Assembly (NCBI RefSeq): GCF_026151205.1
Contig: NC_087083.1
Coordinates: forward strand, 870,001 to 934,000
Reading direction: 5' to 3'
From: Bolinopsis microptera
Taxonomy: Eukaryota; Ctenophora; Tentaculata; Lobata; Bolinopsidae
Length of the DNA: 64,000 bases
The notes beneath the pieces were generated by a model that had not been told where the DNA came from, ran no database searches, and saw only the letters and a program-made list of their open reading frames with translations. Every line of letters starts with the position of its first letter. Positions within the stretch are counted from its first letter, which is position 1. A program made the translations under genes and the position numbers. Shown here in pieces: positions 1 to 64,000 of this stretch.

Positions 1-118
1 GATTGGGATAATATCAAGATGGGGGGGGGGGGGGGGGGGTCACGTCGCGTGGGTTACTTTGAAGATTTCAGTTATCAAGATTGGGATAATATCAAGATGG
101 GGGGGGGGGGGGGGGGAG
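1..118. repeat. 79-bp direct duplication with poly-G runs at the window edge
   Basis: A short stretch ending in a run of about 20 G occurs at 1-39 and again at 79-116. In the right arm the single matching locus (50346-50400) has one C run of ~35. The junction at position 40 lies where the true sequence has only CCCC (50441-50444), so the left arm appears to slip on C-tract microhomology back into the same locus. Confidence 0.7.
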
Positions 119-372
119 GGCAAGATTGTGGAAACGTGTGAGAATTAAGTTCGACCTCGGACCTTCGAGATTGAATAAGATACACTCCTCAAGCAAATGT
201 TGTTAGCGTGTACTGTATGGCGGGTATATCCACGCGCTAATTTACATGTACGGACGTGCATTTGCACGTGCAGTACAAACCTGTAGTTTGAGTTCCTCAA
301 GAGAATATCCCTTACACTGAGCCACAGACTGTCTTGTAGCAGTGAAGTAGGCTTCTTGCGAGAATAGGCCGC

Positions 373-659
373 CTGATAATATGGTCACGTGAAATGTGAA
401 AGTTAACGTTTTGATGTTGCTATTTGTTACCACACTTTCACTTTCACTTTAAATCAGTGTTACCACACTTTCGCTTTTATTTTAATTAACCGGATTAGCT
501 GTCGATTCAAAATCTATTCAGCGCTGATACTTAACATAAATTGAATAACATCGGTAAATTAACAAAAATCGGTAAATTAACAAAAAAGAATCCTACAACT
601 AATTGGCTACGAAAAAAATATATATTTAAAAAATAAAATAATTAAAAAATAAAATTTAC
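373..659. other. Dynein intron (left arm), no other feature
   Basis: AT-rich intron between the exons at 281-372 and 660-879, with duplicated short ACACTTTC/ACTTTCAC motifs near 430-480 and an A/T-rich tract at 610-655. Nothing else is recognisable. Confidence 0.6.
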
Positions 660-1029
660 CCAGCCAAACGGACATCTCCTTCAGGGCAGTCTGGCCCTTC
701 TGTGCTGCCTCTACAATCGTTTGTAGCTGTCTGATCCTCTCGGAGAAGTCAATGATCCAGGGGTTAATGGTTACCCCTGGTACGTTGTATCTAAGCCACG
801 ATTTAGGGACTATTCCCTTCTGTAGGTCTGAGAGGAGTCCACGTATGTAGTTAGTTTGCTTCTTTTTCAGATCACATACCTGGTAGAAGAAGGGTTTAAC
901 GTTTTTGTAATTAGTCTTCTTATCTTTAAAGGGTGTTCATGATCATAGCTGTGAGCTAGTGCAGGATTTGGAGTGCTCAATAAATTATTATATCACTGCG
1001 CGGAAAAGGTAGGGTGAATGTGCAATAAC

Positions 1030-1212
1030 GAGCAGTACTTCGAGCGCACGCGCAGAACACTGACAGTGCACATGTAGAACACTTCACAGTGCACGTGCAG
1101 AACACTCAAACACTGCAGAGTGCACGAGCAGAACACTGCAGAGTGCACGTGCAGAACACTCAAACACTGCATAGTGCACGTGCAGAACACTCAAACACTG
1201 CACAGTGCACGA
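1030..1212. repeat. CACGTG-rich minisatellite in dynein intron (left arm)
   Basis: About eight repeats of a 17-36 bp unit built on GCAGAACACTG and GTGCACGTGCAG. The unit is semi-palindromic (GTGCAC, CACGTG). It sits immediately downstream (in gene sense) of the donor of the 1229-1360 exon. The same array lies at 49195-49400 in the right arm, with different copy number. Confidence 0.85.
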
Positions 1213-1360
1213 AAATCTTAGCACCAACCTGAGAGATATCGTTGAGATCAGTAAGAACAGTTTTGAGGAGGTTACGTCCAATAGTGCACTCCCGTTCAAA
1301 GAACCGATAAAGTGGATCCTTGATGTTCTCGACTGTTCGTTTTAGCGCAGCAAGCTCCTC

Positions 1361-1884
1361 CTGTAGAAGTTAGGTTAACATTTCTGGAATATGAGAGTTA
1401 ATTTATAGTTTTAACAAATTACAACACTACAAATCTATTACATTTATTGAGTATTATGTAACGTGATGGAAAAGTTTTAAGTGGGCAAAAGCCAATCCAA
1501 AACCTGGCTCCATAACATGAAGGCCTCGTTTTAATTTTTATTAAAAAGCTCTAATAGTATAGACTAACTCTTTGGCTCTACGAGAACAGTGAATCCTCGG
1601 TTTATAGTTGAATTAATAATATTCAGGAGTACATATATTTGTTGTAGTGTCTGGTTACTGGTTTTATGTGTATGTGACTAGTGCATGTGCAGAATTGAAA
1701 CTAAATATGTGGCTGGAAATATTTCTTTATGTTCCAGTTAATTTTCTGTCCCTGCACAAGGGGAAACGCTTTAATTTAACCACCGATAAATTTAACAAGT
1801 AATAGAATTTTATCAATTTTATATCAATAATAATTGTATATCAACATGAACTAATTTATCTTAGCTATAATTTTTCTTCTATGC

Positions 1885-1921
<37 letters not shown>

Positions 1922-2227
1922 CTTCTATACTATAGTCGACAGCGAAATCTAATACCCAATATAACAGGTTAATCACAAATAAATGTTCAATCAGATATTT
2001 TTTGGTGTATGATGTAAAAACAAAAATCGACAAGCTACCATGATATAATATGAAAACAAGGATGGCCATAAATAGAGTTTCTGGATGAAAAAAACCATTG
2101 AAAAGTGGATTCCAGGGTCACAGTTCTTGTTGCGAGTAGTATCAATTCCTCCAACCTATTGCGTAGTCTTTAAAACAAGATATTAAAGCTGTCTTGGTAT
2201 CAATCTGAACTTTCTTTCAAAGTTTCA
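1361..2227. other. Intron spacer with AT microsatellite
   Basis: Between a dynein exon and the 3' end of esterase B. It holds a TA dinucleotide run at 1888-1918 and otherwise AT-rich unique sequence. The right-arm match (47753-49049) carries two insertions that are absent here: ~130 bp near 48345-48478 and a MITE at 48556-48876. No gene seen. Confidence 0.6.
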
Positions 2228-3886
2228 TCATTTATTTTGTGATCCATATTTAACCCAATCCAGTTCAGCCAGCTTTTCACAAACAGCCTCCTGAGGCTTA
2301 GCAGCTCCAGCGTTAGAAATAGTATCAGAGTTCTCGTACATCATAGTTGCACCGGGGTAAGTGGTCCATTTATCATCAAACTTCTTATCCCGAGAAAACC
2401 TCTTTACCATCTCAATGTAATGTGATTGGAACTTTATGTCCATGTTGGTAATAGTAGGCGGTTCTATGCCATCTGATTTATACCCGAAAAAGGCATATGA
2501 ATCATAAGCATGGAAAGGTGCGAGAGCAAACGAAGGGCTATGACTGACATAAAGTCTGTAGATATCCCGGTTAGTTGCAGCAGACATACCCTCTGCCACA
2601 TCGTTGGAAGGACATGTTGCTCTCATGTCAGTGGTCATGTGAGTCCATATCATGGTGGGGTCTTGGTCAGGGTACAGGGCTATAACTGTATCCATCACAT
2701 TTTCAACGTCGGAGATCTCTTCGATGAGTGGTTCCAGCTTAGCTTTCAGCTGATCTTCTGTGTTAAATGGTGGTACAAACGGCCACAACCACACGTTGTA
2801 TGTTTCCGCAGCTGTGTTGGACACTATGATGGAGATAGGTGAAGTTGGGGTGAAGTCAGCCTCCTTCAGATCCCGGGGAGATACTGTAACCACAGTTGGA
2901 TCCACCATGATAAGTCCTACATACTCACCTCTCTCTCCCCCAGACATAGGAAACTCAAAGTAAGCCCCCCCACTTGTCATGTTCACTCCTCCTTTCCCCG
3001 AGAACTTATTGGCTGGGATGTCTAACAGACATTGTTTCCGACCTGCGAGATCTTCTTGAGTGCACCCGGCTCTGTCAAGCAGCTCTCTCTGAAAATCATT
3101 TCCTTGTTCGTGTGTGAATCTCATCTCTGGAGCGGGGCTTTGGGCGATAGCTGCGTGGAACTTGTTATTAGCTAGAGGGGATGAGACTAGAGCAAGGACA
3201 GCTGTGGCACCTCCACTCTCACCAATCAGGGTTACTGAGCCAGGGTCTCCTCCAAACGCTGCGATATTATCTTGTATCCAGTCTAAAGCTGCGACCATAT
3301 CTCTGATACCATTATTAGCATAAACCCCTGCTTCCTCATCCCACAGCTCCTCCACTGAACTGAAACCAAGGAAGCCCAACCTGTAGTTAATGTTAACAGT
3401 CACAGCATCAACCTTATGGGTAATCTCAGAATCAAAACTGTATCCAACTGCCTCCCCATACCCCAACATTAACCCGCCACCATGGATCCATACAAGCACA
3501 GGTTTGGACTCCGTCACGTCACTAGACCGTACAGTTAACACCAAACAATCTTCAGTCCCCTCCCCCGAATCAGCCTGGATACACGTGATAGCAATGTCAT
3601 CTTTTGCTTTAACCTCCTGTCCTGGGTCAGATATCATGTGCCTAACTGGAGGTCTGAACCTTGACTCTCCTGTAGGCGGTTCAGCGTAACGTATATTGTG
3701 GAACTCGTGGATTTTTGTGTTTCCATCGTTTAGGGTTACTGTTTTTCCAATGACCTTCCCCGCACTGGTTGTTCTTACTACGATGTCGTTGTTCTTGTAG
3801 AGGAGGAGGATTAGGAGGATTATTGCAATTGAGACTGCCACCAAGAAGACGAGAACTGCGGACAGTATTTTACAGTTTTTCTTCAT
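2228..3886 (-). CDS. Membrane-anchored cholinesterase/carboxylesterase-like protein B (left arm)
   Basis: Single-exon gene, 552 residues, alpha/beta-hydrolase of the type-B carboxylesterase/cholinesterase family. The start is taken at the Met codon 3884-3886 (MKKNCK), which matches the right-arm copy; an in-frame ATG 66 bases upstream is possible but adds a poor N-terminus. Residues ~8-30 form one hydrophobic segment with basic residues before it, so a type II membrane protein with an extracellular catalytic domain is likely. Oxyanion-hole WIHGGG, nucleophile elbow GESGG (Ser224), acid Glu361 in AAETY and catalytic His459 in FHAYDS are all present. The differences from the right-arm copy are few (for example Leu for Ser after GGGLM). 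Substrate unknown. Confidence 0.93.
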   Translation of the reverse strand: MKKNCKILSAVLVFLVAVSIAIILLILLLYKNNDIVVRTTSAGKVIGKTVTLNDGNTKIHEFHNIRYAEPPTGESRFRPPVRHMISDPGQEVKAKDDIAITCIQADSGEGTEDCLVLTVRSSDVTESKPVLVWIHGGGLMLGYGEAVGYSFDSEITHKVDAVTVNINYRLGFLGFSSVEELWDEEAGVYANNGIRDMVAALDWIQDNIAAFGGDPGSVTLIGESGGATAVLALVSSPLANNKFHAAIAQSPAPEMRFTHEQGNDFQRELLDRAGCTQEDLAGRKQCLLDIPANKFSGKGGVNMTSGGAYFEFPMSGGERGEYVGLIMVDPTVVTVSPRDLKEADFTPTSPISIIVSNTAAETYNVWLWPFVPPFNTEDQLKAKLEPLIEEISDVENVMDTVIALYPDQDPTMIWTHMTTDMRATCPSNDVAEGMSAATNRDIYRLYVSHSPSFALAPFHAYDSYAFFGYKSDGIEPPTITNMDIKFQSHYIEMVKRFSRDKKFDDKWTTYPGATMMYENSDTISNAGAAKPQEAVCEKLAELDWVKYGSQNK

Positions 3887-5260
3887 TTTCGTCTTTTTGT
3901 CATGTGTATACTGTGTGGAGGGGAAATGTATTGTTAATATAACAAATAACAATGTTATTTGAGTGGAGGGAATTTTATTCTAGATGTAAAGGCAGAAAAG
4001 AGGGTGGGAAAATGCAAAAAAAAACACAAATAAAAAACAACGAAAACTCAAAGAATACAAAGAAAACAAACGAAGACGCATCCTACACAAAAACATTCAT
4101 AAAGCCGACAAGCTGGCTGAATACTCTAATAGGAAGTAATTTGCCAAATTGGAATTTAACATGATAGTATCGTCGTGATTAATTATACGAGCTTGTGATC
4201 TGAAGAGGGAAGAGATTTACCTTGTATGGTAATAAACCTTACCTTATATGGTAGTATTACCATTGAAACTAAATTAGGTCATTTGGAAAATTGGAAAATA
4301 ACAGGTTCTCACGCTGTAATTCATTGGAAGAGATCGTGATAAGAATAACATGTTGAAAATTACATCCCCAAAATATAAGCTGATTGCAGCTCAGAAATTG
4401 TACCGTTATAACAAACCAATGCCAGCCAGGGACAAAAGGAAATCGCGGCATGTACGGAATCGCGATTTTTCCCATTATTTGCGACAAATTTTATGTATAG
4501 TTTAATGTAAAGTCTGTTAAAATTCGCGGTATCGCGATTTTTGGCCGAAATAATCGCGAAATCCTTTTGTCCCTGATGCCAGCCACAACCCTTCACTTAC
4601 AACGTTTTATCAGGCACAACTAAACTATGAAATACTAAACTATGTATATAATATATAACCAGTCATCAAAACACTGATACTTAGTCAACATACTCAGCCC
4701 CATACATTCACCAAGCGCTGTAGATCGCGGCGAAAAAATCAAGCTAATTCCAGAAAATCAAACGATGTACGTACCACTATTTCCAGTCGAAAATGAGCCG
4801 GATTTTCGACGCTTTAGTCGAGAATGACCTGGATAGTGTTTCAGCTAACGACCGTATCATGTGCTAACACAAATATTATCTAACACTGGCTGATTCAGAT
4901 GGGGACGAGACTACCTAGCACGTGACACAAACCGCCAAAACACGTGCTAACCACCTGCTAACCACGTGCTAACCACGTGGCACGTGCTAGCACTACGTTG
5001 TAGACGGACTGGTAGGGCTGGTGTTCGGAGCACCGCACAGAATCACAACGTGTGTGAGAGCTGTGAGTGGGACAGGACAGGAGTGTTGTTAGGTAAGTTA
5101 CCCAGCAACACTGGTAACTGGATACTGGTAAATGGATTGATTGATGGTTTTGTACCACAAATGTGTAGCTTCTATTTCACAGTTTCACGGTCTCTGATCA
5201 TTCCCTTTCGATTGTTTGAATCAGTAGCCTAATAGAACATTCTTGACTAAAATTCATTGG
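3887..5260. other. Intron spacer with CACGTGCTA repeats
   Basis: No gene recognised. Contains A-rich sequence (4010-4080), TATGGTA repeats near 4225-4260, and at 4918-4990 several copies of ACCACGTGCTA with CACGTG cores. The right arm holds the same spacer at 44844-46093. A short open frame at 4966-5232 has no recognisable domain. Confidence 0.5.
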
Positions 5261-5397
5261 TCTAACCCTAAAGTGGTGTCAAGACTCAAGAGACTAAAAT
5301 AATTATTACCTATTTATTTCGCGTTTTTGACACCACTTGGCGGTCCACATTTTGGGCACTAAAATTCTCATTCCTTGGCCAATTTTTTATTCTTTCA
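5261..5397 (+). repeat. Dispersed ~280-bp repeat, first half (split by LINE insertion)
   Basis: First half of a repeat family found also at 13201-13469, 14700-15027, 39287-39608 and 44567-44843. It starts near TCTAACCCTAAAGTGGTGTC. The family ends in CTTTATATATAGTAAG. Here it is interrupted at 5397 by the LINE and resumes at 8267, so the repeat is older than the LINE. Each member contains the inverted pieces AAGTGGTGTCA and TGACACCACTT, which suggests a hairpin-forming non-autonomous element; the class is not determined. Confidence 0.8.
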
Positions 5398-7343
5398 ATC
5401 TGTGCCTTGAGACAGGAACCTACCTCTGGAGCAAAAGTGTGATCACACCGATTCACAAAAAAGGGTGCATCAGGAACCCTGACAACTATAGAGCAATAGC
5501 AGTATGTAGCTGTATTGGGAAACTGCTCTCCACGATGCTGCTATCTCGGCTTGTCACTCACCGCCAAATCTCTCATCCTGATCCACCTAATCAAGCAGGC
5601 TTTACCAAAGGAAGTCAATGTAATGACCATATATTTACGCTGATGTCCACAATCGAAAAATACAAGAAAGTGAAAAATAAAATATATGCAGTGTTCATTG
5701 ATCTCCGAAAAGCCTTTGATCTAGTGTGCAGACAAGCCCTCCTGTTCAAACTAGCCTGCTATGGCGTCAATGGCGGCTACTACGACATCATCAAAGACAT
5801 GTACAGTAAATCAGAGGGTCATATCAAGATGAATGGTAAAATCAGTGAAGCATTCAAGATCCTCAAAGGGACTGAACAAGGACATCCACTCAGCCCCGAG
5901 TTTTTCAAAGTCTACTTTAAAAAGCTTTCTGACCTCCTCAATGAAGCCGTTGTGAACTGCCCAACTCTCGCTGGTATCTCAGTGACTCACCTAGCGTGGG
6001 CTGATGATCTAGTAATCCTCGCCCTAGATCCTGAATCACTCCAAAAGTTGCTTTCGATCATTGGGGACTACTGTATCGAATGGGGTCTGGAAATCAACAT
6101 CTCCAAAACCAAATTCATGGTCTTCAACGGTAAAGGACCAGACATTCCAAACTGGCGTCCTTCCATTCATGACAGAGATATAGAGATGGTCTCCAGCTAC
6201 TGCTATCTTGGAATCATTATAAGCAGCACAGGGAAATTTCGGCAGGCAACTGACTCTCTCTACCGTAAGGGACTCGGAGCTTACTTTAGCTTGAGAAGCA
6301 CCATAGACCGGAGATATATTGACGCATCATGCCTTAACAAACTATTTGACACCCTTGTCAAGCCTATTCTACTATACGGTTGTCAAGTTTGGGCCCCAGT
6401 TCTACCCACCGTCAGTAAGGTCCTCTCTTGCTTCAGCAAGTTTCACAACCTTGATCATGCAGTCTCCCACATCGCAAAACAGAAACTGGAGCAAGTGCAC
6501 CTACGTCACCTCAAATACCTTCTTGGTATTAACAGAAGGGCAGTCAATGCTACAGCCTGGGGAGAAACTGGCTCATACCCAATTATAATTGAGATGTTGA
6601 AACTGAGTACTAAATACTTCAAAAGAGTTATGAGCCTTCCCTCAACACAACTGGTCAAAGCTGCAATGACTGAGCAGATTAACCTCAAATTGTCATGGTT
6701 TGTAGGCATCGAATCAGTTATCAAGTCATTCAACAACATCGACCTTCCTGACAGGAATTCATCATCGTTGCTCAACGCAACCTTCCTCACGGACTCCTGC
6801 AGCCCTGAATTGATGACAGAGAACCTGCGAAAACTATTCCGTGACTCCTGGGGTTCTCTTGTGAAAGATTCTAGAAAGCTATCATTCTACAGTGAAGTCA
6901 AAAAAGAATTTGGATGGGAGCCATATCTAAACCACGCTAGGTCTTTCCAGGACAGAAGGGCAACCACGCAGATTCGGTCCAGTTCTCATCACCTTAGAAT
7001 TGAAAGGGGGAGGTACGACAAAACTCCACTTGATGAAAGGACCTGTAACTATTGCGAGCTGAACACCAACCAGCTAATCATCGAAGACGAGAATCATATG
7101 CTCCATTCCTGCCCCCTAGGGAAAGTTCCAAGGGACAGATTTCAAAGCCTCAGTGGAAATCTAGTCAGCATTGACGGAAATGGTAGCTTCAATCTTGCCT
7201 CCACGTTCATCTCGCAACCCGATTGCATGGACAAACTCAGCGATGAGGACGTAAGTTTGATCAAACTCTCGACCAGCACCATTAATAAAATCTACAGACT
7301 AACCCTCAACTTCAAAGAAAGTCTAAATGTAGATTATAACTAG
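5398..7343 (+). pseudogene. LINE reverse transcriptase, truncated at N-terminus
   Basis: About 648 residues belong to the element; the open frame runs on upstream into host repeat by chance. It has RT motifs in order: KSVITPIHKKG, NPDNYRAIAV, FIDLRKAFD, EQGHPLSPEFF, and the catalytic WADD box (DD at about 6002-6007). It ends with a C-terminal zinc-knuckle-like C-x2-C ... H-x4-C (CNYC, NHMLHSC at ~7050-7115), as in many LINE ORF2 proteins. The frame is intact to TAG at 7341-7343. The endonuclease domain is missing through truncation, so the copy cannot move by itself. The clade is not assigned; the sequence is clearly different from the LINE at 58999-62351. Confidence 0.9.
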
Positions 7344-8266
7344 CTTCCTCTTTCAGTCCTTCCTTTCTTCCTTTCTTTCTTTTTTCCTCTTTGTCTTTCC
7401 GCCTTTTTTTCTTTTCCAGCTTTGGATCTGTGACGGATGTGATGGATTTCTTGCGGTCAATTTTATCCCTACATGGGCTCCCGGCCGTGCGTCCATGTAG
7501 GAGCCGTGGGGCCTTCCGAGTGATAGGGTTACAGTGACTGTTAGTAGGGAAAGTATGAAGGCTATATCAGTAGACACAATTACCGAACGCAGGGCATTGG
7601 CTCGACCTCCAAGACAGGGTATCCGTGAGGACCCTGGTCGTAATCAGCTCTGCACTGCTCCAGTGTATCCTGATGCCTGAAATCTTGGACACTGCCTACG
7701 TACGGGGTAGACAGCCACCGATGATTTTGTCTGTGAGTTTTTCATCACTTCCTGACATGAGTCAGACCTCAGCTGGATCCTTCCTGTTTAGCTTTTTCTG
7801 AGCTTCCCGCTCGACCTCCTTCTTCAATCATCATCATCAGTTAGAGCTGCCGTGCTCTCGAACTTTCCCTTCACACTCCACCACGGCACCTCCTTTGAGG
7901 CCTCTTGCTAGGTAACACCAGCTCTCAGACATAGGCAAGCTTACCGCGCACGGCGTTTTTTCTTTTTTTGTTTCGTCCTTTCCGTGTGTGCCGTTTTGTG
8001 CCACCCTCTCTGCTGTTCCTGCGCTTACGCTCTTTCGCTCTTAATTGGGCTGTTCATTTGACAGAGTTACTGGCTGGCACTCCAAACATCTTCTCACTCA
8101 CAATCACCATCAATCAAATTCAAAATTATGCAATCAATCACTATACATCCACGATGAACGATCATATGATCAAAACACAAAACTTTGTAATACACTGTTT
8201 CTGTTTGAGATTTGAATAACGTTACTGTAATGTTTCAAATTATATTTTAAATGTTCAAAAAAAAAA
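5398..8266 (+). mobile_element. 5'-truncated non-LTR retrotransposon insertion (left arm only)
   Basis: 2.87 kb inserted into the dispersed repeat and absent from the right arm, where the empty site reads straight through (44715 region). It is cut at its 5' end inside the reverse-transcriptase coding region, keeps the rest of the ORF and a ~920 bp 3' UTR, and ends in ten A at 8257-8266. These are hallmarks of target-primed reverse transcription. No target-site duplication longer than a few bases can be seen. A shorter copy of the same 3' end lies in opposite orientation at 8414-8545. Confidence 0.9.
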
Positions 8267-8413
8267 TGCTGATTTGAAGACCATATAAGCATTTGAACCA
8301 GTCAAAAAGTTCAAGTTTGCGGAAATTCGTGTTAAAGTTGATGCCGTGGTGTCAGTAAAATGGTAGGGATATTTATTATATATCGTCTCGCTTTATATAT
8401 AGTAAGCTATATT
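8267..8413 (+). repeat. Dispersed ~280-bp repeat, second half
   Basis: Continuation of the repeat begun at 5261, resuming TGCTGATTTGAAG after the LINE poly-A. It ends CTTTATATATAGTAAG at ~8406. The right-arm copy (44567-44843) is uninterrupted. Confidence 0.8.
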
Positions 8414-8545
8414 CGAACATTTAAAATATAATTTGGAACATTACATTATGAGTAACGTTATTCAAATCTCAAACAGAAAAAAGTATATTTCAAAGCTTTG
8501 TGTTTTGATCATATGATCATGAGTGTATAGTGTATAGTGATTTGA
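8414..8545 (-). mobile_element. Fragment of LINE 3' end, inverted (left arm)
   Basis: Reverse complement is closely similar to 8130-8256, the last part of the LINE 3' UTR (shared ATCATATGATCAAAACACAAA, TTTGAGATTTGAATAACG, ATTTTAAATGTTC). Best read as an older, strongly 5'-truncated insertion of the same LINE family in opposite orientation. It is present in both arms (44434-44559), so it predates their divergence. Confidence 0.7.
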
Positions 8546-8726
8546 ACGCTTAGACACTTTTTCCTTTTTTTTCTTATCATAAAATAAAAGCAATATCGAG
8601 AATATTTCGGAAATAAATCTAAGATGAAAACAACACCTACAATACAAGATACAAGGGCAGGTTTCTCCCGCAAGTTGGGATGGCCTGAGCCCCTGAGGTG
8701 CTTATCTCCTTTTCCTTTCTCAAGGC

Positions 8727-9280
8727 ATGATAAAGTTCACCACATGGGCAGCCCTGACTGTAGCAGTTTTTGCTGTTTTGTTGATTTACAGCCTCAGCGA
8801 GGCCTCGTAAGTACATAGTAAATTATAAGTTTCCATTTACAATAAAACCCGAATTTACCAGACCCGAATTTCCCGCTCATTTTCCCTTTCTCCCAAACTC
8901 TGCAGTAAATCGGGGTAAAATTACTGTACATAGGACAGTACAAAGAACGGAGACACATTCCTATGATAGAAATATTTTAATAAGCATGTTGAATCTGCAT
9001 TTCATTAATCATCTCATTTCACAGTGATAGAAGAAGGGCGGTAAGCTACGATTCTAGGCGAATTAAGATTCGTAGCAGTGGTAGCTCGGATACTGATGAG
9101 CTTATCATTCCACTTATCGCGGTAGCAGTCGTAATCGTCGGCGGTTTGATGATTGTTTATTGCTGCAATTGTAGCTGTTGTGAGTGTTGTGATGGGCATT
9201 ACGGCGGGGATGGCGGGGATTTCGGCGGGGGTTACGACGGAGGTGACGGCGGGGGCGGAGGTGACGGCGGTGGCGATTGA
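8727..9280 (+). CDS. Small two-exon single-pass membrane protein, Cys- and Gly/Asp-rich (left arm)
   Basis: Exons 8727-8806 and 9025-9280 (80 + 256 nt) join at GT/AG borders to give 111 residues. Residues ~5-22 are a hydrophobic signal peptide ([19 protein letters not shown]). Then comes a short polar, Arg/Ser-rich stretch ending SGSSDTDE, a transmembrane segment around residues 51-68 ([19 protein letters not shown]), a dense cysteine cluster ([11 protein letters not shown], a likely palmitoylation or metal site) and a tail made almost only of Gly and Asp. The predicted topology is type I with a short cytoplasmic tail. The arrangement is reminiscent of small Shisa/CYYR1-like adaptors, but I recognise no family. 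It lies in the dynein intron on the opposite strand, and both arms keep the frame and splice sites, which supports a real gene. Confidence 0.72.
8850..8925. repeat. Short palindromic repeat (AAATCGGGG family), copy 1
   Basis: Contains GAATTTACC, TTTCTCCCAAACTC and GTAAATCGGGG. The same arrangement is at 13770-13850, and mirrored at 44060-44145 and 40270-40370. It is a small MITE-like family lying inside the intron of the tiny gene here. Confidence 0.6.
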
Positions 9281-9989
9281 ACAGTGTAAGTAATTTGCAT
9301 AGTCTGAAGTTATAGTCTGAAGTCTGAGCAATTTTGAGTTGATTCGGGATAAACTATTAGTATGTAATAAGGTTTTTAAACGAAATTAGATCATGTTGTA
9401 TAGTTTTATAATTTTTTGAGTCTTTAATGTAGCTTCTTCTTTGATGTAGTTTCTTTATAATTTTATACATTTTACCCTGGAAAGAAGCTACATAGTACAT
9501 ACAGTAACCTATTCATTCTGAATAATGCTTAGAATTGTTATTAGAATTGTTATGGACAAGAAATAAGCTTGCAACTGTCTTGTGTCTAGAATGTAATGAC
9601 AATATTATATTTATAATATGTGTATGTAATTTTATCAACAAACTAAGATAAAATCATATAGTTTTATTTTGTGTAATCAGGTTTGTGTAATCACAAACCT
9701 TCACAATTTTGCCTCAGGGGTAAATAGTATAATGAGTACAATGGCGACGGTCGTGCTTGCCAGCTCTGTGATAAGGGTCATTACAGTACATGTACATACT
9801 TAGTGTAAATTCTAACGATTCGCCCTTAAAAAGGCCTGTTTGTTCTTGATATATTTCTACATGTTGTATTAAACAGTTTAAAAAATTAGTTAAGTAATTA
9901 AAATTGCATCATATTATGGCCCTTATTTCAATATTTCATGCATGAAAATCGCTCATAAAAACAGAGTTACAAAAATAAAATGCGTGCAA
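9281..9989. other. Spacer between tiny gene and esterase A
   Basis: AT-rich, no gene. Contains inverted pieces GTAGCTTCTT and AAGAAGCTAC near 9430 and 9485. Matches 42990-43705 in the right arm almost base for base. Confidence 0.5.
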
Positions 9990-11645
9990 TTAATTTTGCC
10001 ATCCATATTTGACCAAGTCCATTTCAGTCAGCTTCTCACAAATGGAACCTTGGGGTTCAGTGCTTCCAATGTTGGAAATCTCATCAGTATTCTCGTAAAT
10101 CATTGACTTCCCGGGGAACGGGGTCCAACCATCATCAAACTTCTTATCCTGAGCCAGTTTTTTCACCATGTCAATATAATGTTTCTCAAATTTAATGTCT
10201 GACTCCTGTGCTGTGAACGGCAGAAGAGCACTGTTGTACCCGAAGAACGCTATTGAATCGTAGGCATGGATAGCAGGAATGCCTACAGAGGACCTATGGG
10301 TGATGTACAGCCTGTAGATATCCCTGTTAGCAGCACCAGACATGGCCTCTGCTACATCGTTAGAAGGACAGGTAGCTCTCATATCACACGTCATTAAGCT
10401 CCAGATGGTGGTGGGGTCTGTGTCAGGGTACAGGGCAATTGCTGTTTCCATGGCATTATCTTCATCTGTTAGGTTTTCAAAAAGAGGCTTCATAGCTGTT
10501 TTCAAATCAGCTTCAGAAGCGAAGGGCGGGCTAAACAACCAACTCATAACATAGTTCTCCTCCGCTAGGCTAGAAACAATGATGGGTAGAGGTGAGGACG
10601 GGGTGAAGCCAGCTGTTTTTAAGTTCCTAGGAGTCACAGTCACAACAACCGGATCTATCATTACCAGGCCGACCACTTCAGCGTCCTCAGTCAGGGATTT
10701 AGGGAACGTGAAATACGCGTCTCCGTTAACAATCTCGATGTATTCCCTTGAGAACTTGTGGGCAGGTAGGTCTAACAAACACTGTTTCCTGTCTTCAGCA
10801 GCTTCCTGGGTACAGTTTACTTGGGCTACTATCGTTCTCTGGTAGGCATCTCCGTTAATGTGTGTGAATCTCATCTCTGGAGCGGGGCTTTGGGCGATAG
10901 CTGCGTGGAACTTGTTGTTAGCTAGCGGGGATGAGACTAGAGCCAGTATAGCTGTGGCACCTCCACTCTCACCAATCAGGGTTACTGAGCCAGGGTCTCC
11001 TCCAAACGCTGCGATATTATCTTGTATCCAATCTAAAGCTGCGATCATATCTCTGATTCCATTATTAGCATAAACCCCTGCTTCCTCATCCCACAGCTCC
11101 TCCACTGAACTGAAACCTATGAACCCAAGCCTGAAGTTGATGTTAACAGTCACAGCATCAACCTTATGGGTCACCTCAGCATCAAAGCTGTAACCCTGCA
11201 TCATCCCGTACCCTGTAGCTAACCCTCCGCCGTGAATCCACACCAGAACTGGTTTAGAACCAGTCAGATCACGTGACCGGACACTCAGCACTAAACAATC
11301 CTCCACTCCAACACCCGTATCCGCCTGGACACACACCACGGGTGTTTCGTCACTAGCTTCCACACCCTGCTCAGGGTCTATCTCCTGTCTGACCGGAGGT
11401 CTGAACCTTAGCTCTCCGATAGGAGCCTCAGCGTAGCGAATATTGTGGAACTCGTGTATTTCAGTGACGTCATCTTTTAGGGTTACTGTTTTTCCGAGGA
11501 TTATTCCAGCGTTTTTAGTTCGGGCTTGGATTGGGTTCTTGATGTTGTCTTTGAAGACGAATACCAGAAGCAGGGCGAGCACTACAAAGGCTAGGAAGAG
11601 TAGGATTGCGGAGAAGATACCACATGCTTTTCTGCTGCATCCCAT
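9990..11645 (-). CDS. Membrane-anchored cholinesterase/carboxylesterase-like protein A (left arm)
   Basis: Single-exon, 551 residues, type-B carboxylesterase/cholinesterase family. The N-terminus MGCSRK is followed by a hydrophobic segment at ~9-30 (signal anchor). Oxyanion-hole HGGG begins at residue 138, nucleophile Ser227 lies in GESGG, the acid is Glu362 or Glu363 in LAEENY, and catalytic His460 lies in IHAYDS. The length is close to cholinesterases without their C-terminal oligomerisation tail. It differs from the right-arm copy by a handful of residues. It is a paralogue of B, with a near-identical tract around the nucleophile. The reaction is ester hydrolysis; substrate unknown. The same-sense orientation inside a dynein intron means it needs its own promoter. 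Confidence 0.93.
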   Translation of the reverse strand: MGCSRKACGIFSAILLFLAFVVLALLLVFVFKDNIKNPIQARTKNAGIILGKTVTLKDDVTEIHEFHNIRYAEAPIGELRFRPPVRQEIDPEQGVEASDETPVVCVQADTGVGVEDCLVLSVRSRDLTGSKPVLVWIHGGGLATGYGMMQGYSFDAEVTHKVDAVTVNINFRLGFIGFSSVEELWDEEAGVYANNGIRDMIAALDWIQDNIAAFGGDPGSVTLIGESGGATAILALVSSPLANNKFHAAIAQSPAPEMRFTHINGDAYQRTIVAQVNCTQEAAEDRKQCLLDLPAHKFSREYIEIVNGDAYFTFPKSLTEDAEVVGLVMIDPVVVTVTPRNLKTAGFTPSSPLPIIVSSLAEENYVMSWLFSPPFASEADLKTAMKPLFENLTDEDNAMETAIALYPDTDPTTIWSLMTCDMRATCPSNDVAEAMSGAANRDIYRLYITHRSSVGIPAIHAYDSIAFFGYNSALLPFTAQESDIKFEKHYIDMVKKLAQDKKFDDGWTPFPGKSMIYENTDEISNIGSTEPQGSICEKLTEMDLVKYGWQN

Positions 11646-12291
11646 CTTGAGGGTATCTGGTATTGTGATTAGTCAGTCCGGGTGTTCGGAGTTTGATCTT
11701 TTCTTGCGATTTGTTTTAACGATAAGATATAGAGAAAGACATTAGAAATCATTTACGAGAAAAATAATATATATTGAAATGAAATCTCAAATAATATCCG
11801 AGTTTCAAGATTCCGATTAATAAAATAAAAGTAAAATAAAAGAACAAATTATTACCAAGTTCAAGCAGAAGGAAGTATAAAAATTAAACAAAATAAGGGC
11901 TTGCATTTAATTTACAACGATGGGCATTGAAAAAAATGTTGCTGTCAGACAGACAAAATTATTGAAAACTCATTTGTTAAATGATTAAGCGACACAAAAT
12001 AACCATATTAGGATCAACGCAATCCGACGTTTGACAGATTACGATTTGAAAGATCACTTATAAACTAGTTTATCTATAAACTAGTTTATTGATAAACTAG
12101 TTCGTTTATAAACTAGTTTAAAAGGAGAGCAAGTCCCCGTGTCCAATGAGGGGATAGAATAGAGCTAGCTCAGTAGCAGCGGCAGCATTTGTGTAATTGT
12201 CTTCGTGTAACTATCATATGTAAGGTGTATTATGTTCTTGGCAATTCAACACTTTATTCACATGTAACCCTAGTAAGTTAACTCCAGTTAA
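11646..12291. other. Upstream region of esterase A (left arm)
   Basis: AT-rich and without a gene; the promoter of esterase A should lie here, but no clear TATA box or initiator can be assigned. It holds the palindrome array at 12062-12121. Confidence 0.5.
12062..12121. repeat. Array of TAAACTAGTTTA palindromes (left arm)
   Basis: Four 12-bp palindromes (ATAAACTAGTTTAT type; one reads TAAACTAGTTCG) in 60 bases, spaced ~16 bp. Conserved in the right arm at 40846-40905. Lies ~420 bp upstream of esterase A in both arms, so it could bind a dimeric factor or simply be a cruciform-prone repeat. Confidence 0.8.
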
Positions 12292-13190
12292 GGGGGGGGG
12301 GGGGGGGGGGGGGGAGGGTTCACCCTGATTTTTTTGTGAAACTTGTTTTCGAGATAGCAGTTGACCAACAAACTAGGACCGGTGACCGAACTTTTGAGGG
12401 GGTCCCGGACCCCAACCGCCAAACGGTGCCCGCGGGGCAGCCACGCCCATATTTTGTCCAAATTAGGCCCAATTTAGCCAAATACCCTGAACATGCCTAA
12501 AACACAAATTTGCCGGGCATTTTTCAGAATTTGGCCGCCAAATTTTTTTAAAGGCCTAACTCAAAATTCTGTCCCAAAACTTAAGGTCGAAATGCGATTC
12601 TACGTTGATTCTGAAAATTTCATGTAAAAATATTGAAACCCTATTGAGTTCTATTGTTTTGAGCGAAGTCAGTTTTGCAAATATCGCGAACTGAGATATG
12701 GGCAATTTTGTTTTTTGCGATTATTTTAACACAAAATCCACAGTTAGGTAGATATTGAGCTGATATTCATAGAGAATGTGAAGTATAGGCTTACCTTCTA
12801 TATAAAGTTGGTTTCATTCAAAAATATTGATATTTGATCAATTTATGGGCCAAAATCGATCAAAATTGGTGCGTATGCCCAAATATGGTCATATGGTTTT
12901 TGGCTCATAACTCAGCTAATTTTTGTCCAATCTTGATGAAAATTCATATACGGGTTCAGGGGACCACTAGCTACAAGTAGAGCACCTAAAATCTGTGTTT
13001 TAGGCATGTTCAGGGTATTTGGCTAAATTGGGCCTAATTTGGACAAAATATGGGCGTGGCTGCCCCGCAGGCACCGTTTGGCGGTTGGGGTCCGGGACCC
13101 CCTCAAAAGTTCGGTCACCGGTCCTAGTTTGTTGGTCAATTGCTATCTCGAAAACAAGTTTCACAAAAAAATCAGGGTGAACCCCCTCCC
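12292..13190. mobile_element. TTAA-flanked MITE with ~200-bp terminal inverted repeats (left arm only)
   Basis: 899 bp bounded on both sides by TTAA (12288-12291 and 13191-13194). The termini are long inverted repeats: 12292-~12505 and ~12985-13190 share GGTTCACCCTGATTTTTTTG, GTGACCGAACTTTTGAGGGG and CCAAACGGTGCCCGC. The outermost bases are G or C tracts. There is no transposase. TTAA targets are typical of piggyBac-type transposition, though the termini do not look like a piggyBac I know. Missing from the right arm at ~40655. A second, partial copy is at 51753-52346. Confidence 0.85.
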
Positions 13191-13200
13191 TTAATTAAAC

Positions 13201-13469
13201 ACTAGCAGGAACCCGTCTACCCTAAAGTGGTGTCACTGTCAAGACTCGAGGGACTAAAATAATTATTACCTATTCAAATTCTCATTCCCTGGCCAATTTT
13301 TTACTTTTTCATGCTGATTTGAAGGCCATTAAAGCATTTGACCCAGTCAAAAAAGTTTCAGTTGTATATCTTTTACGGTTTTTGCGGAAAGTCGCGTTAA
13401 AGTTGATGCCATGGTGTCAGTAAAATGGCACGGAACCATATATATCGTCTCGCTTTATATATAGTAAGA
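13201..13469 (+). repeat. Dispersed ~280-bp repeat copy
   Basis: Begins ACTAGCAGGAACCCGTCTA and ends CTTTATATATAGTAAG. It directly follows the TTAA MITE and, like it, is absent from the right arm, so the pair may have arrived together or the right arm lost both. Confidence 0.8.
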
Positions 13470-13769
13470 TTGGTCTGGAGCAAATTCTAGAATTATTTGC
13501 TGTGCTTTCTAACGCAAATTGTTCTCACACATTTTTAAACAATGAGGACGGTGAAATAAAACTAGCTCCTCGATATATTATATGCTCCTAAATAGAAGTT
13601 TAAGCTAGAACAATACCCTGAACCTTAAACAATAGTCAATACAGCCGGTTTCCCGGAAGTGGAGAATAACATAATGTTCTTATTAATTACTTTTATAGCC
13701 TTTAAGACATTGAATACTACTGTGTACCAAGGCAATGAATACTGTTATGTACATAATGTAAACAATCAA

Positions 13770-13852
13770 AACCCGGATTTACCGCAAACCCCAATTTACC
13801 ACGTCTTTTTCCTTTCTCCCAAACTCCGCGGTAAATCGGGGTTTACTGTATT
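13770..13852. repeat. Short palindromic repeat (AAATCGGGG family), copy 2
   Basis: AACCCGGATTTACC ... CTTTCTCCCAAACTC ... GTAAATCGGGGTTTACTG: a small inverted-repeat element like that at 8850-8925. Present in the right arm at 40270-40370. Confidence 0.6.
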
Positions 13853-13895
13853 GGGTGTATTATGTTCTAAGACAATGGATACTACTATGTTCTTA

Positions 13896-14192
13896 CCCCC
13901 CAGTCCCATAGCGGATATTATGCCAAATTATTAGACGGAGATCGTCAACTAATATTTCTTCGGATATTTCTCCGGTTTGCAGTTCCATAACCTAATCCGG
14001 AGACGGTAATTTTGTTGATTCTCACAGATGGAGCAAAGTGCAAAGAAACTGCCACAAACTGCTACAATCTCCGAGAAATTCCCGGAGAGCTTCATCTCCG
14101 TCTAATACAGTAGACGGAGCCGGAGAATCATCACCGTAGAAATGGACCTCCGTCTAATAATTTGGCATAATATCCGCTATGGAACTGGGGGG
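13896..14192. mobile_element. 297-bp MITE with CCCCCCAGT termini and TA target (left arm only)
   Basis: Terminal inverted repeats of ~45 bp (CCCCCCAGT, GCGGATATTATGCC, AAATTATTAGACGGA) are flanked by TA on both sides (13894-13895, 14193-14194). The right arm shows the empty site around 40220. TA target and end structure fit Tc1/mariner-type mobilisation. There is no coding capacity. Confidence 0.8.
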
Positions 14193-14454
14193 TAGGACAA
14201 TGAATACTATTGTGTTTTTTATAACACTGAAAAAAAGGAAAACCCAGCAGGGATTAAGATGACTACAAGTAAAAAAGGAAAACCCAGCAGGGTTTACGAT
14301 GACTACAAGTAAGACCCTGGAATGAAAATAAAATTTATTTCTGTGCGTGGTCTGATCAAGACAGACTGGGTGATACCTCCAATTAGGTAAGTGTAATGAC
14401 GTGGTACATACCACACAGATACACATCACATCATGGAGTTAATGATATTGATAT

Positions 14455-14525
14455 TATAATCAGAGTGTAGTTCATATCTGAGTGTAGTTTATATCAGAGT
14501 GTAGTTCATAATCATATTAGAAATA
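14455..14525. repeat. Short array of 17-18 bp repeats (left arm)
   Basis: About three to four units of the ATCAGAGTGTAGTTCAT type. The right arm has about twelve at 39796-40003: length polymorphism between the arms. Confidence 0.8.
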
Positions 14526-14699
14526 GGAACCCGAGTTCTCTACAAACTCATTATGAGTTAGGAGTTATGCTAAGTGGTAGATCTATTCACTCCCCTAGAG
14601 TGCTCAATCTTAGTAAACTAAACGAGTATATATAAATATAATATATAAATTTTCGCATTTTAAGATATTTGGAAATTTAATGATTGGATCGAGTCAAAT

Positions 14700-15027
14700 C
14701 TTACTATATATAAAGCGGGACAATATATATGGATATATGGATGGATCCGTGCCATTTTACTGACACCACGGCATCAACTTTAACGCGACTTTCCGCAAAA
14801 ACCGTAAAAGATATACAACTTAAACTTTTTTGACTGGGTCAAATGCTTTAATGGCCTTCAAATCAGCATGAAAAAATGTAAAATTGGCCAAGGAATAAGA
14901 ATTTTAGTGCCCAAAATGTGGACTCCCAAGTGGTGTCAAATTCAAAAACGCGAATTACATAAGGTAATAATTATTTTAGTCTCTCGAGTCTTGACACCAC
15001 TTCAGCGTTAGACGGGTTCCTGCTAGT
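14700..15027 (-). repeat. Dispersed ~280-bp repeat copy, inverted
   Basis: Reverse-oriented member running from CTTACTATATATAAAGCG to GTTAGACGGGTTCCTGCTAG. The right-arm partner is 39287-39608. Confidence 0.85.
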
Positions 15028-18000
15028 TATTATAATGCATTGTGTTTGGCCTTATAAAATACATTTGTCCTAAAAAAATGTGAGCCGTAGCTACCTTACG
15101 ACTTTACGAAACATATTTAAATGGTACGAAAAACATTTCGTTCCCATTTAATCATTTAGGTTACTGGAATTATGTCGAATATAAATATGTCTCGTAAGGT
15201 ACTCAGATGACTACGATATCAAGCATAAAGAGATTGTTCATCAGCCATTCAACTTCAAGTCAAACATGATTTTCAAGTCTAACGTGATTATTCGAATCAA
15301 ACGTGACTTTCACGCACAGAAATTCGACTTTCTAAAAACCCCGCATTCCACAAGCATGATCTCTGGCGGGAGAGAGAGAGAGAGAGAGGGTAGAATGAAA
15401 ATACCTCTCGGTCTCGGCAGCTAAGTCTTGTGATCAAATTAGATCTCGTATATATTTTAGATAGAGCTGCTGCTGAGATAAATTACAATGGATTCTAAAG
15501 CTATGCCGATTTTTTAAGACAAAAAAAAACAATTCCACTAGTTTTGTCGGCAATATATCGAGAAAAAAAACAGTGCTCTAACTCTTAACGTTTTCTTGAT
15601 TAAGTGGTTTGGAAAATATACGCGAACGAACATCGCCATCAGGATTATAATATTAAGAAGATGGAGTTTCTAAAACCACCAGTATAAGCAATTCGATATT
15701 GATTGGGAGAGGCCTCTGAGAATCGGCAACAGAATCTTCGAATGAGTAATTACAGTATACCATCTGCAAAGTTACAGGTCTCAAATATGAAACATGGCTA
15801 TTGGCTGTGTTAGAAGACCCATGTGTACTGAGTACTGACTTTGCCCCCCCCCCACATCCTCACATTTAATTAATTAATTAATTACCGTCCTTTAGGTTTT
15901 GAAACGTTCGTAGTTGGCACCACTAAAAAACCATCGACATGTTTTCCTTTTTAACGTACAAGAAAAATCAGAATACAAAAATATTTATAAAATAAATCGA
16001 ATATAAGTAAAAACACCTTGGAGCCATATAACTGCATTCCCCCGCCCCACAGAAATAACCTCTCCAATTCAACTGTAACGAAAACAACAAGACAGGGTAA
16101 TGGCAGAGTGAGCTGGTATGTCATATCTTCACGTTATATTTCTAGGAAGATAATTTATCTGGAAGGTAATCTAACTGGGACATGTTTAAAAAACCCTCCG
16201 AAGTGGTTAAAGTACAGCTCTTGGCAAGCCCCCAAGATGAGTAGCACCATCGAGTATCTGTAGTATATTTGAAAAATCACCGCTTAGACAATCGGAAAGG
16301 AGAAATCCAAAGTATTTTGAAATTAAGTTCAACAGATTACGGATCATCGATTATAGCATCTCTAACGTAGGACACGCAAAACCACCACAAGTTTCAGAGT
16401 TCCAACCTTGCTAACTAGCAACGCCTATCTAGGACATAAACCACAGATAGGACCGACAGAATGTACTGCGCTTATCATGCTTCTTCTGCGCTGATTACAG
16501 CGCAGCAGGCAAGCAGAAGAAGCAGGTACCAGTAAATATCGTCGGATCTGTGTGAAGGATAAATGTGGGGAGGTGAAGCATAATCTTTGACACGTGAGAG
16601 AAATTATCGAATCAGCTTCGGCTTTTGACCTATCCGCTCTCAGAATCACTGTCATGTGTTAAATAAAATGCTTCACCTCCACACCAGAATCCACATTTAG
16701 TCTGAAGTGGTTAGCGTGAGAGGTGGTGAAGAAGGGTGGTGGGATGAGAGAAGGTTCTAGAAGGTTCTAGATGGTTCTAGGAGATTCTAGAATGTTTTAG
16801 AAAGTGCTTTACACGTTGAACATTCATTGCTGTGAAATAATGCACATAGATTGCGATTTGCGAGCATTTCCAACTGGTAACTTTGCACTTTTTAGTTTTA
16901 AGCGACTTCAGAGATGTCGTTATCCTGAATTTCGATCACGAAATTTCAACGCGCAAATTCTTTCCTTTTTAGTTTGTAAGCGACATCAGACTTCAGAGAT
17001 TGTCCTTTCCTGAATTCGATCACGAAATTCAACGTAGGAATTCTTTCTTCTTATTCTAAGAAAACATTGGTCATCAATAGAAACCCATTGATACCGTTTA
17101 AAATATTGCTGTCTCGGAAAATATTTTAGATTCCATATGGAGTAATGATAAAAATCCCTTCCAACTTCAATATAAGCAACTAAGGGTAAGTAATCACCCA
17201 TCAAAAGATTTACCAATAATTTTGTTTGGCGTTGAGTTCGATGTTATCAAACAAGCAGCGTCTTGTAAATATATAGGTAGTTCCGCTTAAGATGTTTTCT
17301 TGTGTTTGAATATAATCAAGGTTTATAATCACACCTTACGTGATAAGTAGGATATTCAATATCAATAAACCTCCCTTACTTAAATAAAAATTTAGATAAT
17401 CATTGGCAGAGAAAGTTTTGCATCAAAATTTTCGGTGCGACAACGTAGTACGATGTTTCATTAAAGTTTATGCGCGGCGCGTCCCGCCACACGGTAATTT
17501 GATGCAAGATTATGTTACAGTTACACAAAGCTTATAGTGTGATTATATCCATTTCAACTTATTGCGGGTCCGTGCACAAATGTTGCTGTGGAAAGTGTGT
17601 AGATACCAGCTGAAAATTCTCCCCACACAAAATAAGCATACTGACTCCCCACATTCAGCAAGCAACATGAAAATTGTAAGTAGCCTGTAAGTAACTTGTA
17701 ACTGTAAGTAACTTGTAACTGTAAGTAACTTGTAAGTAACTTATCAGTCAGTTGTAAGTAACCTGTAAGTTAAGACATGTAACACATAAAAACAATCCCC
17801 GTTAATGAAGAAAAGTGCGTTAAAGTTCAGATATTAAGATGCATTTCCCCTTAAAGCAAAGAATAACATAAAGGTACGTGTGTGTCACAAAAACTGTCAC
17901 AAAGACCCGTTTGTATCTTGTACATTATACATTACACAGCGTACATTGTACAAGAAGCATGTACAAGGTGCTTTGCGAGAGAATCTATGACACACATGAA

Positions 18001-18492
18001 ACAGGAATAATGGTTGATCAGTAAAGGCCTTTATACGGTCTCGTACACAGCCACTTAACCGTGCCCATAAACAGCGGGGGGGGGGGGGGGGGTACACTGT
18101 CGTGTATTGTGTACCCCCCCCCTACAGCGGCCGTATAGAGGCCGTATCTTATCTCCCATTTTCCCATACACTAAATTGAAAGAGCACAGCACCCGAGCTA
18201 CTATAAAGCAAATAAAGCTGTAAAGAATTAAAGATGTTTGCTAGCACATGTAACATTACCTTTGTTTACCGTCGTTTCCATAGCTACCACCACCATCAAT
18301 ATCCCCAAACGGAGTATTTACATTAAATTTAGGTAATTATGCGACAGAATTAATTAATTAAAACTCTAACATGTATCTATGATATCACACATTTATTGAC
18401 ACAGGCAGTGACTGCGTTGTAATAAAGTGAGCTGTGATCCGATACCGTCCATTTAACCAGATAACATGCCCACAGCCCCTGAAGCTTGGTGA

Positions 18493-18531
<39 letters not shown>

Positions 18532-19322
18532 AGGAGCATGTCACTATTGACTGTGATAAGTAACTAAAAACAATATCCCTCGCAGCCCCCCCCCCCCCTT
18601 CCCCCTAAATGTTATCCCTCAGAATCCCGCGAATAGCTTGCTGGACCTAAAATAATGTTAAAAGCTATTTGCAGGTCTTTCGTACGTAAGAAATTGCAGG
18701 TTTCTTTTTCAAGCAGGTTTAGAAAACATATTAATTGATAACTTGATTTCTCAGATCCTTTTTTAAATAACCTGACAAAATAATCTACTTTAGGTCTACA
18801 CATAGATTGTTATGCACTAAAGGGTAGTGTTACCAATCAAATTTATAAATAAGAAGTGTTTGGAAGGTGTCTTCTTCTATTGCCCAAAAGGCAGCAGCAC
18901 TATTCACGGTTAAACTTAAAAAAGTAAGTTTAAAATAACAGAAACAGTTTTGTAACTGCTTCTAATCTCTGAAAACATGAATAAACTCAAATATGCCATT
19001 TGACCACGGTAAAACCCACGAAGCTTCACTTTTTGATCTCTTTAAATACCCAGCAGACGTTCACACGACAGGTTTACACGACAATTCCTTGATATCACGT
19101 GACAATTTGGTGACGTCACGAGTCAATCTGATCAAGTATTCACACTTGCACTCGTGTGATTGCAATTGAGAATCTTGTGATTTAGTGATTGGAATTGAGG
19201 TTATGAGGATGACGTTTAAACTTTATGATATCACGTGACAATCCAATGACGTCACGTGACAATCCAATGAAGTCACGTGACAATACACTGTCACCACGTG
19301 ATCCTGTCACACGACCACTTAC
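15028..19322. other. Long dynein intron part, no gene recognised
   Basis: Holds an AG microsatellite (15367-15389), TTCTAGAAGG repeats (16752-16800), an approximate TGTAAGTAACT array (17677-17775) and G/C homopolymer runs (18076-18092, 18500-18530, 18587-18600). An inverted motif near 16490-16520 (CAGCGCAG/GCAGAAGAAGCA) is also seen. The right arm has the same sequence at 33606-39286, with an extra 1.5 kb at 36545-38045. The last part (19080-19310) is dense in TGACGTCACGTGAC motifs. Confidence 0.55.
19076..19312. repeat. Cluster of TGACGTCACGTGAC-type motifs in dynein intron
   Basis: Six or more imperfect ~20-bp units combining TGACGTCA and CACGTGAC followed by AATCCAATGA or similar. Further clusters lie at 20495-20550, 20655-20675, 21010-21060, 22510-22585 and 23137-23160, and at mirror places in the right arm (30315-30390, 31870-31915, 32210-32265, 32375-32435, 33640-33700, 33815-33845). 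Confidence 0.75.
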
Positions 19323-21228
19323 TCTTGATAAGCAAGGTCCTCATCGTCCGTCACAGCCTGCATCTTCACCAACTTCTGCACGAAGGAGTTAGCCTTGGTC
19401 TGGAGGACTGACCTGTCACGTTGTTGGGCAGTCCCAACCAGCAGGGGACCTGTGTTCCGGTAACTTTTGCATCCAACGGAGGAAAACATCTTTCTGTGGA
19501 GGGAAAGAGTTTTTAGATGATGTCGTGGTGGGGGTTAAGGCTTGGTTAAACTGATTATATTATGGTGAGTAAATGGATAATTTTTTTTAAATTTCAATGT
19601 CTTTGAAAAAAAGTACAGTTAAGCAGTTCGTTATCAATAAGTGAAATAGAATTTAATAATTCCATTAGTATAATGATTTATCAATTATTATAGTTATAAA
19701 TGACATTAGTAATAATTACAATAATTACTGACACTGATCTCACCTCAACCGTCAGGTATAACAAGTTTATTCCCAGACTCGTCCACCTTATCCACTAGAA
19801 GGAAGTCAGATTCGAATGTGGCAGGCTGGAAGATGCGCCTGAAGGAATTTTAGTTTTTAACTTATTGCAAGTTTACTTATTTAATTGTTGGAAAAACTCG
19901 GAGTGGCCTTAAAATCCACAAAGCAATGTAATTGGTATAATTAGTGTACTTAGTGTAATTAGTGTAACAAATCTCCTAACTTACTTGCACAGTCGTCAAT
20001 TGAGTAGCTGGTCTAAGTGTTGTCGATGCGGCCCCCATTAAATACTCGTACATGAGAGTACCTAGAGCATCCCATGAATCCTTGTTGGGTGGTAATTGTC
20101 TCACCGAACATACGTAATTAGTTAATAGTTTAATTAATTGTTAAGAAGTTTAATTGGTTGTTAGTTTTTTATATCTGAGGTTCTTCGAACTATTCTTTGC
20201 CTTTTACAGACAACACAAGCAACCAAATTGGGACCAGTTAAATTAGGGTATTTTAAAATGTCAATCAAGTGGCAGAATGTAAAAAGCTCGACTACTGAGG
20301 GTAGACTTTAGGTGTCGACCCTAAAGTCTACCCTAAGTGACCGCTTTTAGAATACCCGCCAGTATCTAAGTACGAACCTTTAGGGAGTGTCGTCCGATCC
20401 AGCTTTCTATGGTATCACAAGCACACTTTAGATCAGACTCGTTGAATTCGTACTTCTTGGACCAGCCAAGCGGTGTGTACCTGTAATTGGTGTGATGACG
20501 TCACGTGACAGTGTGATGATGTCATGTGACAGTGTGATGACGTCACGTGTTTTACACTAAAAAATCACTACAATTCTATTAGAAGGGGGTTCTGTTGCAT
20601 TTGTATAGGCGAAAAAAGGAATATGGTAGTTGTGAGCGCGTTGAAATTTTTATGGGCGTCCACGTGACAATATAATACTCCACGGAAGTTGACACGTGTA
20701 CCGTGTACACGAACTACCTGAGTCTCTTCCTGGTTATGCGTGGAACCAAGCCAACAAGAAGTACATCCGGGCCCTTTCGTTAGGGGACTTGTTGACACGG
20801 TTAGCGGAGATACTGTTGAATGTACGCAACATATTTGCCTTGATACCTGAGGATGTTCACATAATTAGCATATTTGGCATATTTATAAATTAACATATTG
20901 AGATTTTATAAAGATATTATAAAACATAAACCAGATTTTGCGCCAAGTGCGACGTCCTGGCTGGAAAAGACGATAAAAATGGATGAGGATCGCGATTTCA
21001 TAACAATATAATATCGTCAAGTGAAAACATGATGACGTCACGTGACAATACAATGACGTTACACAATAACCACCACTCACCATCTGGAAGCCGAATTTAA
21101 GGAAATCCTTCCTGCCCTGAGCAGGTAACAGGTATTTCTAGGATAACCTCCAGAAGTGAGGAGAGCGGAAGTTATGGTGAGCTTTTAGACGTGTAGTTTC
21201 TTCTCTAACTGTACTAACCAACCTGGGA

Positions 21229-21450
21229 ATTATTTGTTAGTGGCTTGTTAGTGACTTGTTAGTGACTTGTTAGTGACTTGGTGGTGACATTTTAGTGACT
21301 TGTTAGTGACTTGCTAGTGACTTGCTAGTGACTTGTTAGTGGCATGTTAGTGGCATGTTAGTGACTTATTATTGACTTGTTAGTGGCTTGTTAGTGGCTT
21401 ATTATTGACTTGTTAGTGACTTGTTAGTGGCTTATTATTGACTTGTCATC
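21229..21450. repeat. Minisatellite, GTTAGTGACTT units (left arm)
   Basis: About 17 units of 11-12 bp (TTAGTGACTTG with TGGCTTG and ATTATTGAC variants) in a dynein intron. Right-arm match at 31495-31695. Confidence 0.85.
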
Positions 21451-21689
21451 GGCAACCTTACAAACTGTTAGTGACTTCAACACATAATTTCCACAGATAT
21501 AGTACCGGAGCTAGATGTACAGTCTTGAGCATGACCCACTTTTTCGTTCTTGCTGGCGCTTTGATAGCCTTCTCACCAGAGCGCACCCTTCAGCACTACC
21601 AATGCTATGATGAGAAGCTTGCTCTGGTTTGGTGGCCATGTCTTCTACCTCCTGGAGGAGGTGGTTAGTTGGTTCAAATCGCTTCATCA

Positions 21690-22100
21690 ACCAAAAGTTT
21701 TCTGTTATTTTAGAAGACACAGTGCAATGTAGCCAAAAGTTTCCTGTTAATATAGAAGAAACAGTGAATGTAGCCTAAAGGTTCTTTATTTTAGAAGAAA
21801 CAGTGGAATGACAGCTGTTATTTAGAAGAAACAGTGGAATGTACCACGTTTCTGTTATTTTTAGGAAAGAAAAACCAGTGCATGTAGCCACGTTTCTGTT
21901 ATTTTAGAAGAAACAGTGGAATGTAGCCAAAAGTTTCTGTTATTTTAGAAGAAACAGTGGGATGTAGCCAAAGTTTCTGTTATTTTAGAAGAAACAGTGG
22001 AATGTAGCCAAAAGTTTCTGTTATTTTAGAAGAAACAGTGGAATGTAGCCACGTTTCTGTTATTTTAGAAGAAACAGTAGAATGTAGCCAAAAGTTTACA
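21690..22100. repeat. ~46-bp minisatellite with hairpin core (left arm)
   Basis: About nine units containing GTTTCTGTTATTTTAGAAG, AAACAGTGGAATGTAGCC and AAAAG. Each unit can pair GTTTCT with AGAAAC across a short loop. Right-arm match at 30810-31235, with many indels. Confidence 0.85.
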
Positions 22101-23861
22101 TATAGCTATGGATGATGGGGTGTACTTTCCATTATTAGATATTTAGTAATTTTTAGCCAATCTTCATATTACTAGCAGATAAACACATTTCAATCACCCA
22201 CACAACAAATCCCACTTACCTGAAGCATCATAACCCGTTACACAGCTGAGCAGTATAGGAGTGTTGGGTTTTATTTCGTTCTTGGTTACAGAGTACAGGT
22301 CAAGTTGTTCTTCCTCCACAAACGACTCTCCTATAATATTTAATAAATTATAATTAATTAAAAATTAACATCATGGAGAAAAAATAAGATGGTACTCAAA
22401 CTTTGATGAGAGTAAATGTTACAACCATAATTCTTGGGAAAGCTGTATTCTCATCTGTAGTAAGCAGCAGTAAAAAATAATCACATAAAACTCAATATAC
22501 ATCGATGTTATGACGTCATATGAAAGCACGTCATGTGACACCATATCATGACGTCACGTGACACCATATCATGACGTCACGTGACAAAAAGATAATAACC
22601 CACCAAACACAGCTCCCACAAACTTCCTACAAGCACCGAAACACCTGTCCGGACGGAGCGTGGTAACACGTATATCAATCTTGTAGAGGGGGCACTTGTG
22701 TAGGGTCCCTGGTTTCTGCTCCTTCCCAGCATGGCTAGGGTTCAACTGAGGGGTGGGGTTTGAGGGAGGGGTTTTGAGGGGTGGGGGGTCCGAGGGGTTT
22801 GAGAGGTAAACAGGCAAACATACAAACAGCAGTTTTGCCACTAAAAATGGATATATTCGAACACACGAGTTGTTGTTTGTCCGAGTTTTTGAAAAACGAC
22901 CAGGCGCATGAACACAATCACACGAATAGACTGACAAACAGACACACAAAAACACGTATAAACAGACGCATAAACACACGTACGGATAGCTGGCTGACGT
23001 TCTGTAGCACTTCCTCAGAGTTGTTCTGGACAAAGGCCGCGAAACCCTTGAAAGGCTCTAAAGTGTTGGTTAGAGTGTGGATTGCTTGCACCTGCATGTT
23101 CGTAAATCCCTGGAAAATGTGGGAGTTTAGTATATATGAAGTCACGTGAGAATATGGTGAAGTCCCGGAGCTGCAATACAAATTGTCACATGCCACCGGC
23201 ACAAAACTTGATACTTTCATATATTGTAATCAAAGACTGTGTATCTGGTACATTGCGCATTATCCAAAACTTTGTTATTCAGCAAAAACTACTTGATCAA
23301 TAATCGTATCACTTTAATTACTTAATAATAAACTGTAATACTGTGAAACCATGATATGGGGAGGTCGGAGGGTCCTTCATCACCCGTTGTAGCTCTGAGT
23401 AAAGTAGTTAATTCAGCGTCCAGGTTAAGATTCCGCACTAGATTTGAGTAATTAAAAAAAGAATATTTGGACAGCAGTACGTTAGCGAATCAGTCTGTCC
23501 TTCTTCGAACATACACGTCCTGAGAGAGAGGTATAGTCAGTTGTGATAAGAAGGGGAGAAGGGGTCACAACATTCCTGCGTAAAAAGTCTAAAGAATTCT
23601 GTTTAAATATCACGAATGTAGCGATGACCTTCCAGAGATTAATACTACAAAAGTAAAACAACTCTAATGTTTGTCAGCACCATAAATAAATAAAAAACTG
23701 ACCGATGCCGAGTGAAGGCGACCAGTAAAGAGATCCAGTTGTTAAAATCTTGAGTCGCTCCGTGGTTTCCGCCGGTAACGTGTTCAGTTAACGTTAACTC
23801 TTACCAACCGACCAAAACATGTCCAGGAATACAACTAGGGGATGTGTTTTTAAAATTGTTA

Positions 23862-24150
23862 ATTATTAGTTAGTTAGTTTAGTTTAGTTAGTTAGTAGTT
23901 AGTAAGTAGTTTAGTTAGTTATTTAGTTAGTTAGTTAGTTAGTAGTTAGTTAGTTAGTAATTATTTATAGTGTATTTAGTTAGTAGTTAGATTAGTTCGT
24001 ATTAGAACGTTTAAATATTATTTAGTTATTAGTAATTAGATTAGTAGATTAGTTAGTCAGTTAGTTATTATGTAAGTAAGTAATTATATTATTTAGTTAG
24101 ATAGTTAGATCGTTAGATAGATAGTTAGTTAGTTATTTAGTTAGTTAGTT
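23862..24150. repeat. GTTA/TAGT tetranucleotide tract (left arm)
   Basis: Imperfect (TTAG)n in the intron between the exons 24210-24349 and 23703-23834. Right-arm match (CTAA)n at 28786-29080. Confidence 0.88.
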
Positions 24151-25375
24151 TGTTGTTTGTTTGGACATTTTGACTTTGTTTGTTTTTTGACATTGTTTGT
24201 TCTAGTTACCTGTAGAGAGTATTGGTACAGATAATGTATCTGATTGAGTGTCTCCATTGCAAAGAAGATACCAGAACACTGAACTGATAGAGGTCGGTAG
24301 ATGTTCGTCAAAGATTCCTCTTCGCCATCACTACATCCGTCTCATCAACCTAAATTAAAGAGATAATTACTATCGGAGAAAGTAAAGATAATACGAAGAA
24401 GCTTCTTTTTAAATAATGAAGCATTAAATTAACTCCCAATTTATTGCAAATAATTTTGTAAAACTAGCCGACATTAAAATCAAAGTCTCCTTGCCTCCTT
24501 TCCAATTACCACCTTAAACTGAAAACTTTACAATCCTACCCACTTTCTTGACTAACAGTGATAACAAATCAAACAACGATAAACACAAAAAAAAACAAGA
24601 GCTTACTCTGACAATTACAAAAAACACTTTTATAGATCGTTACCCACCTTCTGTTGTATCTCAGCTGCTTCTGACTTCAGAGTTTCTAGAGTTCCGATGA
24701 CTTTCTCATCCTCCAGAATACTTCCTGGACACAGAATAATTGTCTAATTAATAATTAATTAATAATTGTTTAGATGGGGTGACGTTATAACGTACTCCAC
24801 AAACTTATCTCGTTGATTTAAATTGAGAAACGATGATTCTCGGACTTATCCTAAATTTTCAGTGGACTTTTCCATTATTTTAGTTGAAATAACTAATCGT
24901 CACTAACTAATAAACTTACAACAGCTCCACCTAAATGCCACGAAACTACTCTGAAAGATAACGACAAAAGACACTTCGTACCTTAGCTACTCGTTAAGAG
25001 CAGCTAGCAGGGATTTCTCCAGATGTCGGAGCCTCACAGCGAACTCTCCCTGGAGCTTCAACAGGTCACTCCTCTTTTTGTCAACATCTGGTCTCTCTGA
25101 CTTCAACACTTCTGTTAGTGTGTTCAGTGTTCAAAAATAAATTAAGTTCGAAAGTATATTCCTAGATGCTAGAAGTCAGTAACTAGCGATGAAATTATTC
25201 CAATTTGTTATCGTAATTGAAATAAATGTAACACTATCAATACGGAAATTATCTAAAAGCATCAAAATCGGGAATGAGGGCAAACATTCGAAGTCTTTAC
25301 TGTTGTATATAATTATAATCCACAAACCCGATAAGCGAACGGACAAACAAATATACAAATTAACGAAAAATCGTA

Positions 25376-25580
25376 CACAAACACACAAACAAACGTACAA
25401 ACACACAAACAAGCATACAAACACACAAACAAACGTACAAACACACAAACAAACGTACAAACACACAAACAAACGTACAAACACACAAACAAACGTACAA
25501 ACAAACATAGAAACACACAAACAAACGTACAAACACACAAACAAACGTACAAACACACAAACAAACGTACAAACACACAA
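25376..25580. repeat. ~20-bp minisatellite ACAAACACACAAACAAACGT (left arm)
   Basis: About ten units immediately next to the donor of the exon 25583-25751. Right-arm match at 27352-27575. It produces open frames on both strands (Cys/Val/Phe-rich or Thr/Asn-rich) that are not genes. Confidence 0.9.
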
Positions 25581-26456
25581 ACCTGTTAGCACATGGCTCC
25601 TGAAGACTGCTTCTCGTCACCGTAAAGTTAACAAATCACCCTGAAGCACAGATCAGCGGAAGTCCAACCTGGGGTCACGTGTTTAGAGAGGAAATGTTGA
25701 AGGAGGGGAGAAGTCATATCTGTAACTCCGATTGTTAATCAGTACTCGGGCCTGGGGAGGGGAGGTTTGTGTTCTTGTAATTGAGGCTTGTTTAAAATTA
25801 GTTTAAAACTTGACTTTATTTATTTATTTGTTCTCGAGGGTTTATGGTTTTAAAAAAAAATTTAATAGTTTTAAGCTTTGATTTTCAACATTTATAAAAA
25901 GTCAACCAAAACGGCCGTTTATTTGTTTAACTGTAGAGCAAAAAATGTTCCCAGGAAGATCTCCAAACTTCAACTTATAAATAAAAAACAACCAAAAAAA
26001 CTACAAACCAAAATATTCAGACTACCATTAATCAGCTTGATCTTGCTCTAAAGTTTCCTTAACTAAAAAAAACCCACACTCGTACAACCCCACTTTATAT
26101 CGACAGAATGTCACCTAAAGTAAAGTACGACCCCACTAACCTCCAGTACGTCTCAACTCTCTATTAAGAACAGGATTGAGAATAGCATCGTAATTCTCAC
26201 AGTCCTGAACCAGGATTGTATTACCGAACCTCAGCGCTGACTCCAGGTTTTTACGGAAACTGTCATCCAGGAAACTACTCTTCATGATCTTCTTATCTCT
26301 GAGCAGGTTAGGTTAGGGAAGGAGAGAAATAGTTTGAAAGGGGGTGGTGGGGGGTTAGGATTAAAAAAGGTAAAAAGGTTGTACAAACAAAATATACCCA
26401 AAGGTGGTTCCTTTGCGATAGTCAAAACGCGACAACAGCGCAGGATGGCGACCAAT

Positions 26457-26471
26457 AGCGCGTATAGCGCT
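26457..26471. other. Axis of the giant inverted repeat
   Basis: AGCGC - GTATA - GCGCT. On both sides the arms begin at once with 80-90% matching sequence and no unique spacer. Around it the arms are imperfect (AACAGCGCAGGATGG against AAATAGCGCTGGATGG), more than expected from allelic difference. Confidence 0.9.
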
Positions 26472-26636
26472 AGTTGTCTCCATCCAGCGCTATTTGTCGC
26501 GTTTTTGACTATCCGCAAAAGAACACCTTTGGGTAGATTTTGTTTGTACAACCTTTTTACCTTTTTTAATCCTAACCCCCCCACCACCCCCTTTCCAACT
26601 ATTTCTCTCCTTCCCTAACCCTAACCCTCTCCTCAG

Positions 26637-28788
26637 AGATAAGAAGATTATGAAGAGCAGTTTCCTGGATGACAGTTTCCGTAAAAACCGGAGTCAGCAC
26701 TGAGGTTCGGTAATCCAATCCTGGTTCAGGACTGTGAGAATTACGATGCTATTCTCAATCCTGTTCTTAATAGAGATTGAACGTACTGAGTTAGTGGGTC
26801 GTACTTTACTTAGGATGATCATTCTGTTCGTTATACAGTGGGGTTGTACGAGTGTGGGTTTTTTTTAGTTAAGGAAACTTAGAGCAAGATCAGCAGATTA
26901 ATGGTAGTCTGAATATTTGTTTGGTAGTTTTTTTGTTGTTTTTTATTTATAAGTTGGAAGGTTGAGATCTTCCTGGGAACATTTTTTGCTCTACAGTTAA
27001 ACAAATAAACGGCCGTTTTGGTTGACTTTTTATAAATGTTGAAAATCAAAGCTTAAAACTATTAAATTTTTTTTAAAACCATAAACCCTCGAGAACAAAT
27101 AAATAAATAAAGTCAAGTTTTAAACAAATTTTAAACAAAACCCTCAATTACAAGAACCACAAACCTCCCCCCTTCCCAGGCCGAGTACTGATAACAATCG
27201 GAGATACAGATATCGACTTCTCCCCCTCCTTCAACATCTTCCTCTCAACACGTGACCCCAGCGTGGACTTCCCGCCTGACCTGTGCTCCAGGGTGACTTT
27301 TGTTAACTTTACTGTGACGAGAAGCAGTCTTCAGAGCCAATGTGCTAACAGGTTTGTGTGTTCTACGTTTGTTTGTGTGTTTGTACGTTTGTTTGTGTGT
27401 TTGTACGTTTGTTTGTGTGTTTGTATGTTTGTTTTTACGTTTGTTTGTGTGTTTGTACGTTTGGTTGTGGGGTTTGTACTTTGTTTGAGTTTTGTACTTT
27501 GTTTGTGTGTTTTGTATGCCTTGTTTTGTGTGTTTGTACGTTTTGTTTTGTTTTTGTAAGAATTTTCGTTAATTGTATATTTGTTTGTCCGTTCGCTTAT
27601 CGGGTTTGTGGATTATAATTATATACAAGCAGAAAGACTTCGACTGATTCTGCCCTCATACGATTTTGATGCTTTTAGATAATTTCCGTATTGATAGTGT
27701 TACATTTATTTCAATACGAATAACAAATGGAATCAATTTCATCGCTAGTTACTGAACTCTAGCCTCTAGGAAATATACTTTCGAACTTAATTTATTTTCT
27801 GAACACTGAACACCCCGTCACAGAGTGTTGAAGTCAGAGAGACCAGATGTTGACAAAAAGAGGAGTGACCTGTTGAAGCTACACGGAGAGTTCGCTGTGA
27901 GGCTCCGACATCTGGAGAAATCCCTGCTAGCTGCTCTTAACGAGGCTAAAGGTACGGGAAGTGTCATTTTGTAGTATCTTTCAGAGTAGTTTCAGTGGCA
28001 TTTTAGAGGAGCTGTTGTAAGATTTATTTAGTTAGGACGATTAGTTATTTCAACTAAAATAATGGAAATAGTCCACTGAAAATTTAGGATAAATCCGAGA
28101 ATCATCGTTTCTCAATTTAAATCAACGAGATAGAGTTTGTGGAGTACGTTATAACGTCACCCCATCTAAACAATTATTAATTAATTATTAATTAGACAAT
28201 TATTCTGTGGCCAGGAAGTATTCTGGGAGGATGAGAAAGTCATCGGAACTCTAGAAACTCTGAAGTCAGAAGCAGCTGAGATACAACAGAAGGTGGTAAC
28301 GATCTATAAAAGTGTTTTTGTAATTGTCAGAGTAAAGATCTAGTATTATTAGTGTTAATCGTGTTTGATTTGTTAGCACTGTTAGTCAAGAAAGTGGGTA
28401 GGATTGTAAAGTTTTCAGTTTAAGGTGTAATTGGAAAGGAGGCAAGGAGATTTGATTTTAATTTCGGCTAGTTTTTACAAACATTATTTGCAATAAATTT
28501 GATTTAATTTAATGCATCATTATTTTAAAAAGCAGCTTCTTCGTATTATCATTACTTTCTCCGACTAGTAATTATCTCTTTAATTTAGGTAGAAGAGACG
28601 GATGTAGTGATGGCGGAAGTTGAATCAGTGACGAACATCTACCGACCTCTATCAGTTCAGTGTTCTGGTATCTTCTTTGCAATGGAGACACTCAATCAGA
28701 TACATTATCTGTACCAATACTCTCTACAGGTAACTAGAACAAACAAAGTCACAAACAAACAAAGTCAAAAAGTCACAAACAAACAAAC

Positions 28789-28848
<60 letters not shown>

Positions 28849-28872
28849 CAACAACATACTTACTAACAAACT

Positions 28873-28903
<31 letters not shown>

Positions 28904-31900
28904 TCCTAACTATCTAATAACTAAATAACTTACTAACAACTAACTAACTAAATAACTAACTAAATAACTACATAACTTTACTAACTACTAACTAACTATC
29001 TAACTAACTAACTAACTAACTAACTACTAACTTACTAACTAACAAATAACTAACTAACTAACCTAACTAACAAACTAACAATTTTAAAAACACCATGCCT
29101 CCTCAGTTCTTCCTGGACATGTTTGAGTCGGTTGTTAAGAGTAACGTTAACCTGAACAACGTTACCGGAACCACTGAGAGACTCAAGATTATAACAACTG
29201 ATCTCTTTACTGTCGCCTTCACTCGCATCGGTCAGTTTTTAATTATTTATGTGCCTGACTAAACATTAGAGTATTTTACTATGTAGTAATAACTCTGGAA
29301 GGATCATCGCTATTCGTGATATTTAAACAGAATTCTTTAGACTTTTTACGCAGGAATGTTGTGACCCCTTCTCCCCCTTCTATCACACGGACAATACCTC
29401 TCACTCCGACGTGGGTATTTCGAAGAAGACAGACTGATCCTAGCTAACGTACTGTGTCAAATATTCCTCAAATCTAGTGGGAATCTTAACCTGGACGCTG
29501 AATTTAACTACATACTCAGAGCTACAACCGGGCTGATGAAGGACTCCGACCTATCAAGGTTTCAACAGTATTACAGTTAATTAATTAAGTAATTAAGTGA
29601 TACAATTATTGATCAAGTAGTTTTTGCTGAATAACAAAGTTTTGGATAATGCGCAATGTACCAGATACACAGTCTTTGATTACAATATTTGAAAGGTTCA
29701 AAGTTTTGTGCGGTGTGACAATTTTTATTAGCAGCTCCCGGTGACGTCACCATATTCTCACGTGACTTCATATATACTAAACTCCCACATTTTCCAGGGA
29801 TTTACGAACATGCAGGTGCAAGCAATCCACACTCTAACCAACACTTTAGAGCCTTTCAAGCGGTTTCGCGCCTTTGTCCCAGAACAACTCTGAGGAAGTG
29901 CTACAGAACGCAGCCATCTATCCGTACGAGGTTTAAGGCTCTGTTTCTACGTGTTTTTTGTGTGACTGTTTGTCAGTCTATTCGTGTGATTGTGTTCATG
30001 CGCCTGGTCGTTTTTCAACCTCGACAAACACAACTCATGTGTTCGAATATATCCATTTTTAGTGGCAAAACTGCTGTTTGTATGTTTGCCTGTTTACCTC
30101 TCAAACCCCTCGGACCCCCACCCCTCAAAACCCTCCCCTCAAACCCCCACCCCCTCAGGTTGAACCCCTGCCATGCTGGGAAGGAGCAGAAACCCAGGAC
30201 CCTATCACAAGTGCCCTCTACAAGATGATATACGTGTACACGCTCCGTCCGGACAAGGTGTTCGGTGCTTGTAGGAAGTTTGTGGGAGCTGTGTTTGGTG
30301 GGTTATTATCTTTAGCACGTGAAAACCGTTATTCATGAAATGGTGTCACGGACTCCATGATTGGTTCACATGACGTGCTTTCATATGACGTCCATAACAT
30401 CGAGTATATTGGAGTTTTAATGTGATTATTTTTCTGCTGCATACTACAGATGAAATCATCTTTCCAAGAATTATGGATGTAACATTTACACTCATCAAGT
30501 TTGAGTACCATCTTATTTTTTCTCTCATGAATGTTACTTTTAATTAATTATATTTATTAAATATTTATAGGAGAGACCGTTTTTGTGGAGGAAAACAACT
30601 TGACCTGTACTCTGTAACAAAGAACGAAATAAAGCCCAACACTCCTATACTGCTCAGCTGTGTAACGGGTTATGATGCTTCAGGTAAGTGGGATTTGTTG
30701 TGTGGGTTGAATTGAAATGTGTTTATATTGCTAGATAATATGCTGATTGCTAAATATTACTAAATATTCTAATAATGGATAAGTTACACCCACATCCATA
30801 GCTAATATGTAAACTTTTGGCTACATTCCACTGTTTCTTCTAAAATAACAGAAACTGGCTACATTCCCTGTTTCTTCTAAAATAACAAACTTTTGGCTAA
30901 CCATTCCCACAGTTACTTCTAAAATAACGAAACTTTTGGCTACACCCACTGTTTCTTACTAAAAATAACAGAAACGTTTGGCTGACATTCCACAGTTTCT
31001 TCTAAAATAACAGAACCGTGGCTCATTCCACAGTTTTCTTCTAAAATAACAGCTACATTCCACTGTTTCTTCTAAAATAACAGCTACATTACACCACTGT
31101 TTCATCCCCCACCTTAAAAAAAAACATTATAAACAGAAAAAAACCTTTTGTCTAGATTCCACTGTTTCTTCTAAAATAACAGAAACTTTGGCTACATGCT
31201 CTGGTTTTCTTCTAAAATAACAGAACTTTTGGCTTGATGAAGCAATTAGACACCATACTAACCACCTCTCTCCAGGAAGAGTAGAAGACATGGCCACCAA
31301 CCAGAAGCAAGCTCTCTCCAACATAGCATTGTGTAGTGCTGAAGGGTTCGCTCTGGCTGAGAAGGCTATCAATGCTGCCAGCAAGAACGGAAAGTGGGTC
31401 ATGCTCAAGAATGTACATCTAGCTCCAGGTACTATATCTTGTGGAAATTATGTGTAGAAAGTCACTACCAGATTAAGGTTGCCGAGATAATCATACTAAG
31501 CCACTATCAAGTCACTAACAATCAATAATAGCACTAACAAGCCACAAACAAGTCAATAATAAGTCACTAACATGCCCCCACTAACATGCCACTAACAATC
31601 ACTAAAGCAAGTCACTAGCAAGTCACAACAAGTCACTAAAAGTCCCCACCAAGTCCTACAAGTCACTAACAAGTCACTAACAAGCCACTAACAAATAATA
31701 TCCAGGTTTGGTTAGTACAGTTAGAGAAGAAACTACACGCTCTAAAAGCTCACCCTAACTTCCGCCTCTTCCTCACTCTGGAGGTTACTCCTAAAATACC
31801 TGTTAACCTGCTCAGGGCAGGGAGGATCCTTACATTCGAGCCTCCAGATGGTGAGTGGTGGTTATTGTGTAACGTCATTGTATTGTCACGTGACGTCATC

Positions 31901-34900
31901 ATGTTTTCACTTGACGATATTATATTGTTATGAAATCGCGATCCTCATCCATTTTTATCGTTCTTTTCCAGCCAGACGTCGCCTTGCGCAAAATCTGGTT
32001 TTGTTTAATAATATCATTAAAAATCTCAATATGTTAATTTATAAATATGCCAAAAATGCAAGTAGTGAACATCCTCATGTATCAGCAAATATGTGCGTAC
32101 ATTCACGTATCTTCCGCTAACCGTGTCAACAAGTCCCCTAACGAAAGGGCCCGGATGTACTTCTTGTTGGCTTGGTTCCACGCCATCATCCAGGAGAGAC
32201 TCAGGTACGTCGTGTCACGTGACGTCGTCAAACTGTCACGTGACGTCATTATATTGTCACGTGACCGCCATAACAAATTTCAACGCGCTCACAACTACCA
32301 TCTTCCTTTTTTTCGCCTATACAAATGCAACAGAACCCCCTTCTAATAGAATTGTAGTGATTTTTTAGTGTAAAACACGTGACGTCATCACACTGTCACA
32401 TGACATCATCACACTGTCCCGTGACGTCATCCACACCAATACAGGACACACCGCTTGGCTGGTCCAAGAAGTACGAATTCAACGAGTCTGATCTAAAGTG
32501 TGCTTGTGATACCATTGACCGCTAGATCGACGACACTGCTGAAGGTTCGTACCTTTGATACTGGCGTTTCTATAAAGCCCTCACTTAGGGTATACTTAGG
32601 GTCGACAACCCCAAAAGTCTACCCTCATAGTCGAGCTTTTTACATTCTGCCACTTGATTGACATTTTAAAATACCCTAATTTAACTGGTCCCAATTTGGT
32701 TGCTTGTTGATGTTCTGTAAAAAGCAAAGAATAGTTCGAAGAAACCCTCAGATATAAAAACTAACAACCAATTAAACTTCTTAACCAATTAATTAAACTT
32801 ATTAACTAATTACCGAATGTTCAGGTAGAGACAACTTACCACCCAACAAGATTCCCTGGGATGCTCTAGGTACTCTCATGTCACAGAGTATTTATGGGGG
32901 CCGCATCGACAACAACTTTGACCAGCTTCTCATGAACGACTTTGTCAAGTAAGTTAAGGAGATTAGTTACACTAATTACAACTAATTACACTAATTATAC
33001 CAATTACACTTGCTTTGTGGATTTTAATGCCACTCCGAGTTTTCCAACAATTAAATAACTAAACTTGCAACAAGGTAAAAACTAAAATTCCTTCAGGCGT
33101 ATTTTCCAGCCTGCCACATTCGAATCTGACTTCCTTCTAGTAGATAAGGTGGACGAGTCTGGGAATAAACTTGTTATACCTGACGGTTTGAGGTGAGATC
33201 ACGTGTCATTAATTATTGTAAATTATTACTAATTGTCATTAACTATAATAATTGATAAATCAATTATAATAATGAATTATTAATTATAATTCACTTATTG
33301 ATAACGAACTGCTTAACTGTACTTTTTCAAGACATTGAAATTAAAACAAATTATCCATTACTCACCATAATATAATCAGCTTTAACCAAGCCTTAACCAC
33401 GACATCATCTAAAACTCTTCTCCCTCCACAGAAGAGAAGATTTCCTCCGTTGGATGCACAAGTTACCGGACACACAGACCCCTGCCTGGTTGGGACTGCC
33501 CAATAACGCTGACCAGGTCATCCTCCAGACCAAGGCTAACTCCTTCGTGCAGAAGTTGCTGAAGATGCAGGCTGTGACGGACGATGAAGGACCTTGCTTA
33601 TCAAAGTAAGTGTCGTGTGACAGGATCACGTGGTGAAGGTATTGTCACTGACTTCATTGGCTTGTCACGTGACGTCAATGGATTGTCACGTGATATAATA
33701 AAGTTTAAACGTCATCCCAAATCCCTCATAACCTCAATTCCAATCACTAAATCACAAGATTCTCAATTGCAATCACACGAGTGCAAGTGTGAATAAAACT
33801 TGATCCAGCTGACTCGTGACTCACCAAATTGTCACGTGATATCCAGGGAATTGTCCGTGTAAACCCTGTCGTGTGAACGTCAGCTGTATTTACAGAGATC
33901 AAAAATGAGCTCGTGGTTTACCGTGGTCAAATGGCATATTTGAGTTTATTCATGTTTTCAGAGTAGAAGCAGTTACAAAACTGTTTCTGTTATTTTAAAC
34001 TTACTTTTTAAGTTAACCCGTGAATAGTTGCTGCTGCCTTTTGTGCAATAGAAGAAGACACCTTCCAAACACTTCTTATTTATAAATTTGATTGGTAACA
34101 CTAAAAAACCCCCCCCCCTTTTGAATAACAAGCTATGTAGACTAAGAAGATTAATATGTCATGCTATTTAAAAAGGATCTGAGAAAACAAAGTTATCAAT
34201 TAAATATGTTTTCATAAACCTGCTTGAAAAAGAAACCTGCAATTTCTTACGATACTAAAAACCTTCAAATGTCTTTTAACATATTTTTAGTCCAGCAACT
34301 ATTCGCGGGATAACATTTAGGGGGAGGGGGGGGGGGGCTGCGAGGGATATTGTTTTCTAGTTACATATCACAGTCAATAGTGAACAATGCTCCTTGCAAA
34401 CCCCCGCCTCCCCCCCCCCCTCTTTCTTCACCAAGCTTTCAGGGCTGTGGTCATGTTACCGGTTAAATGACCGGTATCAGGATCACAGCTCAACTTTATT
34501 ACAACCGCCAGTCACTGCCAGTGTCAATAAATGTGTGATATCATAGATACATGTTAGAGTTTTAATTAATTAATTCTGTCGCATAATTACCTAAATTTAT
34601 GTAAATACTCCGTTTGGGGTTATTGATGGTGGTGTACTATGGAACACGTAAACAAAGTAATGTTACTTGTCTTTCAAACATCTTTAATCTTTACAGCTAT
34701 ATTTGCTATATATAGCTGCGGTGCTGTGCTCTTTCATTTAGTGTATGGGAAAATGGAGATAAGATACGGCCTCTAACGGACGCTGTAGGGGGGGGGTACA
34801 CTTACACTACAGTGTACCTCCCCCCCCCCCCCCCCCCGCCGCGTATGGGCACGGTTTAGTGGCTGTGGTAAGACGTATAAAGGCCATACCTGATCAACCA

Positions 34901-37900
34901 TTATTCCTGTTTCATGTGTGTCATAGATTCTCTCGCAAAGCACCTTGTACATGCTTCTTGTACAATTGACGCTGTGTAATGTATAATGTACAAATACAAA
35001 CGGGTCTTTGTGACATTTTTTTGTGACACCAACGTACCTTTATTTTATTCTTGCTTTAAGGGAAATGCATCTTTATATCTGAACTTTAACGCACTTTTCT
35101 TCATTAAACGGGATTGTTTTTTATGTGTTACATTCTTCACTTACAGGTTTACTTACAACTACTCATAAGTAACTGACAAGTTACTTACAGTTTACAAGTT
35201 ACTTTACAGTTACCAGTAACTTACAGGCTCATCAATTTTCAGTAGCCTTGCTGAATGTGGGAGTCAGATTGCTTATTTTGTGGGGGAGAGTTTTTTTTTT
35301 TTTTCAGCTGGTATCTACACACTTTCCACAGCAACATTTGTGCACGACCGCAATAACTTGAAATGGCGATATAAATCACACTATAGCTTTGTGTAACTGT
35401 AACATAATCTTGCATCAATTACAGTGTGGGCGGACCGCCGCGCATAAACCTTAATGAAACACGTACTACGTTGTCGTACCGAAAATTTTGACAAAACGTT
35501 TCTCTGCCAATGATATATCTAACTTTTTATTTAAGTAAGGGAGGTTATTGATATTGAATATCCTACTTATCACGTAAGGTGTGATTATAAACCTTGATTA
35601 TATTCCAACACAAGAAAACATCTAAGCGGAACCTACCGTATATATTTACAAGACGCTGCTTGTTGATAAACATCGAACTCAACGCCAAACAAAATTATTG
35701 GTAAATCTTTTGATGGTGATACTTACCCTTAGTTGCTTATATTGAAGTTGGAAGGGATTTTTATCATTACTCCATATGGAATCTAAAATATTTTCCGAGA
35801 CAGCAATATTTTAAACGGATCAATGGAGTTTCTATTGATGACCCAATGTTTTCATAGAATAAGAAAGAAAGAAATTCCTCGTTGAAATTTCGTGATCGAA
35901 ATTCAGGATAAGGACATCTCTGAAGTCTGAAGTCGCTTAAAACTAAAAAGAAAGAAATAGCGCGTTGAAATTTCGTGATCGAAATTCAGGAATAACTACA
36001 ACTCTGAAGCGCTAAAACGAAAAAGTGCAAATTACCAGTTGGAAATGCTCGCAATCTCAATCTATGTGCATTATTTCACAGCAATGAGGTTCAACGAGTA
36101 AGCACTTTCTAAAACAATCTAAATCTCCTAGAAACCATCTAGCACCTTCTTAGAACCTTCTCTCATCCACCACCCTTTCTTCACCACCTCTCACGCTAAC
36201 CACTTCAGACTAAATGTGGATTCTGGTGTGGAGGTGAAGCATTTTATTTAACACATGACAGTGATTCTGAGAGCTGATAGGTCAAAAGCCGAAGCTGATT
36301 CGATAATTTCTCTCACGTGTCAAAGATTATGCTTCACCTCCCCACCTGAATCCACATTTATCCTTCACACAGATCCGCCGATATTACTTCATACCTGCTT
36401 CTTCTGCTAGCTGCTGCGCTGTAATCAGCGCAGAAGAAGCATGATAAGCGCAGTACATTCTGTCGGTCCTATCTGTGGTATTATGTATCCTAGATAGGTG
36501 TTGCTAGTAGCAGAGTTGGAACTCTGAAACTTGTGGTGGTTTTGACTTTGTGTCAGACTATCTTGCATCAAAATCAGTTCAAGTTGTCAATTTGACGTGC
36601 CTTGCTTCCCCACTACTAGCATCATCTATCATACTTCCTTGTAAAAACTTCCTCGTATATATCTTACTTTCTCTACTGCTTATGCTAATTCTGCGCAAAG
36701 CTTTTGCTACGCATGCATGCTTTTTTCTCAAAAATATACTCAATGTGTCTTGAAATTGAATAATTTACTATTCCCAATGTCACTAAATTTGTCTGTAACC
36801 CTACGTGTAATCTCGTTCTGTCACCGCATATTCTAAACACAAGGAAACATCCTGTTCTGTCCTCCTAAATGTTCTAAACACAAGGAAACATCCTGTTCTG
36901 TCCTCCTAAATGTTCCAAACACAAGGAAACATATTGTTCTGTCCTCCTTAATGTTCCAAACACAAGGAAACATCTTGTTCTGTCCTCCTAAATGTACGGC
37001 AAACTGGCTTTCCCCGGGACTAACGCTGGGACCCCCAGTTTTGATTTCAGTGTGGAGAGTCAGAGGAACAACAAGAGTGTATAGGAGCGTCCCGCTAGTA
37101 CCGGCCTGATGAAGCACCTTGCGGAAGTGTCAAGGACTGGCTGGCTATCATACCCAAGGTAATTTTTGTAATCTTTAATTTGTTAATTCTTATACTTTCT
37201 CTGTTATCCCCAAGTTTTGATTATTGATATGGTTAGAGCTCTTGAGTTTCGCGGGTGTGTGTAGCTAAAATCCGGTGTTACCTGTAATATCCCCGTAATA
37301 ACCCGTGATAAGACCCTGTTAAAATTCACTTGATTCCTTATAATGAGTGGGGGCTCATAAATCAGGTATTTATCCCCACATAAGGATAGTACTAAAAGCA
37401 ATAAAACAATCACTGATTCAGAATTGAGAATCTTAATTCTACAGCACCACACTGTTTCTTGTAAAAATATTTTTATTTATATCAATGTATTAATGTCAAT
37501 GTATATATTATGTATAATAATGTATATAATATATCAATGTATATAATGATGAACCACTTAGCAGTTAGCGAGCTATAACGTATGACGGTGTGCTACATTA
37601 ATATGCTATGAATATAAATATTGTTCGTGCATGACAAGTTTCACTAGCATGCGCCATGCTTCTGCTCACAGTGCCTTTTATTATAGATCAGTTTGCACTT
37701 CTGAAATAAAACGTCTGTGTGATGAATGTTAACAGATGGATCAGTTTACCAGATTGGTTTATTTTATAACATGAAAAATCAAGATTAGCTGTCCCGCCAT
37801 GACAACATCTCTATTTTTAATTTGTATTTGTATTTACCCAGGGCCGAGAAGGGAATTTTCTGGGCCCGGTATGAGTCCCTCTGTGTCCAATTGTATTTGT

Positions 37901-40900
37901 ACTTCCTATTTCAATTCTTTGCTCCCTACCGATTTGAAACCGGAAAAAGCACTTTTTACAATTTTGAACCTTAAACTAATTAATTCGAATACTTTTTCTA
38001 ATTATACGTTACTAAGGTTATTTGTTTTAAGTTTGATAGGAAATCAATAAAAAATACAACGGCACTCTGGGGCCTGCCGAGAACTGTACTTTAACCACTC
38101 GGAGGTTTTTAAACAGTCCCAGTTAGATTACCTCCAGATAACTTATCTTCCTAGAAATATAACATGAAGATATGCATACCACTCACTCTGCCATTATCCT
38201 GTCTTGTTTGTTTTCGTCCAGCTCGAATTGGGATTATTTCTGTTATACAGGGGGCGGGGGGGTGCATTATATGGCTCCAAGGTGTTTTTTTACTTATAGC
38301 CGATTCATATTCTAAATATTTTTTTTTGTATTCGATTTTTTCTTGTACGTTAAAAGGAAACATGTGAAGGTTTTTTAGTGGTGCCAACTACGAACTTTCA
38401 AACCTAAAGGATGGTAATTAATTGATTAATTAAATGGGAGGGGGGGGTCTTCTAACACAGCCATGTTTCGTATTTGAGACCTGTAACTTGCAGATGGTAT
38501 ACGGTAATTACTCCTTCGCAGAGTCTGTTGCCGATTCTTAGAGGCCTCTCCCAATCAATATCGAATTGCTTATACTGGTGGTTTCGAAAATGCTAGAAAC
38601 TCCATCTAGTTAATATTAGCCGATTAAAAGCGATGTCGGTCGCGTATATTTTTTCAAACCACTTAATCAAGAAAACGGTAAGTGTTAGGGCACTGGTTTT
38701 TTTCGATATATTGCCGACAAAACTAGAGGAATTGTTTGTTTTTTTAGTTTAAAAAATAGGCATATCTTTTATCGATGGTAATTTATCTCCGCAACAGCTC
38801 TATCTAAAATATATACGAGATCTAATTTGATACAGAGACTTAGGCTCTGCCGGTACCAGAGGTAATTTCGTTTTACCCTCTCTCTGCGCTCTCTCCCGCC
38901 AGAGATCATGCTTGTGGAATGCGGGTTTTTTAAGGAAATAGAATTCTGTGCGTGAAGTCACGTTTGATTCCGAGAATCACGTTAGACGTGAAAATCATGT
39001 TTTGACTTGAATTGAATGGCTGATGCAACAATCCCAATCACTTTTTTGAAAAAAAAAATCCCACGAATGAGACAATCTCTTTTAGCTTGAATATCGTAGT
39101 CAATCTGAGTACCTACGAGACATATTTATATTCGACATAATTCCCGGTAACTTTTTTTTTAAAAATGATTACATCGGAACGAAATGATTTTCGTACCATT
39201 TAAATATGTCTCGTAAAGTCGTAGGTAGCTACGGCTCACATTTTTTTTAGGACAGACGTATTTTATATACAAAAGCATTTATAATAACTAGCAGGAACCA
39301 GTCTAACGCAAGTGTTGTCAAGAACTCGAGAGACTAAAATAATTATTAAATATTTAATTCGCGTTTTGATATTTGACACAACTTGGGAGTCAAATTTTGG
39401 CACCAAAATTTCTTATTTCCTTGGGCCAATTTACATTTTCATGCTGATTGGGCCATTAAAGCATTTGACCCAGTCAAAAAAGTTTAAGTTGTATATCTTT
39501 TACGGTTTTTGCGGAAAGTCGCGTTAAAGTTGATGCCGTGGTGTCAGTAAAATGGCACGGATCCATCCATATATCCATATATATTGTCCCGCTTTATATA
39601 TAGTAAGATTTGACTCGATCCAATCATTAAATTTCCAAATATCTTAAAATGCGAAAATGTATATAATATATTTATATATACTCGTTTAGTTTCCTAAGCT
39701 TAAGCACTCTAGGGGACTGGGGAGTGAATAGATCTACCACTTAGCATAGCTCCTAACTCATAATGAGTTTGTAGAGAACTCGGGTTCCTATTTCTGATAT
39801 AAACTACACTCTGATATGAACTACACTCTGATATAAACTACACTCAGATATGAACGACACTCTGATATAAACTACACTCTGATATAAACTACACTCTGAT
39901 ATGAACTACACTCTGATATAAACTACACTCTGATATGAACTACACTCTGATATAAACTACACTCTGATATAAACTACACTCTGATATAAACTACACTCTG
40001 ATTATAATATCAATATCATTAACTCCATGATGTGATGTGTATCTGTGTGGTATGTACCACGTCATTACACTTACCTAATTGGAGGTATCACCCAGTCTGA
40101 CTTGATCAGACTACGCACAGAAATATATTTTATTTTCATTCCAGGGTCTTACTTGTAGTCATCTTAATCCCTGCTGGGTTTTCCTTTTTTCAGTGTCAGT
40201 ATTCATTGTCTTAGAACATAGTAGTATTCATTGTCTTAGAACATAGTATTATCCATTGTCTTAGAACATAATACACCCAATACAGTAAACCCCGATTTAC
40301 CGCGGAGTTTGGGAGAAAGGAAAAAGACGCGGTAAATTGGGGTTTGCGGTAAATCGGGGTTTTGATTGTTTACATTACGTACATAATAGTATTCATTGCT
40401 TTGGTACTCAGTAGTATTCAATATCTTAAATGCTATAAAAGTAATAATTAAGAACATTATGTTATTCTCCTCTTCCGGGAAACCGTCTGTATTATAATGA
40501 CTATTATTTAAGGTTCAGGGACCAGGGTATTGTTCTAACTTAAACTTCTATTTAGGAGCATACAAGGAGCTAGTTTTATTTAACTGTCCTCATTTTTTAG
40601 AATTTGTGTGAGAACAATTTGCGTTACAAAGCACAGACCAATGTTTAATCAACTAGTGTTAACTTACTGCCTACTGAGCTTGGGTTACATGTGAATACAT
40701 TTTTTAAATTGTTCAGAACATAATACACCTTACATATTATAGTTACACGAAGACAATTACACAAATATTGCCGCTGCTACTGAGCTAGCTCTATTCTGTC
40801 CCCTCATTGGACACGGGGACTTGCTCTCCTTTTAAACTAGTTTATAAACGAACTAGTTTATCAATAAACTAGTTTATAGATAAACTAGTTTATTAGTGAT

Positions 40901-43900
40901 CTTTCAAATCGTAATCTGTCAAACGTCGGATTGCGTTGATCCTAATATGGTTATTTTGTGTCGCTGAATCATTTAACAAATGAGTTTCAGTCATTTTGTC
41001 TGTCTGACAGCAACATTTTTTTCAATGCCCATCGTTGTAAATTAAATGCTACCTTTATTTTGTTTAATTTTCATACTTCCTTCTTCTTGAACTTGGTAAT
41101 AATTTGTTCTTTTCTTTTTACTTTTATTTCATTAATCGGAATTAAATCGGAATTAAATCTTGAAACTCGGATATTATTTTAGATTTCATTTCAATACATA
41201 ATACTTATATATTATTTTTCTTGTAAATGATTTCTAATGTCTTTCTCTATATCTTATCGTTAAAATAAATCACAAGAAAAGATCAAACTCCGAACACCCG
41301 GACTGACTAATCACAATACCAGATACCCTCAAGATGGGATGCAGCAGAAAAGCATGTGGTATCTTCTCCGCAATCCTACTCTTCCTAGCCTTTGTAGTGC
41401 TCGCCCTGCTTCTGGTATTCGTCGTCAAAGACAACATCAAGAACCCAATCCAAGCCCGAACTAAAAACGCTGGAATAATCCTCGGAAAAACAGTAACCCT
41501 AAAAGATGACGTCACTGAAATGCACGAGTTCCACAATATTCGCTACGCTGTGGCTCCTATCGGAGAGCTAAGGTTCAGACCTCCAGTCAGACCGGTGGTA
41601 GACCCTGAGCAGGGTGTGGAAGCTAGTGACGAAACACCCGTGGTGTGTGTCCAGGCGGATACAGGTGTTGGAGTGGAGGATTGTTTAGTGCTGAGTGTCC
41701 GGTCACGTGATCTGACTGGTTCTAAACCAGTTCTGGTGTGGATTCACGGTGGAGGGTTAGCTACAGGGTACGGGATGATGCAGGGTTACAGCTTTGATGC
41801 TGAGGTGACCCATAAGGTTGATGCTGTGACTGTTAACATCAACTTCAGGCTTGGGTTCATAGGTTTCAGTTCAGTGGAGGAGCTGTGGGATGAGGAAGCA
41901 GGGGTTTATGCTAATAATGGAATCAGAGATATGATCGCAGCTTTAGACTGGATACAAGATAATATCGCAGCGTTTGGAGGAGACCCTGGCTCAGTAACCC
42001 TGATTGGTGAGAGTGGAGGTGCCACAGCTATACTGGCTCTAGTCTCATCCCCGCTAGCTAACAACAAGTTCCACGCAGCTATCGCCCAAAGCCCCGCTCC
42101 AGAGATGAGATTCACACACATTAACGGAGATGCCTACCAGAGAACGATAGTAGACCAAGCAAACTGTACCCAGGAAGCTGCTGAAGACAGGAAACAGTGT
42201 TTGTTAGACCTACCTGCCCACAAATTCTCAAGGGAATACATCGAGATTGTTAACGGAGACGCGTATTTCACGTTCCCTAAATCCCAGACTGAGGACGCTG
42301 AAGTGGTCGGCCTGGTAATGATAGATCCGGTTGTTGTGACTGTGACTCCTAGGAACTTGAAATCAGCTGGCTTCACCCCGTCCTCACCTCTACCCATCAT
42401 TGTTTCTAGCCTAGCGGAGGAGAACTATGTTATGAGTTGGTTGTTTAGCCCGCCCTTTGCTTCTGAAGCTGATTTGAAAACAGCTATGCAGCCTCTTTTT
42501 GAAAACCTAACAGATGAAGATAATGCCATGGAAACAGCAATTGCCCTGTACCCTGACACCGAGCCCACCACCATCTGGAGCTTAATGACCTGTGATATGA
42601 GAGCTACCTGTCCTTCTAACGATGTAGCAGAGGCCATGTCTGGTGCTGCTAACAGGGATATCTACAGGCTGTACATCACCCATAGGTCCTCTGTAGGCAT
42701 TCCTGCTATCCATGCGTACGATTCAATAGCGTTCTTCGGGTACAACAGTGCTCTTCTTCCGTTCACAGCACAGGAGTCAGACATTAAATTTGAGAACCAT
42801 TATATTGACATGGTGAAAAAACTGGCTCAGGATAAGAAGTTTGATGATGGTTGGACCCCGTTCCCCGGGAAGTCAATGATTTACGAGAATACTGATGAGA
42901 TTTCCAACATTGGAAGCACTGAACCCCAAGGTTCCATTTGTGAGAAGCTGACTGAAATGGACTTGGTCAAATATGGATGGCAAAATTAATTGCACGCATT
43001 TTATTTTTGTAACTCTGTTTTTATGAGCGATTTTCATGCATGAAATATTGAAATAAGGGCCATAATATGATGCAATTTTAATTACTTAACTAATTTTTTA
43101 AACTGTTTAATACAACATGTAGAAATATATCAAGAACAAACAGGCCTTTTTAAGGGCGAATCGTTAGAATTTACACTAAGTATGTACATGTACTGTAATG
43201 ACCCTTATCACAGAGCTGGCAAGCACGACCGTCGCCATTGTACTCATTATACTATTTACCCCTGAGGCAAAATTGTGAAGGTTTGTGATTACGCAAACCT
43301 GATTACACAAAATAAAACTATATGATTTTATCTTAGTTTGTTGATAAAATTACATACACATATTATAAATATAATATTGTCATTACATTCTAGACACAAG
43401 ACAGTTGCAAGCTTATTTCTTGTCCATAACAATTCTAATAACAATTCTAAGCATTATTCAGAATGAATAGGTTACTGTATGTACTATGTAGCTTCTTTCC
43501 AGGGTAAAATGTATAAAATTATAAAGAAACTACATCAAAGAAGAAGCTACATTAAAGACTCAAAAAATTATAAAACTATACAACATGATCTAATTTCGTT
43601 TAAAAACCTTATTACATACTAATAGTTTATCCCGAATCAACTCAAAATTGCTCAGACTTCAGACTATAACTTCAGACTATGCAAATTACTTACACTGTTC
43701 ATTGTTCAATCGCCACCGCCGTCACCTCCGCCCCCGCCGTCACCTCCGTCGTAACCCCCGCCGAAATCCCCGCCATCCCCGCCGTAATGCCCATCACAAC
43801 ACTCACAACAGCTACAATTGCAGCAATAAACAATCATTAAACCGCCGACGATTACGACTGCTACCGCGATAAGTGGAATGATAAGCTCATCAGTATCCGA

Positions 43901-46900
43901 GCTACCACTGCTACGAATCTTAATTCGCCTAGAATCGTAGCTTACCGCCCTTCTTCTATCACTGTGAAATGAGATGATTAATGAAATGCAGATTCAACAT
44001 GCTTATTAAAATGTTTCTATCATAGGAATGTGTCTCCGTTCTTTGTACTGTCCTATGTACAGTAATTTTACCCCGATTTACTGCAGAGTTTGGGAGAAAG
44101 GGAAAATGAGCTGGAAATTCGGGTCTGGTAAATTCGGGTTTCATTGTAAATGGAAACTTATAATTTAAGAATGTACTTACGAGGCCTCGCTGAGGCTGTA
44201 AATCAACAAAACAGCAAAAACTGCTACAGTCAGGGCTGTCCATGTGGTTAACTTTATCATGTCTTGAGAAAGGAAAAGGAGATAAACACCTCAGGCCATC
44301 CCAACTTGCGGGAAAAAACTGCCCTTGTATCTTGTATTGTAGGTGTTGTTTTCATCTTAGATTTATTTCCGAAATATTCTCGATATTGCTTTTATTTTAT
44401 GATAAGAAAAAAAAGGAAAACGTGTCTAAGCGTTCAAATCACTATACACTATACACTCATGATCATATGATCAAAACACAAAGCTTTGAAATATACTTTT
44501 TTCTGTTTGAGATTTGAATAACGTTACTGTAATGTTCCAAATTATATTTTAAATGTTCGAATATAGCTTACTATATATAAAGCGAGACGATATATAATAA
44601 ATATCCCTACCATTTTACTGACACCACGGCATCAACTTTAACACGAATTTCCGCAAACTTGAACTTTTTGACTGGTTCAAAAGCTTATATGGTCTTCAAA
44701 TCAGCATGAAAGAATAAAAAATTGGCCAAGGAATGAGAATTTTAGTGCCCAAAATGTGGACCGCCAAGTGGTGTCAAAAACGCGAATTAAATAGGTAATA
44801 ATTATTTTAGTCTCTTGAGTCTTGACACCACTTTAGGGTTAGACCAATGAATTTTAGTCAAGAATGTTCTATTAGGCTACTGATTCAAACAATCGAAAGG
44901 GAATGATCAGAGACCGTGAAACTGTGAAATAGAAGCGACACATTTGTGGTACAAAACCATCAATTAATCTACTAACCAGTATCCAGTTACCAGTGTTGCT
45001 GGGTAACTTACTTAAAGACTTAACAACACTCCCGTCCCACCTGTTCCACTCACAGCTCTCACACAAGTTGTGATTCTGTGCGGTGCTCCGAACACCAGCC
45101 CTACCAGCCCGTCTACAACTTAGAGCTAGCACGTGCCACGTGGTTAGCACGTGGTTAGCACGTGGTTAGCACGTGTTTTGGCGGTTTGTGTCACGTGCTA
45201 GGTAGTCTCGTCCCCATCTGAATCAGCCAGTGTTAGATAATATTTGTGTTAGCACATGATACGGTCGTTAGCTGAAACACTATCCCGGTCATTCTCGACT
45301 AAATCCGGCTCATTTTTGACTGGAAATAGTGGTACGTGCATCGTTTGATTTTCTGGAATTAGCTTGATTTTGTCGCTGTGATCTACAGCGCTTGGTGACT
45401 GTATGGGGCTGAGTATGTTGACTAAGTATCAGTGTTTTGATGACTGGTTAGTGGTTATATATTATATTATTATGTACATAGTTTAGTATTTCATAGTTTA
45501 GCTGTGCCTGATAAAACGTTGTAAGTGAAGGGTTGTGGCTGGCATTGGTTTGTTATAACGGTACAATTTCTGAGCTGTAATCAGCTTATATTTTGGGGAT
45601 GTAATTTTCAACATGTTATTCTTATAATCACGATCTCTTCCAATGAATTACAGCGTGAAAACCTGTTATTTTCCAATTTTCCAAATGACCTAATTTAGCT
45701 TCAATGGTAATACTACCATATAAGGTAAGGTTTATTACCATACAAGGTAAATCTCTTCCCTCATCAGATCACAAGCTCGTATAATTAATCACGACGATAG
45801 TATCATGTTAAATTCCAATTTGGCAAATTACTTCCTATTAGAGTATTCAGCCAGCTTGTCAGCTTTATAAATGCTTTTGTGTAGGCTGCGTCTTCGTTTG
45901 TTTTCTTTGTATTCTTTGAGTTTTCGTTGTGTTTTCATTGTGTTTTTTTTGTGTGTTTTTTTGCATTTTCCCACCCTCTTTTCTGCCTTTACATCTAGAA
46001 TAAAATTCCCTCCACTCAAATAACATTGTTATTTGTTATATATTAACAATACATTTCCCCTCCACACAGTATACACATGACAAAAAGACGAAAATGAAGA
46101 AAAACTGTAAGATACTGTCCGTAGTTCTCGTCTTCTTGGTGGCCGTCTCAATTGCAATAATCCTCCTAATCCTCCTCCTTTACAAGAACAACGACATCGT
46201 AGTAAGAACAACCAGTGCGGGGAAGGTCATTGGAAAAACAGTAACCCTAAACGATGGAAACACAAAAATCCACGAGTTCCACAATATACGTTACGCTGAA
46301 CCGCCTACAGGAGAGTCAAGGTTCAGACCTCCAGTTAGGCACATGATATCTGACCCAGGACAGGAGGTTAAAGCAAAAGATGACATTGCTATCACGTGTA
46401 TCCAGGCTGATTCGGGGGAGGGGACTGAAGATTGTTTGGTGTTAACTGTACGGTCTAGTGACGTGACGGAGTCCAAACCTGTGCTTGTATGGATCCATGG
46501 TGGCGGGTTAATGTCTGGGTATGGGGAGGCAGTTGGATACAGTTTTGATTCTGAGATTACCCATAAGGTTGATGCTGTGACTGTTAACATTAACTACAGG
46601 TTGGGCTTCCTTGGTTTCAGTTCAGTGGAGGAGCTGTGGGATGAGGAAGCAGGGGTTTATGCTAATAACGGTATCAGAGATATGATCGCAGCTTTAGACT
46701 GGATACAAGATAATATCGCAGCGTTTGGAGGAGACCCTGGCTCAGTAACCCTGATTGGTGAGAGTGGAGGTGCCACAGCTGTCCTTGCTCTAGTCTCATC
46801 CCCGCTAGCTAACAACAAGTTCCACGCAGCTATCGCCCAAAGCCCCGCTCCAGAGATGAGATTCACACACGAACAAGGAAATGATTTTCAGAGAGAGCTG

Positions 46901-49900
46901 CTTGACAGAGCCGGGTGCACGCAAGAAGATCTTGCAGGTCGGAAACAATGTCTGTTAGACATCCCAGCCAATAAGTTCTCAGGGAAAGGAGGAGTGAACA
47001 TGACTAGTGGGGGGGCTTACTTTGAGTTTCCTATGTCTGGGGGGGAGAGAGGTGAGTATGTAGGACTTATCATGGTGGATCCAACTGTGGTTACAGTATC
47101 TCCCCGGGATCTGAAGGAGGCTGACTTCACCCCAACTTCACCTATCTCCATCATAGTGTCCAACACAGCTGCGGAAACATACAACGTGTGGTTGTGGCCG
47201 TTTGTACCACCATTTAACACAGAAGATCAGCTGAAAGCTAAACTGGAACCACTCATCGAAGAGATCTCAAATGTTGAAAATGTGATGGATACAGTTATAG
47301 CCCTGTACCCTGACCAAGACCCCACCATGATATGGACTCACATGACCACTGACATGAGAGCAACATGTCCTTCCAACGATGTGGCAGAGGGTATGTCTGC
47401 TGCAACTAACCGGGATATCTACAGACTTTATGTCAGTCATAGCCCTTCGTTTGCTCTCGCACCTTTCCATGCTTATGATTCATATGCCTTTTTCGGGTAT
47501 GAATCAGATGGCATAGAACCGCCTACTATTACCAACATGGACATAAAGTTCCAATCACATTACATTGAGATGGTAAAGAGGTTTTCTCGGGATAAGAAGT
47601 TTGATGATAAATGGACCACTTACCCCGGTGCAACTATGATGTACGAGAACTCTGATACTATTTCTAACGCTGGAGCTGCTAAGCCTCAGGAGGCTGTTTG
47701 TGAAAAGCTGGCTGAACTGGATTTGGTTAAATATGGATCACAAAATAAATGATGAAACTTTGAAAGAAAGTTCAGATTGATACCAAGACAGCTTTAATAT
47801 CTTGTTTTAAAGACTACGCAATAAGTTGGAGGAATTGATACTACTCGCAACAAGAACTGTGACCCTGGAATCCACTTTTCAATGGTTTTTTTCATCCAGA
47901 AACTCTATTTATGGCCATCCTTGTTTTCATATTATATCATGGTAGCTTGTCGATTTTTGTTTTTACATCATACACCAAAAAATATCTGATTGAACATTTA
48001 TTTGTGATTAACCTGTTATATTGGGTATTAATCAAAAATTTCTAGATATCGCTGTCAACATATTTAGTATAGAAGAGAAATATATATATTTGTAGCATAG
48101 AAAAAAAAATATAGAAGATAAATTAGTATTTAGTTCATGTTGATATACAATTATTATTGATATAAAATTGATAAAATTCTATTACTTGTTAAATTTATTG
48201 CTGGTTAAATTGAAGCGATTCCCCTTTTGCTGGGACATAAAGAAATATTCCCAGCCACATATTTAGTTTCAATTCTGCATGTATGCACTAGTCACATGCA
48301 CATAAAACCAGTAACCAGACACTACAACAAATATATTCGGACGCAATGAAACTACCGGACCACGATGTATTGTATGGGGACTTGCCACCCCATGGCAACA
48401 TTAAAATATATCGACTCTGTTACATCGTTTCCTGTTAATATAAAACTCCGTTACAAAATGAACTGGGATCTGTACTCCTGAGTATTATTAATTCAACTAT
48501 AAACCGAGGATTCACTGTTCTCGTAAAGCCAAAGAATAATTCTATACTATTACTACAGGGTGGTCCAGAAGTAACTGCCCACACGCAACCCTTTAATAAC
48601 TCACGTATTTCTTCTTATAATTGCACAGAAATTTCAGAGATTGTAGATATGGGACAAACATAATATGTAGATTTACTGAAAGTTTCGTCAAATTTAATTA
48701 ATTACAGTTGGTGTGGCACGCCACTCCCTCTTTTTCACTATTGTCACCATAAAGTGGGAACGCTTTCAGCTAGGAACTTCAAAGTTTCTAGACACATATG
48801 GCTTGATAATTGAAGTGCTTTCCCAAAATTTCAAGTTGTTTTTCACAATTTAACCTAGTTATTTTGGGCCACCCTGTACTAGTATTAGAGCTTTTTTTTT
48901 AATATTAAAACGAAGCCTTCATGTTACTGAGCCAGGGTTTCCATCACGTTACATAATACCCAATAAATGTAATAAATTTGTAGTGTTGTAATTAGTGAAA
49001 ACTATAAATTAACTCTCGTATTTCAGAAATGTTAACCTAACTTCTACAGGAGGAGCTTGCTACGCTAAAACGAACAGTCGAGAACATCAAGGATCCACTT
49101 TATCGGTTCTTTGAACGGGAGTGCACTATTGGACGTAACCTCCTCAAAACTGTTCTTACTGATCTCAACGATATCTCTCAGGTTGGTGCTAAGAATTTCG
49201 TGCACGTGCACTGTGCAGTGTTCTGCACGTGCACTGTGCAGTGTTCTGCACGTGCACTGTGCAGTGTTCTGCACGTGCACTGTGCAGTGTTCTGCACGTG
49301 CACTCTGCACTGTGAAGTGTTCTACACGTGCACTGTGCAGTGTTCTGCACGTGCACTGTCAGCGTTCTATACGTGCGCTGTCAGTGTTCTGCGTGTGCGC
49401 TCGAAGTACTGCTCGTTATTGCACGTTCACACTTCACCCTACCTTTTCCGCGCAGTGATATAATAATTTATTGAGCACTCCAAATCCTGCATTAGCTTCC
49501 AGATATGCTTATAAACACGGCACTCCCTTTAAAGATAAGAAGACTAATTACAAAAACGTTAAACCCTTCTTCTACCAGGTATGTGATCTGAAAAAGAAGC
49601 AAACAAACTACATACGTGGACTCCTCTCAGACCTACAGAAGGGAATAGTCCCTAAATCGTGGCTTAGATACAACGTACCAGGGGTAACCATTAACCCCTG
49701 GATCATTGACTTCTCCGAGAGGATCAGACAGCTACAAACGATTGTAGAGGCAGCACAGAAGGGCCAGACTGCCCTGAAGGAGATGTCCGTTTGGCTGGGT
49801 AAATTTTATTTATTTATTTATTTGTTTTTTTTTTTAAATGTATATTTTTTTCGTAGCCAATTAGTTGTAGGGTTCTTTTTTGTTAATTTACCGATGGATT

Positions 49901-50346
49901 ATTATGCATTTTGATGTTATTCAATTTATGTTAAGTATCAGCGCTGAATAGATTTTGAATCGACAGCTAATACGAATATTTATAATAAAAGCGAAAGTGT
50001 GGTAACACTGATTTAAATTTTAAAGTGAAAGTGAAAGTGTGGTAACAAATAGCAACATCAAAACGTTAACTTTCACATTTAACGTGACCATATTATCAGG
50101 CGGCCTATTCTCGCAAGAAGCCTACTTCACTGCTACAAGACAGTCTGTGGCTCAGTGTAAGGGATATTCTCTTGAGGAACTCAAACTACAGGTTTGTACT
50201 GCACGTGCAAATGGGCACGTCCGTACTTGTAAATAAGCGCGTGGGTACACCCGCCATACAGTGCACGCTAACAACATTTGCTTGAGGAGTCTATCTTGTT
50301 CAATCTCGAAGGTCCGAGATCAAACTTAATTCTCACACGTTTCCAC

Positions 50347-50381
<35 letters not shown>

Positions 50382-51019
50382 ATCTTGATATTCTCCCAAT
50401 CTTGATAACTGAAATCTTCAAAGTAACCCACGCGACGTGACCCCAAACTAACTCAGGTCTCCGTTCACAACGCTCCAGTTGAGCTGGACAACAGCAGCTT
50501 TGGAATATCCGGTCTGAAGCTGATGGGGGCGATGCACAGTGACGGGAAGCTAACCATTACTGAGGACATCATGACGGATCTGGTGTACACTAAGATTAGC
50601 TGGGTCAGGGACCAGGATATTCAGATATCCGGCAAACAGGTGATTTTATATTTAATAGATGTGAATTTAACATTTATATGGTTGGGAGGAGAGGCACGGT
50701 TTTTTGACACATGACAGCAATTAACCAATCAGCTTTCACTATTGACCAATGAAATCCCAAAATCAGTATGACTGTCAAGCAATAAGTACCACCTCTCCAC
50801 CAGAATCCACTTCATGGTTAAAGTTGACATAAATAATCGCTTTATATTATATGCAATTTAATATATAATTTAATAGATAACTAACTAAACCCCCAGATCA
50901 CCCTGCCTGTGTATCTCAACAACACTCGCACCACTCTCGTTGAAACCCTCAACTTTAGAACTGACCAAGACAAGTTCTACGAAAGGGGCGTCGCTATTTT
51001 GTGTACCGGGCTTTCTTAA
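26637..51019 (+). CDS. DYNC1H1-like: Cytoplasmic dynein heavy chain, C-terminal part (right-arm copy, 23 exons)
   Basis: Minus-end microtubule motor; this part covers the end of the AAA+ ring (AAA5-AAA6) and the C-terminal domain, about the last 1000 residues of a ~4600-residue family. Exons seen: 26637-26789, 27180-27351, 27824-27951, 28215-28292, 28589-28729, 29107-29230, ~29405-29558, 29798-~29927, 30159-30297, 30571-30683, 31276-31428, 31706-31850, ~32077-32204, 32445-32544, 32825-32948, 33097-33192, 33432-33605, 37051-37158, 49050-49181, 49579-49798, 50100-50191, 50457-50639, 50897-51019. All but a few have AG/GT borders. Family-typical peptides include [66 protein letters not shown] and the terminal [10 protein letters not shown]. 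Exons before 34 kb carry scattered indels (for example in 26637-26789, 28215-28292, 30571-30683), probably sequencing errors. The first ~3600 residues are absent: the gene is cut at the palindrome axis. The exon at 37051 is frameshifted. Esterase genes are nested in the 37159-49049 intron. Confidence 0.93.
27352..27575. repeat. ~20-bp minisatellite (right arm)
   Basis: TTTGTTTGTGTGTTTGTACG units following the donor of exon 27180-27351, decaying towards 27575 by indels. Mirror of 25376-25580. Confidence 0.88.
28786..29080. repeat. (CTAA)n tetranucleotide tract (right arm)
   Basis: Long ACTAACTAACTAAC tract with interruptions, between dynein exons at 28589-28729 and 29107-29230. Mirror of 23862-24150. 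Confidence 0.9.
30810..31235. repeat. ~46-bp minisatellite with hairpin core (right arm)
   Basis: About nine units of the CTTTTGGCTACATTCCACTG + TTTCTTCTAAAATAACAG type. Mirror of 21690-22100 with different copy composition. Confidence 0.85.
31495..31695. repeat. Minisatellite, AAGTCACTAAC units (right arm)
   Basis: Mirror of 21229-21450; irregular copy number and unit indels. Confidence 0.82.
33606..37050. other. Dynein intron (right arm), no other gene
   Basis: Counterpart of the left-arm stretch 16370-19322. Holds CACGTGAC motifs (33640-33845), G and C runs (34320-34340, 34410-34425, 34788-34840), and inverted copies of GCAGAAGAAGC near 36400-36440. From 36545 it is unique to this arm. 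Confidence 0.55.
36836..37000. repeat. 43-bp minisatellite, four copies (right arm only)
   Basis: Units begin TTCTAAACACAAGGAAACAT and continue CCTGTTCTGTCCTCCTAAATG. They lie ~50 bp upstream of the dynein exon 37051-37158, within the 1.5 kb block missing from the left arm. An antisense open frame across it is a repeat artefact. Confidence 0.9.
39287..39608 (+). repeat. Dispersed ~280-bp repeat copy (right arm)
   Basis: Runs from ACTAGCAGGAACCAGTCTAA to CTTTATATATAGTAAG; mirror of 14700-15027. Confidence 0.85.
39796..40003. repeat. Expanded 17-18 bp array (right arm)
   Basis: About twelve units of ATAAACTACACTCTGAT with ATATGAAC variants, against three or four in the left arm (14455-14525). 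Confidence 0.92.
40846..40905. repeat. Array of TAAACTAGTTTA palindromes (right arm)
   Basis: Same four palindromes as at 12062-12121, ~430 bp upstream of esterase A. Confidence 0.8.
41334..42989 (+). CDS. Membrane-anchored cholinesterase/carboxylesterase-like protein A (right arm)
   Basis: 551 residues, one exon, ATG to TAA with no frameshift. Signal-anchor hydrophobic segment at ~9-30 after MGCSRKACG, then an extracellular alpha/beta-hydrolase domain. Residues seen: WIHGGG (136-141), GESGG with nucleophile Ser227, acid Glu362/363, and IHAYDS with His460. The elbow has Gly where true cholinesterases usually have Ala (GESAG). Cysteines at 105 and 117 fit the small disulfide loop of the family. 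It differs from the left copy at about ten positions (for example Val31 for Phe, VV for EI near residue 88). Residues ~179-262 are almost identical to paralogue B. A promoter is not recognisable. Non-catalytic, adhesion-type relatives exist in this family, but the full triad argues for an enzyme. Confidence 0.95.
   Translation: MGCSRKACGIFSAILLFLAFVVLALLLVFVVKDNIKNPIQARTKNAGIILGKTVTLKDDVTEMHEFHNIRYAVAPIGELRFRPPVRPVVDPEQGVEASDETPVVCVQADTGVGVEDCLVLSVRSRDLTGSKPVLVWIHGGGLATGYGMMQGYSFDAEVTHKVDAVTVNINFRLGFIGFSSVEELWDEEAGVYANNGIRDMIAALDWIQDNIAAFGGDPGSVTLIGESGGATAILALVSSPLANNKFHAAIAQSPAPEMRFTHINGDAYQRTIVDQANCTQEAAEDRKQCLLDLPAHKFSREYIEIVNGDAYFTFPKSQTEDAEVVGLVMIDPVVVTVTPRNLKSAGFTPSSPLPIIVSSLAEENYVMSWLFSPPFASEADLKTAMQPLFENLTDEDNAMETAIALYPDTEPTTIWSLMTCDMRATCPSNDVAEAMSGAANRDIYRLYITHRSSVGIPAIHAYDSIAFFGYNSALLPFTAQESDIKFENHYIDMVKKLAQDKKFDDGWTPFPGKSMIYENTDEISNIGSTEPQGSICEKLTEMDLVKYGWQN
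42990..43705. other. Spacer between esterase A and tiny gene (right arm)
   Basis: No gene. Mirrors 9281-9989 with very few differences. Confidence 0.5.
43706..44260 (-). CDS. Small two-exon single-pass membrane protein, Cys- and Gly/Asp-rich (right arm)
   Basis: Minus-strand exons 44181-44260 and 43706-43961 (80 + 256 nt, same sizes and borders as in the left arm) encode 111 residues. They comprise a signal peptide, a short Arg/Ser-rich extracellular part, one transmembrane segment, the [10 protein letters not shown] cluster and a Gly/Asp tail. The N-terminus differs slightly (Leu for Phe at residue 4, Thr for Ala at residue 8), a conservative pattern that supports real coding. Transcribed against both esterases and dynein. 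Confidence 0.72.
44434..44559 (+). mobile_element. Fragment of LINE 3' end (right arm)
   Basis: Matches the terminal part of the left-arm LINE 3' UTR (8130-8256) in sense orientation and is the mirror of 8414-8545. A 5'-truncated relic shared by both arms. Confidence 0.7.
44567..44843 (-). repeat. Dispersed ~280-bp repeat copy, uninterrupted (right arm)
   Basis: Mirror of 5261-5397 plus 8267-8413; represents the empty site of the left-arm LINE. Confidence 0.88.
44844..46093. other. Region upstream of esterase B (right arm)
   Basis: No gene recognised. Contains CACGTGGTTAGCACGTGG repeats (45130-45180) and T-rich sequence (45890-45960). The promoter of esterase B is expected near the 3' end of this stretch, but no element stands out. 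Confidence 0.5.
46094..47752 (+). CDS. Membrane-anchored cholinesterase/carboxylesterase-like protein B (right arm)
   Basis: 552 residues, single exon, intact. Signal anchor at ~8-30 ([20 protein letters not shown]), catalytic domain with WIHGGG (133-138), GESGG with Ser224, Glu361 and FHAYDS with His459. Paralogue of A, 3.1 kb downstream in the same orientation, so the two are a tandem duplication with the tiny gene between them on the other strand. Residues ~175-260 are nearly identical to A even at silent sites, while flanking parts are much more divergent, pointing to gene conversion or strong constraint. The stop is TGA at 47750-47752; an AATAAA overlaps the last codons, perhaps by chance. 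Confidence 0.95.
   Translation: MKKNCKILSVVLVFLVAVSIAIILLILLLYKNNDIVVRTTSAGKVIGKTVTLNDGNTKIHEFHNIRYAEPPTGESRFRPPVRHMISDPGQEVKAKDDIAITCIQADSGEGTEDCLVLTVRSSDVTESKPVLVWIHGGGLMSGYGEAVGYSFDSEITHKVDAVTVNINYRLGFLGFSSVEELWDEEAGVYANNGIRDMIAALDWIQDNIAAFGGDPGSVTLIGESGGATAVLALVSSPLANNKFHAAIAQSPAPEMRFTHEQGNDFQRELLDRAGCTQEDLAGRKQCLLDIPANKFSGKGGVNMTSGGAYFEFPMSGGERGEYVGLIMVDPTVVTVSPRDLKEADFTPTSPISIIVSNTAAETYNVWLWPFVPPFNTEDQLKAKLEPLIEEISNVENVMDTVIALYPDQDPTMIWTHMTTDMRATCPSNDVAEGMSAATNRDIYRLYVSHSPSFALAPFHAYDSYAFFGYESDGIEPPTITNMDIKFQSHYIEMVKRFSRDKKFDDKWTTYPGATMMYENSDTISNAGAAKPQEAVCEKLAELDLVKYGSQNK
47753..48555. other. Intron spacer downstream of esterase B (right arm)
   Basis: No gene. Holds AT-rich tracts and a right-only insertion of ~130 bp near 48345-48478. 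Confidence 0.5.
48556..48876. mobile_element. 321-bp MITE with CAGGGTGG termini and TA target (right arm only)
   Basis: Starts CAGGGTGGTCCAGAAGT and ends TTTTGGGCCACCCTG, i.e. imperfect terminal inverted repeats, flanked by TA at 48554-48555 and 48877-48878. The left arm (near 1555) shows a single TA and no element. Ends of this type are known from mariner-like transposons. No transposase inside. Confidence 0.87.
49050..51019 (+). CDS. DYNC1H1-like: Dynein heavy chain C-terminal exon block, clean sequence with stop codon
   Basis: Five exons with intact reading frame and consensus splice sites: 49050-49181 (44 codons, includes [13 protein letters not shown]), 49579-49798 (starts [14 protein letters not shown], includes GIVPKSW), 50100-50191 ([14 protein letters not shown]), 50457-50639 ([11 protein letters not shown]) and 50897-51019 ([12 protein letters not shown] to [10 protein letters not shown], then TGLS and TAA at 51017-51019). 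This is the C-terminal domain typical of cytoplasmic dynein 1. The protein ends a few residues after the ILC, as the family does. The last two exons lie at or outside the end of the inverted repeat, so this is the only place the gene ends normally. The intron after the first exon carries a CACGTG-rich minisatellite. Confidence 0.95.
49195..49400. repeat. CACGTG-rich minisatellite in dynein intron (right arm)
   Basis: Tandem ~22-bp units alternating TGCACGTGCACTGTGCAG and TGTTC, beginning 14 bases after the donor of the 49050-49181 exon. Units contain nested palindromes (CACGTG, GTGCAC) and so could fold. The left-arm version (1030-1212) has other unit variants, as expected of two alleles or diverged copies. 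The cysteine-rich open frames here are by-products of the repeat. Confidence 0.88.
50346..50382. repeat. Poly-C run in dynein intron
   Basis: About 35 C in the intron before the exon 50457-50639. The end of the inverted repeat lies within 60-100 bp of it, and its complement bounds the left arm (79-116), so it is a likely site of polymerase or assembly slippage. Confidence 0.85.
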
Positions 51020-51748
51020 ACTGCACGTGCCGAACTTGTAGATTGCACGTGCTGTACTCACTTGCACGTGCAAGTTAGCGTAGCACGTGCGATTTTTCAT
51101 GAGTAAAAGTGCAAGCTTCGAACTTGACAAGACTTGCTCTGTCATTTGTATTTCTGTAAACTTTCAACTGTATTTCTTCTGTAATACCCGATATTATTTG
51201 TAGGGCAGCTAGACTTGCCAAATATGTGTTTTAGGTATGCCAAATATGTGTTTTAAATTTATGTTGTTTTTTTTCTTTATCTTTCAATATTATTGATAAG
51301 TTTAAAATGGTTTATTAAAACTACTGTATCTTTAGTAGTACTAGTAGCATGATATATTGTATTATCTAAGTTCTGGGTGTATCATTAGATGCACTTCGTC
51401 AGTAGTAAAGTAGTAATAACGAAAGGTATTGGATGCTTAGGGTTTTACTTTTCAAACTTAATATGGAATTGATTTATAAAACTAAAAGAATCTTAGTCAG
51501 TTGTTAGTTGCCTCAATTAAACGTCAATTTTCAATTTGAAAATTTTAGTAGTGATATGTGATGAAGCTTATAATTGTTCATGATTATTGTTAGTGTTTTT
51601 CTGACTTTTTCTTCTAATGCCACTGTATCATTTCTTTTCGATTTTCACGGCAAGGGAACGTTCACATATGACATCAGCAAGATTTTGGCCAATTTTATCA
51701 CCCTCCTCCCCAATGACGTCAGCATCTTCCAGACCCCCCTCCTTTTGT
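51020..51748. other. Dynein 3' UTR and downstream sequence
   Basis: Follows the dynein stop codon; contains four GCACGTGC motifs in the first 75 bases, then AT-rich sequence. No clear AATAAA close to the stop. No further gene. Confidence 0.5.
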
Positions 51749-51752
51749 TTAA

Positions 51753-52346
51753 GGGGGGGGGGGGGGGGTTCGCCCTGATTTTTTTGTGAAACTTTGTTTC
51801 GAGATAGCAGTTGACCAACAAACTAGGACTGGTGACCGAACTTTTGAGGGGGTCCCCGACCCCAACCGCCAAACGGTGCCCGCGGGGCAGCCACGCCCAT
51901 ATTTGGTCCAAATTAGGCCCAATTTAGCCAAATACCCTGAACATGCCCAAAACCCAGCTTTTAGGTGCTCTACTTGTAGCTTGTAGTCCCCTGAACTCGT
52001 ATATGAATTTTCATCAAGATTGGACCAAAAATGACAGAGTTATGAGCCAAAAACCATATGACCATATTTGGGCATACGCACAAAATTTGATCGATTTTGG
52101 TCCATAAATTAGTCAAATATCAATATTTTTGAATAAAACCAACTTTATATAGAAGGTAAGCCTATACTACACATTCTCTATGAGTATCAGCTCATTATCT
52201 ACCTAACTGTGGATTCTGTGTTCAAATAATCACAAAAAATGAACAAAATCGCGTCTATATCTCAGTTCGCAATATTTGCAAAAAAGATTTTTTTTCAATA
52301 TTTTTACATGACATTTTCAGAATCAACGTAGAATCGCATTTCGACC
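51753..52346. mobile_element. Truncated second copy of the TTAA MITE
   Basis: Reverse-oriented match to 12583-13190, starting with a G run after TTAA (51749-51752). It carries one full long terminal repeat (to ~51957) and the internal part, then stops at another TTAA (52347-52350), exactly where the complete copy has an internal TTAA. The other terminus is missing. Confidence 0.8.
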
Positions 52347-52350
52347 TTAA

Positions 52351-53780
52351 CACCCTACGCGCGTGGGGTGGACTTTTATTCAGCGCGTATTTTGTAGCCT
52401 GTTCAACTTGAAGTTTTGAATCGTTACTATCTCAATGTCACAGATACACAGAATGTGAGGTGATCATCTTAAAGAGAAACGTCTCAGCTTTCACCTGGTG
52501 TAAAGTTTATCTTTGTTCTCAAAATATAGCTCGCTCAGTGTGCAACAGAAGTTGACATTACAATAACCACGTCCGCGACCGGTCGTCAGATACCGGAGTC
52601 TTGCACAAAATTGGGTCCCTAAATTAAAATTTTATGACACAGTTACGATGAACTAGTGTCTAGGGAAACATTTGGTGAAAATTTGAAAGGTCTACTGTTA
52701 ATATTGCAAAAGTTATTGAAAACAAACTAGCTTAATCAGAAGTTTTTGGGAAAATTTCAAATTTTGTACGTAGTGGGGTCTACTGGGGTGGACTCTCGTG
52801 ACGCGCATCTGATGGCGTGGCTTTTTCAACAGCAGTCAGTACGGCCAATATCAGAGCACAAATTATTGTGAGTAAGACCTTAATGGTCAGCTATGAACCC
52901 CTCACTAGAATAGTAACCGTATCTATAAACAAGGAAATGTTATTCCGTCAAAGCTCAAATTTTTTACTCTTCTCAGTGCAGTTACTATGAATGTACTAGC
53001 TAAGTATCGTTGATCGTAGCTGCATTACACAGTAGATTGGACCGTAAAAGACTTTGACTGCACAAATATTATTTTCCAAACATTATAACTGGCTGGTCAC
53101 ACACATCTAAATTAAATTACCCTAGGCTACTGTTTTCCAAGTCTTGTCCTGTGAGTAAAGTATGTGTGAGAAAGTTTTAATAAAATGAATGTATATTTTT
53201 GAATTTTTAAATTTTAATTTGAGAATGAAGTATAAAGAAATTTTTAATTAGCATTGTATAGTTTAAAATATTTATAGCTTATTATAACCATTGATAAATT
53301 TAAGCCATAATCTTTCGCCTGCTCTCCAATATCAACCTTGAAGGTGCATTTTTAATCCTTGAACTACACAATATAAAATCAAGCATGTTTTAGTGTAGAC
53401 TTTTTGTCACAACAAGACTGCAACCTATATAGTAAAAACTTTAAACAGAACCCCTAATGTCTGCTAACAATTTTTCGTATAGTCCTAATGTGAGCCTTGT
53501 CTCTAAAAACTTAACTGAACTAGCGTTTTGGTGTGTGCAAAAGCTCCCAGGCACGCGCATTCCTTGCCCCGTTAGTTACCTGTCCTTCCAAAACCAAACA
53601 AGCAGTCAAGGACAAAAAGTCATACACCAAATGGGCATTATATTTTATGAATTGTTTTACATCTTTTATTCTGTAAAATGTGCTAAAATTAAATTTCTTG
53701 TTTCATTGAATTTCTTGTTTCATTGAGAAGGTAACCAAGGAAGACTGCTGATTAACGAAGCAATTTCAACGTGAAACTGG
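52351..53780. other. Intergenic stretch without recognisable gene
   Basis: AT-rich. Related pieces TGGGGTGGACTTTTATTC (52365) and TGGGGTGGACTCTCGTG (52785) with CGCGC nearby suggest an old repeat. An 89-codon open frame at 53457-53726 has no recognisable domain. Confidence 0.45.
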
Positions 53781-56592
53781 CAGCCAATAATTTAATTTAG
53801 TTCCCCTTGATGGTTCCAATTAGAATTAGACCTATTCAGGGAAACACAGTATTCAAGTATATTTATTTCTAGTTCCTAGCAGCCAATAATTTAATTTAGT
53901 TCCCCTTGATGGTTCCAATTAGAATTAGACCTATTCAGGGAAACACAGTATTCCAGTATATTTATTTCTAGTTCCTGGCAGCCAATAATTTAATTTAGTT
54001 CCCCTTGATGGTTCCAATTAGAATTAGACCTATTCAGGGAAACACAATATTCCAGTATATTTATTTCTAGTTCCTAGCAGCCAATAATTTAATTTAGTTC
54101 CCCTTGATGGTTCCAATTAGAATTAGACCTATTCAGGGAAACACAGTATTCCAGTATATTTATTTCTAGTTTCTGGCAGCCAATAATTTAATTTAGTTCC
54201 CCTTGATGGTTCCAATTAGAATTAGACCTCTTCAGGGAAACACAGTATTCCAGTATCTGTATATTTATTTCTAGTTCCTAGCAGCCAATAATTTAATTTA
54301 GTTCCCCTTGATGGTTCCAATTAGAATTAGACCTCTTCAGGGAAACACAGTATTCCAGTATATTTATTTCTAGTTCCTGGCATCTAATTATTTAATTTAG
54401 TTCCCCTAGATGGTTCGAATTAGAATTAGACCTCTTCAGGGAAACACAGTATTCCAGTATATTTATTTCTAGTTCCTAGCAGCCAATAATTTAATTTAGT
54501 TCCCCTTGATGGTTCCAATTAGAATTAGACCTCTTCAGGGAAACACAGTATTCCAGTATATTTATTTCTAGTTCCTAGCAGCCAATAATTTAATTTAGTT
54601 CCCCTTGATGGTTCCAATTAGAATTAGACCTCTTCAGGGAAACACAGTATTCCAGTATATTTATTTCTAGTTCCTAGCAGCCAATAATTTAATTTAGTTC
54701 CCCTTGATGGTTCCAATTAGAATTAGACCTCTTCAGGGAAACACAGTATTCCAGTATATTTATTTCTAGTTCCTAGCAGCCAATAATTTAATTTAGTTCC
54801 CCTTGATGGTTCCAATTAGAATTAGACCTCTTCAGGGAAACACAGTATTCCAGTATATTTATTTCTAGTTCCTGGCATCTAATTATTTAATTTAGTTCCC
54901 CTAGATGGTTCTAATTAGAATTAGACCTCTTCAGGGAAACACAGTATTCCAGTATATTTATTTCTAGTTCCTAGCAGCCAATAATTTAATTTAGTTCCCC
55001 TTGATGGTTCCAATTAGAATTAGACCTATTCAGGGAAACACAGTATTCCAGTATATTTATTTCTAGTTCCTGGCAGCCAATAATTTAATTTAGTTCCCCT
55101 TGATGGTTCCAATTAGAATTAGACCTATTCAGGGAAACACAATATTCCAGTATATTTATTTCTAGTTCCTAGCAGCCAATAATTTAATTTAGTTCCCCTT
55201 GATGGTTCCAATTAGAATTAGACCTATTCAGGGAAACACAGTATTCCAGTATATTTATTTCTAGTTTCTGGCAGCCAATAATTTAATTTAGTTCCCCTTG
55301 ATGGTTCCAATTAGAATTAGACCTCTTCAGGGAAACACAGTATTCCAGTATCTGTATATTTATTTCTAGTTCCTAGCAGCCAATAATTTAATTTAGTTCC
55401 CCTTGATGGTTCCAATTAGAATTAGACCTCTTCAGGGAAACACAGTATTCCAGTATATTTATTTCTAGTTCCTGGCATCTAATTATTTAATTTAGTTCCC
55501 CTAGATGGTTCTAATTAGAATTAGACCTCTTCAGGGAAACACAGTATTCCAGTATATTTATTTCTAGTTCCTGGCATCTAATTATTTAATTTAGTTCCCC
55601 TAGATGGTTCTAATTAGAATTAGACCTCTTCAGGGAAACACAGTATTCCAGTATATTTATTTCTAGTTCCTAGCAGCCAATAATTTAATTTAGTTCCCCT
55701 TGATGGTTCCAATTAGAATTAGACCTATTCAGGGAAACACAGTATTCCAGTATATTTATTTCTAGTTCCTGGCAGCCAATAATTTAATTTAGTTCCCCTT
55801 GATGGTTCCAATTAGAATTAGACCTATTCAGGGAAACACAGTATTCCAGTATATTTATTTCTAGTTCCTAGCAGCCAATAATTTAATTTAGTTCCCCTTG
55901 ATGGTTCCAATTAGAATTAGACCTATTCAGGGAAACACAGTATTCCAGTATATTTATTTCTAGTTCCTGGCAGCCAATAATTTAATTTAGTTCCCCTTGA
56001 TGGTTCCAATTAGAATTAGACCTCTTCAGGGAAACACAGTATTCCAGTATCTGTATATTTATTTCTAGTTCCTAGCAGCCAATAATTTAATTTAGTTCCC
56101 CTTGATGGTTCCAATTAGAATTAGACCTCTTCAGGGAAACACAGTATTCCAGTATATTTATTTCTAGTTCCTGGCATCTAATTATTTAATTTAGTTCCCC
56201 TAGATGGTTCTAATTAGAATTAGACCTCTTCAGGGAAACACAGTATTCCAGTATATTTATTTCTAGTTCCTAGCAGCCAATAATTTAATTTAGTTCCCCT
56301 TGATGGTTCCAATTAGAATTAGACCTCTTCAGGGAAACACAGTATTCCAGTATATTTATTTCTAGTTCCTAGCAGCCAATAATTTAATTTAGTTCCCCTT
56401 GATGGTTCCAATTAGAATTAGACCTCTTCAGGGAAACACAGTATTCCAGTATATTTATTTCTAGTTCCTAGCAGCCAATAATTTAATTTAGTTCCCCTTG
56501 ATGGTTCCAATTAGAATTAGACCTCTTCAGGGAAACACAGTATTCCAGTATATTTATTTCTAGTTCCTAGCAGCCAATAATTTAATTTAGTT
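53781..56592. repeat. 99-bp minisatellite, about 28 copies
   Basis: Head-to-tail units of 99 bp starting CAGCCAATAATTTAATTTAG and ending TTTATTTCTAGTTCCT(A/G)G. Variants: CCTATT or CCTCTT at position ~51; a CATCTAATTATT start with CCCCTAGATGG; a 6-bp CTGTAT insertion (105-bp units near 54240, 55340, 56045). The variants recur in the same order, so the array has higher-order repeats. The last unit breaks after 25-30 bp and runs straight into the LINE. Confidence 0.97.
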
Positions 56593-56785
56593 GAGATTTG
56601 AAAAGTTACTTTGAGATTTGAAAAGTTACTTTAATACTTTCAGCGCTGCTATATAACAAATAATTTGAGTTCAGGGATAGAATGATTTAACGCCCCCAAA
56701 GGGGAGTTCGTAAGTTTTCTTGTTGATTTATTGCTGCGATTCTTGTGTCTTTGCTGTCCGACTCACTTGAAGATCTTATCTCATC
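56593..56785 (+). promoter_or_regulatory. LINE 5' untranslated region
   Basis: 193 bases from the minisatellite border to the ORF1 start, opening with the duplicated 20-mer and containing a GCCCCCAAAGGGG near-palindrome at ~56692. An internal promoter is expected for such elements; whether it lies here or in the 99-bp array is not known. Confidence 0.4.
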
Positions 56786-58993
56786 ATGTCAGGTCAAAAG
56801 ACTGCTGGCATCAAACCCCCTGGTAACAGGCGGAATTCAGGCGCAAACACCCCTACAGACACAAAAGACAGGAAAACAGCCAAGAAGTCATCTCTGAAAA
56901 AGGACGTAGATGTGCTGCAGACTGCCTTAAATGTGATTCCAGCTGGAGATACTCCTGCCCTGCTCACCAACCACAGAGACCTAGAACAATGCCCTTGTGG
57001 CAATTCTTCGGATGCATGGAAGATTGACTGTTCAAAATGTCACCAGTTCTGGCATGTGGATTGTCTAAGCATGAAGGGCATGGGACAGTCCCAAATCAAC
57101 AAACTGGTAGAATATCTATGCCCATTCTGCTATGTAGCACCAATCCCAACCATAAATCATGACCTCGACCTCTGCCATGTCTGTAGAAACACACTCACGA
57201 TCCAGCAAGCCAACAGTGTTCATGAAATAGGAATAGCAAGTGAGAAGCTGGAACAAATGGCATCATTTGGTGACCTGCTCAACAAAGTGAACTTTGACAA
57301 CCTCAAAGATGGACTATTGGCCATACAGAACCTCGAGCTACATGTTCAACATATATTAATCAGTGAGGAAGGTCTGAAGCATCACCAAAACAAAGTGAGT
57401 AAGATAGAGGAACATATGAGTGAAATTGCTAAGCAAAAAGCATCAGAGGATGGTTCAATCACTGACATGGTAAAACAGACACATCAGTTGGTTGAACAAC
57501 TCCAGAAGATCAGTGATAAGCCGGAGGTAACATCTCACAAGAACGAGGAGCTAATGAAAAGGATCGAAGACAAGCTCCACGCACTAACCGAAAGTGAGAC
57601 AACTTTTCAGACCCAACTTAACAGTTTAGGTAGTCAAATACAGGATCTTAAAGCATCTCCTCAATCCAGAGCACCACCTGTGGCTGAGAAACACTCTCCT
57701 CCACCACATACTCTCTTACAACCTGACCAGCCTACCCCTCATATAGCACATGACCAGGTGCCTGTAACGGAAATCAAGCCAGATTTCATTCTGTCAACTG
57801 AATCTGATAAAATTACTGCCTTTCTTCAGTCATGTTCCTTCGAATCAGAGAACGGTCACTCTGTCATTTCATTTGGCAATCCCTACCACTACACTGGTTC
57901 AAAATCTTCAAAAAATGTTCCACCGATTCCTGAGGAACTTAAACCATTATTTGATGAAATGAACAAAGTACAAACTGAGCTGTACAATAAGTGCTACCCG
58001 GAGCAGCCCCACCTGACGGCCCCAGTTATTAACTCATGTCTCATCAACAGATATGATGGCCCTGATAGTCACCTGCCTAATCATTCAGACCGTGAAGTGA
58101 CCATCCATCCGGAATCCTCAATTTTTACTTTGTCTCTCGGCCAGAGTTGTAACATCAAGTTCACTGAATGTGACTCTGGAACTGAATCTTCTTATGAATG
58201 TTTAGACCGCTCCTTGTACATAATGAGCCGTAGATCACAAGAAGTTTACAGCCATATGATTGAGCGTGGCTCAATATCAGATGGCATTAGATACTCGCTG
58301 ACCTTTCGTGCTGTTAGCTGGACTAATAAAAATTGCACAAGTTTACATGGTGATTCAAACACAGGCCTCTTGCGTTTTGGGTCTGACAAGAGGGGTACCT
58401 TTGGTGAGCTCATGCCAGGTCAAAAATTCTGGGCTCCCAGAATTGATGATATCAACCCTGTGTCCTGCATGGGTTACGCCAATGTAGTGCTCCACTGTGG
58501 GATCAATGACGTGAGACAGCCTGATGTTAAATCTGAGAATGATATTGCTGATTGCTACAATAAACTGAAGCTGAAAATAAAACAAATTAAGAAGCTTAGC
58601 CCTAGCACTAGAGCTGTATTTGTTTGTCAGCTGCTTCCCACTAGGGACTTACAGCTGAATTTTAAAGTTGATTCATTTAATAGACTTATTCATTTTGACC
58701 TGCTCCCTACATGTAAGGATGTTGTGCGTGTTCAGGGTTTTATGAAGTTCGCCTGCAACCGTGTTCTTGCGGACGAACTTTCAAAACAATTTGACAGAAA
58801 TGGTCGACCTGATACACTTCATCTTAACAAGTCAGGGGCAAGAGTCCTTGCTGGACTCATTAAACAATCTGTATTTACTAGGTTAAATGGTGGGGCAGAC
58901 AGAAGACATCACATCGGCAAAGTTAATGGACGGCTATACAGCAACGTGGCTAGTGACCCGCCTGCACCGCAGCGGATGGGGAGGAACGGTTAA
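56786..58993 (+). CDS. LINE ORF1: PHD finger - AlkB-like dioxygenase - SGNH esterase
   Basis: 735 residues. A PHD-type zinc finger lies at ~69-115 (C69, C71, C82, C85, H90, C93, C112, C115), followed by CHVC at 130-133 and a charged, coiled-coil-prone region at ~150-290. Residues ~415-512 carry the whole AlkB signature: N421-R-Y423, iron ligands H433-x-D435 and H490, and R502/R508 in R-x5-R for 2-oxoglutarate. Residues ~515-700 carry all SGNH blocks: GDS with Ser524, Gly545, G-x-N-D at 572-575, and D676-x2-H679. ORF1 proteins bind element RNA and accompany it to the target. PHD and esterase domains are known in ORF1 of some CR1-type LINEs; an AlkB domain between them is unusual to my knowledge. 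The inferred roles are histone-tail reading, repair or demethylation of the RNA or cDNA, and membrane or ester chemistry, all unproven. It ends 5 bases before ORF2 in another frame. Confidence 0.88.
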   Translation: MSGQKTAGIKPPGNRRNSGANTPTDTKDRKTAKKSSLKKDVDVLQTALNVIPAGDTPALLTNHRDLEQCPCGNSSDAWKIDCSKCHQFWHVDCLSMKGMGQSQINKLVEYLCPFCYVAPIPTINHDLDLCHVCRNTLTIQQANSVHEIGIASEKLEQMASFGDLLNKVNFDNLKDGLLAIQNLELHVQHILISEEGLKHHQNKVSKIEEHMSEIAKQKASEDGSITDMVKQTHQLVEQLQKISDKPEVTSHKNEELMKRIEDKLHALTESETTFQTQLNSLGSQIQDLKASPQSRAPPVAEKHSPPPHTLLQPDQPTPHIAHDQVPVTEIKPDFILSTESDKITAFLQSCSFESENGHSVISFGNPYHYTGSKSSKNVPPIPEELKPLFDEMNKVQTELYNKCYPEQPHLTAPVINSCLINRYDGPDSHLPNHSDREVTIHPESSIFTLSLGQSCNIKFTECDSGTESSYECLDRSLYIMSRRSQEVYSHMIERGSISDGIRYSLTFRAVSWTNKNCTSLHGDSNTGLLRFGSDKRGTFGELMPGQKFWAPRIDDINPVSCMGYANVVLHCGINDVRQPDVKSENDIADCYNKLKLKIKQIKKLSPSTRAVFVCQLLPTRDLQLNFKVDSFNRLIHFDLLPTCKDVVRVQGFMKFACNRVLADELSKQFDRNGRPDTLHLNKSGARVLAGLIKQSVFTRLNGGADRRHHIGKVNGRLYSNVASDPPAPQRMGRNG

Positions 58994-58998
58994 CAGGT

Positions 58999-61900
58999 AT
59001 GGTTAATCGTGTTCAAAAGGAAATTTGTTATCACTGTCTGAAGAATATTGGTCTAGGGCTTCCCCACTTTGAATGCTTTAACTGCAACAGTATTTTCCAT
59101 GCCAAATGTTTTAATCCCTCCAAAGCACAAGTTATTAATGACAACTTTTACTGCATCAAATGTAAACATTCTATATCTAAAAAATATAATCCTTTTAAAG
59201 TAATGACCGATCCTGAAGTTAATGACTGTGACCCATGTCTCCAAAAGATGTCTGATGTTTTGGAAAACTGTAGATCCTATACAATTAAGGACTTTAACAC
59301 ACATATCAAACCGTGTTTTGCAAGCAACTGCTCCATGATTTTCCAGAACATAGATGGCAATAAAACAAATTTTGATGCCTTTAGCATGGAACTAGACCTA
59401 ATAGCCGAAAAATTTAAAATTATTGGACTTGCTGAAACCAATATTGGAATAGAGGAAAGCACTGTTTACCATCTAGAGGGATACAATTGTTTCTACCAAG
59501 ATAAACATATCAATAAAGCGAAGGGAAGTGGAGTAGCATTGTACTTAAAGGACGAACTTAATGGAGTTGTAAACGAAGAATTATCATGGGTAACCAAAAA
59601 TCTTGAAACCCTATTTATTACCATTCAACATGATGAACCTCTACATGTAGGAGTTCTGTACCGTCCTCCTAGTGGGAACGCCTCAGAGGCACTAAATGAA
59701 CTTAGAAAAATGATTGAATCATGCTCAAAAAAGAATGTTTACATACTAGGAGACTTCAACATTAATCTCCATGATGAAAACAGTAAACTCGTTCAAGACT
59801 TTGAAAACCTTATTCTAGGCCTAGGTTTATCACCACTTATTTCTACGTCTACGCATCATAAACCAGGATGTAACCAATCATGCATTGACAACATACTCAC
59901 CACCAACATCGAAAACTCTATCTGCTCTGGAACGATTAGTACCTGCATCAGTCACCATCATGCTGTATTTAACATATTCAACTCACCCCTAGTCAGTGCT
60001 GAGGATCATGAACAAAAGCACTTCCAGTACTATGACTACTGTGCAACTAATGTGAACAAATTTGTCGAAGTACTAGACAATGAATTAACAAGTGATCCAC
60101 CAGAAGATTTCAGTACTTTTTTCACTCTATTCAATCATCAACTAGACAACGCATGTAAACTAGACCAGCCTAAGTGTTCTAAACGTACTGCTAAAAACAA
60201 CCCATGGATTACATCTGGCCTAATTGCCTCTATAAATAGAAAACATGAGCTTTATGACCTATGGAAAAAGGCAGTTAAGAAGAAATGCCTCAGCAACTCT
60301 TCACCTAGCCATGCAGACTGTCTTACTCTTTGTTATAATTGTACAAATAAGGTAACACGTCATGAAGAATTTAAGGCACACCGGAAGTTATTAAACCACC
60401 TTATCAATTCTGCAAAACGTAAGTATCATGGTGTTAAGATTACAGAATGCGCTGGAGATAGTAAGAAAACCTGGCAGATAATCAACGAACTACGTGGTAA
60501 GAAAAGACGTGAGATCAAGCCGAACTTCGTGATAAATAATGAACGTGTGATTAATCGTCGTATAATTGCAAATGAGTTCAATAAATACTTTGCCTCTATT
60601 GCAGCTAACCTGAACGAAGCATACTCTGGTGACTATTTGAGAATAAATTCGCTGCCTTCATTTACTGACTACCTGCCAACATCAATTACGTCCAGTATTT
60701 ATCTTTGGGATTCTGACTGTACTGAGATTAAAGAGACCATAAGCGAACTAAAAAACGGGAAATCCAGTGACATACCTATTCATGTGATCAAGAAGTCATG
60801 CCAAATTACTGCACCGTACTTAGCTAGATACTTTAACAAATGCATGCAAGAAGGCCACTTCCCCGATGAATTGAAGACTGGGAGAATCAGCCCCATTTAC
60901 AAAAAAGAAGATGAACAGCTATTAGAAAACTATAGACCAGTATCAACTCTACCTGTATTCGGGAAAATTCTAGAAAAGTTAATTTATAAGAGGCTCTATA
61001 GTTTCCTTACTTCCAAGGGGATAATACATGAAAACCAGTTCGGCTTTAGGAAAGGACACTCCACCAGCCATGCACTGAACTACTCTGTAGAACATATAGA
61101 ATCGTTAATTAGTAAAAAGCAACATGTCCTAGGGGTCTTCATCGATCTCTCAAAAGCCTTTGACACTCTAGATCACTGTAAACTAACTACTAAATTAAAA
61201 AACTACGGTATAAGAGGGAATGCTCTGAATCTTATCTCTAGTTACTTGTCTAATAGGAAACAATTTGTAAATGTTCTAGATACCAAATCTGATGAATTAC
61301 CGGTCGAATTTGGAGTCCCTCAGGGTAGTGTATTAGGACCTCTACTTTTCCTACTGTATATCAATGATATTTGCAATATAACTAATAAGGGTAAATTTGT
61401 CTTATTTGCAGACGATACTAATATATTTGTCGCTGCCGATTCGAAAAATAAAGCATACGAATTGGCTAATGAAGTACTACAGGCCGTAAATAAGTATATG
61501 GGAGTTAACCTACTGCACATTAATGTAAAGAAGTGTTGTTATATGTACTTTTCTCCCTCTAAACGTGATAATAGCGAATTAAATGCAGATATAGATAGCC
61601 AAAACTTGTCCATAAATAACAAAATAATTAAACGTGTAAGTCAGACAAAATTTCTTGGAGTAATCATTGATGATAAACTGAGCTGGAAACCACACATATT
61701 ATCTCTCAATAAGAAACTAAGTAGTGCTTGTGGACGTATCTACCGTATTAAGAAATGCTTGCCAGAATCACTATATAAGCAAATATATCATTCTCTCTTT
61801 GAATCACACCTAGGTTATGCTATTTCTGTCTGGGGAGGTATTCCCAATAATCAGTTGAAACCGCTATTTATTACTCAAAAGAAGTGTATCAGGATTCTCT

Positions 61901-62076
61901 TTGGAGACTTTGAAGCCTATGTAGACAAGTTCAAGACATGTGCTAGAGCAAGACCAATTAATTCTCAACGTCTAGGATCTGAATTCTATGTTAAAGAGTC
62001 CACCAAACCTCTATTCACAAAACACGAACTACTTGCTATAGAGAACCTATACAGATGTATAGGTACCGTTGTTTAA
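58999..62076 (+). CDS. LINE ORF2: PHD finger - APE endonuclease - reverse transcriptase
   Basis: 1025 residues as read. An N-terminal PHD-like C4HC3 finger (C10, C13, C26, C29, H34, C37, C52, C55) precedes an APE-type endonuclease at ~112-327: N117, E146 in GLAETN, GDFN (D252, N254), CIDNIL (D297), and SHH at 318-320 where most families have SDH. The reverse transcriptase at ~600-870 has ISPIYKKED, ENYRPVSTLP, NQFGFRKGHST, VFIDLSKAFDTLDH, GVPQGSVLGPLLF and catalytic FADD (803-806), then a C-terminal region. The start ATG is 5 bases after the ORF1 stop, which suggests reinitiation after termination. The frame is lost at ~62050 (after AIENLYR) and the family-like C-terminus continues in another frame to 62351, so the copy is probably dead or nearly so unless the shift is a sequencing error. 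Confidence 0.93.
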   Translation: MVNRVQKEICYHCLKNIGLGLPHFECFNCNSIFHAKCFNPSKAQVINDNFYCIKCKHSISKKYNPFKVMTDPEVNDCDPCLQKMSDVLENCRSYTIKDFNTHIKPCFASNCSMIFQNIDGNKTNFDAFSMELDLIAEKFKIIGLAETNIGIEESTVYHLEGYNCFYQDKHINKAKGSGVALYLKDELNGVVNEELSWVTKNLETLFITIQHDEPLHVGVLYRPPSGNASEALNELRKMIESCSKKNVYILGDFNINLHDENSKLVQDFENLILGLGLSPLISTSTHHKPGCNQSCIDNILTTNIENSICSGTISTCISHHHAVFNIFNSPLVSAEDHEQKHFQYYDYCATNVNKFVEVLDNELTSDPPEDFSTFFTLFNHQLDNACKLDQPKCSKRTAKNNPWITSGLIASINRKHELYDLWKKAVKKKCLSNSSPSHADCLTLCYNCTNKVTRHEEFKAHRKLLNHLINSAKRKYHGVKITECAGDSKKTWQIINELRGKKRREIKPNFVINNERVINRRIIANEFNKYFASIAANLNEAYSGDYLRINSLPSFTDYLPTSITSSIYLWDSDCTEIKETISELKNGKSSDIPIHVIKKSCQITAPYLARYFNKCMQEGHFPDELKTGRISPIYKKEDEQLLENYRPVSTLPVFGKILEKLIYKRLYSFLTSKGIIHENQFGFRKGHSTSHALNYSVEHIESLISKKQHVLGVFIDLSKAFDTLDHCKLTTKLKNYGIRGNALNLISSYLSNRKQFVNVLDTKSDELPVEFGVPQGSVLGPLLFLLYINDICNITNKGKFVLFADDTNIFVAADSKNKAYELANEVLQAVNKYMGVNLLHINVKKCCYMYFSPSKRDNSELNADIDSQNLSINNKIIKRVSQTKFLGVIIDDKLSWKPHILSLNKKLSSACGRIYRIKKCLPESLYKQIYHSLFESHLGYAISVWGGIPNNQLKPLFITQKKCIRILFGDFEAYVDKFKTCARARPINSQRLGSEFYVKESTKPLFTKHELLAIENLYRCIGTVV

Positions 62077-62351
62077 TGGAATTGTTTAAGATCATTAAGT
62101 CACGAGTACCAATTTCGTTATACTACCTATTCGGCTTATCAAATAGGAAAGATAATTTGTTAATCACGCCCTCTCCAACTAATCAATTTATGTACAAATC
62201 TGCATGGCTGTGGAACGAATTTCGTAAAGTTGGGCCGATGAATTTCACCTCCCCTTGCAGCTCTGTCAAGAATTTGCTTAAACAGTCACTTCTAAGAGCT
62301 CAAAACAGGTATGGAACTGATTGGTGTGACAAAAATTTCACTGAATTCTGA
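62055..62351 (+). pseudogene. Frame-shifted C-terminus of LINE ORF2
   Basis: About 98 codons continuing ORF2 one frame off: YRCLMELFKIIKSRVP, then LYYLFGLSNR and YKSAWLWNEF, the pattern seen at the end of CR1/L2-type ORF2 proteins (an FK-I block, R-x-N block and LWN). It overlaps the ORF2 frame by 22 bases around CTATACAGATGTATAGG, where a small duplication could have caused the shift. Confidence 0.8.
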
Positions 62352-62460
62352 GTGAGAAGTGATAATTGCCTGTTATTCCCACTTACTGACTGATAATCTT
62401 ATCTATGGATACCATGCTTGAATTTAGGTAAACAACATAGCACTTCCTCACCAGTCACGT

Positions 62461-62949
62461 TGAACGCGATCGCCGAATGATAAAACAATATGGAAACGCG
62501 CGCGCACAGCATTGCGCGCTGATACTCTAAATACTGTGCGCGTTTCGTCCGGAACCTGGGGGAGTTCCCGCTCTAATATATCTGACGACAGTGATCACTC
62601 ATTATGAGAACTAATCCCGACCACTTTCCCGGTCGAACCGTACCCAAATCAAACTAATTTATGAACCACGTGTATAGCCAACGTCCTTGCGGTGCTGAGC
62701 CGATGTAAAACTCTTCTGTCTCTTGTTAATATTTTAGTTGTACTGTGCATAAAAGTGTGTAGTGACAAGTGTGTAGTGGTAATGTATATTATTTATTATG
62801 ACGACGCGATATTTATAATGCAGAATAAAAAAGCTGCTTTCGATATGACTGGTGGTGGGCTCTCTCCGGCGGGACATAGATCTATATAGGGGGTACCCGG
62901 GGTACGAGTTAACGAACAGTGTTCGTGTCCTTCCACAACCCCCTGTTAC
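62461..62949. other. CpG-containing spacer after the LINE
   Basis: Rich in CGCG for this window (62467-62545, e.g. GCGCGCGCAC). No gene seen. Confidence 0.4.
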
Positions 62950-63100
62950 CTGTGTTTCTGTCGGGGTAGCCTAATTCATCCGTTAGAATCGCAGAGTTAG
63001 CGGAGCTCATGATATCTCGCGACATATGCTGCATGAACGGTGCAAGACTTGCGCCGTTTGTTTCAGCATCCAGTTGCGAGTGCTTGCCCATCGAAAACAT
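62950..63100 (-). CDS. Possible first coding exon of an unknown gene
   Basis: Minus-strand open frame beginning MFSMGKHSQLDAETNGAS and ending at a good donor (CAG|GTAACA, exon end at 62950) after PDRNTG. Codon use looks balanced and the peptide is not low-complexity. No domain recognised, no second exon found to the left (the LINE lies there), and there is no right-arm comparison. A weak candidate only. Confidence 0.25.
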
Positions 63101-64000
63101 GATTAGTGATTGTGGATTTTATTGATATTACTGATTATCCATCATATTCAGTATTAATGTTATCCATTATTTATTTATTGACATCCTTCAGTCTCCAAAA
63201 CGAGGTGTGAAGGTAAATTAACTTTGAGCCTTGTTTTGGCGACTGCTTAATCGATGGGCAAGTAGGTATTTGTTTTTTAGCAGTGTTGAACATTGAAACA
63301 ATTATAAAATGTTTATTTTTATCTTATATAACGTACAATATGAATGACATATGCTATAGTGACGTAACATATATAGTGCAAAGAATTAGTAACTTGCGAG
63401 ATCTGATTTGGTGATATTCGACGTTAACATTTTGCAGTTTACAGTTGCACAATGTTGACGTCGATTGTTACTAACATTTATCTGAATTTAATACAAGTAC
63501 ATGTCACATATAAATTGGGTACGGTTGAAATGAAACTCGTGCCTCAAAATTTTCCGTTATTTGCATTGCAGTGTCCACGCCCTGTACTGCGTTAACGACC
63601 GAAATTTTCCCAATATGCAATTATTATTTTGCTTATAAAATTCTCTGATAAATAATAATATATCGTGACATTTAATTGTAAGATAACAAACCTCGCGCGC
63701 GCGGCGCTTTCATCTGCACCTGAGAATCTCTCAGCAATGTGTGGCTGTCTGCGCGGCGGGCTGTGTATTGTGTATATAGCTGAATTTAAATTTAGATTTA
63801 TTTGTAAATGTATAATAATATTAAATATGTATTGATTGTTTTGTGGTAAATAAAAATTTTGTTTTACTAAAAAAAAATTTTGTTTTACTACTTACCATTG
63901 TACAGTCAAAAATTATATTTTTAATTTCAGCATAGTGATGAGAGTGGGCTATCAAAGTATCAATGTGTGGGATTTCTGCTGCTTTGTTACAGTCATCTGA
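63101..64000. other. Terminal stretch without recognisable gene
   Basis: AT-rich with a CGCGCGCGGCGC patch at 63693. CTTGCCCATCGA (63085) and TCGATGGGCAAG (63251) form a 12-bp inverted pair ~165 bp apart; AAATTTTGTTTTACT is repeated in tandem at 63855-63890. Confidence 0.4.

Follow-up and report, generated by a model that had tools for sequence, protein, structure and literature searches.

A ctenophore LINE whose ORF1 joins a PHD finger, an AlkB-type dioxygenase and an SGNH hydrolase

Kapitonov and Jurka reportedly described esterase and PHD ORF1s in CR1 and L2 lineages in 2003. In the available text of a later survey, PHD and esterase (type IV) ORF1s are described for elements of both lineages (Metcalfe and Casane 2014, PMC4120745), and the available text on the zebrafish element ZfL2-1 states that its esterase binds lipids (PMC3905857). 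AlkB domains have been described in other settings. A Ty3/Gypsy element of the orchid Phalaenopsis encodes an AlkB-type m6A demethylase that is active on RNA in vitro, according to the accessible part of its description (PMC9289625), and the AlkB domains of plant Flexiviridae replicases are thought, in the accessible part of PMC544882, to repair or protect the RNA genome.

The window, by which we mean the whole stretch of DNA analysed (64 kb), contains a non-LTR retrotransposon whose ORF1 is a 735-residue open frame at 56786-58993 (+), with the order PHD, coiled coil, AlkB, SGNH, basic tail. The features of this copy are as follows.

56630..63889 (+): non-LTR retrotransposon copy, whole, delimited by comparison with other copies; its 5' end may be incomplete
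56990..57130 (+): PHD finger, C4HC3, residues 69-115; ligand motif, and profile match to DIDO1, BPTF and other PHD fingers
57185..57661 (+): long helices or coiled coil, residues 134-292; AlphaFold helices 134-167, 170-192, 194-243 and 252-289
~57611, approximate (+): breakpoint in the DNA alignment of two subfamilies
57746..58321 (+): AlkB domain, residues 321-512; PF13532, 8.6e-16, and fold match to ALKBH2/ALKBH3
58082..58090 (+): H433-x-D435 iron ligands, by homologue conservation
58253..58255 (+): H490 iron ligand, by homologue conservation
58289..58309 (+): R502-x5-R508, the 2-oxoglutarate and AlkB-specific arginines, by homologue conservation
58322..58885 (+): SGNH hydrolase domain, residues 513-700
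58355..58357 (+): S524, catalytic serine (GDSN), by homologue conservation
58418, 58505 and 58811-58822 (+): the other SGNH residues, G545, N574 and D676-x2-H679 respectively, by homologue conservation
58886..58990 (+): basic C-terminal tail, pI 11.4; candidate RNA-binding segment
58999..62076 (+): ORF2 open frame, 1025 aa, with N-terminal zinc finger, endonuclease and reverse transcriptase; starts six bases past ORF1
60901..61668 (+): reverse transcriptase domain, ORF2 residues 635-890; PF00078
62040..62352 (+): ORF2 end region; the frame closes at 62076 and the remaining coding sequence is in another frame

The original prediction was of a LINE ORF1 that fuses a PHD finger, an AlkB domain and an SGNH domain. 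All three were confirmed, and every residue it had named for them was found in its place. PF13532 (2OG-FeII_Oxy_2) matched residues 365-508 at 59.2 bits, above the curated cut-off of 31.2 (E 8.6e-16), both the HxD...H iron triad and the R...x5...R arginines of the AlkB family are present, and this part of the predicted structure is a double-stranded beta-helix. The SGNH fold was likewise recovered, and the GDS, G, GxND and DxxH blocks are complete. With ORF1 as a single sequence, Pfam gave a weak SGNH esterase match (0.046) and listed no PHD family at E 1. A profile built from 108 ORF1 homologues matched the DIDO1 PHD finger (1.7e-4) and PatB (6.5e-4), which supports the PHD and SGNH calls; the C4HC3 ligands also have PHD spacing.

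Pfam matched ORF2 to PF00078 (1e-38), PF14529 (3.6e-8) and PF03372 (1.2e-5), with the endonuclease ahead of the reverse transcriptase, the APE-type order. At ORF2 residues 6-55 (59014-59163) there is a weak match to a C1/PHD-type zinc finger that was found also in L052, and similar Cys-rich ORF2 starts are readable in L053 and L055. Using blastn against other copies, we aligned L031 to positions 56630 to 63889 and L032 to 56821 to 63888; L032 is a 5'-truncated copy that shares its 3' end with L031, and this comparison covered one truncated copy. Short A/T-rich repeats make up the 3' tail, and a search for target-site duplications in two copies gave only chance-like matches of 7-8 bases. At L040, positions 5354-6242 are 94-96% identical to window positions 63157-63824 beside a distant family member (ORF1 43%), perhaps through a shared tail or a separate insertion.

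In the assembly searched (264.65 Mb in 232 contigs), 61 of 1124 candidate ORF1 matches were scored, and 52 of the 61 are without an internal stop. Frames of at least 1100 aa hold 60 of the 146 scored reverse transcriptase matches, and at least 45 of these 60 have an ORF1-type SGNH 1.5-4.5 kb upstream. The element is a young multicopy APE-type non-LTR retrotransposon of the ctenophore; its placement in CR1, L2 or Jockey would rest on motifs and ORF1 types. ORF2 frames of 1121-1150 aa are open in seven of the 11 copies fetched (L031, L032, L033, L035, L038, L039 and L041). Because its own ORF2 frame closes early by comparison, the window copy may be dead despite its intact ORF1. Another subfamily, represented by L033, L034, L037 and L038, is 90-92% identical in DNA to the window copy downstream of ~57611 and has no DNA alignment upstream, as if the N-terminal module of ORF1 had been exchanged between the two subfamilies or had evolved fast. 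Reticulation, the exchange of ORF1 modules, is reported in LINEs in the available text of Metcalfe and Casane (PMC4120745).

Several other features lie nearby. Positions 36-15799 and 38459-50444 of the window form a large inverted duplication of seven collinear pieces with 87-97% identity (ten listed, 83-97%), which carries two carboxylesterase gene pairs, at 2228-3952 (-) and 9990-11645 (-) versus 41334-42989 (+) and 46094-47752 (+), a call checked in Pfam for two of the four genes. The left arm is interrupted at 5398-8265, and the right arm is continuous at 44707. This gap contains most of a reverse transcriptase frame at 5337-7343, an element fragment placed as if it had arrived after the duplication. 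A tandem array of a 99-base unit (53780-56592, ~28 copies, 95% matches) ends 37 bases before the retrotransposon body. A search of the window for Rfam families found none.

The prediction had also depended on the active sites being conserved in other copies, and the residues proved almost invariant both in homologues and at loci of the same genome. Across 154 aligned homologues, the AlkB residues H433, D435 and H490 were each kept in 152 of 153, R502 in 151 of 152 and R508 in 151 of 151; for the SGNH residues the counts were 151/151 (S524), 151/151 (G545), 150/150 (N574), 142/143 (D676) and 144/144 (H679). Each of the eight PHD ligands was kept in 110-116 of the 113-119 homologues with letters there, and at the D575 position the 150 homologues include 32 with N and 3 with S. 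When these residue sets (8 PHD, 5 AlkB and 5 SGNH, 18 in all) were scored together in the 154 proteins, 101 had every one; 49 lacked letters in at least one set and had no change in the sets covered. The remaining 4 had a changed residue: a PHD ligand in two (SGNH incomplete), an AlkB residue in one and an SGNH residue in one (PHD incomplete). At the 29 loci of the same genome (L002-L030), all 27 with letters at every AlkB site keep them. Median dN/dS between the window subfamily and its sister subfamily was 0.164 for AlkB (70 pairs) and 0.256 for SGNH (55 pairs), each set amounting in effect to one subfamily-versus-subfamily comparison. Judged from these alignments, the AlkB-SGNH part of ORF1 is under purifying selection.

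A protein search seeded with AlkB plus SGNH, a seed that favours AlkB holders and makes the breadth a lower bound, returned at least 140 homologues. Among the 120 listed, all organism-named ones are from Mnemiopsis leidyi, and 4 bear the source name 'alkylated DNA repair dioxygenase AlkB'; a second protein search, also with at least 140 homologues, again gave Mnemiopsis for every named one of the 120 listed. The same ORF1 type was found in gene models of Mnemiopsis, a ctenophore, and the window probably comes from a close relative, most likely Bolinopsis. With a fungal AlkB as query, the genome gave 692 candidates, of which 150 were scored. The two top matches were host genes, first ALKBH2 (L042, 3.6e-60 to the human protein) and then ALKBH3 (L043, 9.8e-40 to its human counterpart). 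The list continued with many further AlkB matches, lying in open frames of about 320-780 aa, and ten of these were fetched (L044-L053). L044, L045, L048 and L049 have an AlkB followed by an SGNH-like part, without a PHD (Pfam AlkB 4.2e-18 in L045, 5.6e-23 in L049). L046, L047 and L051 are another ORF1 type (AlkB 2.1e-17 in L047, 1.2e-19 in L051), and the ORF2 behind that of L047 is L055 (RT 5.4e-38). In L050 (1382-3301), an N-terminal AlkB (3.3e-21) is followed, as read from motifs, by a coiled-coil-like stretch and an SGNH-like end; behind a copy of this type lies the ORF2 L054 (938-4273; RT 2e-28). The ORF1s of L052 and L053 are closer to the window type. The SGNH part is less clear in these other ORF1s than in that of the window: their Pfam GDSL matches were all below curated cut-offs (L049 8.3e-6, L052 0.0038, L047 0.0093, L045 0.016, L051 0.039), and the C-terminal end of the L050-type ORF1 (L054:2-733) gave none.

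ORF2s of the window type are 50-95% identical to one another, but identity drops to 25-30% when this type, L055 and L054 are compared (over only 331-430 residues where L054 is involved), so an AlkB-bearing ORF1 precedes at least three very different reverse transcriptases in one genome. The idea of a single LINE with its own AlkB therefore stands as to the AlkB-bearing LINE ORF1 and not as to one odd LINE, given at least three ORF2 lineages and the Mnemiopsis gene models. The only candidate group fetched as an AlkB-less relative of the window ORF1, L058 (54% SGNH identity), has AlkB too; it is absent from the 61 scored ORF1 genomic matches. The reverse transcriptase fragment at 5337-7343 (PF00078 9.7e-35) is 40.6% identical to the L054 ORF2, and thus a relative of the AlkB-first lineage also lies inside the window. 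Collectively, these comparisons indicate that the ORF1 architecture is real, selected and recurrent.

To what class does the AlkB belong? ALKBH2 was the best match of the ORF1 AlkB in profile searches, and both these and comparison of the predicted fold ranked ALKBH2/ALKBH3 above ALKBH5/FTO. In single-sequence profile searches, L047 and L050 matched ALKBH3 best (1.2e-15 and 1.6e-12), with ALKBH2 next. Across 108 homologue rows no change occurs at the lid residues Y367 and Y369 or at G364 and G371, and in the alignment the Y-x-Y lid of the LINE AlkB stands opposite YTY and YSY in the two host genes; this invariance and the match to the host lids speak for a substrate pocket that has been kept, beyond a mere fold. 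By sequence, fold and lid residues, an enzyme of the ALKBH2/ALKBH3 (m1A/m3C) class is more likely than an m6A eraser, with substrate class judged from solved enzymes in a family whose specificity is hard to infer from sequence. Of the self-encoded m1A/m6A demethylase in the original prediction, the m1A/m3C class is thus favoured by profile, fold and lid, and the m6A half is weaker, though possible.

We built two trees of AlkB domains. The first (47 rows, with the L044, L045 and P0064 domains mis-cut and P0161 missing) grouped the LINE AlkBs other than L050 with two short AlkB proteins, P0170 and P0176 (36 rows, support 82/89), a group to which neither host gene belongs. It paired the host ALKBH2 gene with the AlkB of the fungus Scutellospora (94/77) and set the host ALKBH3 gene next to a bacterial-looking protein serving as root. 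The second, re-cut tree (45 rows; L045, P0161 and L039 absent) left the deep branches without resolution, and neither tree puts the LINE AlkBs inside ALKBH2 or ALKBH3. By AU test on the second tree, one clade of the 33 LINE rows including L050 was weakly rejected (p 0.028) and one clade without L050 was not rejected (p 0.202), for a clade that excludes P0170 and P0176 and was chosen after the first tree, and with L050 a long branch. Most LINE AlkBs carry M-(S/T)-(R/K)-x-(S/D)-Q before the second iron histidine, a few rows differing at one position; the motif is absent from L050 and from both host genes (L042, L043). The simplest reading, as yet unproven, is one old AlkB capture plus perhaps a second, of the L050 type, whose AlkB the first tree separates from those of the other LINEs.

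In a viral structure library, most of the best 50 matches were RNA virus polyproteins or AlkB-type proteins from giant viruses; a few came from phages, and two of these phage proteins are named SGNH esterases, a mixture that does not settle the origin. A search with ORF1 alone found no prokaryote or phage relatives. Pattern searches confirmed 0 of 91 matches in viral contigs and 1 of 117 in genome contigs. The latter, L059, lies in a Bacillota MAG and matches in the SGNH part only (27%); it could be a bacterial SGNH or contamination.

N1-methyladenine and N3-methylcytosine both stop reverse transcriptases, and are removed by ALKBH2 and ALKBH3. LINE ORF1 proteins have a cis preference for their own RNA. 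We consider it fairly probable that this LINE ORF1, with its ALKBH2/ALKBH3-type AlkB and complete active site, clears m1A/m3C so that target-primed reverse transcription (TPRT) runs further. ORF1p would oligomerise via its coiled coil upon element RNA, from which the AlkB, with Fe(II) and 2-oxoglutarate, would oxidise off N1-methyladenine and N3-methylcytosine, possibly clearing nascent cDNA as well; with the template cleared before or during TPRT, the reverse transcriptase could extend further. An AlkB tethered to a template-coating protein could reach the sites at which reverse transcriptase stops. The PHD finger may hold the particle at chromatin, and the SGNH domain may act on lipids or acyl groups, as suggested for other ORF1 proteins. 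We infer the demethylase activity, its substrate and its step of action from sequence and predicted structure. Computed pI is 5.2 for AlkB, 9.5 for SGNH and 11.4 for the tail, the latter two basic; since the AlkB domain is acidic, a direct grip on RNA by it is disfavoured, and RNA contact would need the basic SGNH part or the tail. A wider account, in which the AlkB ORF1 module was captured at least once, perhaps twice, was inherited by or spread through ctenophore LINEs with very different reverse transcriptases and erases RT-blocking m1A/m3C from element RNA or cDNA, making these the first known template-mark-editing LINEs, is one we hold tentatively, at a little short of even.

The same domain could instead be an m6A/m6Am eraser that strips host-laid m6A from element RNA, which would then escape decay or silencing. 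A parallel has been proposed for the orchid Gypsy element, but ALKBH5/FTO come below ALKBH2/3 in both the profile and the fold comparison and the lid, Y-x-Y, is of the ALKBH2/3 type, which leaves this reading rather unlikely. The target might also be DNA: DNA methyltransferases leave 3mC damage, and the AlkB could remove 3mC or m1A from cDNA or the nicked target during TPRT in a cytosine-methylated genome. RNA and single strands are probably what LINE ORF1 proteins mainly encounter, which weighs against such repair, although the best profile match, ALKBH2, is a duplex DNA repair enzyme. DNA methylation is reported for Mnemiopsis in the accessible part of PMC12221973. Sequence cannot separate repair on the DNA side from clearing of the RNA template, and we judge the former unlikely.

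An AlkB fold retained purely as a nucleic-acid binder in place of an RRM/CCHC, with catalysis irrelevant, would fit the esterase ORF1s without structural RNA-binding domains in the available text of PMC3905857, and Pfam lists no such domain in this ORF1 either. The iron ligands and both arginines are nevertheless almost invariant while AlkB-region identity of homologues to the window copy averages 57% and falls to 25%, and the domain is acidic; a binding scaffold is very improbable. Rarity of the fusion, and nothing more, could suggest an assembly chimera or a host ALKBH gene beside a LINE, to which we give next to no credence. The multiple copies refute it: an intronless single frame is seen in many of the 61 scored genomic matches, in independent protein sources and in the Mnemiopsis gene models, and the host ALKBH2 (L042) and ALKBH3 (L043) genes are separate loci.

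Clearing of m1A/m3C by ORF1 itself, the reading we prefer, touches on two open questions: which factors limit the reverse transcription of LINE RNA in the cell, and whether methylated RNA keeps retrotransposons in check. Because the element has its own AlkB, the role of template methyl groups becomes testable within one protein. RNA is habitually treated with AlkB in the laboratory ahead of reverse transcription, and an AlkB-bearing LINE would be the natural counterpart of this pretreatment. If the AlkB acts on element RNA or its DNA copy, these LINEs come equipped for repair or erasing. Annotators should note that such elements could inflate the number of AlkB genes counted in ctenophores.

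That LINE ORF1s acquire domains, and that retroelements and viruses acquire AlkB, is known already; the PHD-AlkB-SGNH combination and its spread over several LINE lineages of one genome appear to be undescribed. The original prediction knew of no described LINE of this make-up, and in agreement with it the searchable literature yielded none, nor any LINE with AlkB, subscription papers lying outside its scope and a prior description being possible. The accessible text of a gastropod LINE survey (PMC11203168) mentions no AlkB or oxygenase. The ORF1s of CR1 and L2 lineages resemble the present one in a PHD near the N terminus or an SGNH esterase, a coiled coil in some, an APE-RT ORF2 and modular exchange. 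They differ in that esterase ORF1s occur in only two vertebrate groups in the survey of PMC4120745, as far as its text is accessible, where the PHD, AlkB and esterase combination is absent from Table 1 as shown, and 'dioxygenase', 'oxygenase' and 'AlkB' have 0 occurrences in the accessible main text. Zebrafish ZfL2-1 ORF1p similarly has a coiled coil and then an SGNH esterase with a basic surface, but a dioxygenase is not mentioned in the accessible text (PMC3905857, 0 occurrences). The human ALKBH2 and ALKBH3 proteins are stand-alone host repair enzymes, with 20-23% identity to the ORF1 AlkB in structural alignments. Flexiviridae share the principle of an RNA-based selfish element with an AlkB domain, but are positive-strand RNA viruses in which, from the accessible part of PMC544882, AlkB lies within a polyprotein. 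The Phalaenopsis Ty3/Gypsy element is likewise a retrotransposon encoding an AlkB-type dioxygenase, yet in the accessible part of its description it is a plant LTR element with a separate ORF2, an ALKBH5-like enzyme and one recent lineage (PMC9289625), whereas in the ctenophore LINEs the AlkB is fused into ORF1, is nearest to ALKBH2/3 and is found in several lineages.
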